A stretch of DNA of 64,000 nucleotides, from NCBI GenBank assembly GCA_945878995.1, contig CAMCUN010000001.1:1-64000 (forward strand), read 5' to 3'. This DNA comes from Polaromonas sp. YR568 (GTDB lineage Bacteria > Pseudomonadota > Gammaproteobacteria > Burkholderiales > Burkholderiaceae_C). The translations under genes and the position numbers were made by a program. Below the pieces are notes generated by a model. It searched no databases, was not told the origin of the DNA, and was given only the letters and a program-made list of their open reading frames with translations. Positions 1 through 64,000 of the stretch are shown here, in pieces (positions within the stretch are counted from its first letter, which is position 1; every line of letters starts with the position of its first letter).

Positions 1-255
1 AAGGCGGCCTGGATGCAGGATCAGAAGATGGACTGCTCCGTGCAAGCGGCCTCGGCCAAATACTATGCATCCGAAGCCGCCTTCAGGGCCACCGACAGGG
101 GCATGCGGGTGCTGGCCGGCGCTGGCTTCACCATGGAGTACCACATGCAGCGGTATTACAGGGACATCAGGCAACTGATTTTTGCGCCTGTGACCAATGA
201 AATGAGCAAGAATTTCATCGCCCAGGCCGGCTGCGGCCTGCCCCGGTCTTACTGA
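1..255 (+). CDS. Acyl-CoA dehydrogenase, C-terminal end (5' partial)
   Basis: The reading frame is open from base 1 to the stop at 253-255, so only the last 84 residues are in the window. They match the C-terminal helical domain of acyl-CoA dehydrogenases: a segment ending in KYYASEAAF, an RVLAGAGFTMEYHMQRYYRD stretch and the closing NEMSKNFIAQ. The flavoenzyme family oxidises acyl-CoA thioesters to 2-enoyl-CoA. It ends 24 nt before the acyl-CoA ligase, so it is probably the preceding gene of the same operon. The substrate cannot be told from this fragment. Confidence 0.85.
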   Translation, partial: KAAWMQDQKMDCSVQAASAKYYASEAAFRATDRGMRVLAGAGFTMEYHMQRYYRDIRQLIFAPVTNEMSKNFIAQAGCGLPRSY

Positions 256-279
256 GATTGCCGCCAACAAGGATCAGAC

Positions 280-1860
280 ATGGCCGTAAATGCATGCGGA
301 CACCGACTCTTTGCCGACTTGCTTGCCGAGAAGGTGGTGGCCCATCCTGACAAGGATTTTGTGATCCATGAGGATGGCCAGGGTTGCATTTCCACGCTGA
401 GTTATGCCCAGTTCGCCGGGCAGGTAGATCGGCTGTGCAACAGCATGCTGGCATCGGGCGTGCTGCCGGGGCAGACCATCGCCCTGATGATGGGAAACTG
501 CCCCGCCTTTCTGGTGGCCTGGATGGCTATCAACCAGGCGGGCGCAGTGATGGTTCCGGTCAATGTGTTTTACGTCGCCGACGAGCTGAAGTACCTGCTC
601 AGCAACGCCGAATGCGTGGGCTTCATCGCTGAGGAGAAATTCACAGACCTCTTCGAGCAGGTGGCTCCCACCTGCCCACAGGTCCGAATCCGCATCTGCA
701 CTCAGACCGCTGACCCTCCCCTGGGCTTTGAACTGCTGGACCAGGTGCTGGCCCGTGCCGAGACGGCGCACCGTGTGGTGCGGGTGCCCCCGCAGGCCCC
801 CGCACAGATTATCTTTACTTCCGGTACCACCTCGCGGCCCAAGGGCGCGGTCATCAGCCACCAGGCCTCGCTCATGCAGGGGTTGGCGGTGAGCCAGTCT
901 CTGGGCATGAGCCCGGAGGAAAGAAGCGCGGTCGTGCTGCCCTTGTTTCACGTCAACGGCCAGTATGTGAGTGTGATCCCCACCCTCACCGTAGGCGGCA
1001 CTGTGGTGCTGTTGGAAACCTACAGCGCCAGCCGCTACTGGGAGCAGGTACGCCGGCACGACTGCACCTTCATCAGCATCGTGCCCATGCAACTGCGCAC
1101 CCTGCTGGCCCAGCCCGAACACCCGGACGACGCCTGCCACCGCATCCGCGTTTCGTTCTATGCCTTGCCCACCACCGATGAAGAATGGGACCGTTTCGAA
1201 AAGCGCTTTGGCGTCAAGCTGGTGGAGGGCTACGGCCTGTCGGAAACTCTGGGCATCTGTACCGTAAACCCGCTTTACGGCAAGCTCAAGCGACATTGCA
1301 TAGGCCTGCCCTTGCTCGGGCGGGAAGTGCGCGTGACCGACGATGCCGGCCAAGACCTGTCCTGCGGCCAAGTCGGTCGCATCCTGGTTCGCGGCGAGCC
1401 CATGTTTTCCGGCTATTTCCGCAACGACGAAGCCACCCGGGCCTGCATGCTTGAGGGGGAGTGGTTTGACACCGGCGACAACGGCTCGCTGGACGAAGGC
1501 GGCTACCTGCACTTCTTCGACCGCTCCAAGGATGTGATCAAGCGTGCCGGCGAAAACATCGCCGCCACCGAGGTGGAGCGGGTGCTCAACGAGCACCCGG
1601 GTATTGCAGAATCGGCCGTCATCTCGGTCCCCGACCCACTGCGCGACGAGGCCGTGAAAGCCTTTGTGGTGCTGCGCCCTGGCGTGCATCTCGATGCCGC
1701 AGAGGTTCAAGCCTGGTGCGCGCAGCATCTTGCCAAGTTCAAGGTGCCGTCCTTCGTCGAATTCATTGGCGAGTTGCCCAAGACCAGCATAGGCAAGATC
1801 GTCAAGTACATACTCAAGCGGGACCACTGCCATGAAAAAAACCTCCCCCGAAACCACTGA
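280..1860 (+). CDS. AMP-forming acyl-CoA synthetase (CaiC/fatty-acyl ligase type)
   Basis: The 526-residue protein activates a carboxylic acid to its CoA thioester through an acyl-adenylate. It has the P-loop SGTTSRPKG at residues 181-189, the YGLSET adenylate-binding motif near 320, the FDTGD and RSKDVIKRAGENI hinge region, and the C-terminal PKTSIGKIVKY with the catalytic lysine. An AAGGA sequence precedes the ATG by a normal distance. The last 29 bases overlap the E1-alpha gene, so translation is probably coupled. The closest family resemblance is to carnitine/crotonobetaine-CoA and medium-chain ligases. The true substrate is unknown; the context suggests it starts the pathway encoded by this operon. 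Confidence 0.9.
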   Translation: MAVNACGHRLFADLLAEKVVAHPDKDFVIHEDGQGCISTLSYAQFAGQVDRLCNSMLASGVLPGQTIALMMGNCPAFLVAWMAINQAGAVMVPVNVFYVADELKYLLSNAECVGFIAEEKFTDLFEQVAPTCPQVRIRICTQTADPPLGFELLDQVLARAETAHRVVRVPPQAPAQIIFTSGTTSRPKGAVISHQASLMQGLAVSQSLGMSPEERSAVVLPLFHVNGQYVSVIPTLTVGGTVVLLETYSASRYWEQVRRHDCTFISIVPMQLRTLLAQPEHPDDACHRIRVSFYALPTTDEEWDRFEKRFGVKLVEGYGLSETLGICTVNPLYGKLKRHCIGLPLLGREVRVTDDAGQDLSCGQVGRILVRGEPMFSGYFRNDEATRACMLEGEWFDTGDNGSLDEGGYLHFFDRSKDVIKRAGENIAATEVERVLNEHPGIAESAVISVPDPLRDEAVKAFVVLRPGVHLDAAEVQAWCAQHLAKFKVPSFVEFIGELPKTSIGKIVKYILKRDHCHEKNLPRNH

Positions 1861-2845
1861 AAAAGAGACAGTAGCCAGTCGCGGCGGACTCAGCTCGCAA
1901 GAGGCGCACTCGCTTTACGCAACCTTGGTGGAGATTCGGGAATGCGAGGCCCAGCTCAATGCGGTATTCGCCAAGAACCTCTTTCCTGGCTACATCCACT
2001 CCTATATGGGGCAGGAGGCTTGTGCCACCGGGGTGTGCGCGGCCTTGCGCAGCGATGACTGGATCATCACCACGCACCGCGGGCGCGGCCACTATCTGGC
2101 CAAGGGGATGGCGCTGGAGCCCATGATGTGCGAGATGTTCGGGCGCGCCAACGGCATCGCAGGCGGACGGGGCGGCGAGATGCACGCGGCCGATCCCTCG
2201 GTCGGAATCCTGGGCGGCAACGGCATCGTGGGCGGGGGTATTCCGTATGCCACCGGAGCCGCCTATTCGGCCTTGCTGGAGGGCAGCGACCGGGTGTGCG
2301 CCGTGTTTTTTGGTGAGGGCGCGAGTAACCAGGGCTCGTTTCACGAAGCGCTTAACCTGGCAGCGGCTTGGAACCTGCCCCTGCTCTTCGTCTGTGAGAA
2401 CAACCTCTACGCCGAGATGACGCCGTTCATTCAAACCTCCCGTCTGCCTGACATCGCCCTGCGGGCCCAGGGATATGGGATTCACGGTGAAGCCGTGGAT
2501 GGCACCGACGTGGTGGCCGTGCGGGATGCGGCCCGAGCTGCCGTGCAGCGGGCCCGCACCGGGCTGGGTCCGACCCTGCTGGAGCTCAAGACCTACCGCT
2601 ACGGTGGACATTTCCAGGGCGACCCCTGTAATTACCGCACGCGCGAGGAGGAGGCTCAATGGAAGGAACGTGACTGCGTCGCGAACTTCCGAGCCCGGAT
2701 TCTTGTCGAAAACCTGCTTCCTCTGAGCGAACTCCAGGCCGTGGAGGCGAGCGCCGCCTCTCGGGTGGCTTGCGCCATCGAGTTGGCCCTGGCAAGTCCA
2801 GACCCCGAGCCCAGCGAGGCCCTGCGCCACGTCTACGCCCCCTAA
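1832..2845 (+). CDS. 2-oxoacid (acetoin/pyruvate-type) dehydrogenase E1 component, alpha subunit
   Basis: This 337-residue thiamine-diphosphate enzyme subunit decarboxylates a 2-oxoacid (or cleaves acetoin) and passes the acyl group to E2. The TPP-binding segment runs from GEGASNQGSF (161-170) to CENN (188-191), and the HRGRGHYLAKG stretch near 82-92 is typical of AcoA/PdhA proteins. The length is right for the short heterotetrameric E1-alpha class. The ATG lies inside the end of the ligase gene, and the E1-beta gene follows 12 nt after the stop. Acetoin, pyruvate and branched-chain 2-oxoacids are all possible substrates; sequence alone does not decide. Confidence 0.88.
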   Translation: MKKTSPETTEKETVASRGGLSSQEAHSLYATLVEIRECEAQLNAVFAKNLFPGYIHSYMGQEACATGVCAALRSDDWIITTHRGRGHYLAKGMALEPMMCEMFGRANGIAGGRGGEMHAADPSVGILGGNGIVGGGIPYATGAAYSALLEGSDRVCAVFFGEGASNQGSFHEALNLAAAWNLPLLFVCENNLYAEMTPFIQTSRLPDIALRAQGYGIHGEAVDGTDVVAVRDAARAAVQRARTGLGPTLLELKTYRYGGHFQGDPCNYRTREEEAQWKERDCVANFRARILVENLLPLSELQAVEASAASRVACAIELALASPDPEPSEALRHVYAP

Positions 2846-2857
2846 GGACCCCGCCCC

Positions 2858-3835
2858 ATGACGAGTAAAACATATTGCTGGGCCATCATCGACGCCATGC
2901 GCGAGGAGATGGAGCGCGATACCAATGTCTTTTTGATCGGCGAGGACGTGGCCGCCGCGGGCGGTGCCTTTGGCGCCTCGCGCGGCCTGCACAAGGCATT
3001 CGGGCCGCTGCGGGTTCGTGACACGCCCATCAGCGAGGAGGTGATCGTGGGCTTGGGCGTTGGCGCAGCGATGACAGGCAAACGTCCTATTGTCGAGATC
3101 ATGTTCATGGACTTCTTCGGCCTTTGCCTTGACCAGATCGTCAACCAGGCGGCAAAGATGCACTACCTCTACCAGGGCATGTTCAAGATGCCACTGGTCA
3201 TCCGCACCAGTGTCGCCACAGAGATGGGCATAGGTCCGCACCATTCGCAAAGCCTGGAGGCCTGGGTCGGGCATGTGCCCGGACTTAAGGTGGTGATGCC
3301 CAGCACGCCTCGCGATGCCAAGGGCCTGCTCAAGTCGGCGATCCGCGATGACAACCCCGTCATCTTCATCGAGCATCTGGCCTTGCACAAGCTCAAGGAA
3401 GAGATTGATGACGACGAGGACCTGCTCATTCCCCTGGGCAAGGCCGACATCAAGCGGCCTGGCCGCGACCTGACGGTGGTGGCCACCGGCCTCATGGTGG
3501 GCAAGGCGCTGCAGGCTGCTCAGACCCTGGCGGGCGAGGGCATAGAAATGGAGGTGATCGACCCCCGCACAATCAGTCCCCTGGACATGGACACGCTGGT
3601 GGCTTCAGTCATAAGAACCAACCGTGCGATGGTGGTGAGTTCGGCGCACAAACCCTTTGGTTTTTCCTCAGAAGTGGCGGCCGAACTGCAGGAACGTGCC
3701 TTTTTCCACCTGGACTGCCCGGTTCGCCGGTTGACTCCGCCCTTCACGCCCCAGCCCTTCGGCAAGGGCTTCGAGAAGTTCCTGCACCCGGACGTGGACA
3801 GCATCATCAAGGCGGCCAGGGAGATGCTGCGATGA
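2858..3835 (+). CDS. 2-oxoacid dehydrogenase E1 component, beta subunit
   Basis: At 325 residues this is the partner of the preceding E1-alpha gene. It shows the transketolase pyrimidine-binding domain (IGEDVAAAGGAFGASRGL, then DTPISEEVIVGLGVGAAMTG) and the C-terminal transketolase domain with PRTISPLD and a final KGFEKFLHPD. With E1-alpha it forms the alpha2beta2 decarboxylase of a 2-oxoacid dehydrogenase complex in the cytoplasm. Its stop overlaps the E2 start by 4 nt (ATGA), supporting co-translation and fixed stoichiometry. Confidence 0.9.
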   Translation: MTSKTYCWAIIDAMREEMERDTNVFLIGEDVAAAGGAFGASRGLHKAFGPLRVRDTPISEEVIVGLGVGAAMTGKRPIVEIMFMDFFGLCLDQIVNQAAKMHYLYQGMFKMPLVIRTSVATEMGIGPHHSQSLEAWVGHVPGLKVVMPSTPRDAKGLLKSAIRDDNPVIFIEHLALHKLKEEIDDDEDLLIPLGKADIKRPGRDLTVVATGLMVGKALQAAQTLAGEGIEMEVIDPRTISPLDMDTLVASVIRTNRAMVVSSAHKPFGFSSEVAAELQERAFFHLDCPVRRLTPPFTPQPFGKGFEKFLHPDVDSIIKAAREMLR

Positions 3836-5058
3836 GCCATGCAGTGACCATACCCAAGCTGGGCCTGACCATGGAGGAGGCCACTCTCGTGGAGTGGCAT
3901 GTCCAAGATGGCGAGAGGGTCGAAAAGGGCCAGACCTTGCTCACCATAGAAACAGAAAAAATCATGTTCGACGTGGAGGCCGAAGCCAGCGGCTGGCTGC
4001 AGCGCGTGGCCGCGGTCGACAGCCTTCTCAAGGTGGGTGACCTGGCTGCTCACCTTCATGAGGCACCCGGACATCATGCGCCCAGCGCGTCCCTTGACCA
4101 GGCACCGCCATCTGCGCCCGCTCAGGCACCAATGCCTGGCGCTGCAGCACCCGCTGACACTCGGTTGCACGCCGCGTCCCTGACCACCACCACCGCAGGT
4201 GAACGCCTGCTGGCCTCTCCAGTGGCCCGGCGTCTGGCCCATGAGCGTGGCATCGCTTTGCATCAGCTCAAGGGATCAGGCCCCGGAGGTGTCATTCTCA
4301 AGCGCGATATACCGACCGCTAGTGTGAAGCCCCCTGCCGAAGGGTTATCAGTGGCTGCTGTGGCAACGCAGCGGCGGCCTCTGACACCCATGCGCAGAGC
4401 CATCAGCCAGCGCATGATGCACAGTCTGAGCAGCACGGCCCAGATGACCGGCTTTGGGCGCATCGATATGGCCGCAGTCACCGCTTGGCGGGCCACGCTG
4501 CTGGCCCATGAGAGCGGGCTGGGCGTGCGCATCACCTTCACCGATCTGGTGCTCAAGGTCTGCGCCTGCGCACTGCTCGACATTCCTGAGATCAATGCCT
4601 ACATCGAAGGCGATGAAGTGGTCCAGCTGGGGGAGGTCAATATTGGTCTGGCCGTGTCGGTGGATGGCGGCCTGTTGGTTCCCGTTCTCAAGCAAGTGGA
4701 CCGGCTGTCGCTGGTGGACATCTGCCAGGCCAGGAAAGCCCTGGTCGACAAGGCCAGGGCATCGCGCCTGACGCGCGAAGACTTAGAAGGCGGCAGCTTC
4801 ACCCTCAGCAACTTCGGAAGCTACGGCGGAGATTTCGAGACGCCCATTCTGAATAGCCCCCAGTCGGCACTGCTGGGCATAGGCCGCATCACCGACGAGC
4901 CAGTTGTGCGCGAGGGCCAGATCGTCATCCGGCCCATGATGATGATGAGCCTGACCTTTGACCACAGGCTGATCGACGGGGCCTTGGCCGGACGCTTCCG
5001 GGCGCGGGTACGCGACCTTCTTGAGCAACCTGCTCTCATGGCGGCAACACTGCGCTGA
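3832..5058 (+). CDS. Dihydrolipoamide acyltransferase (E2) of a 2-oxoacid dehydrogenase complex
   Basis: The 408-residue E2 core protein carries an N-terminal lipoyl domain with the lipoylated lysine in ETEKIMFDVEA (K43). A proline/alanine-rich linker follows (about 80-110), then a peripheral-subunit-binding domain (LLASPVARRLAHERG through GSGPGGVILKRDI, about 125-165). The C-terminal catalytic domain contains the HRLIDG motif (His about 378, Asp about 382). It transfers the acyl group from E1 to CoA. It has one lipoyl domain, as in the acetoin and branched-chain classes. Two hotdog genes separate it from E3. Confidence 0.92.
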   Translation: MSHAVTIPKLGLTMEEATLVEWHVQDGERVEKGQTLLTIETEKIMFDVEAEASGWLQRVAAVDSLLKVGDLAAHLHEAPGHHAPSASLDQAPPSAPAQAPMPGAAAPADTRLHAASLTTTTAGERLLASPVARRLAHERGIALHQLKGSGPGGVILKRDIPTASVKPPAEGLSVAAVATQRRPLTPMRRAISQRMMHSLSSTAQMTGFGRIDMAAVTAWRATLLAHESGLGVRITFTDLVLKVCACALLDIPEINAYIEGDEVVQLGEVNIGLAVSVDGGLLVPVLKQVDRLSLVDICQARKALVDKARASRLTREDLEGGSFTLSNFGSYGGDFETPILNSPQSALLGIGRITDEPVVREGQIVIRPMMMMSLTFDHRLIDGALAGRFRARVRDLLEQPALMAATLR

Positions 5059-5066
5059 GGCCCACG

Positions 5067-5471
5067 ATGAACCCCGACTTCCTTTATGACACCGCCCGCC
5101 TGGGCGAAGTGCTGTGCAGCGACAGCTGCGAGGTCAGCCAGGACGAGCTCACCTGCTTTCGCACGCTGCTGGGCTACCCCAGTGATGGCGAGGCGGACCT
5201 TGCGCCCTCCAGCATGGGCCTGACCTACGGACTGCGGCTGGGCTGGAAGCACCAGGTGTTCCCGCCAGGGGTCGTGCGCATGGGCGATGATGACCTGTTC
5301 GGTGTGCCGGCCCGTGCCGGCGACACGCTGACCACGAGCTTTCGAATCGTCGAGAAATTCGAGAAGAAGTCCAGGCGCTTTCTGCGCTACGAAATGCGTA
5401 CTGACAATCAGCGCAACGAGATGGTCTGCACCATTTCCTTTTTGGCCATGGTGCCCCAGGAGAGCACGTGA
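5067..5471 (+). CDS. Hotdog-fold dehydratase, MaoC/FAS1-like subunit A
   Basis: The 134-residue protein looks like the N-terminal, non-catalytic half of a two-part MaoC-type (R)-hydratase/dehydratase (FAS1-like dehydratase domain). It has a central helix region with GLTYGLRLGWKHQ and a beta strand region FRIVEKFEKKSRRFLRYEM, but no obvious D-x-N-P-x-H catalytic set. The next gene supplies that set and overlaps by 4 nt, so the two probably form one heteromeric enzyme that hydrates or dehydrates an acyl-CoA. Confidence 0.7.
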   Translation: MNPDFLYDTARLGEVLCSDSCEVSQDELTCFRTLLGYPSDGEADLAPSSMGLTYGLRLGWKHQVFPPGVVRMGDDDLFGVPARAGDTLTTSFRIVEKFEKKSRRFLRYEMRTDNQRNEMVCTISFLAMVPQEST

Positions 5472-5881
5472 CGCAGCCCCACCTTCCCCTGGCCGGCGAC
5501 AGGCTGCCGCCCAGCGAGATCCACATCACCCAGGCTCTCATTGATACCTACGCGCAGCTGTCGGGAGACTTCAACCCGATTCACGTAAGCGCTCCGGCGG
5601 GCGAGGAGGCCGGCTTTGGCGGCACCATTGCCCACGGCTGCCTGCCGCTGGAGCCTGTCCTGCAGTCGCTGCAGCGCTGGAGCGGACGCCACAGCCTACC
5701 GCAGGGCACTCGCATCCAGTTGCGCTACCGCGCTCCTTCGCGGCCGGGTGACACCATCTGCTCTAGCATCAGCATCCGGGACGTTCAAGCTTCCAGTGTC
5801 ACGCTTATTTTCACCTGCAATAACCAGCACGGTCAGCCAGTGCTGGACGGCGAGTGCATCTGGCCAGGAGAGGCTCCATGA
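5468..5881 (+). CDS. MaoC-family (R)-enoyl-CoA hydratase, catalytic subunit B
   Basis: This 137-residue hotdog protein begins with GTG overlapping the previous stop (GTGA). The hydratase-2 motif is clear: GDFNPIH with Asp34 and His39, followed by FGGTIAHGCL. The family adds water reversibly to 2-enoyl-CoA. The upstream hotdog gene probably gives its partner subunit. The stop overlaps the E3 start codon (ATGA), placing the hydratase inside the dehydrogenase-complex operon. Confidence 0.82.
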   Translation: MTQPHLPLAGDRLPPSEIHITQALIDTYAQLSGDFNPIHVSAPAGEEAGFGGTIAHGCLPLEPVLQSLQRWSGRHSLPQGTRIQLRYRAPSRPGDTICSSISIRDVQASSVTLIFTCNNQHGQPVLDGECIWPGEAP

Positions 5882-7281
5882 GCGTATCTGCGGTCCATCA
5901 AACATCGTTGCTGGTGATTGGAGGCGGTGTGGGCGGCTACACCGCCGCGATCAGGGCTGCCCGCGAGGGCCTGCGTGTCACGTTGGTTGAGCGAGGCGAA
6001 CTTGGCGGCACTTGCCTGAACGAGGGCTGCATCCCCACCAAGAGCCTGCTGCACCAGGCCCATGCATTCAAAGCCTTGCAGAGCGCGCATGCCTTTGGCA
6101 TCAATGCGGACAGTGTGCGGCTGGACTACCAAATGGTGGACGTGGAAAAGCGGCGCGTGGTCAGCCAACTGGTGGGAGGCGTTCGTACCTTGATCAAGCG
6201 CAATGGCATTGAATGGATCCAAGGCAACGCTGAATTCATCGATGCCCGCACCGTGGGCGTGCGCGAGACCGGCGCACGGCTGAGCGCTGATCACATCGTC
6301 ATCGCCACCGGCTCCCGACCAGTGCTGCCGCCTATCCCGGGCATGGATCTGCCAGGCGTCATGGACAGTGCCGGTGCACTGGCGCTGACCCAGCTGCCTG
6401 CCTCCGTCCTGATCCTGGGTGGTGGAGTGATCGGCGTGGAGTTCGCGCAGATCTTCAGCCGATTTGGGGTGACCGTAACCCTGGTCGAACAGCAGGAGCG
6501 CATGCTGGTCCAGGAAGACCCTGAGCTCGTCGAGGTGCTACAGCGCCAACTCGCTGCCGATACAGTGCAATGCCATTTCAATGTATCGATTGTCCGCGTG
6601 GAACAAATGGGAACTCAGTTGGTGGCCACCCTGGCTGATGGACGGCGCCTGGCTGCCGAGCAAGTGCTGGTGGCCACGGGCCGGCGCCCCTGCACTGAGG
6701 GCCTGGGTCTGGACCGTATAGGGCTCGAACTTGACGCTGGCGCTATCGTCACCAACGAGCACGGTCAGACCAGCATCGCGCACATTTATGCCGTCGGCGA
6801 TGTGCAAGGTGGGCAACTGCTGGCCCACAAGGCAACCGCTCAGGCTGAGGCCGCGGTGGCCCACCTGCGGGGCCACGGGCGTGGTACAGCTGGCCTGGCC
6901 ATAGCAAACGCGGTCTACACCTCGCCAGAGATCGCCTCCGTTGGCCTGAGCGAGGCGCAGGCACGCCAGCGTCATCCCACAGTCAAGGTGGGTCGCTTTC
7001 CCTTCAATGCCAATGGTCGGGCACTTGCCATGATGTCCGGCCAGGGTTTCGTCAAGGTAATAGCCGACGCGGACACCGACCAAATTCTGGGCATCTCGAT
7101 GGTTGGCCCGGAAGTCACCCAACTGCTGGGTGAAGCCACGCTGGCAGTACAGATGGAGCTCACCTTGTCGGCCCTGATGGAAACCGTGCATGCCCATCCC
7201 ACCCTGTCGGAGGCGCTGATGGAAGCCAGCCATGACGCCTTCAACGGTGGCGCCATCCACCTGCCCCCCCGCCCCACCTGA
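5878..7281 (+). CDS. Dihydrolipoyl dehydrogenase (E3)
   Basis: The 467-residue FAD disulfide oxidoreductase reoxidises the dihydrolipoyl groups of the E2 core with NAD. It has the FAD fold GGGVGGYTAAIRAA (15-28), the redox-active disulfide GGTCLNEGCIPTK (C46 and C51), an NAD fold starting ILGGGVIGVEFAQIF, the ATGRRPCTEGLGL segment and the C-terminal HPTLSE with the active-site His about 440. The ATG at 5878 was preferred over an earlier in-frame codon at 5854 because it gives the normal E3 N-terminus and an ATGA overlap with the hydratase gene. Confidence 0.93.
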   Translation: MSVSAVHQTSLLVIGGGVGGYTAAIRAAREGLRVTLVERGELGGTCLNEGCIPTKSLLHQAHAFKALQSAHAFGINADSVRLDYQMVDVEKRRVVSQLVGGVRTLIKRNGIEWIQGNAEFIDARTVGVRETGARLSADHIVIATGSRPVLPPIPGMDLPGVMDSAGALALTQLPASVLILGGGVIGVEFAQIFSRFGVTVTLVEQQERMLVQEDPELVEVLQRQLAADTVQCHFNVSIVRVEQMGTQLVATLADGRRLAAEQVLVATGRRPCTEGLGLDRIGLELDAGAIVTNEHGQTSIAHIYAVGDVQGGQLLAHKATAQAEAAVAHLRGHGRGTAGLAIANAVYTSPEIASVGLSEAQARQRHPTVKVGRFPFNANGRALAMMSGQGFVKVIADADTDQILGISMVGPEVTQLLGEATLAVQMELTLSALMETVHAHPTLSEALMEASHDAFNGGAIHLPPRPT

Positions 7282-7299
7282 GCCCTTTTACCCCACACC

Positions 7300-8109
7300 A
7301 TGACCCTACCTTCTTACACCACCATCGCACTGTCTGTTCAGGGCAGCGTAGCCCGCATCACCCTGAACCGTCCCGACAGGCTCAACGCACTGAACCCCCA
7401 AATGCTCACCGAGCTGCTGGACGCGCTGCCCCGGCTTGTCAGCCACAGTGACCTCAACGTGCTTTTCCTGCAGGGTCGGGGCCGATTGTTTTCGGCTGGG
7501 GTGGACCTGGACACGCCTTTCTTCATGGAACATGTGGACGACGACTCGGTCTATTCTGGTACTCGCCTGCTCAACGAGCAGCACCGTGTCATCCAGGCCT
7601 TGTTTGACCTGCCCATGCTGACCTTCGCGGCCCTCAATGGAGATGCCTGCGGGGGCGGCGGCTTGGGCCTGGCCATGGCCTGCGACATGCGCCTGTCGGT
7701 CAAGTCTGCCAGGTTCTGGATGGTGCCCGGCATGCTGGACGTGGTGCAGGACTTCGGGCTGAGCTGGATGGTTCAGCGCCAGGTCGGACCATCGCGTGCC
7801 CTGCAAATGGCCGCCCTGGGCCAGAAGATAGACGCGGCCACCGCTCTTCAGTGGGGCCTGGTCAATGAACTGGTGGACGATGTGGCGGCACTGGATGCGC
7901 GCGTGGAGGAACTGGGCGAGCAGCTCTCAGCCATGGGCAGCGACGCCCTGCGCATGCTCAAGCTGGTGCTGCGCAACGGCGAAACCAGTCCCCTGCGCGA
8001 GCAGCTCGGCCTGGAGGCTGTGGCCAATGGACTGGCTTTTCAGTCCAAGGAGTTCAAGCAAAAGAAAGCGGCCTACCTGGCCCGCCTGAACAAGGGAAAT
8101 AAAGCATGA
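7300..8109 (+). CDS. Enoyl-CoA hydratase/isomerase family protein
   Basis: The 269-residue crotonase-fold protein shows the oxyanion-hole segments FSAGVDLDTPFF (about 65-76) and NGDACGGGGLGLAMACD (about 110-126), then the usual amphipathic C-terminal helices. Crotonases hydrate, isomerise or cleave acyl-CoA substrates. The usual catalytic glutamates are not obvious, so it may be a less typical crotonase than a beta-oxidation hydratase. No strong Shine-Dalgarno sequence precedes the ATG; the gene lies 18 nt after E3 and overlaps the next gene by 4 nt. Confidence 0.82.
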   Translation: MTLPSYTTIALSVQGSVARITLNRPDRLNALNPQMLTELLDALPRLVSHSDLNVLFLQGRGRLFSAGVDLDTPFFMEHVDDDSVYSGTRLLNEQHRVIQALFDLPMLTFAALNGDACGGGGLGLAMACDMRLSVKSARFWMVPGMLDVVQDFGLSWMVQRQVGPSRALQMAALGQKIDAATALQWGLVNELVDDVAALDARVEELGEQLSAMGSDALRMLKLVLRNGETSPLREQLGLEAVANGLAFQSKEFKQKKAAYLARLNKGNKA

Positions 8110-9182
8110 GCATGTCGACAGACAGCACCGTGGCCTCCACCATGCGCGCCGTGCGTGTACATGCGGTCGAGGGCCATGGCCGGCTGCAACTGGACCTGGA
8201 TGTGCCGGTGCCCCGAGCCGGACCAGGCTCTGTCCTGCTCGCCGTCAAGGCCTGCGGACTCAACCACGTGGACCTGCTCACCCGCGATGGCCAGACCCCC
8301 GCGCCGGTGCCGCTGCCGCACATCTCTGGCACCGAGGTGGCAGGCGACATCGTGGATGTGGGCCCAGATGTACGTGGCTGGAAGTGTGGCGACCAGGTGG
8401 TGGTCGATCCCATCCTGTTTTGCGGGGAGTGCGCGTCCTGCCGGATCGGCGACACCAACATGTGCCGCAACAGCCGCGTCTTCGGTGTGCAGACCCCCGG
8501 CGGCTATGCACAGTATGTGGTGGCACCGGCCAGACAATTGCTGGCACTGCCCCGTGGCCTCACGCATCTGCAGGCCGCCTCCATGGCCGTGACCGGACCG
8601 ACGGCCTGGCACATGCTGCACAGTCGCGCTCGGCTGCGCATGGGTGAGGATGTGCTGGTGATCGCCGCCGGCTCGGGCATTGGGGTGCTGGGCGTGCAGA
8701 TTGCCAAGCTGGCCGGCGCCCGCGTTATCGCCACCGCCGGCAGCACGCAAAAAGTGGCCCAGGCACAGGCTCTGGGCGCCGACCTGGTGGTCAACCATTC
8801 CGAGCCTGACTGGGCCGACCAAGTCCGCGCCTTCACTGGTGGACGCGGCGTGGACGTGGTGTTCGAGCATGTGGGGGCCGCGACTTGGCAGGCCAGCCTC
8901 AAGGCCATGGCCCGCGGCGGCCGGCTGGTGACCTGCGGCGGCCATTCAGGCTTTCAGGTGGACATCAACCTGTGGCACCTCTTCGTCAAGCAACACAGCC
9001 TGATAGGCTCCTTCGCCGCCACCCGCCAGGACTTCATAGACGTGATGCGACTGGCCGAACAAGGGCGGCTGCAGCCGGTGATACAGCAAGTTCTGCCGCT
9101 GCATCGGATCGCAGAAGGCCAAGCCCTGATGCAGGCAAGAAAAGTCTTTGGAAAGCTGATGATCGACCCCACCTTAAACTGA
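8106..9182 (+). CDS. Zinc-type alcohol dehydrogenase / NADPH:quinone reductase-like oxidoreductase
   Basis: The 358-residue medium-chain dehydrogenase/reductase has the catalytic-zinc Cys in the CGLNHVDLL segment and a structural-zinc loop CGECASCRIGDTNMC. Its nucleotide-binding fold is AAGSGIGVLGVQIAKLAG. The family oxidises alcohols or reduces aldehydes/enones with NAD(P). It overlaps the crotonase gene by 4 nt. The region around HISGTEVAG differs from the canonical GHE motif, so enoyl or quinone reduction is also possible. A second ATG six bases downstream is an alternative start. Confidence 0.85.
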   Translation: MSMSTDSTVASTMRAVRVHAVEGHGRLQLDLDVPVPRAGPGSVLLAVKACGLNHVDLLTRDGQTPAPVPLPHISGTEVAGDIVDVGPDVRGWKCGDQVVVDPILFCGECASCRIGDTNMCRNSRVFGVQTPGGYAQYVVAPARQLLALPRGLTHLQAASMAVTGPTAWHMLHSRARLRMGEDVLVIAAGSGIGVLGVQIAKLAGARVIATAGSTQKVAQAQALGADLVVNHSEPDWADQVRAFTGGRGVDVVFEHVGAATWQASLKAMARGGRLVTCGGHSGFQVDINLWHLFVKQHSLIGSFAATRQDFIDVMRLAEQGRLQPVIQQVLPLHRIAEGQALMQARKVFGKLMIDPTLN

Positions 9183-9191
9183 GGAGCAACC

Positions 9192-10541
9192 ATGCAATCC
9201 TTGTCGCAGCGCATTGCCGATTTTGCCGCAGGCCTTCGTTTCCGGACCGTCCCTATGGAGGTTCTCGAGAAATGCAAAGCCAGCCTCTTACACAACTTGG
9301 GCGTGGCTCTGGCCGGACAGCCCCTGCTGTTCGCCCCCGGACACGCCTCCGCACTCCATGAGCAAGGCCCCCAGGCCAGTGCGCGGCTGCTGATCACCGG
9401 GCGCGCCGCCACGCCCGACACAGCGTCTTTCGTCAATGCTGCGCTCATGCACGCACGCGCTCAGGACGATACCTACTTTCCGGGTCTTACGCACGCGGGC
9501 GCCATCATGTCTCCGGCCGTGCTCGCCGTCGGTGAGCAATTAGATAGTTCTGGCGAAGACATCATCACGGCCTTGGCAGCTGGCTATGAGGTCATGGGTG
9601 CGATCAGCCAGGGCTTCGCCCTGCGAAGCACGCCGCGTGGCTTTCGGGCCAGCGGTATCTATGGCGGCTTTGCGGCGGCCGTGGGTGTGGGCCACCTGCT
9701 CAAGCTCGATGCCAGAGCCATGGCACATGCCATAGGCTTTGCCGCGAGCACCGCCTCGGGCACCAACCAAACCTGGTTGTCAGGCTCACAGGAGTGGCAG
9801 ATGCAGGTGGGACTGGCCTCCCGCAACGGACTGCTGGCTGCGCGACTGGCAGCTGCAGGCGCCACGGCAGCGTCCGACGCACTGGAAGGAAAAGCGGGCT
9901 TCTACCAGGCCTTTATGGGCGATCGCCAGAACATCGAGAGCGTAGGTCAAGATCTAGGCCAGACTTGGCGATGCCTGGACGTGACTTACAAGCCCTACCC
10001 GGTCTGCGCCATCCTGCAGGCGCCAGTGACGCAAGCGATCCACTTTGCCAAACAACATGCCCTGACTGCCGACCGGATCCGAGCTGTGAGGTTGCACTTG
10101 AACCCGAGTGAAGCGGCCTACCCCGGCAACGACGCGATCGGCCCCTTCACGGACATAGGCGCAACGTTGATGAGCGCACAGTTTTGTATGGCATTGGCCT
10201 TGTCCCAGGGTCGGGTGAGGGGCGAGGACTTGCTCCGGCTCGATGATGCAGTGCTGCAACCCTTGGTCCAGCGTTGCAAAGTGATTCCCGACGCAAGCCT
10301 GGGAGCGCGCAGCTTTCTGCTGGAAGTCGACTTGACCGATGGCAGCACGCTCTCCCAACGGCAACACACCCAGGGCGAGCCCTTCAACTGGAGCGGCCTG
10401 GAGGTCAAAGCCAATCTAAAGGCGATGGCAGACGAACTGCCGATGGATGCCCAGCAGCTGGATCAGTTGTGCGAGACCGTGCTCAATGCGCAACGTCACG
10501 ATGCTCGCTCACTGGTCTCGGCCTGCGTCGTGGCTGGCTGA
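9192..10541 (+). CDS. MmgE/PrpD family protein
   Basis: The 449-residue protein belongs to the 2-methylcitrate dehydratase/cis-aconitate decarboxylase superfamily, whose members dehydrate or decarboxylate tricarboxylic or related acids. Family features are the HARAQDDTYFPGLTHAGAI region (about 78-96), the GFAASTASGTNQTW segment and the VTYKPYPVCAILQAPV segment near 270. A good GAGGAG sits six bases before the ATG. It closes the operon that starts at the acyl-CoA ligase. The substrate is unknown; paralogues of this family vary widely in function. Confidence 0.85.
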   Translation: MQSLSQRIADFAAGLRFRTVPMEVLEKCKASLLHNLGVALAGQPLLFAPGHASALHEQGPQASARLLITGRAATPDTASFVNAALMHARAQDDTYFPGLTHAGAIMSPAVLAVGEQLDSSGEDIITALAAGYEVMGAISQGFALRSTPRGFRASGIYGGFAAAVGVGHLLKLDARAMAHAIGFAASTASGTNQTWLSGSQEWQMQVGLASRNGLLAARLAAAGATAASDALEGKAGFYQAFMGDRQNIESVGQDLGQTWRCLDVTYKPYPVCAILQAPVTQAIHFAKQHALTADRIRAVRLHLNPSEAAYPGNDAIGPFTDIGATLMSAQFCMALALSQGRVRGEDLLRLDDAVLQPLVQRCKVIPDASLGARSFLLEVDLTDGSTLSQRQHTQGEPFNWSGLEVKANLKAMADELPMDAQQLDQLCETVLNAQRHDARSLVSACVVAG

Positions 10542-10556
10542 AGCCAGCCAAGTCAG

Positions 10557-10582
10557 AAAACTGGGCTTCGCGCAAGAAGCCC
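10557..10582 (-). terminator. Probable rho-independent terminator for the TRAP operon
   Basis: A perfect 7-bp stem GGGCTTC/GAAGCCC (10563-10569 with 10576-10582) lies between the convergent PrpD and dctM genes. Read on the - strand it is followed by AGTTTTC, a short U-run (complement of 10557-10560), so it best fits the TRAP genes. In the + direction there is no U-run, although the hairpin may still help. Confidence 0.6.
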
Positions 10583-10603
10583 GTTCATCCTCGCATTCAG
10601 GCC

Positions 10604-11911
10604 TCAACCAAAGGTCCGTGGGAAAAACATGATGATGTCTGGCCAGGCGATGATCATCCCGACCACCACGATGTCTGCCACGAAGAACCAGAGCACACCC
10701 CGAAAGATCAGGTCAGTCGGGGCTATTTTCCCTATGGTGCTGCTCAGCACGAAAACGTTCAAGCCCACGGGCGGAGTGATCATGCCGATCTCTACGAGCT
10801 TGGCGACGAAAACGCCGAACCAAATCAAATCGAGTTTGGCCATACCAATCAAGGGCAGAAAAATCGGCAGGGTGATGAGCATTGCGCCTATGGGCTCTAG
10901 GAACATGCCCAGGAAAAGGTAGACCAGAGTGATGGCCACCAGCAACATCACCGGGCTGGTGTTGAGAACCTGTGCGGCCTCCGAGATTGCACCCGCCACG
11001 CCCGACAAGGTCAGGAACGAGGTGAGCATGGTTGCTCCGAGGACCACGATAAACACGCTGCCACATGTGATCAGTGTTTCGTTCACCGATCTGGAAAAGG
11101 ACTCGCGCGTCAGTGTCTTCTTGAAAAATGCGATCACCACTGCCAGCAGCGCGCCCACGGCGCCAGCTTCAGTCGAAGTGAAGAGCCCGCCGAAGAGCCC
11201 TCCCAGCACGCCAATGATGAGCGCGACCACAGGCCATGTCCGCTTGACCGCCAAGACCTGCTCTTTCAAAGTGGCCCGTTCCGTCAAGCGCGGCGCTAAG
11301 CTGGGATTGAGAGTGGTGCGGATCAGAATGACCAATACATAGCTAAAGGCGGTGAGCAGGCCCACCCCTATGCCCCCCAGGAATAGCTTGGTGATGGAGA
11401 CCTGAGCCACCACTCCATAAATGATCAGGGGAATGCTGGGCGGAATCAACGCACCTATGGTCCCTGATGCCGCAAGCGTCCCCGTGGCCAGCTTCAGGTC
11501 GTACTTGTGCCTGATCATTTCAGGCACGGCAATCTTTCCCATGGCGGCCGCACAGGCCACACTGGAACCGGTGATCGCTGCAAAGCCCGAGCAACCGAAG
11601 ACCGAGGCGATTGCCAACCCACCTGGCAGGCGCTGGAACCACAATCGAGCGGCGTCAAAAAGACCAGTGGTCAACTTAGCGTGATAACAAAGGAAACCCA
11701 TGAGCAAGAACATGGGCACGGCGCTGAGCGTCCAGCTCGCGACCAGCGTGTGCGGCATGACAGAAAGCATTCCCCAAGCTGCCATATGCCCGCCTATCCC
11801 CCAGACACCCAGGTAGGACACCGACACCAGCGTGATGCCAATGGGCACCCGCATGGCTATCAAAGCGATCACCGAAACCAGGCCCAGCCCGCCGATCTGT
11901 AAGTCAGACAT
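10604..11911 (-). CDS. dctM: TRAP transporter large permease (DctM family)
   Basis: The 435-residue, very hydrophobic protein has about 11-13 membrane segments and DctM hallmarks: PMFLLMGFLCYHAK near the N-terminus, GSSVACAAAMGKIAVPEM, and a GALIPPSIPLIIYGVVA loop. It forms the ion-coupled channel of a tripartite ATP-independent periplasmic transporter in the inner membrane. It overlaps dctQ by 8 nt and follows dctP and dctQ in one transcript. The substrate is probably an organic acid used by the neighbouring CoA-linked operon. Confidence 0.93.
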   Translation of the reverse strand: MSDLQIGGLGLVSVIALIAMRVPIGITLVSVSYLGVWGIGGHMAAWGMLSVMPHTLVASWTLSAVPMFLLMGFLCYHAKLTTGLFDAARLWFQRLPGGLAIASVFGCSGFAAITGSSVACAAAMGKIAVPEMIRHKYDLKLATGTLAASGTIGALIPPSIPLIIYGVVAQVSITKLFLGGIGVGLLTAFSYVLVILIRTTLNPSLAPRLTERATLKEQVLAVKRTWPVVALIIGVLGGLFGGLFTSTEAGAVGALLAVVIAFFKKTLTRESFSRSVNETLITCGSVFIVVLGATMLTSFLTLSGVAGAISEAAQVLNTSPVMLLVAITLVYLFLGMFLEPIGAMLITLPIFLPLIGMAKLDLIWFGVFVAKLVEIGMITPPVGLNVFVLSSTIGKIAPTDLIFRGVLWFFVADIVVVGMIIAWPDIIMFFPRTFG

Positions 11912-12449
11912 CGTTTTCCTTTACAAGAGGGTCATCCTCAGCTTCGGGCGAATCCCTGCCCAGCAGCTGGCAATACAGGCGGACAGCCAGCAATACCACC
12001 ACCACCCCAAAACCTAATGGAATGATGAAGTACGACGGCCAGATGGTCACTCGAGACGTCTGCTCCATGAGAAATGCATTCCGGTCCAGCTTCTCCATGG
12101 CCAGTTGCAAGGACTGAAGCGCCAGAGCCAGGAAGATGACCATGCTGAACATCTGGGCCAGCACATCAAGAACAAGTCGCGGACGCGGTGCCATCATGTT
12201 CACGATCAGGTCAACGCTGATGTGCGAACGCCTGAACTCGGTAGCCGCCAGTGGCAGGTAGGCCACCGCGATCATGTAGTACTGAGTCACGACGGCATTG
12301 GTCAGAGGAATCGGATAATTCCAAATGAGGTTGGAAAGCACATCAAAGCTGATGTGAATCATCATCATCACCAGGGGCACCGCAGCCATCCACAAGATGA
12401 CGCGGTCTATGCCCCGGGCGATGCGGGTGGCAAAGTCAGGTTCTTGCAC
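11904..12449 (-). CDS. dctQ: TRAP transporter small permease (DctQ family)
   Basis: The 181-residue protein has four predicted membrane helices, with the typical ATEFRRSHISVDLIVNMM segment after helix 2 in the centre. DctQ proteins partner DctM in the inner membrane. It lies 7 nt downstream of dctP and overlaps dctM by 8 nt. The first hydrophobic stretch is VILWMAAVPLVMMMIHISF, about residues 17-35. Confidence 0.88.
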   Translation of the reverse strand: MQEPDFATRIARGIDRVILWMAAVPLVMMMIHISFDVLSNLIWNYPIPLTNAVVTQYYMIAVAYLPLAATEFRRSHISVDLIVNMMAPRPRLVLDVLAQMFSMVIFLALALQSLQLAMEKLDRNAFLMEQTSRVTIWPSYFIIPLGFGVVVVLLAVRLYCQLLGRDSPEAEDDPLVKENDV

Positions 12450-12456
12450 CTGCGTC

Positions 12457-13584
12457 TCACATGCCGTATGTTTTTGCGTCTATCTTCGAGAAGATCTCAC
12501 GGGTGTAAATGTCGATCAGCACATTGGGCTCGTAGTTGGCTGACGGAAGCAGACGCTCCCACTTCGCCACCAAGGCCTTGAAGCGCTCGATTTTCTGGGA
12601 CGCACCTTTGATGCCAGAGTTCTTTTCGGCCGCCTGGGCGATACCCCCCAGGTCCGACTCGATGAATGCTTTGGACCGGCTCATCACGTCTGCCGGTGCC
12701 TGATGCACCTGGATACCCTTGGCCACAGCATCGCGCATGTTCTGGTTGCCATCGGTCACGTACTTCCAGGTGACCATGGCCGTGCTGTGTGCAGCCGCAT
12801 CAAGCACGGCGCGGCGTTGCTTTTCAGACAACGTACGCCAGGTCCTGAGATTGAAGTTGTTGTTGTCGATGCCGTGATAAGTGCCGGTGGGCACTCCCAC
12901 CGTGATGTGCTTGGCTACGTCGATCAGGCGAAGGTTGGACAACTCCGCCGCCGACACCATCGCGCCGTCCACAGTACCACCAGAGACTGCCTCGAACACT
13001 TGGTTACCAGGGATGGTCTGTGCCACGGCACCAAAGCTAGCCGCCCAACGGGCCCAGGGGGCAGCACCCGAGCGCAGTTTCTTGCCCTTGATCTCATCAA
13101 GCGTCACGGCCTTTTTGGTCGAAACGATCATGTAAGGGGCGGTCGAGGACGAGCCCACGTAAACCTGATTGTTCTTTAAGTGTTCGGCCAGACACTCTTG
13201 GCAATTGAACACGTACTCGGTCATGGCGCCTGCCATGACCCACGGATTGGAGCCGAGCATGGCCAAGTCGATGGCCAAATGAGTTTCCGGCAGGTCAGAG
13301 GGAAACAGGGGGGGCAGCACGAAGCCGATGTCCACCACGCCGTCGCGAACGCCGTTGAGCATCTGCGGCAGGTTCAGCAAGGAAAGCGGGAAGACCTTGA
13401 CCTCCAACTCACCGCCGGACTTCTCCTTGAGCGCCTTGCCGAAAGCCTCCAACCCGGCATAGGCCGCCGTACCTTGCGGAAACCCGACAGCCAGTTTGAG
13501 TTCCCTGGCGTGTACCGCCGGGGCCAGAGCCATGAAGGCCGCCGCCGCCAGTGAAGTAGCCGCGAAAAGTTTTGACAATTTCAT
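12457..13584 (-). CDS. dctP: TRAP transporter periplasmic receptor (DctP family)
   Basis: The 375-residue precursor has a Sec signal peptide (residues 1-26, ending AVHA before RELKLAVGF). DctP proteins bind carboxylates in the periplasm and deliver them to the DctQ-DctM membrane pair encoded next. AGGAGAT precedes the ATG well. The protein is clearly paralogous to the receptor at 15447: both share GGVRDGVVD-like and SLLNLPQM-like blocks and end in IFSKxDxKTYGM. Two cysteines in FNCQECLAE, conserved as SCTECLAE in the paralogue, may form a disulfide. Confidence 0.92.
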   Translation of the reverse strand: MKLSKLFAATSLAAAAFMALAPAVHARELKLAVGFPQGTAAYAGLEAFGKALKEKSGGELEVKVFPLSLLNLPQMLNGVRDGVVDIGFVLPPLFPSDLPETHLAIDLAMLGSNPWVMAGAMTEYVFNCQECLAEHLKNNQVYVGSSSTAPYMIVSTKKAVTLDEIKGKKLRSGAAPWARWAASFGAVAQTIPGNQVFEAVSGGTVDGAMVSAAELSNLRLIDVAKHITVGVPTGTYHGIDNNNFNLRTWRTLSEKQRRAVLDAAAHSTAMVTWKYVTDGNQNMRDAVAKGIQVHQAPADVMSRSKAFIESDLGGIAQAAEKNSGIKGASQKIERFKALVAKWERLLPSANYEPNVLIDIYTREIFSKIDAKTYGM

Positions 13585-13658
13585 AGGTGATCTCCTAGTT
13601 AGAGGGAAGGAATAAAAACGTGAAAGTTATCCTAATCGACTTGTCGGTAATTTCAATA

Positions 13659-13670
13659 TACCAATCAGTA
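13659..13670. promoter_or_regulatory. Putative TetR operator, site 1 (TACCAATCAGTA)
   Basis: A partial palindrome, TAC-N6-GTA with an AT centre, lies 75 bp upstream of the dctP ATG in the 222-bp gap (13585-13806) between dctP and tetR. A near copy sits upstream of the divergent GST gene, and both are preceded by TTTCAAT. The gap shows no other obvious feature. Confidence 0.55.
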
Positions 13671-13806
13671 ATCGTTTACCCGGGGATGCTTCCAGGCAGG
13701 AGTCTGTTCATTGACACATGGAGTCGCCAAATTACGCGATGCCAGATCAGGCCATCGCGTGTCAGCGCCGGTTTGAATGCACTGGGCAGGGTGCTGCCCC
13801 GCCGCC

Positions 13807-14472
13807 TCAGGCGGACTTTCTAACCATTTTGAGCGCCATCTCCACGATCTGGCCCACGACCGAATCCAAGTCCAGCCTGCCCTTGTCTCGGTACCAGGCA
13901 AACGCATAGCTGGACATGCCTGCCACCAGCAACGCGGCGATTCCTGGATCTGGAACCTCAAATTCGCCTGCCGTAACTCCATCGGCGATCAGCGCGCGCA
14001 GACGGCGGTCTATGGTTTTGCGCATGGCATTGATGCGCACTGTCGCCTCATCCGGCAGGTTGAACTCTTCCCGAAAATAAATCGCCACGAAAAAATGATT
14101 TTCTAGAGCCGACTGCGTGAAGCCGCGCACAAATCCTGCGAAACGCTCGGTGGCTGATCCGGCCTGTGCAACCGCCTGCTCGGTGGCGTTCAGCGCATCG
14201 GCCGTGGCTCGGACGCAGATTTCAACCAGGAGGTCGGCCTTGGAATCAAAGTGGTAATAAAAAAACGGCTTGGTGGCATCGAGTCTTTCCACGATGACAT
14301 CCACACTGGTCTGAAGGTAGCCCCGCTCATAAAACAGGGCGGCGGCTTCGCGCAGGATCCTATCCCTCTTGAGGTTGATCACCTCATCGCGCAAGGCCTC
14401 AGCCACTGACTGTGTTTTTTTCTTTTTTGAGGTGGGGGGGGTCTCTTGGATTGCTTTGCTTCTGGGAGCCAT
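13807..14472 (-). CDS. TetR/AcrR family transcriptional regulator
   Basis: The 221-residue protein has an N-terminal TetR DNA-binding domain (about residues 35-85): LREAAALFYERGYLQTSVDVI, then the recognition helix region ATKPFFYYHFDSKADLL. A variable ligand-binding domain follows. A lysine-rich N-terminal tail (about 1-25) precedes the HTH. It lies between the dctP operon and the divergent GST gene. Matching palindromes on both sides make it the likely repressor of both and possibly of itself. The ligand is unknown, perhaps an acyl-CoA or the transported acid. Confidence 0.9.
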   Translation of the reverse strand: MAPRSKAIQETPPTSKKKKTQSVAEALRDEVINLKRDRILREAAALFYERGYLQTSVDVIVERLDATKPFFYYHFDSKADLLVEICVRATADALNATEQAVAQAGSATERFAGFVRGFTQSALENHFFVAIYFREEFNLPDEATVRINAMRKTIDRRLRALIADGVTAGEFEVPDPGIAALLVAGMSSYAFAWYRDKGRLDLDSVVGQIVEMALKMVRKSA

Positions 14473-14659
14473 CTGGGGTCCTGCATCAGGTCAGAAAAAT
14501 GATCGGCTTCCCAACTACGTACCTCGGTAGCCGGGCGCTTATCGCCGCAATGAATAGCGCTGTGGAACTGGAAGTACCCAATGTACACAAAGATGGACGG
14601 CGCCATGCCTGCACCTTCAGCAGCCAAGGGTAAGTCCCAACTAGCTGGTATTTTTCAAT

Positions 14660-14671
14660 TACCAATAAGTA
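14660..14671. promoter_or_regulatory. Putative TetR operator, site 2 (TACCAATAAGTA), overlapping a -10-like element
   Basis: This is a near copy of the site at 13659 and is also preceded by TTTCAAT. A -10-like TATGAT (14670-14675) begins inside it, about 40 bp before the GST start codon. Binding would block that promoter and perhaps the divergent tetR promoter in the 14473-14714 gap. Confidence 0.55.
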
Positions 14672-14714
14672 TGATAGCGTATTGATGTTCGCAACTGTTT
14701 TTCTGGGAGGCTTC

Positions 14715-15362
14715 TTGATCACGGTCTATCACCTAAAAAGGTCACGTTCCGAGCGGATTGCCTGGCTGCTGGAGGAACTTGACCTGGACTACAGGCTTGA
14801 GCCGTATGACAGGGTGGAGCGCTACGCACCCGACTCTTTCAGGCTCATACACCCGCTGGGGCGTGCGCCCGTGATCCGCGATGGTGACACCGTGCTCGCC
14901 GAGTCAGGCGCCATCGTTCAATACATCCTCGGCCGCCATGCGGGTGGTTGCCTTTCGGTGGACTCCCACGAGGCCAGTTATGCGAGCTACCTCTACTGGT
15001 TTCACTACGCCGAGGCCAGCCTGATGTTGCAATTGCTCAGGGAGTCAACTCTGGTGCGCATCGTTCCCGAAGTGGACACCCACCCCGGCATGGCCAAGGT
15101 GCGAGCAACCACCCGTGAGCACCTGGACTTCATCGACCAATCACTGGCAGGCAAGACGTTCATTGCCAGCGATCGCTTCACGGCAGCAGACATCATGATG
15201 CTTTTCCCCTTCACAACCCTACTGGAGTTCCTCCCTGGAACCCTGGACTTGGCCAGATACGCGAATCTGCGGAGCTACGTGGCCCAACTGACGGCACGGC
15301 CAGCCTACATCCGGGCCATGGACCGCGCTGACGGCCCGCAGGCCTGGCGTGCCTCAGTCTGA
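14715..15362 (+). CDS. Glutathione S-transferase family protein
   Basis: The 215-residue protein starts with the thioredoxin-like GST domain (ITVYHLKRSRSERIAWLLEEL) and contains the glutathione gamma-glutamyl-binding AESGAIVQYIL block at about 63-73. An all-helical C-terminal domain with FTAADIMM follows. I chose the TTG at 14715 because GGAGG lies just upstream and the protein then begins exactly at the usual GST N-terminus; earlier in-frame TTG/ATG codons at 14682-14687 would add a hydrophobic tail without a good ribosome site. A TATGAT-like -10 and a putative TetR operator lie upstream. The exact reaction is unknown. Confidence 0.85.
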   Translation: MITVYHLKRSRSERIAWLLEELDLDYRLEPYDRVERYAPDSFRLIHPLGRAPVIRDGDTVLAESGAIVQYILGRHAGGCLSVDSHEASYASYLYWFHYAEASLMLQLLRESTLVRIVPEVDTHPGMAKVRATTREHLDFIDQSLAGKTFIASDRFTAADIMMLFPFTTLLEFLPGTLDLARYANLRSYVAQLTARPAYIRAMDRADGPQAWRASV

Positions 15363-15446
15363 AAACCGATCGTCGGCCATGTGATCGCCCACCATGATCG
15401 ACACGCCCCTTCCCGCGACCTCAGTCGCTCAATCCGAGGAGTTACC

Positions 15447-16583
15447 GTGAACCTTAGAAGAACCTTTTTCGCTCTGCCGCTGGCAGTGAGCGTCAGCATT
15501 GGCCTGCTCTGGCCCTGCGCGGCGCTCGCACGCGAACTCAAGGTGGGTGTTGGCCTGCCCCCGTCCAGTGTGGGACATTACGGAATGGAAGTCTTCGCCA
15601 AGACGCTGAAGGAAAAGAGTGGCGGTGAAATCGAGGTAAAGATCTTCCCGCTTTCTTTGATGAACATCCCCCAAATGTACGGTGGCATCCGCGATGGGGT
15701 GGTCGATGCAGGATTTTTCCTGCCTCCTGTCTTCCCCTCCGAACTGCCGGAAACGCAGATCGCCATCGACTTGGCCATGCTGGGCACCAACGCCTTCGCC
15801 ATGGCTGGTGCCATGACCGAGTACATCTACAGTTGCACGGAGTGCCTGGCAGAGCGTCTTCGGGCCAACCATGTGTATCTGGGCTCAGCGTCAACCGGCC
15901 CCTACGCGATTTTGTCCACCAAGAAAATCAGCACTGTCGAGGAGCTCAGGGGCAAGAAACTGCGGTCTGCCGCCGCCCCCTGGTCTCGCTGGGCCAGTCA
16001 GTTTGGCGCGGTGGCCATGAACATCGGCGGTAACCAGATTTTTGAAGCAGTCTCGCAAGGCACCATCGATGGCACGATCCAGTCGACGCAGGAACTCACC
16101 GCCTTGCGCCTGGGCGATGTGGTCAAGCATGTCACATTAGGCGTTCCTTCGGGCACATTCCATGGCATCGACAATCACAACGTCAACCGCACGGTCTGGC
16201 GATCACTCAGCGAACCACAGCGCCGTGCCGTGTTGCAAAGCGCCGCGGTCACTTCAGCTGCCCTGACCATACGGTACATCAGCGAAAACGCGAAGGCGCT
16301 TGCCGAGGCCCAGCAAAAAGGCGTGCAGGTTCATCAGGCCAGCCCAGATCTGAAGGCCCGCACTTCGGCTTTCATTGAGGCCGACCTGGCCGTGGTGGCC
16401 CAGAACGCGGAAAAAGCTTACGGTGTCAAGAATGCCGCCCAGAAGGTCAGTCGTTTTCGGCAGATTTTGGGCAAGTGGGAAAAGCTCACTCCCAACCGTG
16501 AAGACTGGGACATGAACGCCCTGAGCGACATTTACTGGCGCGAGATTTTCAGTAAGCTCGACCCCAAGACCTACGGTATGTAA
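15447..16583 (+). CDS. Orphan TRAP periplasmic receptor (DctP family), paralogue of 12457-13584
   Basis: The 378-residue precursor has a signal peptide (through ALA before RELKVGVGL). I placed the start at GTG 15447, five bases after GAGGAG; an upstream in-frame start at 15381 would add 22 residues before the signal peptide. It shares long blocks with the DctP encoded at 12457, including SLMNIPQM, IRDGVVDAGF, the SCTECLAE cysteine pair and the IFSKLDPKTYGM end. No DctQ/DctM genes adjoin it, so it may feed the membrane pair encoded at 10604-12449 with a different ligand. The GST gene lies upstream on the same strand. Confidence 0.88.
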   Translation: MNLRRTFFALPLAVSVSIGLLWPCAALARELKVGVGLPPSSVGHYGMEVFAKTLKEKSGGEIEVKIFPLSLMNIPQMYGGIRDGVVDAGFFLPPVFPSELPETQIAIDLAMLGTNAFAMAGAMTEYIYSCTECLAERLRANHVYLGSASTGPYAILSTKKISTVEELRGKKLRSAAAPWSRWASQFGAVAMNIGGNQIFEAVSQGTIDGTIQSTQELTALRLGDVVKHVTLGVPSGTFHGIDNHNVNRTVWRSLSEPQRRAVLQSAAVTSAALTIRYISENAKALAEAQQKGVQVHQASPDLKARTSAFIEADLAVVAQNAEKAYGVKNAAQKVSRFRQILGKWEKLTPNREDWDMNALSDIYWREIFSKLDPKTYGM

Positions 16584-16607
16584 AACTGAGTTTGTGAGCT
16601 GTTGCAC

Positions 16608-16635
16608 ACGCCCCGAAAGGGGCGTTGTCGTTGTG
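16608..16635 (+). terminator. Probable terminator after the orphan dctP gene
   Basis: The perfect 7-bp stem ACGCCCC-GAAA-GGGGCGT (16608-16625) with a stable GNRA tetraloop is followed by TGTCGTTGT, a weak U-rich tail, 24 nt after the stop. The remaining gap to 16761 shows nothing else I can identify. Confidence 0.7.
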
Positions 16636-16761
16636 CGCCAAGCATGAGGTACGATTTTCAGGGCAAGGTCAGTTCAGGCCGAGGGCGACTGAAGATCTCG
16701 CATGCCGAAGGCTGGTGTCTCCGGCTGCTGCGCTGCACTGCGGAGTCTGAGGCTGAGACCT

Positions 16762-17883
16762 TCAGGGCCCCACTGTCCGCGGAATGATCTTGCGATCCAT
16801 CAGTACACCGAGCCAGTGCTTGACCGCCTGCTCGGTGTCGCAGGTGTCGGTGTATCCGGCCTGCTTAATCTTTACAGTGCTGACGAAAACTGGCGGCGGC
16901 GGCTCCTGCAGGCCGTAACCGAAACGCTGGTCTGCCGAGTGGTGCGACTCACCCAGAATTTGTGCCATCGACAGCTTGCGCAGCCCATGCTTCTCCACCA
17001 TGTGGTCCCACAGTGATGCGCGACTGGGCAGGTACTCGGCGAGCTTCAATGGCCGATCTGGGCTCAGCTCAAGACCGAAGAAATGCGTGATCGAAGGCCA
17101 GAGGTCGCGCCACGAAAAGACTTCGCCGTTGGTGAGGTTGAAGTGCTCACCATGTGCGGAAGGTGTGTTTGCCGCCCACACGCACGCGCCAGCGACCAGG
17201 CGAACGTCTGCCGCCTCGCGCACGAAAGGCACGTGCCCAGGGTACGCGAAGGGCAGGCCCTCTTCCCGACACAGCGATGCGTAGACGCCGATCACGGGAA
17301 TCGTGTTCATCACCACGCCAAAGTTGGGGCCTATCACGATGGTCGGCCGCAAGATCGTCCATGCGAACCCACGCTGCTGTGCTTTTTCGCGGATGTAGTC
17401 CTCCTGCAGCCAGTAGAAGTTGGGGTGCTCCACGCGCGGTGCGCTCTCGCGCGCGGGGATGCGCATCGGTCGGTACCTCACCGCGTCGCCTTCGCGCCTG
17501 GGCTGCATGCCGTAGGCTTTGGTTCCTTGCATCACGGTGACATGCTCGAGCCGTGACGCCCGGGACAGCGGCTCGAGCACATTGCAAAGCATTCGGCGAT
17601 TGGTCTCCATCTGCCGCGGGTCGCTCCAGCCGCTGATCAGGCCGGGCATCTCGTACACGGCGGCGTAGACGACGTGCGTGACATGCGCGAGAGAGCCGAA
17701 GGCATGCGCGCAGGCTTTCTCGTCCAACAAATCGATCGGCAGGTGCTCGAACTGGCGCGTGCTGAAGGTCTCTGGCTTGCGGCGCGAGCTTGCAATGACA
17801 GCCCAACCCGCATCAAGAAACGCGTCGACGGTGGCGGTGCCGACCAGGCCGCTGGCGCCGACAATCAGTACTGTTTTGGACAT
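16762..17883 (-). CDS. PRISE-like NAD(P)-dependent reductase (extended short-chain dehydrogenase)
   Basis: The 373-residue protein has the Rossmann motif GASGLVG (9-15) and matches the progesterone-5-beta-reductase/iridoid-synthase (PRISE) family. Instead of YxxxK it has a lysine in QGTKAYG (K122) and a tyrosine in PNFYWLQEDYI (Y157), the two catalytic residues of that family. PRISE enzymes reduce enones. The ATG overlaps the stop of the Bug gene by one base. In this operon it may reduce a C=C bond of a terpenoid-like or cyclic intermediate. Confidence 0.8.
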   Translation of the reverse strand: MSKTVLIVGASGLVGTATVDAFLDAGWAVIASSRRKPETFSTRQFEHLPIDLLDEKACAHAFGSLAHVTHVVYAAVYEMPGLISGWSDPRQMETNRRMLCNVLEPLSRASRLEHVTVMQGTKAYGMQPRREGDAVRYRPMRIPARESAPRVEHPNFYWLQEDYIREKAQQRGFAWTILRPTIVIGPNFGVVMNTIPVIGVYASLCREEGLPFAYPGHVPFVREAADVRLVAGACVWAANTPSAHGEHFNLTNGEVFSWRDLWPSITHFFGLELSPDRPLKLAEYLPSRASLWDHMVEKHGLRKLSMAQILGESHHSADQRFGYGLQEPPPPVFVSTVKIKQAGYTDTCDTEQAVKHWLGVLMDRKIIPRTVGP

Positions 17884-18848
17884 CAATCGACTGTGATCTT
17901 GGCTGCGGCGAACAGCGGCTTCCAGCGCGCGTTCTCGTTGGCAATCATCTTTTCAAATTCGCTGCGCGACAGGCTCGACGGGTCAATGCCCATGCGGTCG
18001 AACTGCTCGCGCACGTCGGGCCGCTGGATCGCCTTAGCAAATTCCGCCGCAAGTCGGTCGAGGATAGGCGCCGGCGTGCCGGCCGGGGCCAAGATGCCGT
18101 ACCAAGCGCCGGACTCTCCCCCCGACAAGCCAGCTTCGGCGACTGTGGGAACACCCGGCAGTTGCTTTGCGCGCCTGGCGTCGGCGACGGCAATCGCACG
18201 AAGTTTGCCGCTCTCTACGTGCGCGCGGATAGGCGGCACGCCGCTGAACAGCAATTGCACGCGGCCCGCGAGCACGTCGGTGACAGCCTCGGCGTTGCCC
18301 TTGTACGGAATGTGCAGGATGTCCGTCTTGGTGATGTAACGGAAGAGTTCTCCCGCAAGATGTCCGCTGGTGCCGGTACCTGCGGACGCATAGCTCACCT
18401 TGCCCGGATTAGCGCGTATGTAGGCGATCAACTCCGGCAAGGTCTTGCCCGGCACCTCTGGATTGACCAACAGCACGTTCGGCCCTGTTGCCAGCAGGAT
18501 GACAGGCGCGATGTCACCCGGCGCGTAGGGCATGCTTTTGCGCATCATCGGGTTGAAGACCAGCGGTCCCGGCGAAGCAAAGCCAATGGTGTAGCCGTCC
18601 TTCGGGGCCTTGGAGACGAAGTCGGTGGCGAGGTCACCGCCGGCACCTGCCCTGTTCTCCACGACGACCGGGACACCGAGCTGTTCAGACAGCGGCTTGG
18701 CGACGATGCGGGCAATGAGGTCGATCGAGCTGCCGGCTCCGAAGTTGGCAATCAGGCGGATCGGCTTGTTCGGGTAGTCCTGTGCCATAGCAAGCGGCGC
18801 AAGGCCTGCCGCGAGCAGCAGGCAGGCGAGTCTTCGGGTGAGTTGCAT
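17883..18848 (-). CDS. Bug-family periplasmic solute receptor (TctC-like)
   Basis: The 321-residue precursor has a signal peptide ending AMA before QDYPNKPIRL, the invariant Bug N-terminus. Further hallmarks are the VENRAGAGGDLA block, the HIPYKGNAEAVTD segment and the LAPAGTPAPILDRL stretch. Bug proteins bind carboxylates, amino acids or vitamins in the periplasm, often without a linked membrane pair; none is encoded here. AAGGAGAC precedes the ATG. It sits between the SMP-30 gene and the PRISE reductase in one operon. Confidence 0.92.
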   Translation of the reverse strand: MQLTRRLACLLLAAGLAPLAMAQDYPNKPIRLIANFGAGSSIDLIARIVAKPLSEQLGVPVVVENRAGAGGDLATDFVSKAPKDGYTIGFASPGPLVFNPMMRKSMPYAPGDIAPVILLATGPNVLLVNPEVPGKTLPELIAYIRANPGKVSYASAGTGTSGHLAGELFRYITKTDILHIPYKGNAEAVTDVLAGRVQLLFSGVPPIRAHVESGKLRAIAVADARRAKQLPGVPTVAEAGLSGGESGAWYGILAPAGTPAPILDRLAAEFAKAIQRPDVREQFDRMGIDPSSLSRSEFEKMIANENARWKPLFAAAKITVD

Positions 18849-18878
18849 GTTGTCTCCTTGATTTGAAATTGAATGCGT

Positions 18879-19793
18879 TCAGGCGTGAGAAAACATCGGG
18901 CGTCCGGGAACCGGCAGGCGCGCGCGCAGGATCACACCCTGCTCGGATTCTGTGATGAAGAGCGAGCGGCGGTCGTCTCCGCCATAAGCGGCATTGGTGG
19001 TTCGAATGCCGGCACACGAGCGGATGCGCAAGAGCGGCTCCCCGATGCGGCTGAACACCCACGCCGTGCCGGCCCCGGCGTGCACGACAACCAGGTTGCC
19101 TGCTTCGTCAAGAGCGAGACCATCGGGACCTGTCGCGCCGGACATCTGCAGGAAGCGACCGGCCTTTTTCATGCCGCCATAAGCGGGTTCGATAGGCAGG
19201 CTGAAGATCGCGTTCTCGCGCGTGACAGCCACGTAGAGGAGTTTGCGAGCTTCATCCAGCACGAGTCCGTTGGGACCCGCGAGGCCGTCCATCAGGAGGT
19301 CGACCGTCTTGCCGTCGGCGCGCAGGCGCATGACACGACCGGTCGGGTTCTCCAGCGCGCTTTCGCCCTGATCGGTGAAGTACAGGTCGCCATTGGACGC
19401 GAACACAAGATCGTTCAGGCCCTTGAGCCCTTCGCGGCGAGCGCTGCCCAGCAGCACGTCGATGCGGTCGGAGCCTGGTGTGTGCACCATCAAGCCGTGC
19501 ACGTGGTCGGCAACAAACACGCGGCCGTCGCGGTGTATCTTTAGCCCGTTTGGTTCGCCTTCGTACTGAAGCATCTGCTCGAACTCGCCCGCCGGCGAGA
19601 CGCGCAGCAACCTGCCATGCGCAAGGTCCACGCACCACAGGTTGCCCTCGCGATCAAAAGACGGCCCTTCTAGGAAGGAGTGCATCTTTACGTGCCGGTC
19701 TTCCAGCCATTGCGAAGGCCGGTCCGTCTGGTAAAGGGACTCGGGCAGCCTGGCGAAGACTTCGGTGCTGAGGTTTTCTGCGGGGGGGAACAT
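18879..19793 (-). CDS. SMP-30/gluconolactonase/LRE family protein
   Basis: The 304-residue predicted six-bladed beta-propeller has likely metal ligands in LEGPSFD (Glu near 42), GLNDLVF (Asn near 145) and GPDGLALDE (Asp near 235). The family contains lactonases and phosphotriesterases that hydrolyse cyclic esters. The gene starts four bases after the small AtuA-like gene ends and is followed 30 nt later by a Bug gene. A lactonase would fit a pathway with a flavin monooxygenase or terpenoid-type ring opening, but this is inference. Confidence 0.82.
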   Translation of the reverse strand: MFPPAENLSTEVFARLPESLYQTDRPSQWLEDRHVKMHSFLEGPSFDREGNLWCVDLAHGRLLRVSPAGEFEQMLQYEGEPNGLKIHRDGRVFVADHVHGLMVHTPGSDRIDVLLGSARREGLKGLNDLVFASNGDLYFTDQGESALENPTGRVMRLRADGKTVDLLMDGLAGPNGLVLDEARKLLYVAVTRENAIFSLPIEPAYGGMKKAGRFLQMSGATGPDGLALDEAGNLVVVHAGAGTAWVFSRIGEPLLRIRSCAGIRTTNAAYGGDDRRSLFITESEQGVILRARLPVPGRPMFSHA

Positions 19794-19797
19794 GGCG

Positions 19798-20112
19798 TCA
19801 GTCGTCTGGAAGTTCGATGCAGAGCATGAGTGCGCTGAAGGTCTTGCCGTGCGGGTCCAGCCGCAGCGAGCGCGTGACGCCGCCTGCCAGCGCCTTCTCG
19901 ATCACGAAATTCAGTGCGCGCAGCTTAGGCACTTCGTAGCGCGTGACTGGACCCTCGGCGAGGTGTGCAAAGGCGGCCATTACACGTTCGGTGGTCAGGT
20001 GTTTGTGGATATGAGCCCAAGCCGCTTCGTCGTAAGCCATCACGGCGACGTTAGAGGTGTTGCCCTTGTCGCCGGATCGCGCATGGGCCAAGTCGTGGAC
20101 GCGCAAGGTCAT
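19798..20112 (-). CDS. Small AtuA C-terminal-domain-like protein
   Basis: The 104-residue protein begins VHDLAHARSGDKGNTSNVAV, a signature of the small domain that follows DUF1446/AtuA domains in acyclic terpene utilisation proteins. Here it is a separate gene whose ATG overlaps the stop of the large AtuA-like gene by 4 nt. It probably acts as a partner subunit. No catalytic function is known for the domain. Confidence 0.8.
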   Translation of the reverse strand: MTLRVHDLAHARSGDKGNTSNVAVMAYDEAAWAHIHKHLTTERVMAAFAHLAEGPVTRYEVPKLRALNFVIEKALAGGVTRSLRLDPHGKTFSALMLCIELPDD

Positions 20113-21488
20113 TGCGGGTCCTTGTCGATCAGCACTATTTCTGGCTTAACCCAGCTGCGCGGAATCAGCACCGCATCGACAGCGATCACCTCGCGCGGGC
20201 CCAGGTTGATGGGACCGCCAGCGGCGTACGGACCTTGCATATTGAGCTGCCGCACGTGGTCGCCAATCAGGTCTGCGCTGCGCTTGTCGGGGCAACGTGC
20301 GGCGATTCGCAAGCGGATCTCATAGGGCTCGGGTCGGTCCTGGGTACGCCCGGTGTCGCCGTGCAGCGCCGTCATGCCGATCAAGTCGACCTGGATCTCG
20401 CCGGCCTGGCCGCCATCGAGGTGGAAGCGCTCCTTGACAATATCTGCCGCAAGCCGAGCTCTCTCGATCGCGTTGATGCCTGCGTATGCCACTTCGCCCG
20501 AGCCTATCCAGCCATCCGAGTAGCCGACCACGACTTTCAGCGTGTCAGTGCGTGGGGCCGCTCGCGGCCCGCGCACGCGCACGCGGTCGGGGCCTAACTC
20601 CTCGAACGACAGGTCGGTGATGTCGAGCACACAGTCGGGCGTGATGTAGCGCCGCGGATCATGGATCTCGTAAAGCGCTTGCTCGGTGCAGGTCATGCGA
20701 TCGAGCCGACCCCCCGACCCCGCGGGCTTGCCGATGGTGATGCTGCCATCACGGCCCACATCTGCGAAAGGGTAGGCGAGTTCCGCAAGGCGCGGGACGT
20801 CCTTGCGGCCGGGATCGGCGAAGTAGCCGCCCGTCACCTGCACCGAGCATTCGAGCAGGTGGCCCGCCATGGTCCCGGCAGCCAGCAGTGGCAGGTTGTT
20901 GTAGGACCAGCCGTGGTGATGCATGGCAACGCCAAGGAACAACGACGGGTCGGCCACTCGCCCGGTCATCACAATATCGGCCCCGGTCGCAAGGGCATCG
21001 CGCACGACGTCGGCGCCGAGATAGGCATTGGCGGACGCCATTCGCGGCAGCAGCGACTCGAGTGGTTCGCCAGCGTCGAGCAGCCGCAGATCCGGATGCG
21101 TGCGCAGGAGTTCGGTCACGTCGTCTCCGATCACCGCCGCGCAGCGCAGACCATGCACACCGACTTCGGCTGCCGCACGCCGCGATGCATGTGCCGCACC
21201 GAGCGGATTGGCGGCGCCCATGTTGCTTACCAGGCGGACACCCTTTTCCCGCAGCAGCGGAGCGAAGGCGCGGATGCGCTCTTCGAGCATCGGCGTGTAG
21301 CCCAACTGCGGCGAGCGGCGGCGGTTAAGCGTCTCGCGCGCGATCGTCCGCTCCGCAAGGCATTCGCAAACAAGGTAATCGAGTTCGCTCGACTCAAGCA
21401 GTTGCACGCCCGGCGCGATGCGGTCGTCGGCCATGCCGGCGCCCACGCCTATGCGCACAGTGTTTCTTCTATTCGCCGTCTTGATCAT
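20109..21488 (-). CDS. AtuA-like protein (DUF1446, acyclic terpene utilisation family)
   Basis: The 459-residue protein starts at ATG 21488 (IKTANRRNTVRIGVGAGMADDR); an upstream in-frame codon would add 14 unlikely residues. It carries the DUF1446 core: LDYLVCECLAERTIA, VSNMGAANPLGAA, and a GADIVMTGRVADPSLFLG block. AtuA is needed for citronellol/geraniol degradation in Pseudomonas, but the exact step is not settled, and many homologues occur in other acid pathways. The 225-bp gap upstream (21489-21713) presumably holds the promoter; no clear element was found there. Confidence 0.82.
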   Translation of the reverse strand: MIKTANRRNTVRIGVGAGMADDRIAPGVQLLESSELDYLVCECLAERTIARETLNRRRSPQLGYTPMLEERIRAFAPLLREKGVRLVSNMGAANPLGAAHASRRAAAEVGVHGLRCAAVIGDDVTELLRTHPDLRLLDAGEPLESLLPRMASANAYLGADVVRDALATGADIVMTGRVADPSLFLGVAMHHHGWSYNNLPLLAAGTMAGHLLECSVQVTGGYFADPGRKDVPRLAELAYPFADVGRDGSITIGKPAGSGGRLDRMTCTEQALYEIHDPRRYITPDCVLDITDLSFEELGPDRVRVRGPRAAPRTDTLKVVVGYSDGWIGSGEVAYAGINAIERARLAADIVKERFHLDGGQAGEIQVDLIGMTALHGDTGRTQDRPEPYEIRLRIAARCPDKRSADLIGDHVRQLNMQGPYAAGGPINLGPREVIAVDAVLIPRSWVKPEIVLIDKDPQ

Positions 21489-21713
21489 TGGTCTCGGTCT
21501 GCTGCTGGCGCCTCTGCCTACACCGCACAAGTCATTGTCTTTAATCCGCTGTCTTGAAACTCAATCTGTAGCAGCTTTGATGGCGTGTGTTCCGGATGGT
21601 CTGCATGACCTTTTGTGGAAAGAGACAGCTGTCGTTGAGCTGAGAGATTTGCAATTTAGCACGCTTCTTTACTTGACCGTATGTTTTTCCGCCTATGGCA
21701 ATTCGAGTTCGAT

Positions 21714-22682
21714 CTATTCAGCCTTGAGGCCGGCGCGGCGGATCAGGTCACCCCATTTTTTGATTTCTGCTGCGACGAATTCGCCTACCGCCTGTGGCGA
21801 CTGATTGCCACCGGGCTCTAGTCCGAGGTCGCGCAAGCGTTGTTTCACCTCCGCTTGGGCCAGCACGCGAACAATGCCGGCGTTAAGCACGCGCACAGCT
21901 TCAGCAGGGGTGTCTTGAGGCGCAAACCACACGTTCCACGCGGAGATATCGAAGCCTGCAAGGCCAGCTTCGTTGAAACTCGGCACGCCGGGCAGGACTT
22001 CGCTGCGTGCCCGGGAACTGACGGCGATAGCCTTGACCCGGCCTGCTTTGAGTTGTGGCGCTGCTGCGATGAGCGTATCGATAGAAAGGGGGACTTGATT
22101 GCCAAGCAGGTCGGTGAATGCAGTAGGGCTGGATTTGTAGTTGACAGGGAACAGGCTTGCGCCTGAAAGCAACGTGAATTGCTCGAAGACCACCCGCGAG
22201 GTTGAGCTAGGGATGGCGACGTTGAGCGTGCCGGGTGCGGCCTTGGCCATGCGAATGACCTCTGCGGTGGTGCTCCCGGCAAAGCCATTGTTGGCCAGCA
22301 GCACCATCGGCACTGATCCTGTGAATGCGATTGGCGAGAAGTCCTTGATGGGGTCGAAAGGCAGTGTGGCGTACAGCGCGGGATTGGCGGCATGTGTGCC
22401 GTTCGAGCCGACAAGCAGTGTGTAGCCGTCTGGCGCTGCCTTGGCCACGGCCTGCGCGCCAATGTTGCCGCCGGCACCGGGGCGATTGTCTATGACGATC
22501 GCTTGCCCAAGATCTTCGGAGAGTTTTTGTGCGATCAGTCTTGCAGCCACGTCGGCCCCCTGGCCGGCGGCAAAAGGAACCACAAGTCGAATCGGTTTGT
22601 TGGGATAGGGCTGGGCGTTGACGAGTGTGGTCACCAGGAATACAGCCAGCACTGGTATGAACTTAATGAACTTTATCAACAT
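21714..22682 (-). CDS. Bug-family periplasmic solute receptor
   Basis: The 322-residue precursor has a signal peptide (about 1-23, ending VNA) followed by QPYPNKPIRLVVPFAAG. GGAGA precedes the ATG by seven bases. Typical blocks are NRPGAGGNIGAQ and the C-terminal LGLEPGGNQSPQAVGEFV. No tctA/tctB-type membrane genes are nearby. It follows the MetX-like hydrolase by 29 nt. The ligand is unknown. Confidence 0.92.
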   Translation of the reverse strand: MLIKFIKFIPVLAVFLVTTLVNAQPYPNKPIRLVVPFAAGQGADVAARLIAQKLSEDLGQAIVIDNRPGAGGNIGAQAVAKAAPDGYTLLVGSNGTHAANPALYATLPFDPIKDFSPIAFTGSVPMVLLANNGFAGSTTAEVIRMAKAAPGTLNVAIPSSTSRVVFEQFTLLSGASLFPVNYKSSPTAFTDLLGNQVPLSIDTLIAAAPQLKAGRVKAIAVSSRARSEVLPGVPSFNEAGLAGFDISAWNVWFAPQDTPAEAVRVLNAGIVRVLAQAEVKQRLRDLGLEPGGNQSPQAVGEFVAAEIKKWGDLIRRAGLKAE

Positions 22683-22711
22683 ACATTTGTCTCCATAAAC
22701 GATTAGTTGGT

Positions 22712-23749
22712 TTATTCCCCTGCGGCGAGGAACGCTTTGATTCGCTGGTTGATGAAAGCTGTTTCCGGAGTCCCTTCGATGGCGCGCCAGCCAAGATGGC
22801 CGCGTTCGGAAGAAATCTCAGCATATTCGCTGTGGGTCACATGGCGAGCGATGGCGCGCGAAGATGCCACGCCGAGCAAGCGGTCAGTGGAGGAGGGCAT
22901 CACCAAAGTGGGCGCGCGCACTTTGCCAAGGGCTGCGGCCAGATCGCCTCCGAAAGGCGCTGCCACGTCATGCGCAGCAGAGGCTTCATAGCGGCGGATC
23001 AGGTCCCATGCGTCCCATGCTTTTGCGCGATGCACAGTGGTGGCAATTTCAAGCTCAAGCATCTCAGGCGACAGTGATTCAAGCCAAGTGTCTGCGACAG
23101 TCCATGGAAAGTAGAGGCGACCTGCCGCTTCAAGCCCGCGCAACGGGGGTGCAAGATATCGACCGTTGTTCCATTCAGGATCCAACTGGATGGCATCGAT
23201 CATGTTTCGCACCACGCAGCGCATTATGTTGCCGGTGGCGGCGGCTGGAACCAGCAATACGATGCGCATCGGAAAATTCGGAAACAAGATACCCCATTCG
23301 AGCGACTGGAACGCACCCATCGAAGCGCCTGCCACGGCGGCGAGCCTGCTGAGGTTGAATTCATCAGTCACCAGTGAATGAGCGGCGCGCACCATGTCGC
23401 GCACTGTGTAGCGCGGGAAATCGCCCATCAAGCCATCCTGCGGTTTCGATGAGGTCCCAGCGCCTATGCCGTCCACGGCGATGATGAAAAAACGGTTCGT
23501 GTCAAAAGCCTTGCCCGGGCCAATATAGCCGTCGGCGCTGTGGCGGGTGTTGGCGGTGCCGGGCGAAATCAAAATGGCGTTGTCACCCGCGGCATTGAGC
23601 GTGCCGTGGGTGACGAAGCCAACCTTAAGGTTGGTGAGGCTTTCGCCACTTTCAAATTGAAAGCGGGGAATGACAAAGCTGTCCTCATTGCCCATGAGTG
23701 ACGGAGCCTGCGCCGACAAGATGATTGCGCCGGTGAGATCTGATGCCAT
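22712..23749 (-). CDS. MetX-like alpha/beta hydrolase (homoserine O-acetyltransferase family)
   Basis: The 345-residue alpha/beta-hydrolase has the nucleophile elbow GASMG (Ser143), Asp289 in PSSTDRLL and His318 in ERGHLGW, giving a complete catalytic triad. The N-terminal half (VGFVTHGTLN, NAILISPGTANTRHSADG) follows the MetX pattern. Most such paralogues outside methionine synthesis are hydrolases or acyltransferases of unknown substrate, and the catabolic context makes methionine synthesis unlikely. A preceding TTG at 23752 is an alternative start. The short 99-bp gap from the monooxygenase gene shows no clear promoter. Confidence 0.8.
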   Translation of the reverse strand: MASDLTGAIILSAQAPSLMGNEDSFVIPRFQFESGESLTNLKVGFVTHGTLNAAGDNAILISPGTANTRHSADGYIGPGKAFDTNRFFIIAVDGIGAGTSSKPQDGLMGDFPRYTVRDMVRAAHSLVTDEFNLSRLAAVAGASMGAFQSLEWGILFPNFPMRIVLLVPAAATGNIMRCVVRNMIDAIQLDPEWNNGRYLAPPLRGLEAAGRLYFPWTVADTWLESLSPEMLELEIATTVHRAKAWDAWDLIRRYEASAAHDVAAPFGGDLAAALGKVRAPTLVMPSSTDRLLGVASSRAIARHVTHSEYAEISSERGHLGWRAIEGTPETAFINQRIKAFLAAGE

Positions 23750-23848
23750 CAAGTAAGTTCTTTTTTGTTAAATCGACAGTAGGGCCTCATTCATGGCGCT
23801 ACAAAAGCTAAGTGGGCTGTTTCGAATTTGTTCCGACCTTTGGGCTCC

Positions 23849-25009
23849 TCAGGCCAGTGAAAGCGTCGGTGCTGCAATCGATGAACGCTGTGCCAATGAA
23901 ACGGTCATCGCATCGTAGCCATAGACCCAGTCTGGATCAGTCCGGGCACTCATCCACTGATTTTTGTGCGAAGTCAGTTGTATGAGGCTGACGCGCTCTT
24001 TGCGGGTTGCCTCGTACCGGCGGAACACCTCTGGATAGTCGCCGCCCTCCTCAAGGCAGCGCGCCAAAATTGCCGCGTCCTCGATAGCGCTGGTGGCGCC
24101 CTGTGCCATGTACGGCACCATCGGATGGCATGCATCACCCAGCAGCGCAACTCTGCCCTGGCTCCAGAACGGTAAGGGGTCTCGCTCGTAGAGGGACCAC
24201 TTGTGAGCTTCAGGGCAAGCCTGGAGCACCGTCTGCACCTGAGGATGAAAACCCGCGAAAGCAGCCCGCAACTGCTTCATGTCTCCCTTGGCGGACCATG
24301 ATTCGTTTTGCCACTCAGGCTCAGGAAGGCTGGTCACAAAATACAGCTCGTCGCGTCGTGGGGTGATGTAGTAAATAACGATGTGCCGGTCCGGCCCCCA
24401 CCACTTGGTGCAGTCGTCAACCTGCGCGCCCTTGAGCAAGCTGGCAGGGAAGGTGGTCCGGTAGGCCACCCGCCCTGTGAAGCGGGGTGCTTCGGTCCCA
24501 TGCATCCACTCTCTGACCCGCGAGTGCACACCATCTGCGGCAATGACAGCGGCTGCGCGCGTCGAACTGCCATCCGTAAAACGCAAGGTCACGCCGGAGC
24601 CATCATCTTCAAGGTCTTGCAGCGTTTTGTTCAGGTGCAGCCGCCGCGGCTCAACGGTTGCGGCGACTGCGGCGTGAAGATCGCCGCGGTGAAGCAGCAA
24701 ATAAGGCGCGCCATACCGTTGCTCAAACGCATCGCCCAGCAGCAATTCGTGCTTGCGAGCGCCGGTGTCCCATTCGCGGTTGTCCCAGGATGTAGGGCGG
24801 AACGCAGCTTCGCGAAGCCCTTGCTCAAGGCCCAGTGTGCGCAGCACCTTCAGCGCGTTAGAGCTTTGCTGGATACCAGCGCCAACGCGTGCGAACTGCT
24901 TGGCCTGCTCGTACACGTGCACGTCAAAGCCGCGCCGCTGCAGCAGGGCGGCAGTTGTAAGGCCGCCTATACCAGCACCAATGATGGCAATCGTGGACAT
25001 GGCATTCAT
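23849..25009 (-). CDS. FAD-dependent aromatic monooxygenase, NicC-like
   Basis: This 386-residue class A flavoprotein monooxygenase has GxGxxG FAD binding (IIGAGIGGLTTA), the LHRGDLH segment and the second FAD motif LLGDACHPMVPYMAQGA. From memory, the block KWWGPDRHIVIYYITPRRDE and the end DPDWVYGYD closely follow the pattern of 6-hydroxynicotinate 3-monooxygenase (NicC). Such enzymes hydroxylate (often decarboxylatively) a hydroxy-aromatic or pyridine acid. The ATG comes two bases after the Bug stop; ATG 25000 is an alternative. No other nic genes are present, so salicylate-type or other pyridine substrates are possible. Confidence 0.85.
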   Translation of the reverse strand: MNAMSTIAIIGAGIGGLTTAALLQRRGFDVHVYEQAKQFARVGAGIQQSSNALKVLRTLGLEQGLREAAFRPTSWDNREWDTGARKHELLLGDAFEQRYGAPYLLLHRGDLHAAVAATVEPRRLHLNKTLQDLEDDGSGVTLRFTDGSSTRAAAVIAADGVHSRVREWMHGTEAPRFTGRVAYRTTFPASLLKGAQVDDCTKWWGPDRHIVIYYITPRRDELYFVTSLPEPEWQNESWSAKGDMKQLRAAFAGFHPQVQTVLQACPEAHKWSLYERDPLPFWSQGRVALLGDACHPMVPYMAQGATSAIEDAAILARCLEEGGDYPEVFRRYEATRKERVSLIQLTSHKNQWMSARTDPDWVYGYDAMTVSLAQRSSIAAPTLSLA

Positions 25010-25011
25010 GT

Positions 25012-25986
25012 TCAGTTCATGGTCAGTTTGGCGCGCTTGACGACCGTGTCCCACTTCGTCATTTCAGAGCGAATGAAATCACCGTATTGCTTGGGCGTCT
25101 GCGGAACCGGCTCAGCCCCTATGCCTTGCATGCGTTCCCGGGTTTCTGGATCGCGCAGCACGCGAACAATGTCGCTATTGAGCTTGGTCACAATTTCTGC
25201 AGGCGTGCCCGCTCGGACCGACAAGCCGCCCCAGGTCTGGGCCACGTAGCCGGGCAGACCGGCTTCGGAGGCTGTGGGCAGCTGTGGCAACAACTGGGAC
25301 CGCTCTGGCGCTGCCATGGCAAGAGCGCGTAAGCGGCCACTTTGCACATGTTGCAAAGCACTTGGAATATCGGCAAAGACCACATCGATGCGACCGCCGA
25401 GCAAATCCAAAATTGCTGGGCCATTGCCCTTGTACGGTACGTCGCTGAGGCCAATACGCGCTTGCAGCTTGAACAGTTCACCGGCAAGGTGCGCACCGCC
25501 GCCCGAGCCAGAATGCCCGAAGGTCAGCTTGTCGGGCTGTGCCTTGGCAGCATTGATCAGCTCGTTCAGCGTCTTGAAAGAGGCTTCTGCATTGACAACC
25601 ACCATGATCGGGTAGACCGCCGCCAAAGACAGCGGCAAGAAATCCTTTTCTATGTCGTAGCTGAGGTTGCCTTTCATGCTTGGCAGCACCGTATGGTGAA
25701 TGACCGAGAACAACAGGGTGTAACCGTCCGCTGGTGCTTTGATCGCCGCTTCTGCCGCGACGATGCCGCTCGCACCGACACGGTTTTCGACCAGCACGTT
25801 CTGATTCCACAAGGCCTGCAGCTTGCCCGACAGGATGCGCGCCGTTTGGTCTATGGGGCCGCCAGGAGCGAATGGCACCAGAATGCGAACCGGTTTGTCT
25901 GGGAATGCCGATTGCGCCCTCGCAAACGGGCTAGCGAGCAAGGCTGTGGTGGTACATGCTACGAAACGCCGACGATGAAGATTCAT
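25012..25986 (-). CDS. Bug-family periplasmic solute receptor
   Basis: The 324-residue precursor starts with MNLHRRRFVACTTTALLAS, a short basic and hydrophobic signal with two arginines resembling a Tat signal, and is cut near AQSAFPDKPVRI. Bug features are VENRVGASGIVAAEAA, SDVPYKGNGPAILDLLGG and LSVRAGTPAEIVTKLN. It lies immediately upstream of the NicC-like monooxygenase, whose aromatic substrate it may bind. No membrane partners are encoded nearby. Confidence 0.9.
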   Translation of the reverse strand: MNLHRRRFVACTTTALLASPFARAQSAFPDKPVRILVPFAPGGPIDQTARILSGKLQALWNQNVLVENRVGASGIVAAEAAIKAPADGYTLLFSVIHHTVLPSMKGNLSYDIEKDFLPLSLAAVYPIMVVVNAEASFKTLNELINAAKAQPDKLTFGHSGSGGGAHLAGELFKLQARIGLSDVPYKGNGPAILDLLGGRIDVVFADIPSALQHVQSGRLRALAMAAPERSQLLPQLPTASEAGLPGYVAQTWGGLSVRAGTPAEIVTKLNSDIVRVLRDPETRERMQGIGAEPVPQTPKQYGDFIRSEMTKWDTVVKRAKLTMN

Positions 25987-26281
25987 TATTGTCTCCGGTG
26001 CAGCTGATGTTGTTCATGGCTCAAGTGAGCCGTCAGCATAGTTGCAATATCTCTGGAATGGTTCAATGGCGGCATTTGTCCGGCACCTTCGAACTCTGGA
26101 CAGGAGCATGGTGACTGTCTAGAGCCGCCGCGATTCGTGTGCGCTGGTGGCCGATATATTGGCCACCAACGCTCAAGCTCTGCGGTCGAAGATGACATGG
26201 TGGGTGCATCCGCACTTGCCCAGGTCGCGGAAGTATTTTTTGGTGAAGGCGTCTGGCCAAAAAACCACGGCCCAAATTCCA
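25987..26281. other. 295-bp gap holding only an inverted repeat
   Basis: No convincing gene is seen between two same-strand Bug genes; short open frames here have no recognisable similarity. It contains a perfect inverted repeat at 26145-26168 and presumably a promoter for the downstream receptor/monooxygenase genes. Confidence 0.5.
26145..26168. repeat. Perfect 8-bp inverted repeat with 8-nt AT-rich spacer
   Basis: TGGTGGCC and GGCCACCA flank GATATATT. It may act as a terminator (no U-run on either side) for the Bug gene ending at 26282, or as an operator for the next gene. Both are inference. Confidence 0.45.
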
Positions 26282-27247
26282 TCAGTTGGGCTGGATTTTT
26301 CCGGCATCAATGACTTTGGCCCACAGCTCAATTTGTTGGCCCATGTAGGCGGTGAACTCTGCGGGACTCATGGTGGCGACATCCATGGAGCCTTGCTCTA
26401 GCTGCCTCCGCACCTCAGGACGCTGCATGACCGTCACTGCATCTGCATTGAGCTTTTGGATAATGTGAGCAGGGGTTTTTGCCGGTGCATGTAAACCATG
26501 AAATGCCAGCGCCTCGTAGCCTTTGATGTGCGCAGCAATAGGGGGGACGTTGGGCATGCTGGTCACCGATTGCCTGCCCGTCACCGCAATGGCGCGAATG
26601 CGTCCGGCATCGATTTGAGCTTTGGCCGTCGGGATGGAACTTGCCGAGAACTCTATGTCTCCTGACAGAAGACCTGCAATAGCGGGCGCTGAGCCTTTGT
26701 AGTGAACTGCATCTGTCCTGATGCCACCCATTTGGTTCATCATTTCCAGAAAAATATGCGGAGAGGTGCCGGGGCCACCGGTGCTGTAACGGAACTTTCC
26801 GGGATTGCTCTTTGCTTGGGCCAGCAAATCACCGAAATTGTTCACAGAAGACGTGGTGGGGGCGACCAAAACCAGAGGGAAAGACACCAGCCGGGTCACA
26901 TGCGCGAAGTCGTTCAAGGGGTCGTACGGTAAAGTCTTAAAAAGACTCTTGGCGACGGCCGTGTTGCTGATGTCGCCCAATAACAAGGTGTAGCCATCAG
27001 GCGGCGACTTGGCTACAAAATCTGCTGCAATCGTCCCACCCGCGCCCAGCCTGTTTTCGACGACCACCGTCTGGCCCCAAAGTTCGCCCAACTTCTGCGC
27101 AAGGATTCTTCCTACGAGGTCCACCGAGCCCCCCGGGGAGAATCCGATCACCACTCGCACGGGCTTTGCGGGAAAGTCCTGTGCCCACAGTGGGCAGGCG
27201 CTTGAGAAAAGAAGCATCAGAGTTGTCACGAAAAATTTTCTCGACAT
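26282..27247 (-). CDS. Bug-family periplasmic solute receptor
   Basis: The 321-residue precursor begins MSRKFFVTTLMLLFSSACPL with the mature part starting QDFPAKPVRVVIGFSPGG. GGAGAG lies at a good distance before ATG 27247; an upstream in-frame start would add 51 residues with no signal character. It contains VENRLGAGGTIAADF and YSTGGPGTSPHIFLEMM. It follows the BKACE gene by 74 nt and is probably in the same LacI-controlled transcript. Confidence 0.92.
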   Translation of the reverse strand: MSRKFFVTTLMLLFSSACPLWAQDFPAKPVRVVIGFSPGGSVDLVGRILAQKLGELWGQTVVVENRLGAGGTIAADFVAKSPPDGYTLLLGDISNTAVAKSLFKTLPYDPLNDFAHVTRLVSFPLVLVAPTTSSVNNFGDLLAQAKSNPGKFRYSTGGPGTSPHIFLEMMNQMGGIRTDAVHYKGSAPAIAGLLSGDIEFSASSIPTAKAQIDAGRIRAIAVTGRQSVTSMPNVPPIAAHIKGYEALAFHGLHAPAKTPAHIIQKLNADAVTVMQRPEVRRQLEQGSMDVATMSPAEFTAYMGQQIELWAKVIDAGKIQPN

Positions 27248-27321
27248 GATCTCTCCTTGTGTACTTGCTAAAAAAACGCGAACCCAGCACTGCTTGTAAT
27301 GCCAATTGGAATGGGTTGCTA

Positions 27322-28149
27322 TCAGGCTATCCCGAGCATTTGGCGGGCGATTTTGGGTGTCGCGATCGGGCGACCCCAGATTCGGGCTGTCGCAGTCCAC
27401 TGTTCGACCAGGAGTGCGTTTGTGGCGGCCAACTCGCCGGGCCTTAGATAGACCATGTCTTCCATTCCAGTGCGAACGTGTCCCCCTTGGGCAAACGCCA
27501 GCAGCGCCATCTGGAGGTACTTCTCCGTGTCTGGCGCTTGACTAGAAATGGCCCACTCGGCGCCTGGCGGTAATTTCTCAAGAAGAAATGGCAGGACCCG
27601 GGGATCGAGTGGAAGACCACCTGGCAAGCCAAAGACGAACTGTACAAAGGCTGGACGAGCCAGCAGATTCTCCTCGTCGAGCTTGTTCACCATGTACATG
27701 TGGCCCAAGTCGAATACTTCGATCTCAGGAACGATGTTCCTGGACTTCATGCGTGCTGACATCTCGCGCAGGTAGTGAGGCGAGTTGTCATAAAGGCGAT
27801 TGCCGATGTTGAAAGAGCCCGCATCGAGCGACACCATCTCCACGTCTACTTCCACGGCCGCAAACCGTTCCGAGTGCGAGGCCCTGCCCCCGTTGTCGCC
27901 GGCGCTGATGTTGATGATGGCATCGCATCCTGAGGCCTTGATCAAGTCAACGGTGCGGCGGTAGTCCGCCACGTCTGACGTCGTGCTGCCATCGTCCCGC
28001 CGTGCGTGAATGTGCACCATGGCTGCGCCAGCACGCCAGCATTCGATTGCTGCGTTGGCGACTTCCTCGGGCGTGACTGGGTGGTGAGGCGTCTTGGAGC
28101 GAGGAGGAGCGCCTCCCGTCACGGCAGCGCAGATGATCAGTGGCTTCAT
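27322..28149 (-). CDS. BKACE family beta-keto acid cleavage enzyme (DUF849)
   Basis: The 275-residue TIM-barrel protein opens with MKPLIICAAVTGGAPP and has HPVTPEEVANAA and the metal-binding HIHARRDDGS (His near 46-48). BKACE enzymes condense a beta-keto acid with acetyl-CoA to give acetoacetate and a new CoA ester; Kce of lysine fermentation is the founding member. The start overlaps the LeuD-like stop by 4 nt. The substrate is probably a keto acid produced by the aconitase-like pair or by ring cleavage, but cannot be named. Confidence 0.85.
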   Translation of the reverse strand: MKPLIICAAVTGGAPPRSKTPHHPVTPEEVANAAIECWRAGAAMVHIHARRDDGSTTSDVADYRRTVDLIKASGCDAIINISAGDNGGRASHSERFAAVEVDVEMVSLDAGSFNIGNRLYDNSPHYLREMSARMKSRNIVPEIEVFDLGHMYMVNKLDEENLLARPAFVQFVFGLPGGLPLDPRVLPFLLEKLPPGAEWAISSQAPDTEKYLQMALLAFAQGGHVRTGMEDMVYLRPGELAATNALLVEQWTATARIWGRPIATPKIARQMLGIA

Positions 28150-28655
28150 GCGATTGCTCCTTGCGCTTGCGCGAGTAGTCGACGTTTCATGTGGTTGACA
28201 AGGCCGCCGGCCTGGATGATGCCCAGCACTTCATTGGGGTAGGGAGGGACGGGATAGCGCTGGCCACCAACCACAACCCATCCTTCTTCCAGATTCGCTT
28301 GAGCGTGGTCACCCTGCCTTGCTGCATCCACAGCACTTGGAGAGGTCACCACCGGTAGCCCAATGTTTATTGCGCTGCGGTAGAAGATGCGTGCAAAACT
28401 TTTGGCGACGATGCATGAAATGCCCATGGCCTGGATGGCAATGGGTGCGTGTTCGCGAGAACTTCCGCAGCCAAAATTTTCACCGACAAAGAGAAAATCT
28501 CCTGCCGCTACCCGCGCATGAAAATTGTCGGCAACAGGTTCAAAGCATTTGGACGCCAAGACCTGAGGGTCTGATTGACTCAGGTATTTCGCGGGAATGA
28601 TGACGTCCGTGTCAATGTGGTCGCCGAACACGTGAATGTTTCCTTCGAATTTCAT
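28146..28655 (-). CDS. Aconitase/isopropylmalate-isomerase family small (swivel) subunit
   Basis: The 169-residue LeuD-like swivel protein has the DTDVIIPAKYL motif near 16-27 and GENFGCGSSREHAPIA near 53-68. It pairs with the large subunit encoded just upstream (4-nt overlap). The length and the archaeal-type motif fit the HacB/DmdB/LeuD2 group rather than biosynthetic LeuD (about 200 residues). The pair should interconvert a hydroxy-di- or tricarboxylate through dehydration and rehydration. Confidence 0.88.
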   Translation of the reverse strand: MKFEGNIHVFGDHIDTDVIIPAKYLSQSDPQVLASKCFEPVADNFHARVAAGDFLFVGENFGCGSSREHAPIAIQAMGISCIVAKSFARIFYRSAINIGLPVVTSPSAVDAARQGDHAQANLEEGWVVVGGQRYPVPPYPNEVLGIIQAGGLVNHMKRRLLAQAQGAIA

Positions 28656-29917
28656 GCCAATACCTCCCTGGGATCAGAAATGACGCCGGTCAATGCTGAA
28701 GCCGCGGCAACATAGGGGCCTGACAGGTAAACCTCAGATTCCTTGTGCCCCATCCTGCCTCGGAAATTGCGGTTGTGGGTTGCCAGACAGACATCTTTGG
28801 GCCCGAGCACACCCATGTGAATGCCTGCGCAAGGCCCGCACCCTGGCGGGTTCACCGTCGCGCCAGCTTCTTGCAGCGTATGCAAGATGCCGGAGTTCAA
28901 GGCGGCCCTATAGACGATCTCTGTCGCCGGTGTCACCAGCAGTCGCACACCCTTGGCCACCTTGTTGCCCTTGAGCACTTGCGCAGCTTCTTCAAGGTCT
29001 ACCAGACGACCATTGGTGCATGTGCCTATGGCGATTTGAGTCAATTTCACGCCCGCCAGTTCCTGCACAGGAACTACGGCATCTGGCGAGTGGGGTTTGG
29101 CAACCATAGGAGAAAGTTCATGGGCTGCTATCCGAACTGTGCGCTCATAAACCGCATCTGGATCGCTGCGATAGACCGTACCGCTGTTGGCGCCTCGCGC
29201 CGCCAGGTAGTCATGTGTCACATGATCTGGCGCCATGAGTGCGGTCTTCGCCCCCATTTCTATGGCCATGTTGGTGATGGTCATGCGTTGATCCATGCTT
29301 AAGCGTTCAAGTGCACTGCCCACAAACTCGATGGCTTTGTAGCGCGCGCCATCCACCCCCAACTCCTTCAAGGTGGCCAGGACAAGGTCCTTGCTTGTGA
29401 CGTACCGTTGCAGTTCTCCCTCGTAAGACACTTTGATGGAGGGGGGTACCACCAGCCATGTTTGCCCGAAGGTAAATATGTAGGCCATTTCGGTGGAACC
29501 CATTGGAACCGAAAAGCTGCCGAACGCACCCATGGTGCATGCATGCGAGTCAGCATTGCAAATGAGCATTCCTGGGCGGACATAGCCGAGTTCGGGAATG
29601 AGGGCGTGGTCCATGCCCTCCCCAAAACCGAAGAAACGTTCGATGCCTTGTTCTTTGCAGAACTGCTCGATGTACGCCACTTCGCTCGCAAAGTGGCTGT
29701 CGCGAAAAGGGGCGTGTCGGCCCGCGACGATGCAAATCTTAGAAGGGTCGAATACGCGGCTTGCACCCGCACTTTTCATCTGCCGTATTGCAAGCGGCGC
29801 AGTGATGTCATTGGCCATAGCCAGATCCACGTTGACGGTGACCACATCGCCCACGCCAACTTCTTTGCGACCAGACGCTGCTGCCAGCATCTTTTCCGCC
29901 ATTGTTTTTCCAACCAT
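28652..29917 (-). CDS. Aconitase/isopropylmalate-isomerase family large (Fe-S) subunit
   Basis: The 421-residue LeuC-like protein has the [4Fe-4S] ligand regions IGTCTNGRLVD and NPPGCGPCAGIHMG, plus DSHACTMGAFG. It belongs to the shorter homoaconitase/2,3-dimethylmalate dehydratase/LeuC2 group. AAGGAG precedes ATG 29917. It is the first gene of a - strand operon facing a LacI regulator, with a perfect palindrome and a TTGACC -35-like element upstream. Biosynthetic leucine synthesis is unlikely given BKACE and Bug neighbours. Confidence 0.9.
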   Translation of the reverse strand: MVGKTMAEKMLAAASGRKEVGVGDVVTVNVDLAMANDITAPLAIRQMKSAGASRVFDPSKICIVAGRHAPFRDSHFASEVAYIEQFCKEQGIERFFGFGEGMDHALIPELGYVRPGMLICNADSHACTMGAFGSFSVPMGSTEMAYIFTFGQTWLVVPPSIKVSYEGELQRYVTSKDLVLATLKELGVDGARYKAIEFVGSALERLSMDQRMTITNMAIEMGAKTALMAPDHVTHDYLAARGANSGTVYRSDPDAVYERTVRIAAHELSPMVAKPHSPDAVVPVQELAGVKLTQIAIGTCTNGRLVDLEEAAQVLKGNKVAKGVRLLVTPATEIVYRAALNSGILHTLQEAGATVNPPGCGPCAGIHMGVLGPKDVCLATHNRNFRGRMGHKESEVYLSGPYVAAASALTGVISDPREVLA

Positions 29918-29968
29918 CGGGTACTCCTTGGCCGCGAAGACGCACGCAAGTTGATGCCATATCGCGAA

Positions 29969-29980
29969 GTTAACGTTAAC
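29969..29980. promoter_or_regulatory. LacI-family operator GTTAACGTTAAC
   Basis: The perfect 12-bp palindrome with a central CG, the pattern bound by LacI/GalR proteins, lies 52 bp before the aconitase-like ATG and about 100 bp before the divergent lacI-type gene. A - strand -35-like TTGACC (complement of 29989-29994) lies nine bases away, so bound repressor would cover the promoter. Confidence 0.75.
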
Positions 29981-30082
29981 ATGCTAATGGTCAATTTTTC
30001 TCAAGTCAAGCGTCTGCGGGTCTTGTTTTGAGGCTCCTAGGGTAAGCTCCATGGCGATCAAGCACGTGAAGGGCAAGCAAGG

Positions 30083-31120
30083 ATGAAAGAGATACGACCG
30101 GAGAGCCTGCGCACGCAAGTCGCGCACTCTACGATGTTGCAGGTGGCAGAGCGCGCGGGTGTTTCCACCATGACTGTGTCGCGCGTGCTTCGCAATCCGT
30201 CGCTGGTCTCTGCCGAGACTCGAAGCCGAGTCCAGAAGGCGGTGGAGGAGGTGGGGTACATACCAAACGCCCTTGCCGGAGGTTTGCGCCTTTCATCCAC
30301 CAGCAACTTGGTCGCAGTGATCTTGCCGAGTCTGGACAACTCTTTGTATTCCCGAACCATCCAGGGTCTGAGTGATGCATTGGTGGGGCATGGTCTTAAC
30401 CTCATGCTCGGCGATAACCGCTATTCAAGCATCGTAGAGGAGAGGCTGGTTGAGTCGTTCATGGAGCAGCGTCCCGCCGGCTTCGTTTTGCATGAGACTG
30501 TGCACTCCGCAAAGACCAAGCGCATGCTCATGCTGGCCAGGGTGCCTGTGGTCGAAATCGGAGATCTGGTTGCGCGGCCGATAGACGCGGTCGTCAGCTA
30601 CTCCAACAAGTTGGCATCTCATGCGCTGACCATGCATCTGATAGGGCGTGGGTACAGAAGGATTGGGTTCGTCAGCGTTCCGATCGCTGGAAACCGCAGG
30701 GCGCAGCAACGCCGGGAAGGTTACCTGCAAGCCTTGAAGAATTCACGGATCACACCTATCGATAAATTGATCCTTGAGTGTGAGCCAGGATTTGCAAGTG
30801 GCGCGCGAGGCCTGGATTTACTGATGAGCAAACAGGTCAAGGCCGATGCCATCTTTTTTGCCGGTGATGTATTCGGGATTGGCGCGCTTTTGGAATGCCA
30901 ACGACGCGGTTGGCGTGTACCGGGCGACATCGCCTTGGCAAGCTTTGACGATTACGAGATAAGTGCTCAATTGACGCCGCACCTGACATGCCTTGACATA
31001 CCGCGCTATCGGATCGGTCAGGAGGCCGCCCGTGTCTTGCTGACCCGCAGTGCAGCAAAGGACATTGGTCGAGAACGCGTTAATGTTGGTTTTTCTGTTT
31101 TACCCAATCAAACGGCATAG
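30083..31120 (+). CDS. LacI/GalR family transcriptional regulator
   Basis: The 345-residue protein has a LacI helix-turn-helix near residues 18-45 (LQVAERAGVSTMTVSRVL) and a hinge helix ending in PNALAGGLRL. A periplasmic-binding-protein-like effector domain follows (NLVAVILPSLDNSLYSRTIQG onward). It is divergent from the aconitase-like/BKACE/Bug genes and is the obvious repressor of that operon through the GTTAACGTTAAC palindrome. The N-terminal 17 residues before the HTH are longer than in LacI. The effector is unknown but is likely the transported acid or a pathway intermediate. Confidence 0.9.
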   Translation: MKEIRPESLRTQVAHSTMLQVAERAGVSTMTVSRVLRNPSLVSAETRSRVQKAVEEVGYIPNALAGGLRLSSTSNLVAVILPSLDNSLYSRTIQGLSDALVGHGLNLMLGDNRYSSIVEERLVESFMEQRPAGFVLHETVHSAKTKRMLMLARVPVVEIGDLVARPIDAVVSYSNKLASHALTMHLIGRGYRRIGFVSVPIAGNRRAQQRREGYLQALKNSRITPIDKLILECEPGFASGARGLDLLMSKQVKADAIFFAGDVFGIGALLECQRRGWRVPGDIALASFDDYEISAQLTPHLTCLDIPRYRIGQEAARVLLTRSAAKDIGRERVNVGFSVLPNQTA

Positions 31121-31187
31121 GCTTTGCTGGAGCATCTAGCCGGGGGCAGCCTATTTTTTCAAATACATATTGATCTGCGACCGGTAG

Positions 31188-31440
31188 GCTGCACGGTCAT
31201 GTAACGCGGGTTCTACTGGCACCCTGGCCGTCTCTTATCCGCAGGTGCGTGCGGGCAAGTTTCGCGCGATTGCCACGACCAGCCCAACCCGCCTGAAGAT
31301 TGCATCTGATGTACCAACCATCAGCGAGGCTGGCGTATCCGGGTTTGATGACCTGGGCTGGCAGGGAATACTTGCGCCTGCGGGCACCCCTCCTGCGGTG
31401 GTTGCCCGGTTGAGCAGCGAGCTGATCAAGATCCTCGAGA
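31188..31440 (+). pseudogene. C-terminal remnant of a Bug receptor gene
   Basis: The frame is open from 31188 and encodes about 80 residues matching the last third of a Bug protein: YPQVRAGKFRAIATTS, then PTISEAGVSGFDDLGWQG, then ILAPAGTPPAVVARLSSEL. No signal peptide or first two thirds exist; a stop precedes at 31185. After ELIKILE the sequence no longer looks like Bug. It is a decayed copy, probably left by a deletion next to the LacI gene. Confidence 0.75.
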
Positions 31441-31441
31441 A

Positions 31442-31570
31442 CAGATTGGGCATGCACCTCTCATCTTCACTGAAGCCCAGTTGGTAAAGTTGGCTGACAA
31501 GATATGCAAGCTGCGGGCCATACTGGCATCACCTCCAGCGAATTGGTCTGCGGGGCGAAAGCAAGCCCAG
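31442..31570 (+). pseudogene. Remnant of an HD-domain phosphohydrolase gene
   Basis: In a different frame from the Bug remnant, starting where its similarity stops, the sequence reads LIFTEAQLVKLADKICKLRA, followed by ILASPPANWSAGRKQ. This pattern is typical of the middle of HD-domain (guanosine polyphosphate hydrolase-like) proteins, VKLADKIxNLRDIxxxPPxxW. Neither the upstream HD motif nor the normal C-terminus is present. The identification rests on pattern memory only. Confidence 0.5.
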
Positions 31571-31740
31571 AGGAAAGCAAATCCTGTTCAGCAAAGAGGT
31601 GCAACCCCCGCAGTGCATGACTCTGACTCTCGTCGAAGTGCTGGCGAATTAACAGATTCTGAGGCGATTTGCGATTGTTATTGCTTTGTTATTTCTTCTT
31701 GGATAACTGATGGAGGCCATGGTAATCTCTGACTAGCATA

Positions 31741-31875
31741 ATGTCTCAGTGCAAGTTTTTCAAGACCGCTCAGCCGGCGGCAGCGGGCGTTTTGGTTGCC
31801 GGCCTGCTGCGCAAGGACGCGCTCATCGACATGTCGGCCGTCGCGGTCCTTCGCGACCCGCCGGCGGAAAAATAG
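31741..31875 (+). pseudogene. Probable C-terminal remnant of a RidA-family gene
   Basis: A 44-codon frame encodes QPAAAGVLVAGLLRKDALID then MSAVAVLRDPPAEK, resembling the last strands of RidA/YjgF proteins (PAxTxVxVxxLLxPxALVEIxAxAV). The start of such a gene is missing. It ends 16 nt before the CaiB gene, so the CaiB operon may once have had a RidA gene in front. The region 31571-31740 shows nothing I can identify. Confidence 0.45.
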
Positions 31876-31891
31876 GGCGCGGTCACCATCC

Positions 31892-33133
31892 ATGAATCCA
31901 GCAGAAACAAGCGCAAAGCCCGCCGATGCCTCACTGCTGACTGGTGTGCGCGTCATCGACCTCACGACGGTGGTGTTCGGGCCGCTGACCACGCAAATCC
32001 TTGCCGACTACGGCGCCGACGTCATCAAGATCGAGCCGCCCGAGGGTGACATCATGCGCCATGCTGGTTCGGTCGCATCGGATGGCATGGGCTGCATTTT
32101 CCTCAACCTCAACCGCGGCAAGCGTTCGGTCGCCATCGACCTCAAGAAGCCTGACGGGCGCGCCGTGCTGCGCAAGCTCATCAGTACCGCTGACGTGTTC
32201 ATCCACAACGTCAGGCGCGGCGCGATGGACAGGCTGGACCTCTCCTATGAGGCGGTCTCCGCGATCAACCCGCGCATCCTGTATTGCACCGCCACCGGCT
32301 TTGCCAAGGGCAACACGCGTGCCGACGCCGCGGCCATCGACGACGTGATCCAGACTTCTTCTGGCTTGGCCGCGCTCAATGCCGGTGAGGACGGCGTGCC
32401 GCGCTTTGTGCAAAGCTTGCTCGCCGACAAGGTCGCTGGCATGGGCCTGGCCTGCGCCGTGCTTGCCGCGCTGTACCGGCGCACCGTGACCGGGCGCGGC
32501 GGCCTGGTCGACGTGCCGATGTACGAAACTCTTGCCGCTTTTATGCTGATCGAGCACCTGCAGGGCGAAAGCTATGAGCCGTCCCGCGGGGAGGTCGGTT
32601 ATCACCGTGTGATGAGCGCACGCGGCCGTCGTATTTACACTGCCAAAGATGGTTATGTCGCCATGACGCCCTACAGCGGCGTGCAGTGGGCGCAGTTTTT
32701 TCGAGAAACTGGCCGGCCCGAACTGGCGGACGACGTGCGCATCACCAACGCGGTGGAGCGCAACGCCCATGTTGGCGAACTCTACGACATGATTGCCTCC
32801 GTCGCCGGCACGCGCACCGTCGCCGAATGGGAGGCCCTCGCGTCACGGTTTGGCTTTCCGGCGCAGCGCGTCAATTCTCTGGCCGACGTGGCCTTAGACC
32901 CAGACCTCGCCACCACCGGCACCCTGGTCGCGCGCGAGCACGCCGGCGTGGGTCGCACGCGCATGCTCGCCTCGCCCGGTTTTTTTGACGGCGCGGCGGC
33001 GCGCCATCCGGGTGTTGCGCCGAAATTTGCCGAGCACACTCAGGCGGTGCTGGCCGAGGCGGGCTACTCCGCTGCTGACATCGAGCGCTACGCCGCGAGC
33101 GGCGCGGTGCGCTTAGCTGGGGCCAAGACATGA
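31892..33133 (+). CDS. CaiB/BaiF family (class III) CoA-transferase
   Basis: The 413-residue protein opens LLTGVRVIDLTTVVFGPLTT and continues LADYGADVIKIEPPEGD, the family's N-terminal signature, with LNLNRGKRSVAIDLKKPDG and HNVRRGAMDRL after it. These enzymes transfer CoA between carboxylic acids through an aspartyl-CoA intermediate. ATG 31892 was chosen because the family N-terminus begins about 16 residues later and the upstream extension is unlike it. It overlaps the MaoC gene by 4 nt. It may activate the acid bound by the Bug receptors encoded downstream. Confidence 0.9.
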   Translation: MNPAETSAKPADASLLTGVRVIDLTTVVFGPLTTQILADYGADVIKIEPPEGDIMRHAGSVASDGMGCIFLNLNRGKRSVAIDLKKPDGRAVLRKLISTADVFIHNVRRGAMDRLDLSYEAVSAINPRILYCTATGFAKGNTRADAAAIDDVIQTSSGLAALNAGEDGVPRFVQSLLADKVAGMGLACAVLAALYRRTVTGRGGLVDVPMYETLAAFMLIEHLQGESYEPSRGEVGYHRVMSARGRRIYTAKDGYVAMTPYSGVQWAQFFRETGRPELADDVRITNAVERNAHVGELYDMIASVAGTRTVAEWEALASRFGFPAQRVNSLADVALDPDLATTGTLVAREHAGVGRTRMLASPGFFDGAAARHPGVAPKFAEHTQAVLAEAGYSAADIERYAASGAVRLAGAKT

Positions 33134-33579
33134 CTCTCTTTTACGAAGACTTTGAAGTCGGTGCGACCTACCCAACCACCTCGCGACTGATTACCGATGC
33201 CGACCAGCAAGCCTTTTGCAAGCTGGTGGGTTATGACGTGCCGCTGTTTCTCGATGACGCCTATGCGCAATCGCGCGGCCTGCCCGGGCGCATCTGCCCC
33301 AGCCACTTGGTCATGTCGTTTTCCACCGCCATGACGGGCAAGCTCTTTCAGGCCAGCGTGGTGGCGCTGGCCGGCATTGAGGGCGTCAAGTTCCTGCGCC
33401 ACGTGCGGCCCGGTGACACCCTGCGCACCGAGGTCGAGGTGGTGCAAAAGCGCATGACTTCCAAGCCGGGGCGGGGCCTGGTGGTGTTTCGCGACCACGT
33501 TTACAACCAGCACGACGAAGAAGTGTTTCGCAACGACAAGCACGCGCTGATCCGCTGCCGCGACAGCGCGCCTGAATAA
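33130..33579 (+). CDS. MaoC-like hotdog protein
   Basis: The 149-residue protein has the hotdog pattern FEVGATYPTTSRLITDADQQ and RLPG-like GLPGRICPSHLV. The place of the usual D-x-N-P-x-H motif reads GYDVPLFLDDAYA, so the catalytic His is replaced by Phe. It may therefore be a non-hydratase hotdog (thioesterase-like or a structural partner). It overlaps the CaiB stop by 4 nt and lies 18 nt before a cupin gene. Confidence 0.8.
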   Translation: MTLFYEDFEVGATYPTTSRLITDADQQAFCKLVGYDVPLFLDDAYAQSRGLPGRICPSHLVMSFSTAMTGKLFQASVVALAGIEGVKFLRHVRPGDTLRTEVEVVQKRMTSKPGRGLVVFRDHVYNQHDEEVFRNDKHALIRCRDSAPE

Positions 33580-33597
33580 ATCACGGAGACTGAAGTC

Positions 33598-33993
33598 ATG
33601 AACGCCATCGAAAAACCAACTTCAAAATATGTGCTCCGGCCGGACGAGATGGCATCGTATTCGCCAGCCAACCACACCGGCACCAAGAACACGCGCCTCG
33701 TATCGGCCGCGATCAACGGAGCGCAGTACATGGAAGTCGTGCTGGGCGAGGTCGAAAAAGGCGCCGGCGTGTCCACCCACGCCCACCCTGGCATGGAGCA
33801 GGCGCAGTACTTCATCGAGGGCGAGGCCGAGGTCATCATCGACGGCGTGGCCTACCAGGCGCGCGCCGGCGACCTGTGTTTTTTTCCGCCCGACGTCTTT
33901 CATTCTGTGCGCGTGACTTCCGAGCGCATGAAGGTCTTGATCATCTACTCGCCGCCTTACGCCGAAAACCCCGACAAGGTCGTGCGCAAATAA
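33598..33993 (+). CDS. Single-domain cupin protein
   Basis: The 131-residue cupin has motif 1 HAHPGMEQAQYFIEGEAEV (His60/62, Glu66 region) and motif 2 PPDVFHSVRV. The metal-binding His/Glu set looks complete. Small cupins of this sort act as dioxygenases, isomerases or decarboxylases of small acids. It sits in a CaiB-MaoC-cupin-Bug-Bug operon; the specific reaction is unknown. Confidence 0.82.
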   Translation: MNAIEKPTSKYVLRPDEMASYSPANHTGTKNTRLVSAAINGAQYMEVVLGEVEKGAGVSTHAHPGMEQAQYFIEGEAEVIIDGVAYQARAGDLCFFPPDVFHSVRVTSERMKVLIIYSPPYAENPDKVVRK

Positions 33994-34029
33994 TCCCGCC
34001 GATACGCCACACTCCCCATGGAACACATC

Positions 34030-34980
34030 ATGAAAAAAATTGCGATTGCACTGTTTGCATCTCTTTTTGCGCTGTCCAACGCGGCAGCACAAACCTACCC
34101 GACCAAACCCATACGCATGGTGGTGGGCTTTGTCGCCGGTGGGCCCACCGACGCGGTCGCTCGCCTGTTCGCACAACGCCTGGGCAATGTGTTGGGTCAG
34201 CAGGTGGCCATCGAGAACAGGGGCGGTGCGGACGGGGTTATTGCGGCCGACCTTGTCGCCAAGGCCCCACCTGACGGCTACACCTTGTTTTTTGTGTCTG
34301 CCGGGCATGCGATCAACGCCAGCTTTTATCCGAAAGTGCCGTACCGCACGGTGGAAGATTTTGCGCCCATTACCCTCGTCGGCGAATCGCCCAACATGGT
34401 CACCGTCACGCCTTCGCTGCCGGTGAACACACTGAAAGAATTCATCGCACTGGCAAAGTCCAAGCCGGGCGCGCTCAACTACGGCGCCACTTCCAGCCCG
34501 ACCCTGCTTGCCACCGAATTGTTCGGCGCTCTCTCCGGCATACAGCTCACGCGCATCCCTTTCAAGGGCGCGGCGCCGGCCATGGCGGCGGCGATGTCAG
34601 GTGATGTGCAACTGGTGATTTCGGGCATAGGCACCACGCTGCCGCAGGTCAAGGGTGGCAAATTGAAGGGCCTGGCTGTCACCGGCTCCAAGCGCTCGCC
34701 GCTCGCCCCGGAGATTCCCACGGTCGTCGAGTCGGGCATCAACTTTGTCGCCACCACTTGGTATGGCGTGCTCGCCCCGGCCGGCACGCCGCCGGCCATC
34801 ATCGCCCGCCTCAATGCAGCGTCGCGCAGCCTGCTCGAAGATGCGGAAGTCAAGGCCCAGGCCGCGCCGCAAGGCGTGGTACTCACCCCCTCCACACCCG
34901 ACGAGTTCGGCACCTTTCTGCGCAGTGAGGTCGCGCTGTGGGCCAAGGTGGTGAAAGATACCGGTATCAAGGCGGAGTAA
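34030..34980 (+). CDS. Bug-family periplasmic solute receptor
   Basis: The 316-residue precursor starts MKKIAIALFASLFALSNAAA with the mature end QTYPTKPIRMVVGF. ATG 34030 gives a normal signal peptide with GGAA six bases before it; ATG 34018 is in frame but would add four residues. Bug blocks: IENRGGADGVIAADL, GATSSPTLLATELF, RIPFKGAAPAMAAAMSG. It follows the cupin and is followed 29 nt later by another Bug gene. Confidence 0.92.
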   Translation: MKKIAIALFASLFALSNAAAQTYPTKPIRMVVGFVAGGPTDAVARLFAQRLGNVLGQQVAIENRGGADGVIAADLVAKAPPDGYTLFFVSAGHAINASFYPKVPYRTVEDFAPITLVGESPNMVTVTPSLPVNTLKEFIALAKSKPGALNYGATSSPTLLATELFGALSGIQLTRIPFKGAAPAMAAAMSGDVQLVISGIGTTLPQVKGGKLKGLAVTGSKRSPLAPEIPTVVESGINFVATTWYGVLAPAGTPPAIIARLNAASRSLLEDAEVKAQAAPQGVVLTPSTPDEFGTFLRSEVALWAKVVKDTGIKAE

Positions 34981-35009
34981 GTTTTACTTCAGACAAGAAA
35001 GAACCAGCC

Positions 35010-35990
35010 ATGCATTCAATGTTCACGCGTTCCCTGCTTGCCCTTGTCGCGGCAAGTCTGGCCCTCGCCTGTGGCGGGGCCGTGGCGCAGGCGAGCTGGC
35101 CGACAAAGCCCATGCGCATTGTTGTTCCCTACCTCGCCGGCTCTTTCACCGACGTTGCCGCGCGCCGCGTGGCGGTCGAGCTCACCGAATCGCTGGGTCA
35201 ATCCGTGATTGTTGAAAACCGCACCGGGGCGAGCGGCATCATCGGCATAGACGCGGTGGCCAAGTCGCAGCCCGATGGCTACACCTTCCTGTTTACCGAG
35301 AACACCTTTACCGTCAATCCGGCGCTCTTCCCTAAGCTGCCTTACCAGCCGCTCAAAGATTTTGTGCCGGTGGCCTTGCTGGCCGAGGCGCCCACCGCGA
35401 TGTGGGCGCGCGTTGACCTGCCGGCGACAGACGCCCGTGCGCTGGTGCGTCTCGCGCAGGAAAAGCCCGACAGCCTGACCTTTGGCTCGGGCGGAGAGGG
35501 GACATCGTCGCACCTCGCCGCGGCGCTGTTTTTTGACAAGGCCAAGATCCGTGTGATCCACGTTCCCTACAAAGGCGTCGCCGGCTCCATTGCCGAAGCC
35601 GTTGCCGGCCGCATCGATTTCGGCACGTCCAGCCTGGCCAGTGCCAGCGGGCAGATCAAGGCCGGAAGGCTGCGCGCCCTCGGCGTGACCGGGTCGCAGC
35701 GCAGCCCGCTGCTGCCCAATGCGCCTACGTTTGCCGAGCAGGGCTTTGCCGACTATGACGCGCCGATCTGGTTCGGCATGCTCGCGCCCGCCGGCACGCC
35801 GGCGCCGGCCGTGGCGCGCCTGCAGGCCGAGCTGGCAAAGATCATGGAAAAGCCGGCCGTGCGCGAGCTCTTTAACGGCCAGGGCGCGCGCGTCATGTCT
35901 ATAAGTTCGCAGGAGTTCACCGCCCGCATGGCGCGCGAGATCCAGCAGTGGACCGAGCTTGTGGCGCGGACTGGCATCAAGGTGGAGTGA
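35010..35990 (+). CDS. Bug-family periplasmic solute receptor
   Basis: The 326-residue precursor has a signal peptide (FTRSLLALVAASLALACGGAVA) before QASWPTKPMRIVVPY. Other family blocks are VENRTGASGIIGIDAVAK, HVPYKGVAGSIAEAVAG and MLAPAGTPAPAVARL. It is the second Bug gene in tandem and is not a recent duplicate of the first, since many positions differ. ATG 35019 is an alternative start. The 219-bp gap to the convergent Bug gene at 36210 shows no clear terminator. Confidence 0.92.
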   Translation: MHSMFTRSLLALVAASLALACGGAVAQASWPTKPMRIVVPYLAGSFTDVAARRVAVELTESLGQSVIVENRTGASGIIGIDAVAKSQPDGYTFLFTENTFTVNPALFPKLPYQPLKDFVPVALLAEAPTAMWARVDLPATDARALVRLAQEKPDSLTFGSGGEGTSSHLAAALFFDKAKIRVIHVPYKGVAGSIAEAVAGRIDFGTSSLASASGQIKAGRLRALGVTGSQRSPLLPNAPTFAEQGFADYDAPIWFGMLAPAGTPAPAVARLQAELAKIMEKPAVRELFNGQGARVMSISSQEFTARMAREIQQWTELVARTGIKVE

Positions 35991-36209
35991 CGGACCAGCT
36001 TGTGCCGGCCAGGCAAAAGGCTGTAAACGGCCGACTGGCAAGGCTTTCCAGCTTTATTGCGTGTTCTTCTCAGGAATCGCATGGGGCCCATGGGCCAGCA
36101 CCGCAAAACCGTCTCGTTTGATTTGAGCCACTGAGTTGGCGTTCACAAAAGCCGCTACTTGGCCAAAAGCTGCGCTGGGGGCAGGCCGGCCCCGCCAGGT
36201 CCACTCAGA

Positions 36210-37214
36210 TCAATCGGCCTTGATCCTGGCCGCGCGAATCACTTCGCCCCAGCGCGTCCTTTCGCCTAGCAGGAATTCTTCGAAGGCGGCCGGCGGCATG
36301 GTGCGAAATGCCTCCACCCCGAGCTTGCGCAGAGCTGCCTGCGTATCGGGCGAGCCGAGCACCGCGGCCATGTCGCTGGCCAGGCGCTGAGTGATCGCCT
36401 CCGGCACGCCTGCAGGCGCCACCAGTCCGAACCAGTTGGCGAAATTCATGCTCGCATAGCCTTCCTCGCGCAAGGTCGGTACGTTCGGCATATCGAAGAA
36501 GCGGCCGCTGGTGGAGACGGCAATGACCTTGACCTTGCCACCGCGCATCAGGCTGACGGCGCTGCCCGCCGGCAGCATCTGCAAATCGGTGTGGCCGCCC
36601 AACAAGGAGTTCAGGGCGGGTGCTTGGCCCTGGAAAGGCACATGACGGACATCCAGCCCGGCGATGCCCTTCAAGGTCTCCATCGCGATCTGCGAGGTGC
36701 TGCCCAGGCCGGCTGACGAATAGGTGTACTTGCCTGGTTCCCGCTTGATCAGCTCGACCAACTCCTTGGTGGTGCTGGCCGGAAAATCAGGACGCACCAC
36801 CACCGCAAAGGGGTTGATTGCGAAGGGGGCAATGGCGACGAAGCTCTTTTGCGGGTCGTAGGGCAGATTGCTGCGCAGGTTCGCAGCGATGGCATGCGTC
36901 TCGGCGCTGGCCAGCAGCAGGGTGTAGCCATCGGCCGTCGCGCGCGAAACCGCCTCTGCGCCCAGGGTGCCTGCAGCACCGGCTCTGTTCTCCACCAGAA
37001 CCGGCGAGCCCATGCGCTCAGACATTTTTTGTGCGATCAGGCGACCCGCAGCGTCGGTGATCCCGCCGGCCGGCCAGGGCACCACCAGCTTGATCGGCCG
37101 ATCTGGATAGCCCTGGGCATGCACACCCACTGTGGCTGCAATGGCGATGACAGGCACCAGCATCTGCAAGATCAGGCGACGCATGGACAGCGATTTCGGA
37201 AGGCTTTGGCGCAT
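36210..37214 (-). CDS. Bug-family periplasmic solute receptor
   Basis: The 334-residue precursor has a long signal region (MRQSLPKSLSMRRLILQMLV, cut near VHAQ) and mature start GYPDRPIKLVVPWPAGG. AGGAG just upstream supports ATG 37214 over an earlier in-frame codon at 37268. Family blocks are VENRAGAAGTLGAEAVSRA and LVAPAGVPEAITQRL. It lies 54 nt after a chimeric Bug remnant, its probable former neighbour. The ligand is unknown. Confidence 0.92.
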   Translation of the reverse strand: MRQSLPKSLSMRRLILQMLVPVIAIAATVGVHAQGYPDRPIKLVVPWPAGGITDAAGRLIAQKMSERMGSPVLVENRAGAAGTLGAEAVSRATADGYTLLLASAETHAIAANLRSNLPYDPQKSFVAIAPFAINPFAVVVRPDFPASTTKELVELIKREPGKYTYSSAGLGSTSQIAMETLKGIAGLDVRHVPFQGQAPALNSLLGGHTDLQMLPAGSAVSLMRGGKVKVIAVSTSGRFFDMPNVPTLREEGYASMNFANWFGLVAPAGVPEAITQRLASDMAAVLGSPDTQAALRKLGVEAFRTMPPAAFEEFLLGERTRWGEVIRAARIKAD

Positions 37215-37268
37215 TTTTTTCTCCTGGCAAAAACAAAAGCGAGTAGGCTCGCGATCGATGATGGTCAA

Positions 37269-37643
37269 TCAGTTGAGGTCAATTTTGGCGTTGGCCACCG
37301 TGCCACTCCAGCGTGCGAGCTCGTCCGAGATGAAGCGCACAAAGCCTGTGGGCGAGTGCGTGATCAGGTCGACGCCGCGTGCGCGGAAAGTGCTCTGCAG
37401 TTCCGCGCTGGCCAGTGCCGCATCCAGCGCTGATGACAGCTTGGCCACCACCGACTCTGGGGTCTTCGCCGGCGCAACGATGCCGAACCAGTTGGCCACC
37501 TCCGGCATCAAGGGTGTTCGGGCCGATGTCATCGCGCCGAGAACGGCAATCTTGCGAATCGGGCAGGGAAACCAGGCCCGCAGCTCGGGCTCCAGGGTGG
37601 TGTTGGTGGCCGGCATGACCAGCCCGACAGTGATATCAGCCAT
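37269..37643 (-). pseudogene. Chimeric remnant: Asp/Glu-racemase N-terminus joined to a Bug C-terminus
   Basis: The 124-codon frame starts ADITVGLVMPATNTTLEPEL, the N-terminus of maleate-isomerase/arylmalonate-decarboxylase-type proteins. It then continues NWFGIVAPAKTPESVVAKLS to the stop, the end of a Bug receptor. The Bug part also lacks the usual PTVAEAG stretch. Upstream is a full Asp/Glu-racemase-family gene and downstream a full Bug gene, so an internal deletion between a second pair of these genes explains it. A short hybrid protein could still be made, but it lacks both active domains. Confidence 0.75.
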
Positions 37644-37663
37644 GGTTCTGGATTCCTGGTGAG

Positions 37664-38437
37664 TTAGATCTCGAGCAGGCGGCCGTAGCCGGCGACCGGC
37701 GCTTTGATGCGCGCCTCGCGCAGGGCCTGCCACATCATGCATCCCGCACTGGAGATGGCAGGCTTGCCAAGGTCAGCTTCCAAAGAGCCGAGCACCGACA
37801 GCGTGGGCAGCCCAACACCGCTGATGAACACCGCCTGCGCCTCGGGGCAGTCCACCTGCCGGCCCAGGTGGTAAACACGCTCTTCGGTCTCCTCGAAGAT
37901 GCTCCTGACCTCGGGCAGCCATTTCATGTCGGCGACCCGCAGCCCATGGCTTTGCAGCACCTCGCGGCTCTTGCGGCTGAGTGCTTCGTCGTAGGCGGTT
38001 CCGACCGCGATGGAATTGACGCCGAGTGCATTGCAGGCGGCCACCACGCTGCCAAAGGTGGTGATAAAGGGAATCCCGATCCGGTCCTGAATGCGGGCTA
38101 CCAGCTCAGCCTCGCGCTCCTTGCCCAGGTAGTAACTGGTGGCAGTGTGCGCCAGCACCATGACGTCGGGCTTGACGCTGGCGAGCATCTCCACCACTTC
38201 ATCGAGGTGCTCAATATGGCTGGCCGCCCGCTTGAGCAGGGTCTCCAGCGTGCCCACCGGGCCGCGTGCGACCAAGCGGCCAAAGTGGACCGACACCCCT
38301 TCAGGCGCCAGCTCCACCATCTCGCGCTCCACCGTGGGCGTGGCCGGGGGAATCAGAAAGCCGATGCGCGCGCGCCAACCGGCGGTCTTGGCGTAGCCGA
38401 ACCGGGGATTGGCCTGAGCCTGAGGCTTGTTCTCCAT
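37664..38437 (-). CDS. Asp/Glu racemase / maleate isomerase / arylmalonate decarboxylase family protein
   Basis: The 257-residue protein starts at ATG 38437 (MENKPQ). The superfamily pattern is RIGFLIPPATPTVEREMVEL, GIPFITTFGSVVAACNALGV and a final RIKAPVAGYGRLLEI. These enzymes use two Cys (or one) for proton transfer or isomerisation. Here the first site reads LAHTATSYY (near 96-103) and the second ISGVGLPTL (Gly207), so both expected cysteines are missing; a Cys at 233 in SSAGCMMW is at a different place. The reaction is unknown. It is separated from the big upstream operon by about 156 bp. Confidence 0.75.
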   Translation of the reverse strand: MENKPQAQANPRFGYAKTAGWRARIGFLIPPATPTVEREMVELAPEGVSVHFGRLVARGPVGTLETLLKRAASHIEHLDEVVEMLASVKPDVMVLAHTATSYYLGKEREAELVARIQDRIGIPFITTFGSVVAACNALGVNSIAVGTAYDEALSRKSREVLQSHGLRVADMKWLPEVRSIFEETEERVYHLGRQVDCPEAQAVFISGVGLPTLSVLGSLEADLGKPAISSAGCMMWQALREARIKAPVAGYGRLLEI

Positions 38438-38593
38438 GGTGTACTTTTCTGCCCACGGGCGTGACACGTTTCAAAACAGTTTAGGACACGATGGCCGGTA
38501 AGCGTGCGATCGCCCCATCACGCTGCCGCCCGCTCACCATTGCAAGCGGTCTTTTTTGAATCACCTGCGCCTACAGCGGCCGATGACAGCGCC

Positions 38594-39013
38594 TCACACA
38601 GATTCATTGAGCTGCTCGTGCGGCACAAAGACAGGCACGTTCTGGCCAGACGCGCTGGCCGAAAAACTCACCTGCACCCGCATGCCTATGTGCACCGCGT
38701 CCCAGTCGCTGGCCTGAAGGTGGGTCATCAGCATCACGCCCTCGTCCAGCCGCACATAGGCCATCAGGTAGGGGATCTCCACGCCGCGCAGCATGCGCGT
38801 GAACGAATACACCTCCCCCAGGCCGGTACTGGGCCGCCAAGTGGTCTGCTCGCTGCCGCAGTGCGGGCAGTAGGGGCGCGGGTAATGGTGGAAGCGATCG
38901 CAGGCGCTGCAGTGCTTGAGCATCAGCCGGCCTTGCTGCGCCTCTTGCCAGAAGGTGCGGTTCTCCGGGTTTTGCAAGGGGTCCTGGAAGACCCAAGTGG
39001 CGGCTGCGTTCAT
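38594..39013 (-). CDS. DUF35 OB-fold zinc-ribbon protein (ChsH2-type)
   Basis: The 139-residue protein has a rubredoxin-like zinc ribbon C35-x2-C38 and C49-x2-C52, followed by an OB-fold (GEVYSFTRML...AYVRLDEG). DUF35 proteins pair with thiolase-like proteins, for example in steroid side-chain aldolases and in 3-hydroxy-3-methylglutaryl-CoA synthesis of archaea. The thiolase-like gene ends 1 nt upstream. This is the last gene of the 19-gene operon. Confidence 0.85.
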   Translation of the reverse strand: MNAAATWVFQDPLQNPENRTFWQEAQQGRLMLKHCSACDRFHHYPRPYCPHCGSEQTTWRPSTGLGEVYSFTRMLRGVEIPYLMAYVRLDEGVMLMTHLQASDWDAVHIGMRVQVSFSASASGQNVPVFVPHEQLNESV

Positions 39014-39014
39014 C

Positions 39015-40181
39015 TCAATGCCTTTGCATGATCAAGGTGGCCGCGCCATGGCGCGCGCCCAGCAGGCCGCCTATGCCGTTGGCGAGCGCTAACTCCAGGT
39101 TGGGCACTTGGACCTGGGGATGGGCCTGGCCGCGCAACTGGCGCACGGCCTCGATGACCTTGGTCATGCCGCCGCGGTTGGCCGGGTGGTTGTTGCACAG
39201 GCCGCCGCCGTCGGTGTTGACCGCCAGCCGGCCCTGGCCGGCAATCAGCTGGCCATCGGCCACAAAACGCCCGCCCTGGCCCTTGGCGCAAAAGCCCAGG
39301 TCTTCGAGTTGCATCAGCACCGTGATGGTGAAGCTGTCGTAGATGGAGGCATATCGGATGTCGGCTGGTGTGAGGCCGGCCTGCTCAAAGGCGCGCGGGC
39401 CTGTCCAGGCCGTGGCCGAGTGGGTGATGTCCATGTCCCCGCCAGACTGGCCCTTGACCGAGGCCGACATGGCGCGCACCTGCACACGCGGCTGCTTCAA
39501 GCCCTTGGCCAGGTCCGGGTGCACCAGCACCACCGCGCCGCCGCCGTCGGTGACCACGCAGCAGTCGGCCCGGCGCAGCGGGTCGGCCACGCGCGGGGAG
39601 GCCAGCACGTCGTCCACTGTCATCACCTGGCGCAGCAGCGCGTTCGGGTTGTGCTGCGCATGGTGCGACATGGCCACCTTGATCCAGGCCAACTGCTCCG
39701 AGGTGGTGCCAAATTCGTGCATGTGGCGCATGGCGCACATGGCATAGCTGTTGAGCGGCGTGGGCAGGTAGTGGCGCTCGAACTCCACGTCGGGCGCGGT
39801 GTCGCCAAAGTTGCGCGGCTTGGCGCCGCTCGATCCTTCGGATTTGGGCCGCCCGGCCAGGGTGATCAGCGCCACCTTGCAGCGCCCGTCGGCAATGGCC
39901 TGCGCCGCCTCGCCCACATGCGAGAGGTAGGACGCGCCGCCGAGCTCGGTGGTCTGCACCACCTGCAAGCGCTTGAGACCCAGGTAATCAATGAGGGACG
40001 TGGGGCCCAGGCCGGGCGCATCGCCAGCACAGAAATACGCGTCGACATCGTCCAGCGTCAAACCCGCATCGCGCAGGGCGCCGTGGGCCACGTCGGCATG
40101 CAAGCGCGCCACCGAATGGTCGGGCGCCACACGCAGCGGGTGCTCGTAAATGCCGACAATGCAGGCTTTGACTTGTGCCAT
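39015..40181 (-). CDS. Thiolase-like protein (lipid-transfer/Ltp2 type)
   Basis: The 388-residue thiolase-fold protein has TELGGASYLSHVGEAAQAIADG at the position of the nucleophile region, where a thiolase Cys would be expected in the GGAS site (81-84). The later motif reads GGLCNNHPANRGG rather than the usual GHP. This loss is typical of Ltp2-like proteins that act with a DUF35 partner as acyl-CoA retro-aldolases. Here the partner is encoded 1 nt downstream. A carbon-carbon bond cleavage role in the pathway is inferred. Confidence 0.8.
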   Translation of the reverse strand: MAQVKACIVGIYEHPLRVAPDHSVARLHADVAHGALRDAGLTLDDVDAYFCAGDAPGLGPTSLIDYLGLKRLQVVQTTELGGASYLSHVGEAAQAIADGRCKVALITLAGRPKSEGSSGAKPRNFGDTAPDVEFERHYLPTPLNSYAMCAMRHMHEFGTTSEQLAWIKVAMSHHAQHNPNALLRQVMTVDDVLASPRVADPLRRADCCVVTDGGGAVVLVHPDLAKGLKQPRVQVRAMSASVKGQSGGDMDITHSATAWTGPRAFEQAGLTPADIRYASIYDSFTITVLMQLEDLGFCAKGQGGRFVADGQLIAGQGRLAVNTDGGGLCNNHPANRGGMTKVIEAVRQLRGQAHPQVQVPNLELALANGIGGLLGARHGAATLIMQRH

Positions 40182-40187
40182 GGTTCT

Positions 40188-40988
40188 TCAGCCCTGGGTG
40201 GTTGATTCGGCAAGCAGGCTTTGCGCCAGCAGCCACACCGGTCTGTCCACCAGCTTGCCGTCTACTGCAATGGCTCCCAGGCCATGGGCCTGGACCTGCT
40301 CCACCACGCGCTGCGCCCATTGCAGCTCGGCGGGGCTGGGGGCAAAACCCTGGTTCACGCCAATCACTTGCCGGGGGTGTATGCACAACTTGGCGCCCAT
40401 GCCCAAGCGGCGCGAGCGCGCCACGTCCGTGGCCAGGGCTTGGTCGTCGGCAAAGGCCAGCGTGACGCCGTCCACAGGCGCGCGCACGCCGGCCAGGCGA
40501 GAGACCAGCACCAGGTGGAGGCGCACCGCGTCCAGCTCGGCCCCGTCGCTGCCCATGCCGGCGTCTGAGGCAAAGTCCACCGAGCCGAAGATCAGCCGGT
40601 CGACCTGGGGTGCGCTGGCCATCTCGCGCGCACGGTCCCAGCCAAACACGCTCTCCACAATGGGCAGCAGCCGCTGCTCGGGACGAAGTTGTTTGGCCAG
40701 CTGGATCAGCACCTCGGGCTCTTGCGCCTTGGGCACCACCAGGCCGCGCACCCCTGGGTGGCTCAGCAAGGTCAGGTCGCCTTCGAACCAGGGCGTGCCG
40801 TAGGCATTGCAGCGAAGGTAGACCGGCTTGTCAGCATGCAGCCATTGCGCCACGCTGGCACGGGCGGCTTCCTTGGATTCGGGGGCGACTGCGTCTTCCA
40901 GGTCGACGATCACCGCATGCGCGCCGCTGGCCAGGGCCTTGTCCAGGCGCTCGCTGCGGTCACCGGGGACGAACAGATAACTTTTCAT
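40188..40988 (-). CDS. CitE-like beta-hydroxyacyl-CoA lyase (HpcH/HpaI aldolase family)
   Basis: The 266-residue TIM-barrel protein has VDLEDAVAPESK (near 27-38), PVYLRCNAYGTPW, the metal ligands in PIVESVFG and FGSVDFASDAG, and LCIHPRQ. The family includes malyl-CoA, citramalyl-CoA and methylmalyl-CoA lyases. With the CaiB CoA-transferase and MaoC-type hydratase of this operon it could cleave a branched 3-hydroxy-acyl-CoA, as in itaconate or mesaconate degradation. It follows the CaiB gene by 3 nt. Confidence 0.85.
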   Translation of the reverse strand: MKSYLFVPGDRSERLDKALASGAHAVIVDLEDAVAPESKEAARASVAQWLHADKPVYLRCNAYGTPWFEGDLTLLSHPGVRGLVVPKAQEPEVLIQLAKQLRPEQRLLPIVESVFGWDRAREMASAPQVDRLIFGSVDFASDAGMGSDGAELDAVRLHLVLVSRLAGVRAPVDGVTLAFADDQALATDVARSRRLGMGAKLCIHPRQVIGVNQGFAPSPAELQWAQRVVEQVQAHGLGAIAVDGKLVDRPVWLLAQSLLAESTTQG

Positions 40989-40991
40989 GGG

Positions 40992-42197
40992 TCAGATCAC
41001 TGCGAGTTCGCGCAGCTTGGCAATTTGTTCAGCGGAAAAGCCCGCCTCTTGCAGCACCTCCTCGGTGTGCTGCCCCAGGGCCGGGGCGGCCACCGCCGGC
41101 ATGGGCCCGGCTGTGATGGGGCTGGACAGGGTGCGGATGGGGCCATGCGCATGGTCCATCTGCACCACCATGCCCATCTCGCGGGCAAAGTCGCTGTCCA
41201 GGGCCTGCGCCACATCGTTGACGGCGGACGCCGGCACTTGGCCGGCAAACAGCGCCAACCAATGCGCGGTTTTGGCTTGCTGCAAGACCTCGTCGAGCGC
41301 CAGGTTGAGCTCGATGCGGTGCTTGAGGCGCGCCGCAAAGCTGCCAAAGCGCTCGTCGCTGATCCATTCGGGCCGGCCTATCTTTTGGCAGAGCACGCCC
41401 CAGAATTTTTCCTTGTTGCACATCAAGAAGATCCAGCCGTCCTGCGTGCGGTATAGCTCGCTGGGCACCAGCGAGGGGTGGCCCGAGCGGGCCTGGCGGC
41501 CGGTGACCACGCCTTTGTTGAGGTACCAGGTGGCCAGGTAGGTCAGGTTGTACATGGCCACGCTGTACAAGCTGACATCGATGTCGCGGCCCACGCCGCT
41601 TTGGCGTGCCGACAGCACACCGGCCAGCATGGCCAATGCAGCCGTGGTGCCTGTCATGTAGTCGACGATGGACAAGCCTGCGCGGGTGGGCACGCCCTCG
41701 GGCTCGCCAGTCAGCGACAAATAGCCGGCTTCGGCCTGCAACAGGTAGTCGTAGCCCGGCCAGTTGGCCCGCGAGCCGGTGCGGCCATAGGCCGAGAGGT
41801 GGGCGCAGACCAGGGACGGCTTGACGGCGCCCAGTGTGGCGTGCGTGAGCCCGAGCTTGACAGGCAGGTCGCCGCGCAGGTTGTTGAACACCACATCGGC
41901 CTCGCTGGCGAGCCGGTGCAGCACCTCTTGCCCCTGCGCCTGCTTGAGGTCCAGGGTGAGGCTTTTTTTGTTGCGGTTGAAGCTTTGGTAGAAGTGGCTG
42001 TCGCCAGGCCCGAAAAAGTGCGGGCCCACCATGCGGCCCACGTCGCCGCCTTCCTTGCGGTTTTCAATCTTGATGACCTCGGCACCGAGGTCGGCCAGGT
42101 ACTGGGTGCCGAAAGGGCCGGCGCCGTATTGTTCGACAGACAGGATGCGCAGGCCCTGCAGCAAGGGCGGCGTTGGGGGTGAAGGCGGGAGCGTCAT
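40992..42197 (-). CDS. CaiB/BaiF family (class III) CoA-transferase
   Basis: The 401-residue protein starts LLQGLRILSVEQYGAGPFGT and continues YLADLGAEVIKIENRKEGGD, with SFNRNKKSLTLDLKQAQG and a GYDYLLQAEAGYLSLTGEP block, all typical of class III CoA-transferases. It moves CoA between acids, probably loading the pathway acid or recycling CoA to a product such as succinate or mesaconate. It lies between PrpD and the CitE-like lyase. Confidence 0.9.
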   Translation of the reverse strand: MTLPPSPPTPPLLQGLRILSVEQYGAGPFGTQYLADLGAEVIKIENRKEGGDVGRMVGPHFFGPGDSHFYQSFNRNKKSLTLDLKQAQGQEVLHRLASEADVVFNNLRGDLPVKLGLTHATLGAVKPSLVCAHLSAYGRTGSRANWPGYDYLLQAEAGYLSLTGEPEGVPTRAGLSIVDYMTGTTAALAMLAGVLSARQSGVGRDIDVSLYSVAMYNLTYLATWYLNKGVVTGRQARSGHPSLVPSELYRTQDGWIFLMCNKEKFWGVLCQKIGRPEWISDERFGSFAARLKHRIELNLALDEVLQQAKTAHWLALFAGQVPASAVNDVAQALDSDFAREMGMVVQMDHAHGPIRTLSSPITAGPMPAVAAPALGQHTEEVLQEAGFSAEQIAKLRELAVI

Positions 42198-42220
42198 TGG
42201 GCGGTGGTCCTTGTGTGTCT

Positions 42221-43618
42221 TCAGGCCGGCTCGCGGGCGAACTCGCGGGCCAGGTCGCAGGCGCTGCGCTGCGGCAGGTCCATCAGCGTCTGCCGCAGGG
42301 CCTGGGCGGCAGAGGTGGGCCAGGCCAGGCCAGCGTTGTCCATGTATTTGGCCACGATGTCGGCGTGGGCGATAGGGCGGCCGGGCGCCCCGCGGTTGAT
42401 GGGCTCTTGGTGCGAGACCTGGCGCCCGTCGGTGAAATGCAGCACCACCTCGCCGGGAAAGTAGCGCGGGTAGTCGGCCTGCGGGTCCACCTCGTAGCGC
42501 ACCAGGTCTGCAAAGGCCAGCGTGGCCGCGTCTTGCATGGCGCTGGCATCGAGTGCCTCCAGGCCGAACTTGCCGTGCCGCAGCGCCGTAGCAATGCCGT
42601 ACTGCACGCTGAACTGGGCTTCATAGGCATTCGAGGGCCGGCGTTTTTGCGACACCGGCTCGCAGACCACGGGCACAAAACCGGGGGCCACGCGCGCCAC
42701 AATGTGCGAGAGCTCGCCTTGTGCCAGCGCGGGCCGCAGCGCCACGGCGGCGTCAATGCAGGCGTGCACGAAATGGCAGGCGGGAATGGGCTTGACCGCC
42801 ACGCGCATCAGCTCCCAGACTTGGCCCAGGCCCTGGGTGGCCAGGCTCAGCTGGCAATCGGCCAGCGCCGGGCCCAGGTGGCTGGCGTAGAGGCCGTACT
42901 GGCCCTCGTAGGCCGTCGAGGGCCCGCTCATGCCGCGCCTGGCCAAGGCCACAGCCGCGATCGCGCTGGAAGCCGCCCAGCCCGGGTGCAGGCGCTTGGT
43001 CCCCGCGCCCTCCTTGAGGAACTCGAGCGTGCCGGCGGCCATGGACAGGGCAATGCCCTGGGCCTGCACCGTCTGCGCGGCATCCAGCCCCCAGAGGCGG
43101 GCGGCAGCCACCACGCAGCCAAAAATGCCGGCCACGGCGGTGGGGTGAAAGCCGGCCTTGTGGAAAACGCCACCGGCCACCAAGCCGACCCTGCAGGCCA
43201 CCTCCATGCCGGCCACATAGGCCAGCAGCAGGTCGGTGCCCGAGCGCTTTTCCTGGCAGGCCACGCTGAAGGATGCCGCCCACACCGAGGCGGTGGCATG
43301 CACCACGCTGCCGGGGTGGGTGTCGTCGTAGTCCAGACCGTGGATCAGCAGGCCATTGACCAAGGCCGCATCGCGCGCGGGCAGGAGCGCACCCATGCCC
43401 ATCACCGGCACTGGCCCCGCATGGCCAGCCAGGTCTTGGGCGGCCAGCAAGGTTTGCTGGGCAAAGGGGTAGCGGCTGGAGGCCAGGGCAATGCCCAGGG
43501 CGTCGAGCACCAGGTGCTGCGCCTGCAGCACCACTTCGCTGGGCAGGTCCCGCCACTGCAGGCCAAGGCCCCAGCGGGCATAGTGCGCGGCAATCGTCGG
43601 TGGGTCGCAGGCTTGCAT
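42221..43618 (-). CDS. MmgE/PrpD family protein
   Basis: This 465-residue member of the 2-methylcitrate dehydratase/cis-aconitate decarboxylase superfamily has the LIHGLDYDDTHPGSVVHATA motif, typical of the active-site region, and the AVKPIPACHFVHACIDAAV stretch. It is the second MmgE/PrpD of the window (the first at 9192) and differs clearly. It may dehydrate a hydroxy-polycarboxylate or decarboxylate one. The gene lies 12 nt after the MaoC hydratase. Confidence 0.85.
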   Translation of the reverse strand: MQACDPPTIAAHYARWGLGLQWRDLPSEVVLQAQHLVLDALGIALASSRYPFAQQTLLAAQDLAGHAGPVPVMGMGALLPARDAALVNGLLIHGLDYDDTHPGSVVHATASVWAASFSVACQEKRSGTDLLLAYVAGMEVACRVGLVAGGVFHKAGFHPTAVAGIFGCVVAAARLWGLDAAQTVQAQGIALSMAAGTLEFLKEGAGTKRLHPGWAASSAIAAVALARRGMSGPSTAYEGQYGLYASHLGPALADCQLSLATQGLGQVWELMRVAVKPIPACHFVHACIDAAVALRPALAQGELSHIVARVAPGFVPVVCEPVSQKRRPSNAYEAQFSVQYGIATALRHGKFGLEALDASAMQDAATLAFADLVRYEVDPQADYPRYFPGEVVLHFTDGRQVSHQEPINRGAPGRPIAHADIVAKYMDNAGLAWPTSAAQALRQTLMDLPQRSACDLAREFAREPA

Positions 43619-43630
43619 GGCTTGGCTGGC

Positions 43631-44134
43631 TCAGTCGTCGACCGCGTGGCCTCGGCAGGCCACCAAGAAGGTGCGCTCAAACGACATGATCTCCAGCCCG
43701 TCCTGGTTGATGCCGCGGGTGCGCACGGTGACGATGCCCTGGGTCGGGCGCGACTTGGACTGGCGCTTGTCCAGCACTTGGGTTTCGGCGTAAAGCGTGT
43801 CGCCCGCAAAGACAGGGCCGCTGAGCTGGATGTCCTTCCAGCCCAGGTTGGCAATGGCCTTGGCGCTCACGTCGTTGACGGTCATGCCCACGACTACCGC
43901 CAGCGACAGCGGGCTGCTGATGAGCAGGCGGCCAAACTCGCTCTTTTTGGCAAACTCCATGTCGCAGTGCATGGGGTGCTGGTTCATGGTCAGCAGCGAG
44001 AACGAAATATTGTCATGGTCGGTCAAAGTCCGGCCGGGTCGGTGCTCGTAGACATCGTTGATCTGGAAGTCTTCAAAGTAGCGGCCATACGAGGCGCGGT
44101 AGCGTTGGGGTCCGATTTCGCGTGCGGTGATCAT
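43631..44134 (-). CDS. MaoC-family hydratase, mesaconyl/itaconyl-CoA hydratase type
   Basis: The 167-residue hotdog protein has the segment YFEDFQINDVYEHRPGRTLT, then TDHDNISFSLLTMNQHPMHCD with the N-x-x-P-x-H-x-D hydratase motif, and EFGRLLISSPLSLAVVVG. This matches the MaoC subgroup that includes mesaconyl-C4-CoA and itaconyl-CoA hydratases. Together with CaiB and CitE-like genes downstream it suggests a transferase-hydratase-lyase module. The exact substrate is unproven. Confidence 0.82.
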   Translation of the reverse strand: MITAREIGPQRYRASYGRYFEDFQINDVYEHRPGRTLTDHDNISFSLLTMNQHPMHCDMEFAKKSEFGRLLISSPLSLAVVVGMTVNDVSAKAIANLGWKDIQLSGPVFAGDTLYAETQVLDKRQSKSRPTQGIVTVRTRGINQDGLEIMSFERTFLVACRGHAVDD

Positions 44135-44167
44135 GGGTTGTCTCCGGTGGATATTGATGACAAGGCT

Positions 44168-45280
44168 TTAGGCCGCGTTTTGTGCCTGGGCCAGGGTGGG
44201 GTAGTCGTTATAGCCGTCGGGGCCACCGCCGTAAAAACGCCTGGTGATGGCTTTTTGGTAAGGCCCGCCTGCGTGTATGCGCTCGGGCAAGTCCGGGTTG
44301 GCCATCCACAGGCGGCCAAAGGACACGGCATCGATGGAGCCTTGGCGGATCAGCGTCTGCGCCGTCTCGGGGTCTATGCCGCCATTGGCGATGATGGGGC
44401 CGTCAAACACCGGGCGGGTCAGCGAGAGCATCTGGTCGCGGTCGAACTGACCGGCCCAGAAATTGGTGTCGGCCAGCTCCAGCCAGCCCATGCCATGTCG
44501 GGCCAGCTCGTCGACCAGGTAGCGGTAGGTGGGCACCGGGTCCGGATCGAGCGCGCCGTTGAAGGTAGTAAAGGGCGAAATGCGCATGCCCACGCGGCCG
44601 GCGGGGAACTCGGCAATCATGGCCCGCATGCACCGCAGCGCGAACTGCGCGCGCGCTTGCGGCGAGCCCCCGTAGTCATCGCTGCGCTGGTTCAGGTAGG
44701 GCGAGAGAAACTGGTGCGGCAGGTAGCCGTTGGCGGCATGGAGCTGCACGCCGTCAAAGCCCACCTCGCGCGCCGCGCGCGCCGCGCGGCCAAAGGCGGC
44801 GATGGTGTCTTCGATCTCGGCCACGGTCATGGCCCGCGAGGGGCTGGCGCTCTTTTTGCGGAAGATGCCTTGCTCGTCGCAACCCCAGACGGTGATCGCC
44901 TCGATGTTGTCGTTGACGCCCGATGGTGAGAGCGGCGGGTCGGGCTGCTCGCGGCTGTCGGCGGCCACCCGGCCGCCGTGCCAAAGCTGCAGCGCGATCT
45001 TGCCGCCGGCGAGGTGCACCCCATCGACCAGCAGTCGCCAGGCCTGGATCTGCTCGTCGGTGAAGATGCCTGGCGTGCACTCCCAGGCGTTGGAGCGCAG
45101 AGCCACGTTGGTGGCCTCGGCAATGATCAGCCCGGCGCCGGCGCGCTGCACATAGTGCTCGGTCATCATGGGTGTGGGCACCCGCTCGGGGGTGGCGCGC
45201 GAGCGGGTCAGCGGCGCCATCCAGATGCGGTTGCTCAGCGTCAGGTCGCCCAGTTGGAGAGTGGAAAACAAATCAGCCAT
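44168..45280 (-). CDS. Old yellow enzyme family alkene reductase
   Basis: This 370-residue FMN enzyme starts ADLFSTLQLGDLTLSNRIWM, with LTRSRA and the substrate/FMN motif HAANGYLPHQFLSPYLNQRSDDYGGS (His/Asn pair present) and the C-terminal ANGGIDPETAQ and GRLWMANPDL. It reduces activated C=C bonds with NAD(P)H. I used ATG 45280; the longer open frame upstream is not family-like. It lies 28 nt after the DUF1330 gene. Confidence 0.9.
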   Translation of the reverse strand: MADLFSTLQLGDLTLSNRIWMAPLTRSRATPERVPTPMMTEHYVQRAGAGLIIAEATNVALRSNAWECTPGIFTDEQIQAWRLLVDGVHLAGGKIALQLWHGGRVAADSREQPDPPLSPSGVNDNIEAITVWGCDEQGIFRKKSASPSRAMTVAEIEDTIAAFGRAARAAREVGFDGVQLHAANGYLPHQFLSPYLNQRSDDYGGSPQARAQFALRCMRAMIAEFPAGRVGMRISPFTTFNGALDPDPVPTYRYLVDELARHGMGWLELADTNFWAGQFDRDQMLSLTRPVFDGPIIANGGIDPETAQTLIRQGSIDAVSFGRLWMANPDLPERIHAGGPYQKAITRRFYGGGPDGYNDYPTLAQAQNAA

Positions 45281-45308
45281 GAGGGGAAAAACTCCGGGGT
45301 CAGACAAA

Positions 45309-45611
45309 TCAATAAAAAGTGGGCACGGCCCAGGCATCGACCTCGGCGCCGCCTTCGCGCAAGGGCTTGATCCGCGCGTAAGCATCGGAATGCCAAAAGG
45401 CCTTGAGCTGCTCCATGCTGGGAAACTCGAGCACGATGAGCCGTCGCCCGTCGTGCTCGCCTTCCATGACCTCCAGGTCGCGGCCAATGGCACGCACCTG
45501 GCCGCCGTGGGCGAGCATCAGCGTTTGCACGCCAGCTTGGTACTGCTTGTAGCGGGCCATGAAGGCGGGGTCGTCGCTGAGCTTGGCCTGGATGATGAAC
45601 AGGGCGGCCAT
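45309..45611 (-). CDS. DUF1330 family small protein
   Basis: The 100-residue protein of the dimeric alpha-beta-barrel superfamily has the pattern YKQYQAGVQTLMLAHGGQV then RLIVLEFPSMEQLKAFW, and YARIKPLREGGAE at the end. Function in the family is unknown; members often accompany catabolic genes. It sits 2 nt after the acyl-CoA ligase gene. Confidence 0.85.
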   Translation of the reverse strand: MAALFIIQAKLSDDPAFMARYKQYQAGVQTLMLAHGGQVRAIGRDLEVMEGEHDGRRLIVLEFPSMEQLKAFWHSDAYARIKPLREGGAEVDAWAVPTFY

Positions 45612-45613
45612 GG

Positions 45614-47158
45614 TCAGGGCAAAGGCTGCTGAAGTTGCGACATCAAAAGATCCTTGAGCTTGCCGCGTTCGACCTTGCCAGTGGGGTTGGCCGGAATCAC
45701 GTCAATGAAAAAGTAGTGGCGCGGCCGCTTGAAGTCGGCGAGGTCTGCGTGCTGCAGGCAAAAGGCATCCAGGGCCTGCGGATCGAGCGCGGCGTCCTTG
45801 CGCACGATGGCCGCGCACACCACCTGACCCCACTTGGCGCTGGGCAGGCCCACGGCCGCCGCGTCGGCCACGCCGGGGTGCTGAAACAAAATGTTCTCGA
45901 CCTCGGACGGGTGGATGTTCTCGCCGCCGCTCTTGATGGTGTGGTCCATGCGGCCCATGACAGTGATGAAGCCTTCTTCATCGGCCACCGCCGCATCACC
46001 TGAAAAGTACCAGCCGTGGCGCAAGGTCTCGGCGGTCTTCTCGGGCCTGCCCCAGTAGTGCGAAAACAAGCTGGGGCCGCGCGCAATGAGCTGGCCGATC
46101 TCGCCCTGCGCACAGACCTCCTCGGGGTCCACGCTGTCAGCGGGAACGACGCGCACCTCCATGTTGAGCGCGGCCTGGCCGACGCTGCCTAGCTTTTCAG
46201 GGCGGCGGCGGTAGTCGCACACGGTCACGGCCAGCGCCTCGGTGGAGCCGTAGACGTTGCCGAAGTAGTCGGGAAACAAGGCCATGCACTTGCGTGTCAC
46301 GTCGTCGGCCAGGGTCTGCCCGCCGAAAAAGCCGCAGCGCAGGCTGCTCAGGTCGTAGCGGCTCAAGTCGGCGGCCACCAGCATCACCATCTGCGTGGGC
46401 ACGCCATGCAGCACGGTGATTTTCTCGGCTTCGACCAGCGAGAGCGTTTCATGCACATCAAAGCCGCGGGTCAGCACGTTGGTGCCGCCTATCTGGATGA
46501 AAGGCATGAGCTGCAGGTGGAACTGCGCAATATGGAACAGCGGCTTGTTGTGCAGGATCACGTCTTCGTGCCGAAAGCCCACCTCGATGGCCATGGTCAT
46601 GCTGCCCATGACCTCGGCCAGGTGCGAGCGCACCACGCCCTTGGGCCGGCCGGTGGTGCCCGAGGTGTACATGATCAGCGCGGCATCGTGCCCGTCGACC
46701 GCCACCACGGGTTCAATGTCCTGACCCTGGGCCACGAAATCCTCGAAGCCGATTTCGCCATCCTCAATGTGGTCGCCGATGTAAATGAGTTTTTCCAGTT
46801 GGAGCTGCGACTTGATGGCGTTGACCGGCTCGCGCAGGGCTTGCTCAAAAACCAGCATGCGGGCGCCGCAGTCCTCAATGATGTAGCGCACTTCGTTGGC
46901 CGCCAACCTGTAGTTGATGGGCACGGGAATCGCGCCCAGCTTCATCAGCGCATAAAAGCCGGTGATCTGCTGGGGCAGGTTGTAGGTGAAAAAGGCGACG
47001 CGGTCGCCTTTGCGCACGCCGCTGGCGGCAAAGGCGCTGGCTGTGCGGTTGACCCAGGCATTCCATTGGCCATAGGTCCAGCGCTGGCCTTCAAACACCA
47101 GGCCGATTTTGCGGGGCCATTTGAGGGCCGATTGGGTCAGTGTGTCTGCGAGGTTCAT
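45614..47158 (-). CDS. AMP-forming acyl-CoA synthetase
   Basis: The 514-residue ligase has the P-loop YTSGTTGRPKGVVRSH (near 171-186), VYGSTEALAVT, the hinge GRMDHTIKSGGENIHPSEVE and the C-terminal NPTGKVERGKL with catalytic lysine. It converts a carboxylic acid to acyl-CoA and could be the entry enzyme for the acid imported by the LivHMG/LivK/LivF transporter. It is distinct from the ligase at 280. Confidence 0.92.
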   Translation of the reverse strand: MNLADTLTQSALKWPRKIGLVFEGQRWTYGQWNAWVNRTASAFAASGVRKGDRVAFFTYNLPQQITGFYALMKLGAIPVPINYRLAANEVRYIIEDCGARMLVFEQALREPVNAIKSQLQLEKLIYIGDHIEDGEIGFEDFVAQGQDIEPVVAVDGHDAALIMYTSGTTGRPKGVVRSHLAEVMGSMTMAIEVGFRHEDVILHNKPLFHIAQFHLQLMPFIQIGGTNVLTRGFDVHETLSLVEAEKITVLHGVPTQMVMLVAADLSRYDLSSLRCGFFGGQTLADDVTRKCMALFPDYFGNVYGSTEALAVTVCDYRRRPEKLGSVGQAALNMEVRVVPADSVDPEEVCAQGEIGQLIARGPSLFSHYWGRPEKTAETLRHGWYFSGDAAVADEEGFITVMGRMDHTIKSGGENIHPSEVENILFQHPGVADAAAVGLPSAKWGQVVCAAIVRKDAALDPQALDAFCLQHADLADFKRPRHYFFIDVIPANPTGKVERGKLKDLLMSQLQQPLP

Positions 47159-47179
47159 GCTTGGCTCTCTAAGATGGGG

Positions 47180-47779
47180 TCAAGGCGCAGCGAGATCGCT
47201 GGACAAGCGAGCCCAGAAAGCGGGCTCCAGCGCGGCGTCCACCGTGCTCAGGTCCAGTTCGTCAAAAGGCGGGGTGCGGGAGCCAAGCGCTGCGCGCAGC
47301 GCAGGCGACAGCAGCCACTGGCTCATGCCCGCATGCTCAAAGACACGCGGCGCCCGCCCCAGGCCCAGGAAGTCGGTGGCAGGCAAGCCCTGCCAAGAAG
47401 GGCGGTGGCAAATGCCGGTGGCGGGCTTGCCGCGCGACGGGCCCGCCTGCCAGCGCGGGCGGCCGTGAAAGCGCGCGCAGGCCAGGCAGCCGCGTTCAGA
47501 GAAAGTGCGCTGGCGCAGGGTGTGGGCGGGCACAAAGCCATGCTCCTGGGCGTGCCACTGCCGCTCGTTGATGGCCAGATCGCCGCTGAGCAGCAAAAAG
47601 TCCTCGTCCACCTCGTAGTGGCCTGGCCGCAGGCGCTGCCAGTCGGCCGGAAACAGGACCAAGGCCCAGAAATGATCGCTTGCCAAGGTCTTGAGCGGGG
47701 CCAGGCGCACCGGGCCTGTGGCATCGGGCATGGCCATGTCTTGCCAGAGGAGGTCTGAGTGGGTCAGTGAGGCTGGCAT
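47180..47779 (-). CDS. Probable cupin-like protein of unknown function
   Basis: This 199-residue protein resembles ChrR/DUF4437-type cupins (YEVDEDFLLLSGDLAINER, then RTFSERGCLACARFHGRPRW), but I cannot place it firmly. No signal peptide or membrane segment is seen. It starts 3 nt after the hotdog gene ends. Two Cys in SERGCLACARF might bind metal. The function is unknown. Confidence 0.6.
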   Translation of the reverse strand: MPASLTHSDLLWQDMAMPDATGPVRLAPLKTLASDHFWALVLFPADWQRLRPGHYEVDEDFLLLSGDLAINERQWHAQEHGFVPAHTLRQRTFSERGCLACARFHGRPRWQAGPSRGKPATGICHRPSWQGLPATDFLGLGRAPRVFEHAGMSQWLLSPALRAALGSRTPPFDELDLSTVDAALEPAFWARLSSDLAAP

Positions 47780-47782
47780 GGC

Positions 47783-48211
47783 TCAGGCTTGCCCCAGGCG
47801 CAGCTCGCTGCTGGCCTGCGCGATCAAACGTTCGCCGCAGTGCAACTGTTGCTCGATGTGCACCACCCACTGGCCACCCTGCTCTTCAACGGCCGTGACC
47901 TGGCCGCTGGCCACCAGGTGGTCGCCGGCAAAGGCCATGGACTTCATCTTCAGGCCCATGCGCGCCAAAAAGGCCTGGGGGCCGGCCCAGCGCATGGCCT
48001 CTCGCGCGAAGACCGCGCCAAAGGCCTGGCCGTCTATGAGCAGGCCAGGTAGTTGCTTGGCTTTGGCATGGGCTTGGTCGTAATGCAGGCGGTGCCAGTC
48101 CCAGGTGGCCGCACCATAGGCCACCAGGTCCACCTCGGTGAAGGTCTGGCCGTGCTCGGGCAGGGCCTGCCCGGCTTGCAATTGGCGGGGGTCAAGACTG
48201 GGTCTGAGCAT
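47783..48211 (-). CDS. MaoC-like dehydratase, catalytic subunit
   Basis: The 142-residue hotdog protein begins MLRPSLDPRQLQAGQALPEH at ATG 48211, which overlaps the preceding hotdog gene by 20 nt. The segment ATWDWHRLHYDQAHA supplies Asp and His in place of the usual D-x-N-P-x-H. It likely pairs with the product of the gene just upstream, as in mesaconyl-C4-CoA hydratase or HTD2-type two-part dehydratases. Confidence 0.75.
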   Translation of the reverse strand: MLRPSLDPRQLQAGQALPEHGQTFTEVDLVAYGAATWDWHRLHYDQAHAKAKQLPGLLIDGQAFGAVFAREAMRWAGPQAFLARMGLKMKSMAFAGDHLVASGQVTAVEEQGGQWVVHIEQQLHCGERLIAQASSELRLGQA

Positions 48212-48704
48212 GGGGCTGCAAGGGTTGGAAGACCAGGGTTTCACGGTTGGTGGCCACGGTGTGGCCTTGCGCGTCGGTGTAGGTGGCCACGGACATCACG
48301 AACAGCTGCGTGCCACCGCGAGATGCAGGCTTTTCCACCATGCTCTCCAGCGTCCAGGTCACCGAGATGCGGTCGGTGGCCAGCACGGGGCGCTCAAAGC
48401 TGTAGTCGTTGCCGGCGCGGATCATGCGGCAGCCGGGCACCGGCAAGTGCCACTCGTGGCCAATATAGCCTTCGGCGTCGGGCGCGCGGTGCGCGTACTG
48501 GCAGGTCTCGCACACCAGTGTGGGTGGCGCGATCACGCCGGCATGGCCCGCCTCTTGCGCATAGGCCTCATCAAGGTAGAGCGGGTTGTCGTCCTGCATC
48601 GCCAGGGCAAAGTAGCGGATGGAGGCATGGCCCAGGGCCTCGCGCGCCGGGTAGTGCACCTGGCGGCCGACCAGCGCTTGCAGTTCGGGGGTGAGCAAGG
48701 CCAT
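48192..48704 (-). CDS. FAS1-like/MaoC N-terminal hotdog subunit
   Basis: The 170-residue protein has the typical N-terminal-half pattern ASIRYFALAMQDDNPLYLDE, then AGVIAPPTLVCE, then RAGNDYSFERPVLATDRI. The catalytic His of MaoC is missing (DDNPLYLDEAYA), so activity would depend on the partner encoded next. The ATG follows the triple-RidA stop by 3 nt. A heteromeric acyl-CoA hydratase/dehydratase is the best guess. Confidence 0.78.
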   Translation of the reverse strand: MALLTPELQALVGRQVHYPAREALGHASIRYFALAMQDDNPLYLDEAYAQEAGHAGVIAPPTLVCETCQYAHRAPDAEGYIGHEWHLPVPGCRMIRAGNDYSFERPVLATDRISVTWTLESMVEKPASRGGTQLFVMSVATYTDAQGHTVATNRETLVFQPLQPHAQTQS

Positions 48705-48707
48705 GGC

Positions 48708-49871
48708 TCAATCCAATATGGCAAAAGGATCGACCTCGATCTTCATCTCTGGGCGCAAGAGCGCTTGGCAGATCAGGCCGGTCGATGCCGGGTAAGGCGT
48801 GCGCAAGAGGGCTGCACGCACGCCGGCCACGTTGCGGTAGTCGGCCAGGGCGTTGGGCGTGACGTACTCGATGGTCTTGACCAGGTGCTCGGGCCCAGCC
48901 CCCGCAGCCTCCAGCACCTTGAGGATGTTGCGGTAGGTGTAGTCGGCCTGGGCCACCACGTCGTCCTCGTGCAGCACGCGCTCGGTGGCTGGGTCCAGCG
49001 AGCCCTGGCCGGACATGAACAGCATCTTGCCGGCCTTGACCGCCGGGCTGTAGCTGAGTTTGTCGTAGCGCGACCAGCCCGGGTTGATGCACTCTAGCGT
49101 GTCGCGCGAGGCGATAAAGTCATATTGGATCAGCGCCTCGGGATGCACCAAGCGCGGCATCATCAGGCCGGCCGCGCCGGGGTAGATGGGCCCCAGGTGC
49201 TGTTTGCGGATGCGGCCCGTGCCCTTGTACTGGGCCAGGCCATCGGCGGTGAGGTAGTCCACGGTCTTGACCACGTTGTGAAAGCCCAGGCCCAGGGCGG
49301 CCAGCATCTTGCCGGCTTTTTCAAAGATGTAGGCGGTCTGCGCGACGATGTCGCCCGCGCCGACGATGCGGCCTTGCGCATCGACCGGCTGTATGGTGGG
49401 CAGGTAGACAATGCCGGCCGAATCGCGCCCGGGCGAGGCCGAGCCCACGTCGGTGGCCGCGCCCATGGGGCCAGCGGTGACCTCGATTTCGATGAAGGCT
49501 TCTGGCCGCAGCAAGCTTTTGACCGGCACGGTATGCACCGTGGGCTGGTGCGCGCCAAAGACCTCGGCACGCACCGCAGCGGCCTCGGCATAGCGCTCTA
49601 TGCCTTCGGGCCGCACGTACTCGACGATGCGCGTCACATCGCCATAGCCCATGCCCGCAGCTTCGAGGATGACACCGATCTTGGCGTAAACGGTGCGCAC
49701 CTGGTCGGTCATGCCGCCGCGCACCACGATTTTCTTGGCCACCGGGTCGTATTCGGAAGCGGTGTGGCCTGACAGGTAAGCGCCGCGGCCCGTGCTCAAG
49801 CCCAAAGAAAAGGAGTAACGGGCGTAGTCGAACCAGGGAAAGTGCGCGGGGGTGATGGCTTGGAAGGGCAT
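48708..49871 (-). CDS. Triple RidA-domain protein
   Basis: The 387-residue protein starts MPFQAITPAHFPWFDYARYS at ATG 49871; the longer open frame upstream is antisense to the hydrolase gene. It contains three RidA/YjgF folds: about 10-130 (with GAYLSGHTASEYDP and IEIEVTAGP), 145-255 (GIVYLPTIQPVDAQGRI and IQYDFIASR) and 265-387 (KMLFMSGQGSLDP and KIEVDPFA). Canonical RidA uses an Arg in the ARTTV segment to hydrolyse enamines; the three sites here read QPTVHTV, YPGAAGL and YPASTGL, all without that Arg. It may bind or convert a pathway intermediate rather than act as a deaminase. Confidence 0.85.
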   Translation of the reverse strand: MPFQAITPAHFPWFDYARYSFSLGLSTGRGAYLSGHTASEYDPVAKKIVVRGGMTDQVRTVYAKIGVILEAAGMGYGDVTRIVEYVRPEGIERYAEAAAVRAEVFGAHQPTVHTVPVKSLLRPEAFIEIEVTAGPMGAATDVGSASPGRDSAGIVYLPTIQPVDAQGRIVGAGDIVAQTAYIFEKAGKMLAALGLGFHNVVKTVDYLTADGLAQYKGTGRIRKQHLGPIYPGAAGLMMPRLVHPEALIQYDFIASRDTLECINPGWSRYDKLSYSPAVKAGKMLFMSGQGSLDPATERVLHEDDVVAQADYTYRNILKVLEAAGAGPEHLVKTIEYVTPNALADYRNVAGVRAALLRTPYPASTGLICQALLRPEMKIEVDPFAILD

Positions 49872-49897
49872 GGCAATGAGGGTTGGAGGTCGGATGT

Positions 49898-51565
49898 TTA
49901 AATGGGCTGGCTGCGCCACCATTGGCACAGGCCTTCGGTGTGTTGCTCGGCCGGGCAGGCCTGGGCAGGACTCAGGCCTGCCGGGGGATTCAGGCTCAGG
50001 TGGGCATAGGTGTCGCGCTCGCTGCTCAGGCACAGCCACGGGGCCTGCAAGCGGGGCAAAAGGCCTGCCCAGTCGCAGGTCCAGTTCGCTCGCCAGGCGC
50101 CGGCGTAGCTTTCGGGTTGCTTCATGGCTTCGAGCACGCGCGCGTTCAGACGCGCAGGCTCGATGTTCGAGGGCTGCGGTTTTTTGTGGGCGTGGCGCCG
50201 CTCGTACCAGGGCCACCACAGCTCGGCGTCGCGCAGGTGGTGCCAGGCACGCAGCCAGTGCGCGCCTTCCGAACTGGGCAGGACATCGGGAATACCTTGG
50301 GAAAGCAGTTGATCGCGGAGGGCGTCCTCCACCCACAAGGGTGCGTCCAGCACCACCGAGCGCACGCGTGCTGGCTGATGCACGGCCAGCGCGCAGGCCA
50401 GTGCGGCGCCGCCCTGGTGGCCCCACACATGAACCTGCGCAATGCCCATCTGGTCCAGCACATGGCACACCGCGCGCAGCCAGCTCGCAGGGTCCTGCGG
50501 GTTGCCGGGCAGCGGGTCGGATTCACCGTGGCCGGGCAGGTCCAGGGCCAGCACGGGACGCTCTTGGCCAATGGCGAGCATGGCCTGCTCATACAGGCGT
50601 GAGGAGCCGGGCGCATGGTGCAGCACCAGCACCGGTGTGCCCGGCAGGTCCTCACCCGAGCGGCGCACGGCCAGTTGCGCGCCGTCCAAATCGACGTAGG
50701 ATTCGGTGAGGCGACCGGGCAAGGCCTGGCAAGCCACTGGCTCGGGCACGGGTGCACGGGCCGGGTGGCGCTCGAGCAGGCTCAACTCACAGGCGCTGGC
50801 CGCATCAAACTCGCGCGGCACCTCGGCCATCCACACACCCTCTGGGTAAAGGTGGCGGGTCAGGTACATGCTGTCTCCTGGCCGGTTGCCAAAGCACACC
50901 GGCACCTTGAGGTCTCCCACCACACCCAGGGCGCGATGGCGAAAGGGCGCGGCATAGCCCACGCGGTAACCGTCGCCAGCCTGCAGCATCTCCACCACGC
51001 CGCGATGCAGAAAGTCCAGTTCGGGCGCGTCGGTGTCCGAGCGGTTGGCGTCCTGTTGCTTGTTCCAGGGCCAGAACACATGCTGGTCGCGGTAACGAAA
51101 CCACAGGCGCAGCAGGTGAGCGCCGTCCCACTGCGGCACGATGGGCTCCAGGTAGGCCTCTAGCTGCGCGTCGGTGTAGGCCGCCGCAAAGACGGCAAAG
51201 CCGTCGGCCAGGGCCATGGCGCAGCGGTCTGGGTGGCGGGCGGCAAATTCCACGGCGATGGAGGCCCCGGTGTGACGGCCGTAGCTGGCCGCCTGCGCCA
51301 TGCCCAGAGCTGCCAAGGTGTCCGCCAGGGCGTCGGCGAAATCTTCGACCGACGGACTGGCCTGGGGCAGCGGGTCGGACAGGCCAAAGCCCGGGGTGTC
51401 AAAGGCCAAACAAGTAAAGCGCTGACCAAAGAGGGCCATCAGCGGCCGCATGACCTTGGACGAACAGGGCGAGGCATGCAGCATGGCCAGCGCCGGCCCC
51501 TGGCCCGCGCGCAAATAGTGCACCCGGCGCGAACCCACTGTGACGAAATGCTTGGTGACCCTCAT
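49898..51565 (-). CDS. Tandem alpha/beta-hydrolase fusion protein
   Basis: The 555-residue protein has two alpha/beta-hydrolase-like domains, about 1-290 and 290-555. Domain 1 has the elbow GRHTG (96-100) with His98 at the nucleophile position. Domain 2 has GHQGG (382-386) with Gln384 at that position. Both domains share RDxxxxWPW in the lid (RYRDQHVFWPW near 158-167 and HLRDAELWWPW later), showing internal duplication. No domain keeps the usual Ser/Asp/Cys. The start is ATG 51565, 10 nt after the acyl-CoA dehydrogenase stop. Function is unknown. Confidence 0.75.
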   Translation of the reverse strand: MRVTKHFVTVGSRRVHYLRAGQGPALAMLHASPCSSKVMRPLMALFGQRFTCLAFDTPGFGLSDPLPQASPSVEDFADALADTLAALGMAQAASYGRHTGASIAVEFAARHPDRCAMALADGFAVFAAAYTDAQLEAYLEPIVPQWDGAHLLRLWFRYRDQHVFWPWNKQQDANRSDTDAPELDFLHRGVVEMLQAGDGYRVGYAAPFRHRALGVVGDLKVPVCFGNRPGDSMYLTRHLYPEGVWMAEVPREFDAASACELSLLERHPARAPVPEPVACQALPGRLTESYVDLDGAQLAVRRSGEDLPGTPVLVLHHAPGSSRLYEQAMLAIGQERPVLALDLPGHGESDPLPGNPQDPASWLRAVCHVLDQMGIAQVHVWGHQGGAALACALAVHQPARVRSVVLDAPLWVEDALRDQLLSQGIPDVLPSSEGAHWLRAWHHLRDAELWWPWYERRHAHKKPQPSNIEPARLNARVLEAMKQPESYAGAWRANWTCDWAGLLPRLQAPWLCLSSERDTYAHLSLNPPAGLSPAQACPAEQHTEGLCQWWRSQPI

Positions 51566-51575
51566 TGCCAATGCC

Positions 51576-52733
51576 TCAATAGCTTTTGGGCAGACCCATG
51601 CGCTCGCCCAAAAAGTTCTTGACCATCTCATTGGAGATGGGGCTGAAGGGGCCGAGCCGGGCGTCGCGGAACAGCCGCTCCATGGGGCTTTCTTCCACCA
51701 GGCCGTAGCCGCCCAGCACACGCATGCACTTGTCGGTGGCGCGCAAGGCGGTTTCGGTGGCGGCGAGCTTGGCCATGGCCGCCTCGGTGGCACAGTCGCG
51801 CCCTTGGCTGAGCAGCCAGGCGGACTTGTAGGTGAGCAGGCGGATTTGCTCGAGCTCGGTGGCCACTTCGGCCAGCGGATGCTGCACGGCCTGGAACTGC
51901 CCGATGGGGCGGCCAAAGGCCTGCCTGTCCTTGGCGTATTGCAAGGCCTGGTCCAGCGCAGCGCTGGTGATGCCCACGTACATGGCCGCGCAGAGAATGC
52001 GCTCTTCGTCCAGGCTGGCCAGCAGGTGGTACCAACCCCGGCCGCGCTCACCGAGCACCGCGCCTTCCGGTGCGGTGGCGCCGTCGAGGAACACCTCGCA
52101 GGTGCAGGCTGCGCGCATGCCCATGAGCTCCAGGCGGCGAACCGTGACCCCGCTTTGCTGACGCGGCGTGAGCACCAGCGACAGGCCGCGGGCGCGCTTG
52201 CCCTCCTGCTCGGGCTCGGTGCGGCACAGCACCAAGATGGCATCGGCATCATCGGCCAGCGAGGTGTAGAGCTTTTGGCCCTGCACGGTCCATTGGCCTT
52301 GGTCCAGGCTGGCGCGGGTCTTCAGGGCCAAGACATCGGTGCCGCCGCCAGGCTCGCTCATGCCAAAGCCCATGAGGAACTCACCCCTGGTCAGCAGCGG
52401 CAGGTAGTGGGCCTTTTGCTCGGGCGTGCCCACCTCCATGAAGATGCGCGCGGTCATGGAAGTCAGCAGCCAGTCGGTGGCCAGGGAGGGGAAACGGCGC
52501 GACAGCTCCTCGCAGACGATGGCCCCCTGCACGATGTCGCCGCCGGCACCGCCATAGGCCTCGGGCACGCTGATGCCCAGCCAGCCTTGCGCGGCCAACT
52601 TGGGCCAGATGCTGCGTGGAATTTTTCGCGCTTGATCGTAAGTGCGTATGGTTTTTTCGGGCAGCTCGGCATCGAGGAAATGCCTCACGCTGTCGCGCAG
52701 TTGCTGGTGTTCTGGGAGCGTGTCGAAATTCAT
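51576..52733 (-). CDS. Acyl-CoA dehydrogenase
   Basis: The 385-residue flavoenzyme has the typical segments GWLGISVPEAYGGAGGD, MGFGMSEPGGGTDV (FAD/substrate), a central strand domain, and the C-terminal QFQAVQHPLAEVATELEQIR and VLGGYGLVEESPMERLFRD. It dehydrogenates an acyl-CoA to the 2-enoyl-CoA, feeding the hydratases downstream. It is separated from the double-cupin gene by 28 nt. Confidence 0.9.
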   Translation of the reverse strand: MNFDTLPEHQQLRDSVRHFLDAELPEKTIRTYDQARKIPRSIWPKLAAQGWLGISVPEAYGGAGGDIVQGAIVCEELSRRFPSLATDWLLTSMTARIFMEVGTPEQKAHYLPLLTRGEFLMGFGMSEPGGGTDVLALKTRASLDQGQWTVQGQKLYTSLADDADAILVLCRTEPEQEGKRARGLSLVLTPRQQSGVTVRRLELMGMRAACTCEVFLDGATAPEGAVLGERGRGWYHLLASLDEERILCAAMYVGITSAALDQALQYAKDRQAFGRPIGQFQAVQHPLAEVATELEQIRLLTYKSAWLLSQGRDCATEAAMAKLAATETALRATDKCMRVLGGYGLVEESPMERLFRDARLGPFSPISNEMVKNFLGERMGLPKSY

Positions 52734-52761
52734 GCGACTGTCCTTTGGGTTTGTTCGGTGC

Positions 52762-53640
52762 TCATGAATGGCTGGCCGGTGTGAAGTTCATCCATCCATT
52801 GACTTTGGCATAGATCAATGCGCCCTCAGCACTGGCCATGGCAGGCTCTACACGGCCTGCAGGGCGGTGTACAAAGCAGCCAGCGCCGAGCGCCTGCGAT
52901 CCCCACCGCACACTGCCCGAGAGCACGAACATCTGCCAGTCCACCGCATGGGCGCCCGCGCTGCCCTGCTGGTAGCCCGGTGCCAGGCGCAGCAGCAGCG
53001 TCTGCTGGCCGGTGCGTGGGTTGCTGCTGAGCACCCGCACTGCCAATTGCGTCAGGTCAAAGCCCGTCAAAGCCGCTTGGGAGCGCGCAAAGTCTGGGCC
53101 GGGCTGCCAGACCAGCTCGCCCGTGCGAACCTGGCGCAGCCGGCCCCGGCTGCCCAGGGCCGCTTCGTCCAGGGTGGGCTTGAGGTGGTTGCTGCCTGCT
53201 TGCTGCGGCGCGCACACTTGGCGGGTGACCGGCCCGCTCTCGTTGGAGCGGCCTTCAAAGCCAAGCAGCAACTGTACGCCTGGCCCGGTCTTGGCATGGT
53301 GAATCCAGCCGGGCGGGCGCCAAAAATAGTCACCTGCCTGGAGCGTGCCCTCACCGTCGAGCACCACCTCGCCGCTGAGCAAAAAACCCTCTTCGACCGA
53401 GTCATGGCAGCAATGGGTCAGGTCGCTGTAGCCGGGTTCGAGCTCCACCAGGTCCAGCCGGCGCGTGGTGAGCGGATCGAGGTAAAGGTTTTTTTGGCGG
53501 TACTTGGCAAAGTTGGCCTGCACCTGCTCGGCCGGCCCCAGGTTGTCGCGAAAAGCAGGGGCCAAGGTGCGCAGGTAGTCGAGACCGCTCTCCCATGGCA
53601 TGTCATGGGTGTTCAAGATGGAGGTTTGCAGCAAGGCCAT
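52762..53640 (-). CDS. Two-domain cupin (DUF4437-like) protein
   Basis: The 292-residue protein starts at ATG 53640 (MALLQTSILNTHDMPWESGL). It has two cupin-like halves: the first with CHDSVEEGFLLSGEVVLDGEG and RPPGWIHHAKTG, the second with YQQGSAGAHAVDWQMFVLSG and CFVHRPAGRVEP. The first half keeps a His/Glu metal site. Such proteins are sometimes anti-sigma-like or oxygenase-like; the role here is unknown. It follows livG by 11 nt. Confidence 0.72.
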   Translation of the reverse strand: MALLQTSILNTHDMPWESGLDYLRTLAPAFRDNLGPAEQVQANFAKYRQKNLYLDPLTTRRLDLVELEPGYSDLTHCCHDSVEEGFLLSGEVVLDGEGTLQAGDYFWRPPGWIHHAKTGPGVQLLLGFEGRSNESGPVTRQVCAPQQAGSNHLKPTLDEAALGSRGRLRQVRTGELVWQPGPDFARSQAALTGFDLTQLAVRVLSSNPRTGQQTLLLRLAPGYQQGSAGAHAVDWQMFVLSGSVRWGSQALGAGCFVHRPAGRVEPAMASAEGALIYAKVNGWMNFTPASHS

Positions 53641-53651
53641 GGTGAAGTGTG

Positions 53652-54440
53652 TCAGTGGCCAGCGCCAGCTTGGCCAGCGGCGACCGGCTCGCCTAGGTAG
53701 ACCTGCTGCACCAAGGCGCTGGCGCGCACCTCTTGCGGTTGGCCCACGGCCAAGACCTTTCCTTGGTGCAGCACGGTGATGCGACTGGCCACCGCAAAGA
53801 CCACCGCCATGTCGTGCTCGGTGAACACGCATGACACCCCCAACTGCTGGGCCACCTGGTGCACCAACTGGATGGAGGCCAGGCGCTCTTTCGCGGCCAT
53901 GCCGGCGGTGGGCTCGTCCAGCAGCAGCAGCTTGGGTTGGCTGGCCAGGGCAATGGCCAGCTCCAGGCGTTTTTTGTCGCCATGGGCCAGGGTGCGGGCG
54001 GTTCGCCCGGCTTGCGCGGCCAGGCCCACCCGCTCAAGCAACTCCAGCCCGCGGGCCACATGCTGGCCGCCAGCAGCCGTCCAGCCATTCCAGGTTTGCC
54101 GGGCATGGGCGGACAAGGCCACCTGCACGTTTTCCAGCACCGTCATGCCATGGAACACGCGGGTAATCTGAAAGGTGCGGCCCATGCCCAGGCGGGTCAG
54201 CTGGTGCGGCGCCAGGCCCGAGACCTTGCGGCCGTCAAAGTGAATCTCGCCTTCGTCGGCCTTGAGCAGGCCCGTCAAGGCGTTGAAAAACGTGCTTTTA
54301 CCAGCCCCATTGGGGCCGATGATGGCGTGAAATTCACCAGGCTTGACCTGCATGTCCACGTTTTGCAGGGCCTGCAGGCCGCCAAAGCGTTTGGAGATGC
54401 CGCGCGCCTCCAGCACAAAGGGGCTGGCGGTGGTGCTCAT
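53652..54440 (-). CDS. livG: ABC transporter ATP-binding protein, LivG type
   Basis: The 262-residue ATPase has Walker A GPNGAGKST (near 42-50), signature LAHGDKKRLELA, Walker B LLLLDEPTAG and the typical LivG C-terminal VLAVGQPQEVRASALVQQVYLGE. It powers a branched-chain amino-acid/aromatic-acid-type (HAAT) importer together with LivM/LivH and the LivK and LivF encoded divergently. It overlaps livM by 4 nt. Confidence 0.93.
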   Translation of the reverse strand: MSTTASPFVLEARGISKRFGGLQALQNVDMQVKPGEFHAIIGPNGAGKSTFFNALTGLLKADEGEIHFDGRKVSGLAPHQLTRLGMGRTFQITRVFHGMTVLENVQVALSAHARQTWNGWTAAGGQHVARGLELLERVGLAAQAGRTARTLAHGDKKRLELAIALASQPKLLLLDEPTAGMAAKERLASIQLVHQVAQQLGVSCVFTEHDMAVVFAVASRITVLHQGKVLAVGQPQEVRASALVQQVYLGEPVAAGQAGAGH

Positions 54441-55357
54441 CGCTCGGCCCTCTTGAAGCGTCCGACCAGGCCGGTGGGCATGAGCAGCACCAGCAACACG
54501 ATGATGATGCCCATGGCCAGCGGCCAGTATTCAGTCTTGCCGCTGATCATGACTTCCAGCACCACATAGACGGCGGCGCCCACGATGGCGCCATAAAAGG
54601 ACTGCACGCCACCGAGCACGGCCATCACCACCGGGGTGGCGCTGGCCGTCCAGTTGAGCCAGGAGGGAAAGACGTTGCCCGAAGAAAAAGCAAACAAAGC
54701 CCCCCCAAGTCCGGCAAAACCCGCACTGATGACAAATGCAGCCCACTGGTGACGGCGCACATGCACGCCCACGTACTGCACCCGCAGCGGGTCGTCCTTG
54801 AGGGCCCGCAGGGTTAGGCCGAAGGGCGAGAGCACCAGGCGGCGCAGCAGGTACACACTGGGCAGGCACCAGCACAGGGCATAAAAATAGTAGCCCAGGG
54901 GCTGTCCCAGCACGCCGGGCGGCTTGAGCCCCGTGATGCCGTCGTCACCGCCAGTCAGGCCCGAGGCCTTCAGGGCCACGGTGTAGAGCAGCATCTGGAA
55001 GGCGAAGGTGAGCATCGAAAAGTAGATGCCGGAGCGGCGCACCGAAAAATAGCCGATCACGGCTGCCGCGGTCGCTGAAACCGCCATGGCCACCAAGGGC
55101 GCCAGCGTGAACATCCACACCACGTCCAGGCCGCTGCGCTTGAAGAAAATGGCTGCACTATAGGCGCCCACGCCAAAAAAAGCTGCATGGCCAAAGGACA
55201 GCATGCCACCAAAACCCAAGAGCAAATTAAAGCTCAGCGCGTACAGGGCAAAGGCCAGCACTTCAATGGCAATGAAGATCCAAAAATCGCTCAGGCCAAA
55301 AGGCAGCAACACCAGCAAGGTGCATACCAACAGGGTCCAGGCACGCTGCGAACTCAT
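54437..55357 (-). CDS. livM: ABC transporter permease, LivM type
   Basis: The 306-residue membrane protein has about eight to ten helices and the LivM motif GGMLSFGHAAFFGVGAY, then the cytoplasmic LTLRALKDDPLRVQYVGV loop (EAA-like). It forms the inner-membrane channel with LivH. It overlaps livH by 4 nt and livG by 4 nt, so the three genes are translated together. Confidence 0.93.
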   Translation of the reverse strand: MSSQRAWTLLVCTLLVLLPFGLSDFWIFIAIEVLAFALYALSFNLLLGFGGMLSFGHAAFFGVGAYSAAIFFKRSGLDVVWMFTLAPLVAMAVSATAAAVIGYFSVRRSGIYFSMLTFAFQMLLYTVALKASGLTGGDDGITGLKPPGVLGQPLGYYFYALCWCLPSVYLLRRLVLSPFGLTLRALKDDPLRVQYVGVHVRRHQWAAFVISAGFAGLGGALFAFSSGNVFPSWLNWTASATPVVMAVLGGVQSFYGAIVGAAVYVVLEVMISGKTEYWPLAMGIIIVLLVLLMPTGLVGRFKRAER

Positions 55358-56268
55358 TCGGGACTCCCGAACAGGCCCCAGGGCCTCACGATGAGCACGA
55401 CGGCCATGCAGACAAAGGTCAGGACCACCGACCAGCCAGGGAAAGCCAGCACACCGTAGGCATTGATCACGCCCACCAGCAAGGAGGCGACCAGCGCGCC
55501 CATCACGCTGCCCATGCCGCCTATGACCACCACCACAAAGGCGTCAATGATGACTTGCACATGCAGACCCGGCCCCACCGAGACCACGGGCGCAGCCAGC
55601 GCACCGCCCAGCCCCGACAAGGCCGCGCCCAGGGCGAACACCGAGGTGTACAGCCAGCGCGTGTTGACACCCAAGGCGCCCAACATGGCCCGGTCATTGG
55701 TGGCCGCCCGAATGAAGATGCCCCAGCGCGTCTTGTGCAACAGAAACCACAATGCCACGGCCACCAGCACGCCCATGAAAATCAGGAACAGCCGGTAGTT
55801 GGGAAAGGTCACGCCCAAAGCGCGGGCTGCGCCGGTCAGCGCTTGCGGCGCGTTCATGGATCTGTCCTCATTGCCCCAGATGAGCTTGACCAGGTCTCCC
55901 ATGATGAACACCAGCGCAAAGGTCATGAGCAACTGAAACTCGTGAGGAGCGTTGTAGATGCGGCGCAGCAAGCCCCATTCGATGCCTGCGCCCACCACGG
56001 CCAGCGTCGCCATCGCGGCCACCAAGATGAGTGCAAACATCCAGCCCCCCTCACCCAGAACGGACGACAGGCTGACGGCCACAAAGGCGCCCAGCATGAA
56101 CAGCACGCCATGGGCGAAATTGAGGATGCGCTGCACGCCAAAAATAAGCGACAGGCCCGCTGCAATCAGGAACAGCAGCATCCCGTTGGAGATGCCCGCC
56201 AGGGTTTGCCGCGCCAGCACCGTGGGGTTCAGCATCCATCCGAAATGTTGCGCAAAAAAATCGATCAT
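55354..56268 (-). CDS. livH: ABC transporter permease, LivH type
   Basis: The 304-residue membrane protein starts at ATG 56268 (MIDFFAQHFGWML). It has GLSLIFGVQRILNFAHGVLF, the family motif, and FIRAATNDRAMLGALGVNTR, the EAA-like loop. This is the first gene of the - strand operon that runs to 38594. Two TTGTCCGGACAA-type palindromes lie 72-99 bp upstream. The upstream open frame (to 56367) runs through these sites and was rejected as coding. Confidence 0.92.
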   Translation of the reverse strand: MIDFFAQHFGWMLNPTVLARQTLAGISNGMLLFLIAAGLSLIFGVQRILNFAHGVLFMLGAFVAVSLSSVLGEGGWMFALILVAAMATLAVVGAGIEWGLLRRIYNAPHEFQLLMTFALVFIMGDLVKLIWGNEDRSMNAPQALTGAARALGVTFPNYRLFLIFMGVLVAVALWFLLHKTRWGIFIRAATNDRAMLGALGVNTRWLYTSVFALGAALSGLGGALAAPVVSVGPGLHVQVIIDAFVVVVIGGMGSVMGALVASLLVGVINAYGVLAFPGWSVVLTFVCMAVVLIVRPWGLFGSPE

Positions 56269-56339
56269 TGCAGCATGGGTGGGTAGTGGCCAAAGATCGT
56301 TTAAGTTTGCCAGAGCTCTTGGCAACTTGCAACGAATAG

Positions 56340-56351
56340 TTGTCCGGACAA
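56340..56351. promoter_or_regulatory. TTGTCCGGACAA operator, site A
   Basis: A perfect 12-bp palindrome lies in the divergent livH/livK gap. A second near-copy is centred 16 bp away. The same sequence occurs at 58566, suggesting one dedicated repressor (a GntR/FadR-type regulator would fit; not in the window). Confidence 0.75.
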
Positions 56352-56355
56352 AAAC

Positions 56356-56367
56356 TCGTCCGGACAA
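56356..56367. promoter_or_regulatory. TCGTCCGGACAA operator, site B (11/12 match)
   Basis: It is the second palindrome of the pair, 16 bp from site A centre to centre, differing by one base. Paired sites upstream of the 19-gene operon suggest cooperative binding. Confidence 0.7.
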
Positions 56368-56424
56368 AATACGGGTTTACCCAAGGTGGCTGGTATTTAA
56401 AGGTCAAGCCTAGGGCATGATCGG

Positions 56425-56454
56425 TTGACAGTCTTCAAGTTGTCGATTCAGAAT
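56425..56454 (+). promoter_or_regulatory. Sigma-70-type promoter of livK
   Basis: Consensus -35 TTGACA (56425-56430) and -10-like CAGAAT (56449-56454) are separated by 18 bp. Transcription would start near 56461, about 23 nt before the livK start codon. Confidence 0.5.
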
Positions 56455-56483
56455 CAAAGCATCATCAACCGAGGAGCATGCTT

Positions 56484-57725
56484 GTGTACACCTTGATCAA
56501 GAATCGAATTTTGCCGGTCCTGGCTTTGTCAATGGCCATGGCATCACCTGCCGCCTACGCTCAGGCCGCCAGTGGCAATGACCCTATCAAACTGGGTCTG
56601 ATCGATATTTACAGCGGGGGTTTTGCATTCATTGCCGACTCGATTCGAACCGGGTTTCAAATTGCGGTGGACGAAGCCAATGCTGCGGGCGGTCTGAAGG
56701 GGCGCCCTTTTCAATTGGTCAGCGCCGACATGGGTGCGCAGGTTGAAAAAGCGGTGACCGAGGGGCGCCGCATGATCCTGGAGGACAAAATCAAATTTGT
56801 CACGGTGGGGATTCACAGCGGCGCGGCCATCGCGGTCGGGAATTTGGGCAAGGAGCACAAGGTCTTGGTCACCGGCGGTTTTGCCACGACCAAGCGCCTG
56901 ACCGGCGAGTCTGGCCATCCCTACATCTCGCGGGCCAACCTGTCCACGGTGGAAATCGGCAGCGTGATTGCCGAGTACATCAAAGCCAGGCCCGACATCA
57001 AGCGCATCTCGACCATTGCGCCCGACTACGAGTACGGTCAGCAATTCATCGAGGACTTCATGCGCGCCATCAAGGTGGCGCGTCCCGATGTGGTGGTGGT
57101 GCGCCAGGAGTGGTCCAAGTTGGGTGCGACAGATTTTTCTGCGCACGTCACCGCCTTGCAGGCCCAGCCCGTCGACATGATCGTCAATGGCGGTTTTGGC
57201 GCTGACTTGGTGAACCTGCTCAAAGCGGCCAAGGACTTCGGCCTGTTCACCCCCAAGACCCAGTTCTTCACCCACGGTCTGGACCTGGTGAAGATGAGCT
57301 CGGTCAAGGACCTGCTGCCGGCCAACACGGCTGGGACCGTGTGGTACCCGTTTTATGCGCTCAATTCTGACAAGTCTAAAAGCTTTGCCGCCGAAGTGGA
57401 AAAGCGCATGAAGACCTATCCCACCGGCCCCACCACGGTGGGCTATTCGGCTGGCAAAATGGTTGTGGAATCGATCCGCAAGGCGGGCACCGCCACCGAC
57501 GTGGAAAAAGTCATACAGGCCATGTCCACCATCAGCTTTGAAGGCCCTACAGGCATGACCAAAGTGCGTGGCTGTGACAACATGGCCATGTTCAATTTTT
57601 ATGTGGGCACGGTCAAGCGCGATGCGGCCTTGCCCGACGGCATTGGCGTGACCGACATCAAGACCTACCGCACCGAGGACTACGCGCGGCCTTGCCAGGA
57701 ACTGTTGCGCTCACGCGGAAGCTAA
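56484..57725 (+). CDS. livK: ABC transporter substrate-binding protein, LivK type
   Basis: The 413-residue precursor has a signal peptide ending AYAQA. I prefer GTG 56484 (seven bases after GAGGAG) to the in-frame ATG 56478, which is only one base after that site. The mature part has LGLIDIYSGGFAFIADSIRTG, GLKGRPFQLVSADMG and the FDTIxPDY-like TIAPDYEYGQQF segment, as in periplasmic binding proteins for aromatic/branched acids. It would capture the acid for LivHMGF. It is divergent from livH and adjoins livF. Confidence 0.9.
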   Translation: MYTLIKNRILPVLALSMAMASPAAYAQAASGNDPIKLGLIDIYSGGFAFIADSIRTGFQIAVDEANAAGGLKGRPFQLVSADMGAQVEKAVTEGRRMILEDKIKFVTVGIHSGAAIAVGNLGKEHKVLVTGGFATTKRLTGESGHPYISRANLSTVEIGSVIAEYIKARPDIKRISTIAPDYEYGQQFIEDFMRAIKVARPDVVVVRQEWSKLGATDFSAHVTALQAQPVDMIVNGGFGADLVNLLKAAKDFGLFTPKTQFFTHGLDLVKMSSVKDLLPANTAGTVWYPFYALNSDKSKSFAAEVEKRMKTYPTGPTTVGYSAGKMVVESIRKAGTATDVEKVIQAMSTISFEGPTGMTKVRGCDNMAMFNFYVGTVKRDAALPDGIGVTDIKTYRTEDYARPCQELLRSRGS

Positions 57726-57728
57726 TCC

Positions 57729-58436
57729 ATGAGCTTGTTGCAGGTCGAGGGCCTGGAGACGGCGTATGGCGACAGCCAGGTCTTGTTCGGTATCGATCTC
57801 GAGGTGCACAAAGGCGAAGTGGTGGCCTTGCTCGGGCGCAATGGCGCGGGCAAAACCACCACGCTGTCGTCCATCATGGGCCTGGTGCCGCCGCGCAAGG
57901 GCAGCATCACCTTCAAAGGTCAGTCCATCGGTGGCAGCGAGCCCTTTCAAATCTGCCGTGCAGGGCTGGGCTATGTGGCCGAGGATTGCCGCCTGTTCAC
58001 CTCCCTGACCGTGGCAGAGAACCTGGAAACCGCGCGCATGGATGCGCGTGGGGGCGGCGCCCCTTGGGGCGTGGCCCAGGTGCTGGACTTGTTTCCCGAT
58101 ATCCGGCTGTTTTTGAACCGCAAGGCCGGCGCCTTGTCGGGTGGTCAGCAAAGAATGGTGGCCATGGCGCGCACCCTGATGGGCAACCCAGACTTGATCT
58201 TGCTTGACGAGCCCTCTGAGGGTCTTGCACCTCTGGTGATTGAAGCCATGCTGCAGCGCCTCAAGCAGCTCAAGTCCGCTGGGCAAACCGTGCTGATCAG
58301 CGAGCAGAACCTGCGTTTTGCCAATGAACTGGCCGATCGGGTCTACATCATTGAAAAAGGCCAGATTCCCTACCAAGGCACGCCGGCCGAGCTCAATAGC
58401 CTGCCTGAGGTGCGTCAGCAATACCTGATGGTGTGA
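57729..58436 (+). CDS. livF: ABC transporter ATP-binding protein, LivF type
   Basis: The 235-residue ATPase has Walker A GRNGAGKTT (36-44), signature LSGGQQRMVAMA, Walker B LILLDEPSEG and the LivF-type ending. It lies 3 nt after livK. With livK it completes the importer whose permeases and other ATPase are on the opposite strand. Confidence 0.93.
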   Translation: MSLLQVEGLETAYGDSQVLFGIDLEVHKGEVVALLGRNGAGKTTTLSSIMGLVPPRKGSITFKGQSIGGSEPFQICRAGLGYVAEDCRLFTSLTVAENLETARMDARGGGAPWGVAQVLDLFPDIRLFLNRKAGALSGGQQRMVAMARTLMGNPDLILLDEPSEGLAPLVIEAMLQRLKQLKSAGQTVLISEQNLRFANELADRVYIIEKGQIPYQGTPAELNSLPEVRQQYLMV

Positions 58437-58445
58437 GCCGCGCCA

Positions 58446-58476
58446 GCAGGGCTGACCCGCCCAGCCCTGCGTTTTT
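58446..58476 (+). terminator. Rho-independent terminator after livF
   Basis: The perfect 9-bp stem GCAGGGCTG/CAGCCCTGC (58446-58454 with 58462-58470), with a 7-nt loop, is followed by GTTTTT, 10 nt after the livF stop. Confidence 0.88.
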
Positions 58477-58525
58477 CAAGCCTGCGCCGCTCCCCGTTTT
58501 CAAGACCCTTCTGGGTCTGATCTGT

Positions 58526-58554
58526 TTGACAGCAGCGCCTCCTTAAAGTAAATT
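58526..58554 (+). promoter_or_regulatory. Sigma-70-type promoter of the acyl-CoA dehydrogenase gene
   Basis: Consensus -35 TTGACA (58526-58531), 17-bp spacer, -10 TAAATT (58549-58554). Transcription would start near 58561, so the operator at 58566-58577 lies just after the start site, a classic repression position. Confidence 0.7.
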
Positions 58555-58565
58555 CACTCGGCATC

Positions 58566-58577
58566 TTGTCCGGACAA
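58566..58577. promoter_or_regulatory. TTGTCCGGACAA operator, site C
   Basis: It is an identical copy of site A. It is about +5 to +16 relative to the promoter at 58526. A half-site TTGTCCGG recurs at 58633-58640. Confidence 0.75.
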
Positions 58578-58674
58578 ATATTGACTTCGTCCCGCATGTA
58601 TTCATCGGCCGGAAGACCTGGCCCAATCTGTGTTGTCCGGGCTTTCCAACACCTCTTGCCCCAAAGGAATCCCC

Positions 58675-59847
58675 ATGTCAAAGCTCGACACAGCCCAAGA
58701 TCAAGAACAAGAACAAGAGCAGCAGATGCTCGATGCCATTGAAAAATGGCTGGCGCGCGACGTGCGCCCCCATGTGCTCAGGCTCGAGCATGCCGACGAG
58801 TACCCCACCGCGATGGTCGAGCAGATGAAGGAGATGGGCTTGTTCGGCGCCACCATCAGCACAACCTACGGCGGCTTGGGCCTGAAGGCCGGCACCTACG
58901 CCAAAATCGTCGAGAAGATCTCGACCACCTGGATGTCTTTGACCGGCATTTTCAACAGCCACCTGATCATGGCGGCCTGCGTCGAGCGCAAAGGCACCGA
59001 GGCGCAAAAGCTGCACTACCTGCCCAAGTTCGCCACCGGTGAAATTCGCGGTGGTTTGGCGCTGACCGAGCCAGACGCTGGCACCGACTTGCAAGGCATC
59101 AAGATGCGGGCCCGCAAGGATGGCGATGATTACGTCATCAACGGCACCAAGACCTGGATCTCCAACGGCATTGAAGGCAGCTGCTTTGCCCTGCTGGTCA
59201 AGACCGATACCAGTGCCGAGCCCGCTCACAAAGGCATGTCTTGTTTCATTGCCGAAAAAGGGCCGGGCTTTACCGTGTCTAAAAAGCTGGAAAAGCTCGG
59301 CTACAAGGGGATTGACAGCGCCGAACTCATTTTCCAAGACTACCGCATCCCCGCCAGCAAACTCATTGGCGGCCAAGAAGGCCGTGGCCTGCAAACGGCG
59401 CTGGGCGGCCTGGAGCTCGGACGCATCAACGTGGCGGCCCGGGGCTGCGGTGTCGCCGCTGCAGCACTGCAAGACTCCTTGAGGTACGCGCAAATTCGCC
59501 ACACCTTTGGCAAGCCAATTGCCGAACACCAGGCGATTCAGCTCAAACTCGGTGAAATGGCCACGCGCTTGCAAGCGGCCAGGTTGTTGACCTATGACGC
59601 GGCGCGCATTTACGACAAGGGTGAGCGCTGTGACCTGGAGGCGGGCATGGCCAAGTACTTCGCCTCAGAGGCTGCGCTTGAAAATGCCACCGAATGTCTT
59701 CGCATCCATGGTGGCTACGGCTATTCCAAGGAGTACCACGCAGAGCGCTACTACCGGGATGCCCCTCTGATGTGCATTGGCGAAGGCACCAACGAGATGC
59801 AGCGTCTCATCATTGCCCGTCACATGCTGGCCATGAATCCTGTTTGA
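58675..59847 (+). CDS. Acyl-CoA dehydrogenase
   Basis: The 390-residue flavoenzyme starts at ATG 58675 after AAAGGA. Its N-terminus has a Gln/Glu-rich stretch (DQEQEQEQQ, about residues 8-16). It contains GLALTEPDAGTDLQGI, then GTKTWISNGIEGS, and the C-terminal LRIHGGYGYSKEYHAERYYRD and GEGTNEMQRLIIA. It dehydrogenates an acyl-CoA, probably the product of the pathway in the liv-linked operon. It has its own promoter and an operator just after the start site. Confidence 0.92.
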   Translation: MSKLDTAQDQEQEQEQQMLDAIEKWLARDVRPHVLRLEHADEYPTAMVEQMKEMGLFGATISTTYGGLGLKAGTYAKIVEKISTTWMSLTGIFNSHLIMAACVERKGTEAQKLHYLPKFATGEIRGGLALTEPDAGTDLQGIKMRARKDGDDYVINGTKTWISNGIEGSCFALLVKTDTSAEPAHKGMSCFIAEKGPGFTVSKKLEKLGYKGIDSAELIFQDYRIPASKLIGGQEGRGLQTALGGLELGRINVAARGCGVAAAALQDSLRYAQIRHTFGKPIAEHQAIQLKLGEMATRLQAARLLTYDAARIYDKGERCDLEAGMAKYFASEAALENATECLRIHGGYGYSKEYHAERYYRDAPLMCIGEGTNEMQRLIIARHMLAMNPV

Positions 59848-59948
59848 GGCGACGCACGGGCAGACCTGGGGCAGGGTGATCCACGGAGTTGGATCTAGAC
59901 CTCAGGCGCCCGCAGTTGACTGGGCCCGCCTTGATGTGGCGGGTGTGC

Positions 59949-60692
59949 TCAGTGCTTTTCCAGCAGGGCGCCAAAGCCGCTCATGCGGTCGGTGATTCCC
60001 GACTCGCGCAGCGCATGCCAGTAGATGGCGGTGTTGATGGCCACCACCGGACGCTTGAGCCAGACCTCGGCTTGGCCGGCCAAGCGCGCCATGGCCAAGT
60101 TGGTGCCCACTTGCACGATGCCGTCTATGTCGTCGCCGTCAAGTTCGAGCAGGGCATCTCGCAATTCGGTCTCGCTGACATGGGCGATCTTGACCGGACT
60201 TTCGCATTTGAGGCCTTTGATGCGCATGACATGGAAACCCGACTCTTCGAAAAAACGCGTGACATTGCGGTCTCCCACCGGCATGTAGGGCGTGATCACG
60301 GCGATGCGCTTCATGCCCAGCGCTGCAAAAGCCGCAGCGCAGGCCTCAGAGCCCATGGACACGGGCAGCCCAGTTTTTTGCAGCAGGTGTTTTTTGAGGT
60401 CTTGGCTGGCCTTGAGCCCGTCCCAGAAGGTCTCGGCCGAGATGCCCAGCACCAAGCGGTCGGGCTCGCAGGACATGGCTGAATCCACGGCCTGGTCCTG
60501 CGCATCGGCGATCAGGGTGATCAGCCGCTGAAAGTCTGCGTCGTCCTTGAGCGCGATGTTGGGAATGCGTATGCGGCTGATGTGGTTGGTCACGCCCGGC
60601 GGCCGCATGTCGTCGAATTCCGGTTGCACGCTGGTGTTCGTGGAGGGAATCAGAACGGCAAATTTTTTGCGCCAACCGATCGCGTCGCCCAT
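59949..60692 (-). CDS. Asp/Glu racemase / maleate isomerase family protein
   Basis: The 247-residue protein starts at ATG 60692, six bases after GGAG; an ATG at 60704 is in frame but lacks such a site. The family pattern is KKFAVLIPSTNTSVQPEFDD, GLPVSMGSEACAAAFAALGM and a final WHALRESGI. At the two catalytic Cys positions it has GISAETFWDG and VQVGTNLA (Gly196), so neither Cys is present. It is a different subgroup from the protein at 37664. Function is unknown. Confidence 0.75.
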   Translation of the reverse strand: MGDAIGWRKKFAVLIPSTNTSVQPEFDDMRPPGVTNHISRIRIPNIALKDDADFQRLITLIADAQDQAVDSAMSCEPDRLVLGISAETFWDGLKASQDLKKHLLQKTGLPVSMGSEACAAAFAALGMKRIAVITPYMPVGDRNVTRFFEESGFHVMRIKGLKCESPVKIAHVSETELRDALLELDGDDIDGIVQVGTNLAMARLAGQAEVWLKRPVVAINTAIYWHALRESGITDRMSGFGALLEKH

Positions 60693-60721
60693 GGAAAACT
60701 CCATTAATAAATTCAGCCTAA

Positions 60722-60733
60722 ATTGTATACATT
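60722..60733. promoter_or_regulatory. GntR/FCD-type operator-like sequence ATTGTATACATT
   Basis: It nearly matches the TTGTATACAA pattern bound by some FadR-type GntR proteins. It lies in the divergent promoter region between the Asp/Glu-racemase-family gene and the cupin gene, 29 bp before the former's start. Confidence 0.4.
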
Positions 60734-60796
60734 GGCCTCATGCAAACCATGGATTGACCGCCTGTGAGCTGGATGCGCCTTCTTTTTTTCAAGTCA

Positions 60797-60808
60797 ATTG
60801 TCGACAAT
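60797..60808. promoter_or_regulatory. Palindrome ATTGTCGACAAT
   Basis: A perfect 12-bp palindrome of the TTGT..ACAA type lies in the same divergent gap, 65 bp before the cupin start. With the related site at 60722 it suggests control of both genes by one GntR-type regulator. Confidence 0.5.
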
Positions 60809-60872
60809 GGCTCAGCACGGTGATAGTCTGTTTCCATACCGATTGACCTTTTGATGCAAGAAAGCTTGAACG

Positions 60873-61274
60873 ATGACCACAACCTCTGATCCACGCTATA
60901 TCGCCCCGACGTCCGGTTTCTTCAGCACATTGGCGGACATTGCCACCGAGCGCCTGGGCTCGGTCGAGGGTGTCAAGCCCAAGGGCAAGGTTGAGGTGCG
61001 ACGGGCCATGGTGGGTCAGGACATCCTGATGCTGCATGTGCTGCGTGAAAAAGGCTTGATCGATCCGTTGCACAAGCACGACGACCATGAAACCGTGGCC
61101 TACCTCATTCGCGGCAAGCTGCGCTTGGTCATAGGCGGCGAGGAGTTTATTGCCACCCCGGGCACGTCCTGGATCCATCCCCGCGGCGTGGAACACTTTA
61201 GCGAAGCCCTGGAGGAGTGCGAGCAAATCGAGATCAAGTCACCGCCTAAGAAAACCTGGGAGACCCTGGACTGA
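60873..61274 (+). CDS. Cupin-domain protein
   Basis: The 133-residue protein has one cupin domain: HKHDDHETVAYLIRGKLRLV (motif 1 with two His and a Glu) and PGTSWIHPRGVEHFSEAL (motif 2). The metal site looks intact. It lies 1 nt before an Fe(II)/2-oxoglutarate-oxygenase-like gene, so the pair is co-transcribed. Reaction unknown. Confidence 0.82.
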   Translation: MTTTSDPRYIAPTSGFFSTLADIATERLGSVEGVKPKGKVEVRRAMVGQDILMLHVLREKGLIDPLHKHDDHETVAYLIRGKLRLVIGGEEFIATPGTSWIHPRGVEHFSEALEECEQIEIKSPPKKTWETLD

Positions 61275-61275
61275 G

Positions 61276-62082
61276 ATGGGGCGCACCATGCAAGTGCCGC
61301 CCCCCACCTGGACCGCAGAGGGTGAGTTCGATCTGAACACTGAGAACCTTCGCCTGTTGCTGGACAACCGCATTGCGGTGATTCGCATCCCCGGATTTGC
61401 CACGCCCGCCGAATGCAAGAGCTTTGTGGCCGCTGCGCGCAGTGGCCCCATCAAGTACTACAGCGTGGCCACCCGCATCGGCTACATCGGCCTGGCCCAG
61501 TACGAATACCGCTGGGGCCGGCCCAAGGAGGACTTTTTTGAGGCGGTGCCCCAGGCTCGGCGAGAGCTCGATGAGGTGATTTCTCATTGCAGCTTCAACC
61601 CCATGGAGCGCCTGATCGCCCGGCTGCAAGCCGTCTGGCCTCGCCCAGTGGGCGTGGCACAGGAAGAGATGGGCCTCTACTACGCCGGCATCATTCGCTT
61701 TACCGGAGAGGGCGTGGCGCTGCACTGTGACTGGGCACCTCTGAACTCGCCCCACTATGCGATTGGACAAATAGACGGCCAGTTGGGCTGGAATTTTTTT
61801 GCCGAAGAATTGGCCACCGGCGGACAGACCACCGTGCACAACGCGCCCTGGGCGCCCGAGGTCAAGCCCGGCGACATTCCGCAAAGCTATGGGCTGGACC
61901 CAGCCCTTGTGGCCGGCTCACCCAAGGCGGTCTACCAGGCCACGGCTGGCGATGTGGTGATCTTTAACACCCGCAATCCGCACGAGATTGCCGGCGGCGT
62001 GGCCGAGCCTGGTGGCAGCCGCATCTCCATTGGCTCTTTTGTCGGTCGCATGCCCGACCACCAACTGATGCTGTGGTCATGA
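61276..62082 (+). CDS. Fe(II)/2-oxoglutarate-dependent oxygenase-like protein
   Basis: The 268-residue protein has the double-stranded beta-helix metal triad: H150-x-D152 in LHCDWAP, His236 in NPHEIAGG, and Arg249 in SRISIG, the likely 2-oxoglutarate anchor. The stretch GIIRFTGEGVALHCDW is typical for 2OG oxygenases of the prolyl-hydroxylase-like type. It probably hydroxylates a small molecule or performs oxidative cleavage. ATG 61288 is an alternative start with GGGG before it. Confidence 0.78.
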   Translation: MGRTMQVPPPTWTAEGEFDLNTENLRLLLDNRIAVIRIPGFATPAECKSFVAAARSGPIKYYSVATRIGYIGLAQYEYRWGRPKEDFFEAVPQARRELDEVISHCSFNPMERLIARLQAVWPRPVGVAQEEMGLYYAGIIRFTGEGVALHCDWAPLNSPHYAIGQIDGQLGWNFFAEELATGGQTTVHNAPWAPEVKPGDIPQSYGLDPALVAGSPKAVYQATAGDVVIFNTRNPHEIAGGVAEPGGSRISIGSFVGRMPDHQLMLWS

Positions 62083-62092
62083 GCGGCAGGCC

Positions 62093-62314
62093 ATGAGCGT
62101 CGAGTTGCGCACTGACATGCTGCACCCGGGCCAGCAGGGCGGCTTCTTGGCCCTCATGGCCGAGGAGGGCAGCGCCATAGGGCGGACCATCCTGGGCCGC
62201 TTGCTGGGCTTTTACACCTGCGACATGGACAAGCGCATCCTCATGCCGGCGCCGTTTGAGGCGGCTCAAAGCCTGGATTGGCAAGGTCCTTGGCGGCCTG
62301 AAATACCAACCTGA
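62093..62314 (+). CDS. Small protein of unknown function
   Basis: The 73-codon frame starts 11 nt after the oxygenase-like gene and begins MSVELRTDMLHPGQQGGFLA. It has no signal peptide or membrane helix. I recognise no family. Placement directly in the operon and normal codon use support a real gene, but a chance frame is possible. Confidence 0.5.
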   Translation: MSVELRTDMLHPGQQGGFLALMAEEGSAIGRTILGRLLGFYTCDMDKRILMPAPFEAAQSLDWQGPWRPEIPT

Positions 62315-62350
62315 AACTCGGCCACATACGGACATACCCGATGCCGTAAT

Positions 62351-62362
62351 TTGTTCGGACAA
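62351..62362. promoter_or_regulatory. TTGTTCGGACAA operator, site D (11/12 match)
   Basis: A palindrome close to sites A and C lies 16 bp before the dctQ-type ATG. It links this TRAP transporter to the liv/acyl-CoA dehydrogenase regulon. No strong Shine-Dalgarno sequence is seen between it and the start codon. Confidence 0.65.
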
Positions 62363-62377
62363 CACAAAATTCAGTCC

Positions 62378-63013
62378 ATGAACACTTCAGTCAATTCTTC
62401 GGTTGCTCCGGTACCGCCCAACAATGATGACGGTTTGCTGGGTGCTGCGCTGCTGGGCGCGGCCAGGGTCTCGCGCTGGCTGGCCCGCATCGGTGGGGCC
62501 ATGATGCTGGTCTGTGCCATCTTGGTCACGCTGGACGTGGTGGTTCGCGCTGCCTTCAAGGTCACCTATTTCGAGAGTTTCGAGCTGTCCACCTACGCCT
62601 TTGCCATCGCCACGGCGCTGGGCCTGTCGTATGCGCTGGTCAGCCGCGCCCACATCCGCATCGAGGTGCTGTACATGTTGCTGCCTGCGCGGCGGCGCGG
62701 CTGGGTGGACCTGTTCGCCTATGTGGTGCTGGCGGTCTGTGCCCTGACGCTGCTGTACTGGAGTGCGCAGCTGGTGCTGGGCAACTACCAAAGTGGTGCG
62801 CGGTCCAACTCTTCGTTGTCCTTGCCGCTGGTCATTCCGCAAGGCATCTGGCTGGTCGGCCTGGCCTGGTTTGCCTTGCTCTCAGTGCTGTACGCCTTGC
62901 TCGGCCTGCGCCTGTGCCTGCGCGGCCGGCCTGAGCAAGCCCATAGGCAGTTGGGTGTGGCCTCGCTGGAAGAGGAAATCGAAGCCAACGTGACCAGGAA
63001 ATCCTCACCATGA
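62378..63013 (+). CDS. dctQ: TRAP transporter small permease (DctQ family)
   Basis: The 211-residue protein has four predicted membrane helices and the segments MMLVCAILVTLDVVVRAAF, LSYALVSRAHIRIEVLYMLL and a final QGIWLVGLAWFALLSVLY. It pairs with the DctM encoded next (ATGA overlap). The periplasmic receptor of this system is not in the window. Confidence 0.88.
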   Translation: MNTSVNSSVAPVPPNNDDGLLGAALLGAARVSRWLARIGGAMMLVCAILVTLDVVVRAAFKVTYFESFELSTYAFAIATALGLSYALVSRAHIRIEVLYMLLPARRRGWVDLFAYVVLAVCALTLLYWSAQLVLGNYQSGARSNSSLSLPLVIPQGIWLVGLAWFALLSVLYALLGLRLCLRGRPEQAHRQLGVASLEEEIEANVTRKSSP

Positions 63014-64000
63014 TGCTCACCACTGTTTTGTTGTTGCTGTTGCTTGCAGGCGGCAGCGTGTTCGTGGCTGCCGTGCTGGGGGTGCTGGGCACCACGCTGG
63101 CGCAGCTTTTTTCGAGCTTTCCCCTGCAGCGGGCCTTGGGCGAGATGGCCTGGAGTTCGAGTGCAGACTTCATCTTGGTGGCTGTGCCCATGTTCATCCT
63201 CATGGGCGAGCTGCTGCTGCGCTCCGGGGTCACAGACAACATGTACACCGCCTTAGACCGCTGGGTGGGACACATCCCCGGCGGGTTGATGCACACCAAC
63301 GTGGCGGCCTCGGCGGTGTTTGCCGCCACCTCGGGCTCGAGCATCGCCACAGCGGCCACCATAGGCACCATCTCCATCCCGAACATGGATCGTTATGGCT
63401 ACAAGGCACCGCTGTTCCTGGGCACGATTGCCGCTGGGGGTACGCTGGGCATCCTGATCCCGCCCAGCATCAACATGGTGCTTTATGGCGCCATGTCCGA
63501 AACCTCGGTGTCTGAGCTCTACCTGGCGGCCACCATTCCTGGCCTGATGTTGGCCCTGATTTTTTCCATCTACGTCTACATCGCCTGCAAGATCGATCCT
63601 AGCTTGGGGCCCAAGCGTGAGCCGGCGCCCTGGGGTGAGCGCTTTCGCGCCCTGGTGCATCTCATGCCGCCTTTGATGCTGTTCATGCTGGTGGTCGGCT
63701 CCATCTACGCGGGCCTGGCCACCGCCACAGAGGCTTCGGCCCTGGGCGTGGTCGGCGCGCTGGGCTTGGTGGTGGTGCGCCGGCGCCTGAGCATAGACAT
63801 GCTGATGCTTTCCTTTGAGAGCACGGTGCGCACCACGGCCATGGTCATGATCATCGTGATCGCCGCCTTTTTCTTGAACTTCGTGCTCTCGACCCTGGGC
63901 CTGACCGATGCGGCCGTCAAATGGGTGGGTAAGTTGCAGTGGTCACCCAATACCATTTTGCTGTGCATTGTGCTGCTCTACATCGTTCTTGGTTGCTTTG
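63010..64000 (+). CDS. dctM: TRAP transporter large permease (DctM family), 3' partial
   Basis: The frame is open to the window end (330 codons seen; the family is usually about 430). It has PMFILMGELLLRSG, ATSGSSIATAATIGTISIPNM and GTLGILIPPSINMVLYG, all DctM hallmarks. Its ATG overlaps the dctQ stop. It would form the channel of a second TRAP importer, apparently controlled with the liv genes. ATG 63013 is an alternative start. Confidence 0.92.
   Translation, partial: MMLTTVLLLLLLAGGSVFVAAVLGVLGTTLAQLFSSFPLQRALGEMAWSSSADFILVAVPMFILMGELLLRSGVTDNMYTALDRWVGHIPGGLMHTNVAASAVFAATSGSSIATAATIGTISIPNMDRYGYKAPLFLGTIAAGGTLGILIPPSINMVLYGAMSETSVSELYLAATIPGLMLALIFSIYVYIACKIDPSLGPKREPAPWGERFRALVHLMPPLMLFMLVVGSIYAGLATATEASALGVVGALGLVVVRRRLSIDMLMLSFESTVRTTAMVMIIVIAAFFLNFVLSTLGLTDAAVKWVGKLQWSPNTILLCIVLLYIVLGCF

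Follow-up and report, generated by a model that had tools for sequence, protein, structure and literature searches.

We found that CG-centred palindromes in a catabolic island of Polaromonas sp. YR568 are, with high confidence, operators of one GntR/UTRA protein encoded on the same contig (contig 1, C1:74297-75052), which would repress the island until a ligand binds; binding, repression, induction and the ligand are what we infer from the sequence. One repressor very probably governs many uptake and breakdown genes jointly. A 43-kb catabolic island that was anonymous can thereby largely be treated as a single regulon open to testing, its regulator and operator both named, and the box allows a search for the same regulon in other Proteobacteria. 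The window analyzed here is the first 64,000 nucleotides of contig 1; the features within it and just beyond it are as follows.

56340..56351, no strand assigned: predicted operator 1, TTGTCCGGACAA, inside the 209-bp divergent livH/livJ region (livH start 56268, minus strand; livJ start 56478, plus strand)
56356..56367, no strand assigned: predicted operator 2, TCGTCCGGACAA, 16 bp centre-to-centre from operator 1
58566..58577, no strand assigned: predicted operator 3, TTGTCCGGACAA, 97 nt upstream of an acyl-CoA dehydrogenase ATG (58675)
62351..62362, no strand assigned: predicted operator 4, TTGTTCGGACAA, 15 nt upstream of dctQ, the TRAP small permease gene (ATG at 62378)
37664..56268, minus strand: 19-gene run, delimited by open frames, Pfam matches and a gap list
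56478..58436, plus strand: livJ-type binding protein and livF-type ATPase
58675..59847, plus strand: acyl-CoA dehydrogenase (ACD2)
62378..64000, plus strand: start of a TRAP operon, dctQ-dctM, continuing past the window (dctM to 64302, dctP to 65392, an EamA-type gene to 66309)
68518, 74239, 75100 and 78159, same contig past the window: further predicted operators

The 19-gene run begins with livH, livM, livG, a cupin, an acyl-CoA dehydrogenase, a tandem alpha/beta hydrolase and a triple RidA protein, and continues with a FAS1-dehydratase-like protein, a MaoC-like protein, a protein without a Pfam match and an AMP ligase. An FMN oxidoreductase of the old yellow enzyme family, a MaoC/mesaconyl-CoA hydratase-like protein and MmgE/PrpD follow, and the run ends with CoA transferase III, HpcH/HpaI, a thiolase, a ChsH2-like protein and an Amdase-like protein. 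The names livG, livM, livH and livF were assigned from sequence alone, without a domain scan. The initial annotation had called this run a 19-gene operon. Nineteen minus-strand frames do extend from 56268 down to 37664, and at 16 of their 18 junctions the frames overlap or leave no more than 33 nt (with the starts of four frames picked by eye), but the remaining gaps of 126 and 333 nt mean that the run may be more than one transcript. Among the genes that follow sites past the window are a PuuE-like gene, another acyl-CoA dehydrogenase and those of a second TRAP operon, and with the four added sites the predicted regulon exceeds the extent first described. The window also contains a LacI-family gene at 30083-31120.

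The two TTGTCCGGACAA copies, already recognized in the initial annotation, are the only exact ones in the 4.15 Mb genome (4,145,272 bases in 154 contigs scanned). The 11-of-12 copies reported at 56356 and 62351 each carry one mismatch, and we likewise detected no other copy in the window at up to one mismatch. Two window places, 20284 and 60072, match at two mismatches. At up to three mismatches the window total of 29 is close to random expectation (22.5 on average in shuffles; 29 reached in 9 of 100 shuffles), so the signal resides in the near-perfect copies. A half-site that had been proposed at 58633 (TTGTCCGGGCTT) is weak, with three mismatches, and was not counted. The genome scan that the annotation had suggested, allowing up to one mismatch, returned eight places, four of them in the window, compared to three in a backward-read control. 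Among these, C32:13745 was dropped as a target because it precedes an integrase-like gene, and the places on C57, C70 and C80 because they appear inside genes or at gene starts, all as read by eye; the C57 gene resembles TctC and the C80 gene lon, also by eye, as candidate identities. A refined pattern, WTGTNCGNACAW, occurs at nine genome places, on C1, C35 (at 15398) and C80, and seven of the nine fall inside 22 kb of contig 1. This clustering has a probability of about 5e-12 by a simple bound, for a pattern that was refined after these sites were seen.

The position of the sites suggests how they might act. The copy at 58566 starts 11 nt past the TAAATT of the TTGACA-N17-TAAATT promoter (58526-58554) noted earlier. 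We propose that a dimer of the C1:74297-75052 protein sits on TTGTMCGKACAA boxes overlapping or just past promoters, where, besides its own gene, it would hold low the liv importer, the 19-gene run, the acyl-CoA dehydrogenase, two TRAP importers, the PuuE-like hydrolase and a dehydrogenase/CoA-transferase block. The UTRA domain would bind the substrate or one of its derivatives, an acid or a CoA ester, and the ligand-bound dimer would leave the DNA so that these units are induced together. We assign a repressor role because of site position and family habit. That the GntR protein is instead an activator, or acts in both ways, is unlikely: the boxes at 56340 and 56356 are 71 and 110 nt away from two start codons, a position that suits an activator too, but the box past the promoter-like pair at 58566 and the one at most 15 nt from a start codon at 62351 occupy repressor places. 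Moreover, the UTRA relative NagR/YvoA represses, according to the accessible text of PMC4333415, and database entries for DasR say repressor.

The initial annotation had predicted an off-window regulator of GntR type with the site in its own promoter. The GntR/UTRA gene at C1:74297-75052 lies 10.3 kb past the window end, and TTGTCCGAACAT ends 46 nt upstream of its ATG. Its product contains a winged-helix DNA-binding domain (PF00392, 72.3 bits; cut-off 27) and a UTRA effector domain (PF07702, 33.1 bits; cut-off 23.8). The AlphaFold model of a 96% identical protein from locus L051 (mean pLDDT 84) gives DasR, YvoA and PhnF chains as its top Foldseek matches. The equivalog model for HutC proper, TIGR02018, scores 91.7 bits against a cut-off of 220, and the protein falls below cut-off for all 25 NCBIfam models listed. 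Its recognition helix reads SRHT, with His where the HutC type has Met. Domains and modeled fold together place the predicted regulator in the HutC subfamily.

We consider it quite improbable that some other protein (a second GntR, an IclR or a LacI protein) acts on the same island through these boxes. The genome does have 20 GntR-domain places, 18 of them above the Pfam cut-off, in addition to the LacI-family gene in the window, and on Tistrella plasmid pTM2 the recognition helix encoded by the UTRA gene closest to the sites carries Met in place of His. However, only the C1:74297-75052 gene is on this contig, and none of the contigs with the other 19 GntR places carries WTGTNCGNACAW; a looser copy, TGGTCCGGACAA, is present on C70 at a distance of 10 kb from one of these other GntR genes. 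In several groups of Proteobacteria, relatives of the C1 protein have WTGTNCGNACAW next to their own genes, and pTM2 also encodes a relative of Tyr type, 26% identical to the C1 protein, whose gene has ATGTCCGGACAA some 1.3 kb upstream.

The predicted assignment of the boxes to the C1 protein can be followed in its relatives. All five loci with GntR matches of 68-96% identity (L051-L054 and L057; L054 and L057 are the same assembly) have a site starting 58-103 nt upstream. In the 80 related loci kept by our search (1.33 Mb), NTGTNCGNACAN occurs 96 times, versus nine in the backward control. We compared orthologs using 41 query proteins from the island. A site adjoins the PuuE-like gene and the ACD3/CoA-transferase block in our genome, G399, G400 and G401, dctP2 in these four and G402, and ACD2 in our genome, G399 and the Tistrella plasmid; the G399 site orthologous to operator 3 is TTGTCCGTACAA. 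Across 48 sites from our genome and seven related ones (a count that leaves out loci G403_C93 and G403_C151), 82% have A two bases ahead of the box, outside the pattern, and at free position 5 C accounts for 66% and A for 27%.

Some observations count against this assignment. The 600 nt upstream of dctQ in G400 and G401 contain no equivalent of the 62351 site, and in G399 this place coincides with a contig end. For the liv operators, livJ is found at 1e-60 in only one of seven genomes, G399, where it is cut by a contig end. In the contigs of related genomes compared, livH has no match at 1e-12 and the tandem hydrolase only 31-33% matches. In G403, G404 and G366, whose GntR proteins are 36-40% identical, the sites flank the GntR region and are not directly upstream of the gene. 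Three same-genus genomes with the nearest ACD2 homologs (67-69%) show no such box in the 4.1 kb compared. Overall, the predicted regulator, its putative sites and many of its targets stay together in relatives. As an explanation, random grouping of a frequent palindrome is practically negligible: the composition of contig 1 predicts 6.7 WTGTNCGNACAW genome-wide versus nine observed, but seven of these fall within 22 kb, before gene starts, and related genomes show the same grouping next to orthologous genes.

The regulator belongs to a familiar type, but its predicted site is a variant. Like other members of the HutC subfamily (HutC, NagR/YvoA, DasR, PhnF), which is defined by its C-terminal domain (PMC4494728, accessible part), the protein combines a GntR winged helix with a UTRA domain, and its predicted palindrome, which also occurs in its own promoter, spaces GT and AC by 4 nt and has M and K on the inside. 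This GT/AC spacing, usual though not universal in the subfamily, is present in all eight proposed sites. The consensus NyGTMTAKACNy, as given in the portion of PMC4494728 available, has TA at its centre, whereas all eight of our own sites have CG, which makes the protein a variant member of the subfamily. A CG-centred box with TTGT/ACAA arms is also known for AraR of Bacillus subtilis, whose ara box is At(T/A)tGTaCGTAcaa(A/T)T (PMC4218819, available text). The same accessible part of PMC4494728 describes a His at HTH position 39 of AraR, shared with our protein, that makes a water-mediated contact to G and T. AraR differs in governing arabinose use in Bacillus and in its C-terminal domain, LacI-like in place of the UTRA of the C1 protein; the resemblance is confined to the reading head. 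The LacI-like effector domain of AraR binds sugars.

We compared recognition helix and box centre across sets that were not selected by DNA sites, with helix residues assigned by HMM alignment. Peptide patterns containing SRHT supplied most of the His set; the Met set was drawn from a UTRA search, using 139 loci out of longer lists. Of the 88 unique His-type genes, 63 lack a box within 400 nt upstream, which also counts against the operator assignment; of the 25 that have one, 21 show CG only and 4 another arrangement. For the 43 Met-type genes the corresponding number is 17, with TA alone in 15, both centres in 1 and another in 1. A control of 400 nt of coding sequence gave three boxes for His and zero for Met. 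The association between residue and centre, numerically strong (Fisher 4.7e-8; 88 His, 43 Met genes), is not independent evidence, since a tree of 58 of the 106 His and Met rows shows one centre change, two residue changes and one independent pair. A whole-locus comparison (His 55/88 versus Met 2/43) was set aside because the His loci are much longer. Contact of His39 with G has already been reported for AraR and the YtrA subfamily (PMC4494728, accessible part). We regard the code as a lead: a residue-to-base prediction inside the HutC subfamily, in which His versus Met in the recognition helix would correspond to CG versus TA at the centre.

Among the matches listed in literature searches of openly accessible article texts, there was no paper on this regulon. 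For TTGTCCGGACAA the only match was from Drosophila, and related strings gave no GntR title among the matches listed; for GntR combined with CG-centred strings, AraR was the only bacterial case. In gene content alone, the island resembles the itaconate/methylsuccinate clusters described in the available part of PMC12290011, which likewise bring together a CoA transferase, hydratase, lyase, acyl-CoA dehydrogenase and MmgE/PrpD. It differs in adding a PuuE-like hydrolase, an amidase, CoA ligases, Amdase-like proteins, two TRAP importers and one liv importer.

Tentatively, and with more doubt than confidence, we propose that a widespread proteobacterial clade of UTRA-type GntR proteins has His (rarely Tyr) for Met at base-reading position 39 and therefore reads AraR-like TTGTMCGKACAA boxes. 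Here it would command a large part of the 43-kb island of 41 genes, which would serve a so far unrecognized compound. The old-yellow-enzyme-family protein, the PuuE-like hydrolase and the amidase may point to an imide or amide, from which a branched dicarboxylate would arise and be degraded through CoA transfer, dehydrogenation, hydration and cleavage by a lyase. A cyclic-imide pathway for the island is speculation; a bacterial imidase of PuuE fold exists. The PuuE-like protein matches PuuE allantoinase structures (PMC3084791, accessible text), and it scores 244.6 with the NCBIfam allantoinase model, below the cut-off of 424.6.

The initial annotation had described a palindrome, TTGTCCGGACAA, at positions 56340, 56356, 58566 and 62351 of the window, and all four copies are present with at most one mismatch. 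A genome scan with this 12-mer, allowing one mismatch, returned eight places in 4.15 Mb; the only exact copies in the entire genome (4.15 Mb) are those at 56340 and 58566. With up to three mismatches allowed, the window count falls near the level given by shuffles, and the signal therefore lies in the near-perfect copies. The palindrome is real and rare, confirming the observation. As had also been described, every window copy precedes a gene start: livH and livJ diverge from a 209-bp region that holds the pair at 56340 and 56356, the 58566 copy directly follows a promoter-like TTGACA-N17-TAAATT pair with an acyl-CoA dehydrogenase gene (ACD2) 97 nt on, and the 62351 copy lies 15 nt upstream of the TRAP small permease gene dctQ. 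The 19 genes of the proposed operon are present as a run; with the starts chosen, two of its 18 junctions hold longer gaps (126 and 333 nt). On another contig (C32:13745, locus L033), TTATCCGGACAA precedes an integrase-like gene of unrelated content.

The contig runs for 128 kb, and the window is its first 64 kb. Past its end lie further copies with TTGT/ACAA-like arms spaced four bases apart, together with the GntR-type regulator that had been predicted off-window (start positions for the PuuE-like gene and for ACD3, the acyl-CoA dehydrogenase after the 78159 site, were picked by eye):

68518-68529, site ATGTCCGTACAA, 24 nt before a PuuE-like gene (68554-69438)
74239-74250, site TTGTCCGAACAT, 46 nt before the GntR gene and 14 nt from a divergent PaaK-like ligase gene
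74297-75052, GntR regulator, 251 aa
75100-75111, site TTGTACGGACAT, before a second TRAP operon (start 75161)
78159-78170, site TTGTCCGTACAT, before ACD3 (ATG ~78294)

Genome-wide, the pattern WTGTNCGNACAW has nine occurrences, of which seven fall in the 22-kb stretch that holds the window copies and these further sites; the backward control has two. Given nine places, a simple bound on this clustering is ~5e-12, a figure to be read with caution because the pattern was refined on these same sites.

Only one of the genome's 20 GntR-domain places is on this contig. By its domains the regulator is a GntR/UTRA protein, its score falling short of the cut-off for each of the 25 NCBIfam models shown, and a structure model of a 96% identical relative (L051) has DasR and YvoA/NagR as nearest chains. 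The regulator is rare: among 399 genomes from the bacterial family, 6 have a match at 1e-30, its own genome included.

We next retained the best 80 of a longer list of relatives. Their loci contain NTGTNCGNACAN 96 times in 1.33 Mb, compared to nine for the reversed control, and in all five loci of 68-96% identical matches a site starts 58-103 nt before the match. This comparative evidence ties the regulator to its predicted box. We also compared site-bearing contigs from seven related genomes with 41 island genes, covering sites other than the liv pair. Adjacent sites recur at the PuuE-like gene and the ACD3/CoA-transferase block (own genome, G399, G400 and G401) and at the second TRAP binding protein (the same four and G402). 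The ACD2 site has a counterpart in G399, TTGTCCGTACAA, with one base altered and the consensus retained. Counting against the link, the dctQ site (62351) has no counterpart in G400 or G401. The more distant G366, G403 and G404 carry many sites on their contigs, none directly before the regulator, and several CG-centred boxes there adjoin stretches matching none of the island's genes, suggesting a related regulon of different composition. Such boxes are numerous on these contigs (L157, L158, L149-L152, L046, L165), with seven on one G404 contig.

In the alphaproteobacterium Tistrella mobilis, plasmid pTM2 carries a compact version of the island (PuuE-like, 58% identity; TRAP dctM, 57%; dctP, 55%; ACD2, 79%), in which TTGTCCGGACAA precedes the PuuE-like/TRAP genes and TTGTCCGGACAT precedes ACD2.

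Overall, a regulon under an off-window GntR protein is supported by these sequence comparisons, which locate the regulator, widen the regulon and redefine the operator. The base two before the box, outside the pattern, is A in 82% of 48 sites, giving the extended box AKTTGTMCGKACAAMT. This resembles the HutC-subfamily consensus NyGTMTAKACNy (available text of Suvorova et al., PMC4494728) except at its centre, which is CG here. The regulon is new; the regulator is of a known kind with a variant operator, and this is not a new kind of system.

According to the same text, position 39 of the HTH correlates with the central bases. Our regulator has His there (SRHT), where YvoA/NagR has Met in the alignment (Met49 in the available part of PMC4333415). 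Among 247 unique GntR genes (88 His, 43 Met), with own-promoter boxes found by a centre-blind rule, boxes were exclusively CG-centred for 21 of the 25 His genes with a box and exclusively TA-centred for 15 of the 17 such Met genes. Because the tree has a single change of centre, we treat a code of His for CG and Met for TA as a lead. AraR, from another subfamily, shares His at this position (PMC4494728, available text) and binds At(T/A)tGTaCGTAcaa(A/T)T (PMC4218819, available text), a separate case favouring the code. The nearest UTRA regulator on pTM2 (L319 16681-17409) has Met alongside CG-centred boxes, and would be an exception unless a Tyr-type relative elsewhere on the plasmid is the acting regulator.

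The island encodes CoA ligases, CoA transferases, acyl-CoA dehydrogenases, a thiolase, importers, HpcH/HpaI and MmgE/PrpD proteins, and MaoC-type proteins, one with beta-methylmalyl-CoA dehydratase as nearest PDB match. In its combination of CoA transferase, hydratase, lyase, dehydrogenase and MmgE/PrpD protein, it resembles a methylsuccinate/itaconate cluster (available text of PMC12290011). An old-yellow-enzyme-family protein, an amidase, the PuuE-like hydrolase and Amdase-like proteins are also encoded; our guess is an imide- or amide-type precursor. Several island genes have no box of their own, including the Amdase-like/cupin genes (59949-61274) and MmgE2 (66325). The divergent Amdase-like/cupin promoter contains the palindromic boxes TTGTATACAT (60723-60732) and TTGTCGACAA (60798-60807), whose 2-nt spacer suits another GntR type (FadR), so a second, FadR-type regulator may act within the island. 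Two genes have repeated domains:

48708-49871 (minus strand), three tandem RidA (L-PSP) stretches in one gene
49898-51565 (minus strand), two alpha/beta hydrolase stretches in a single frame

The latter looks like a fusion of two hydrolases.
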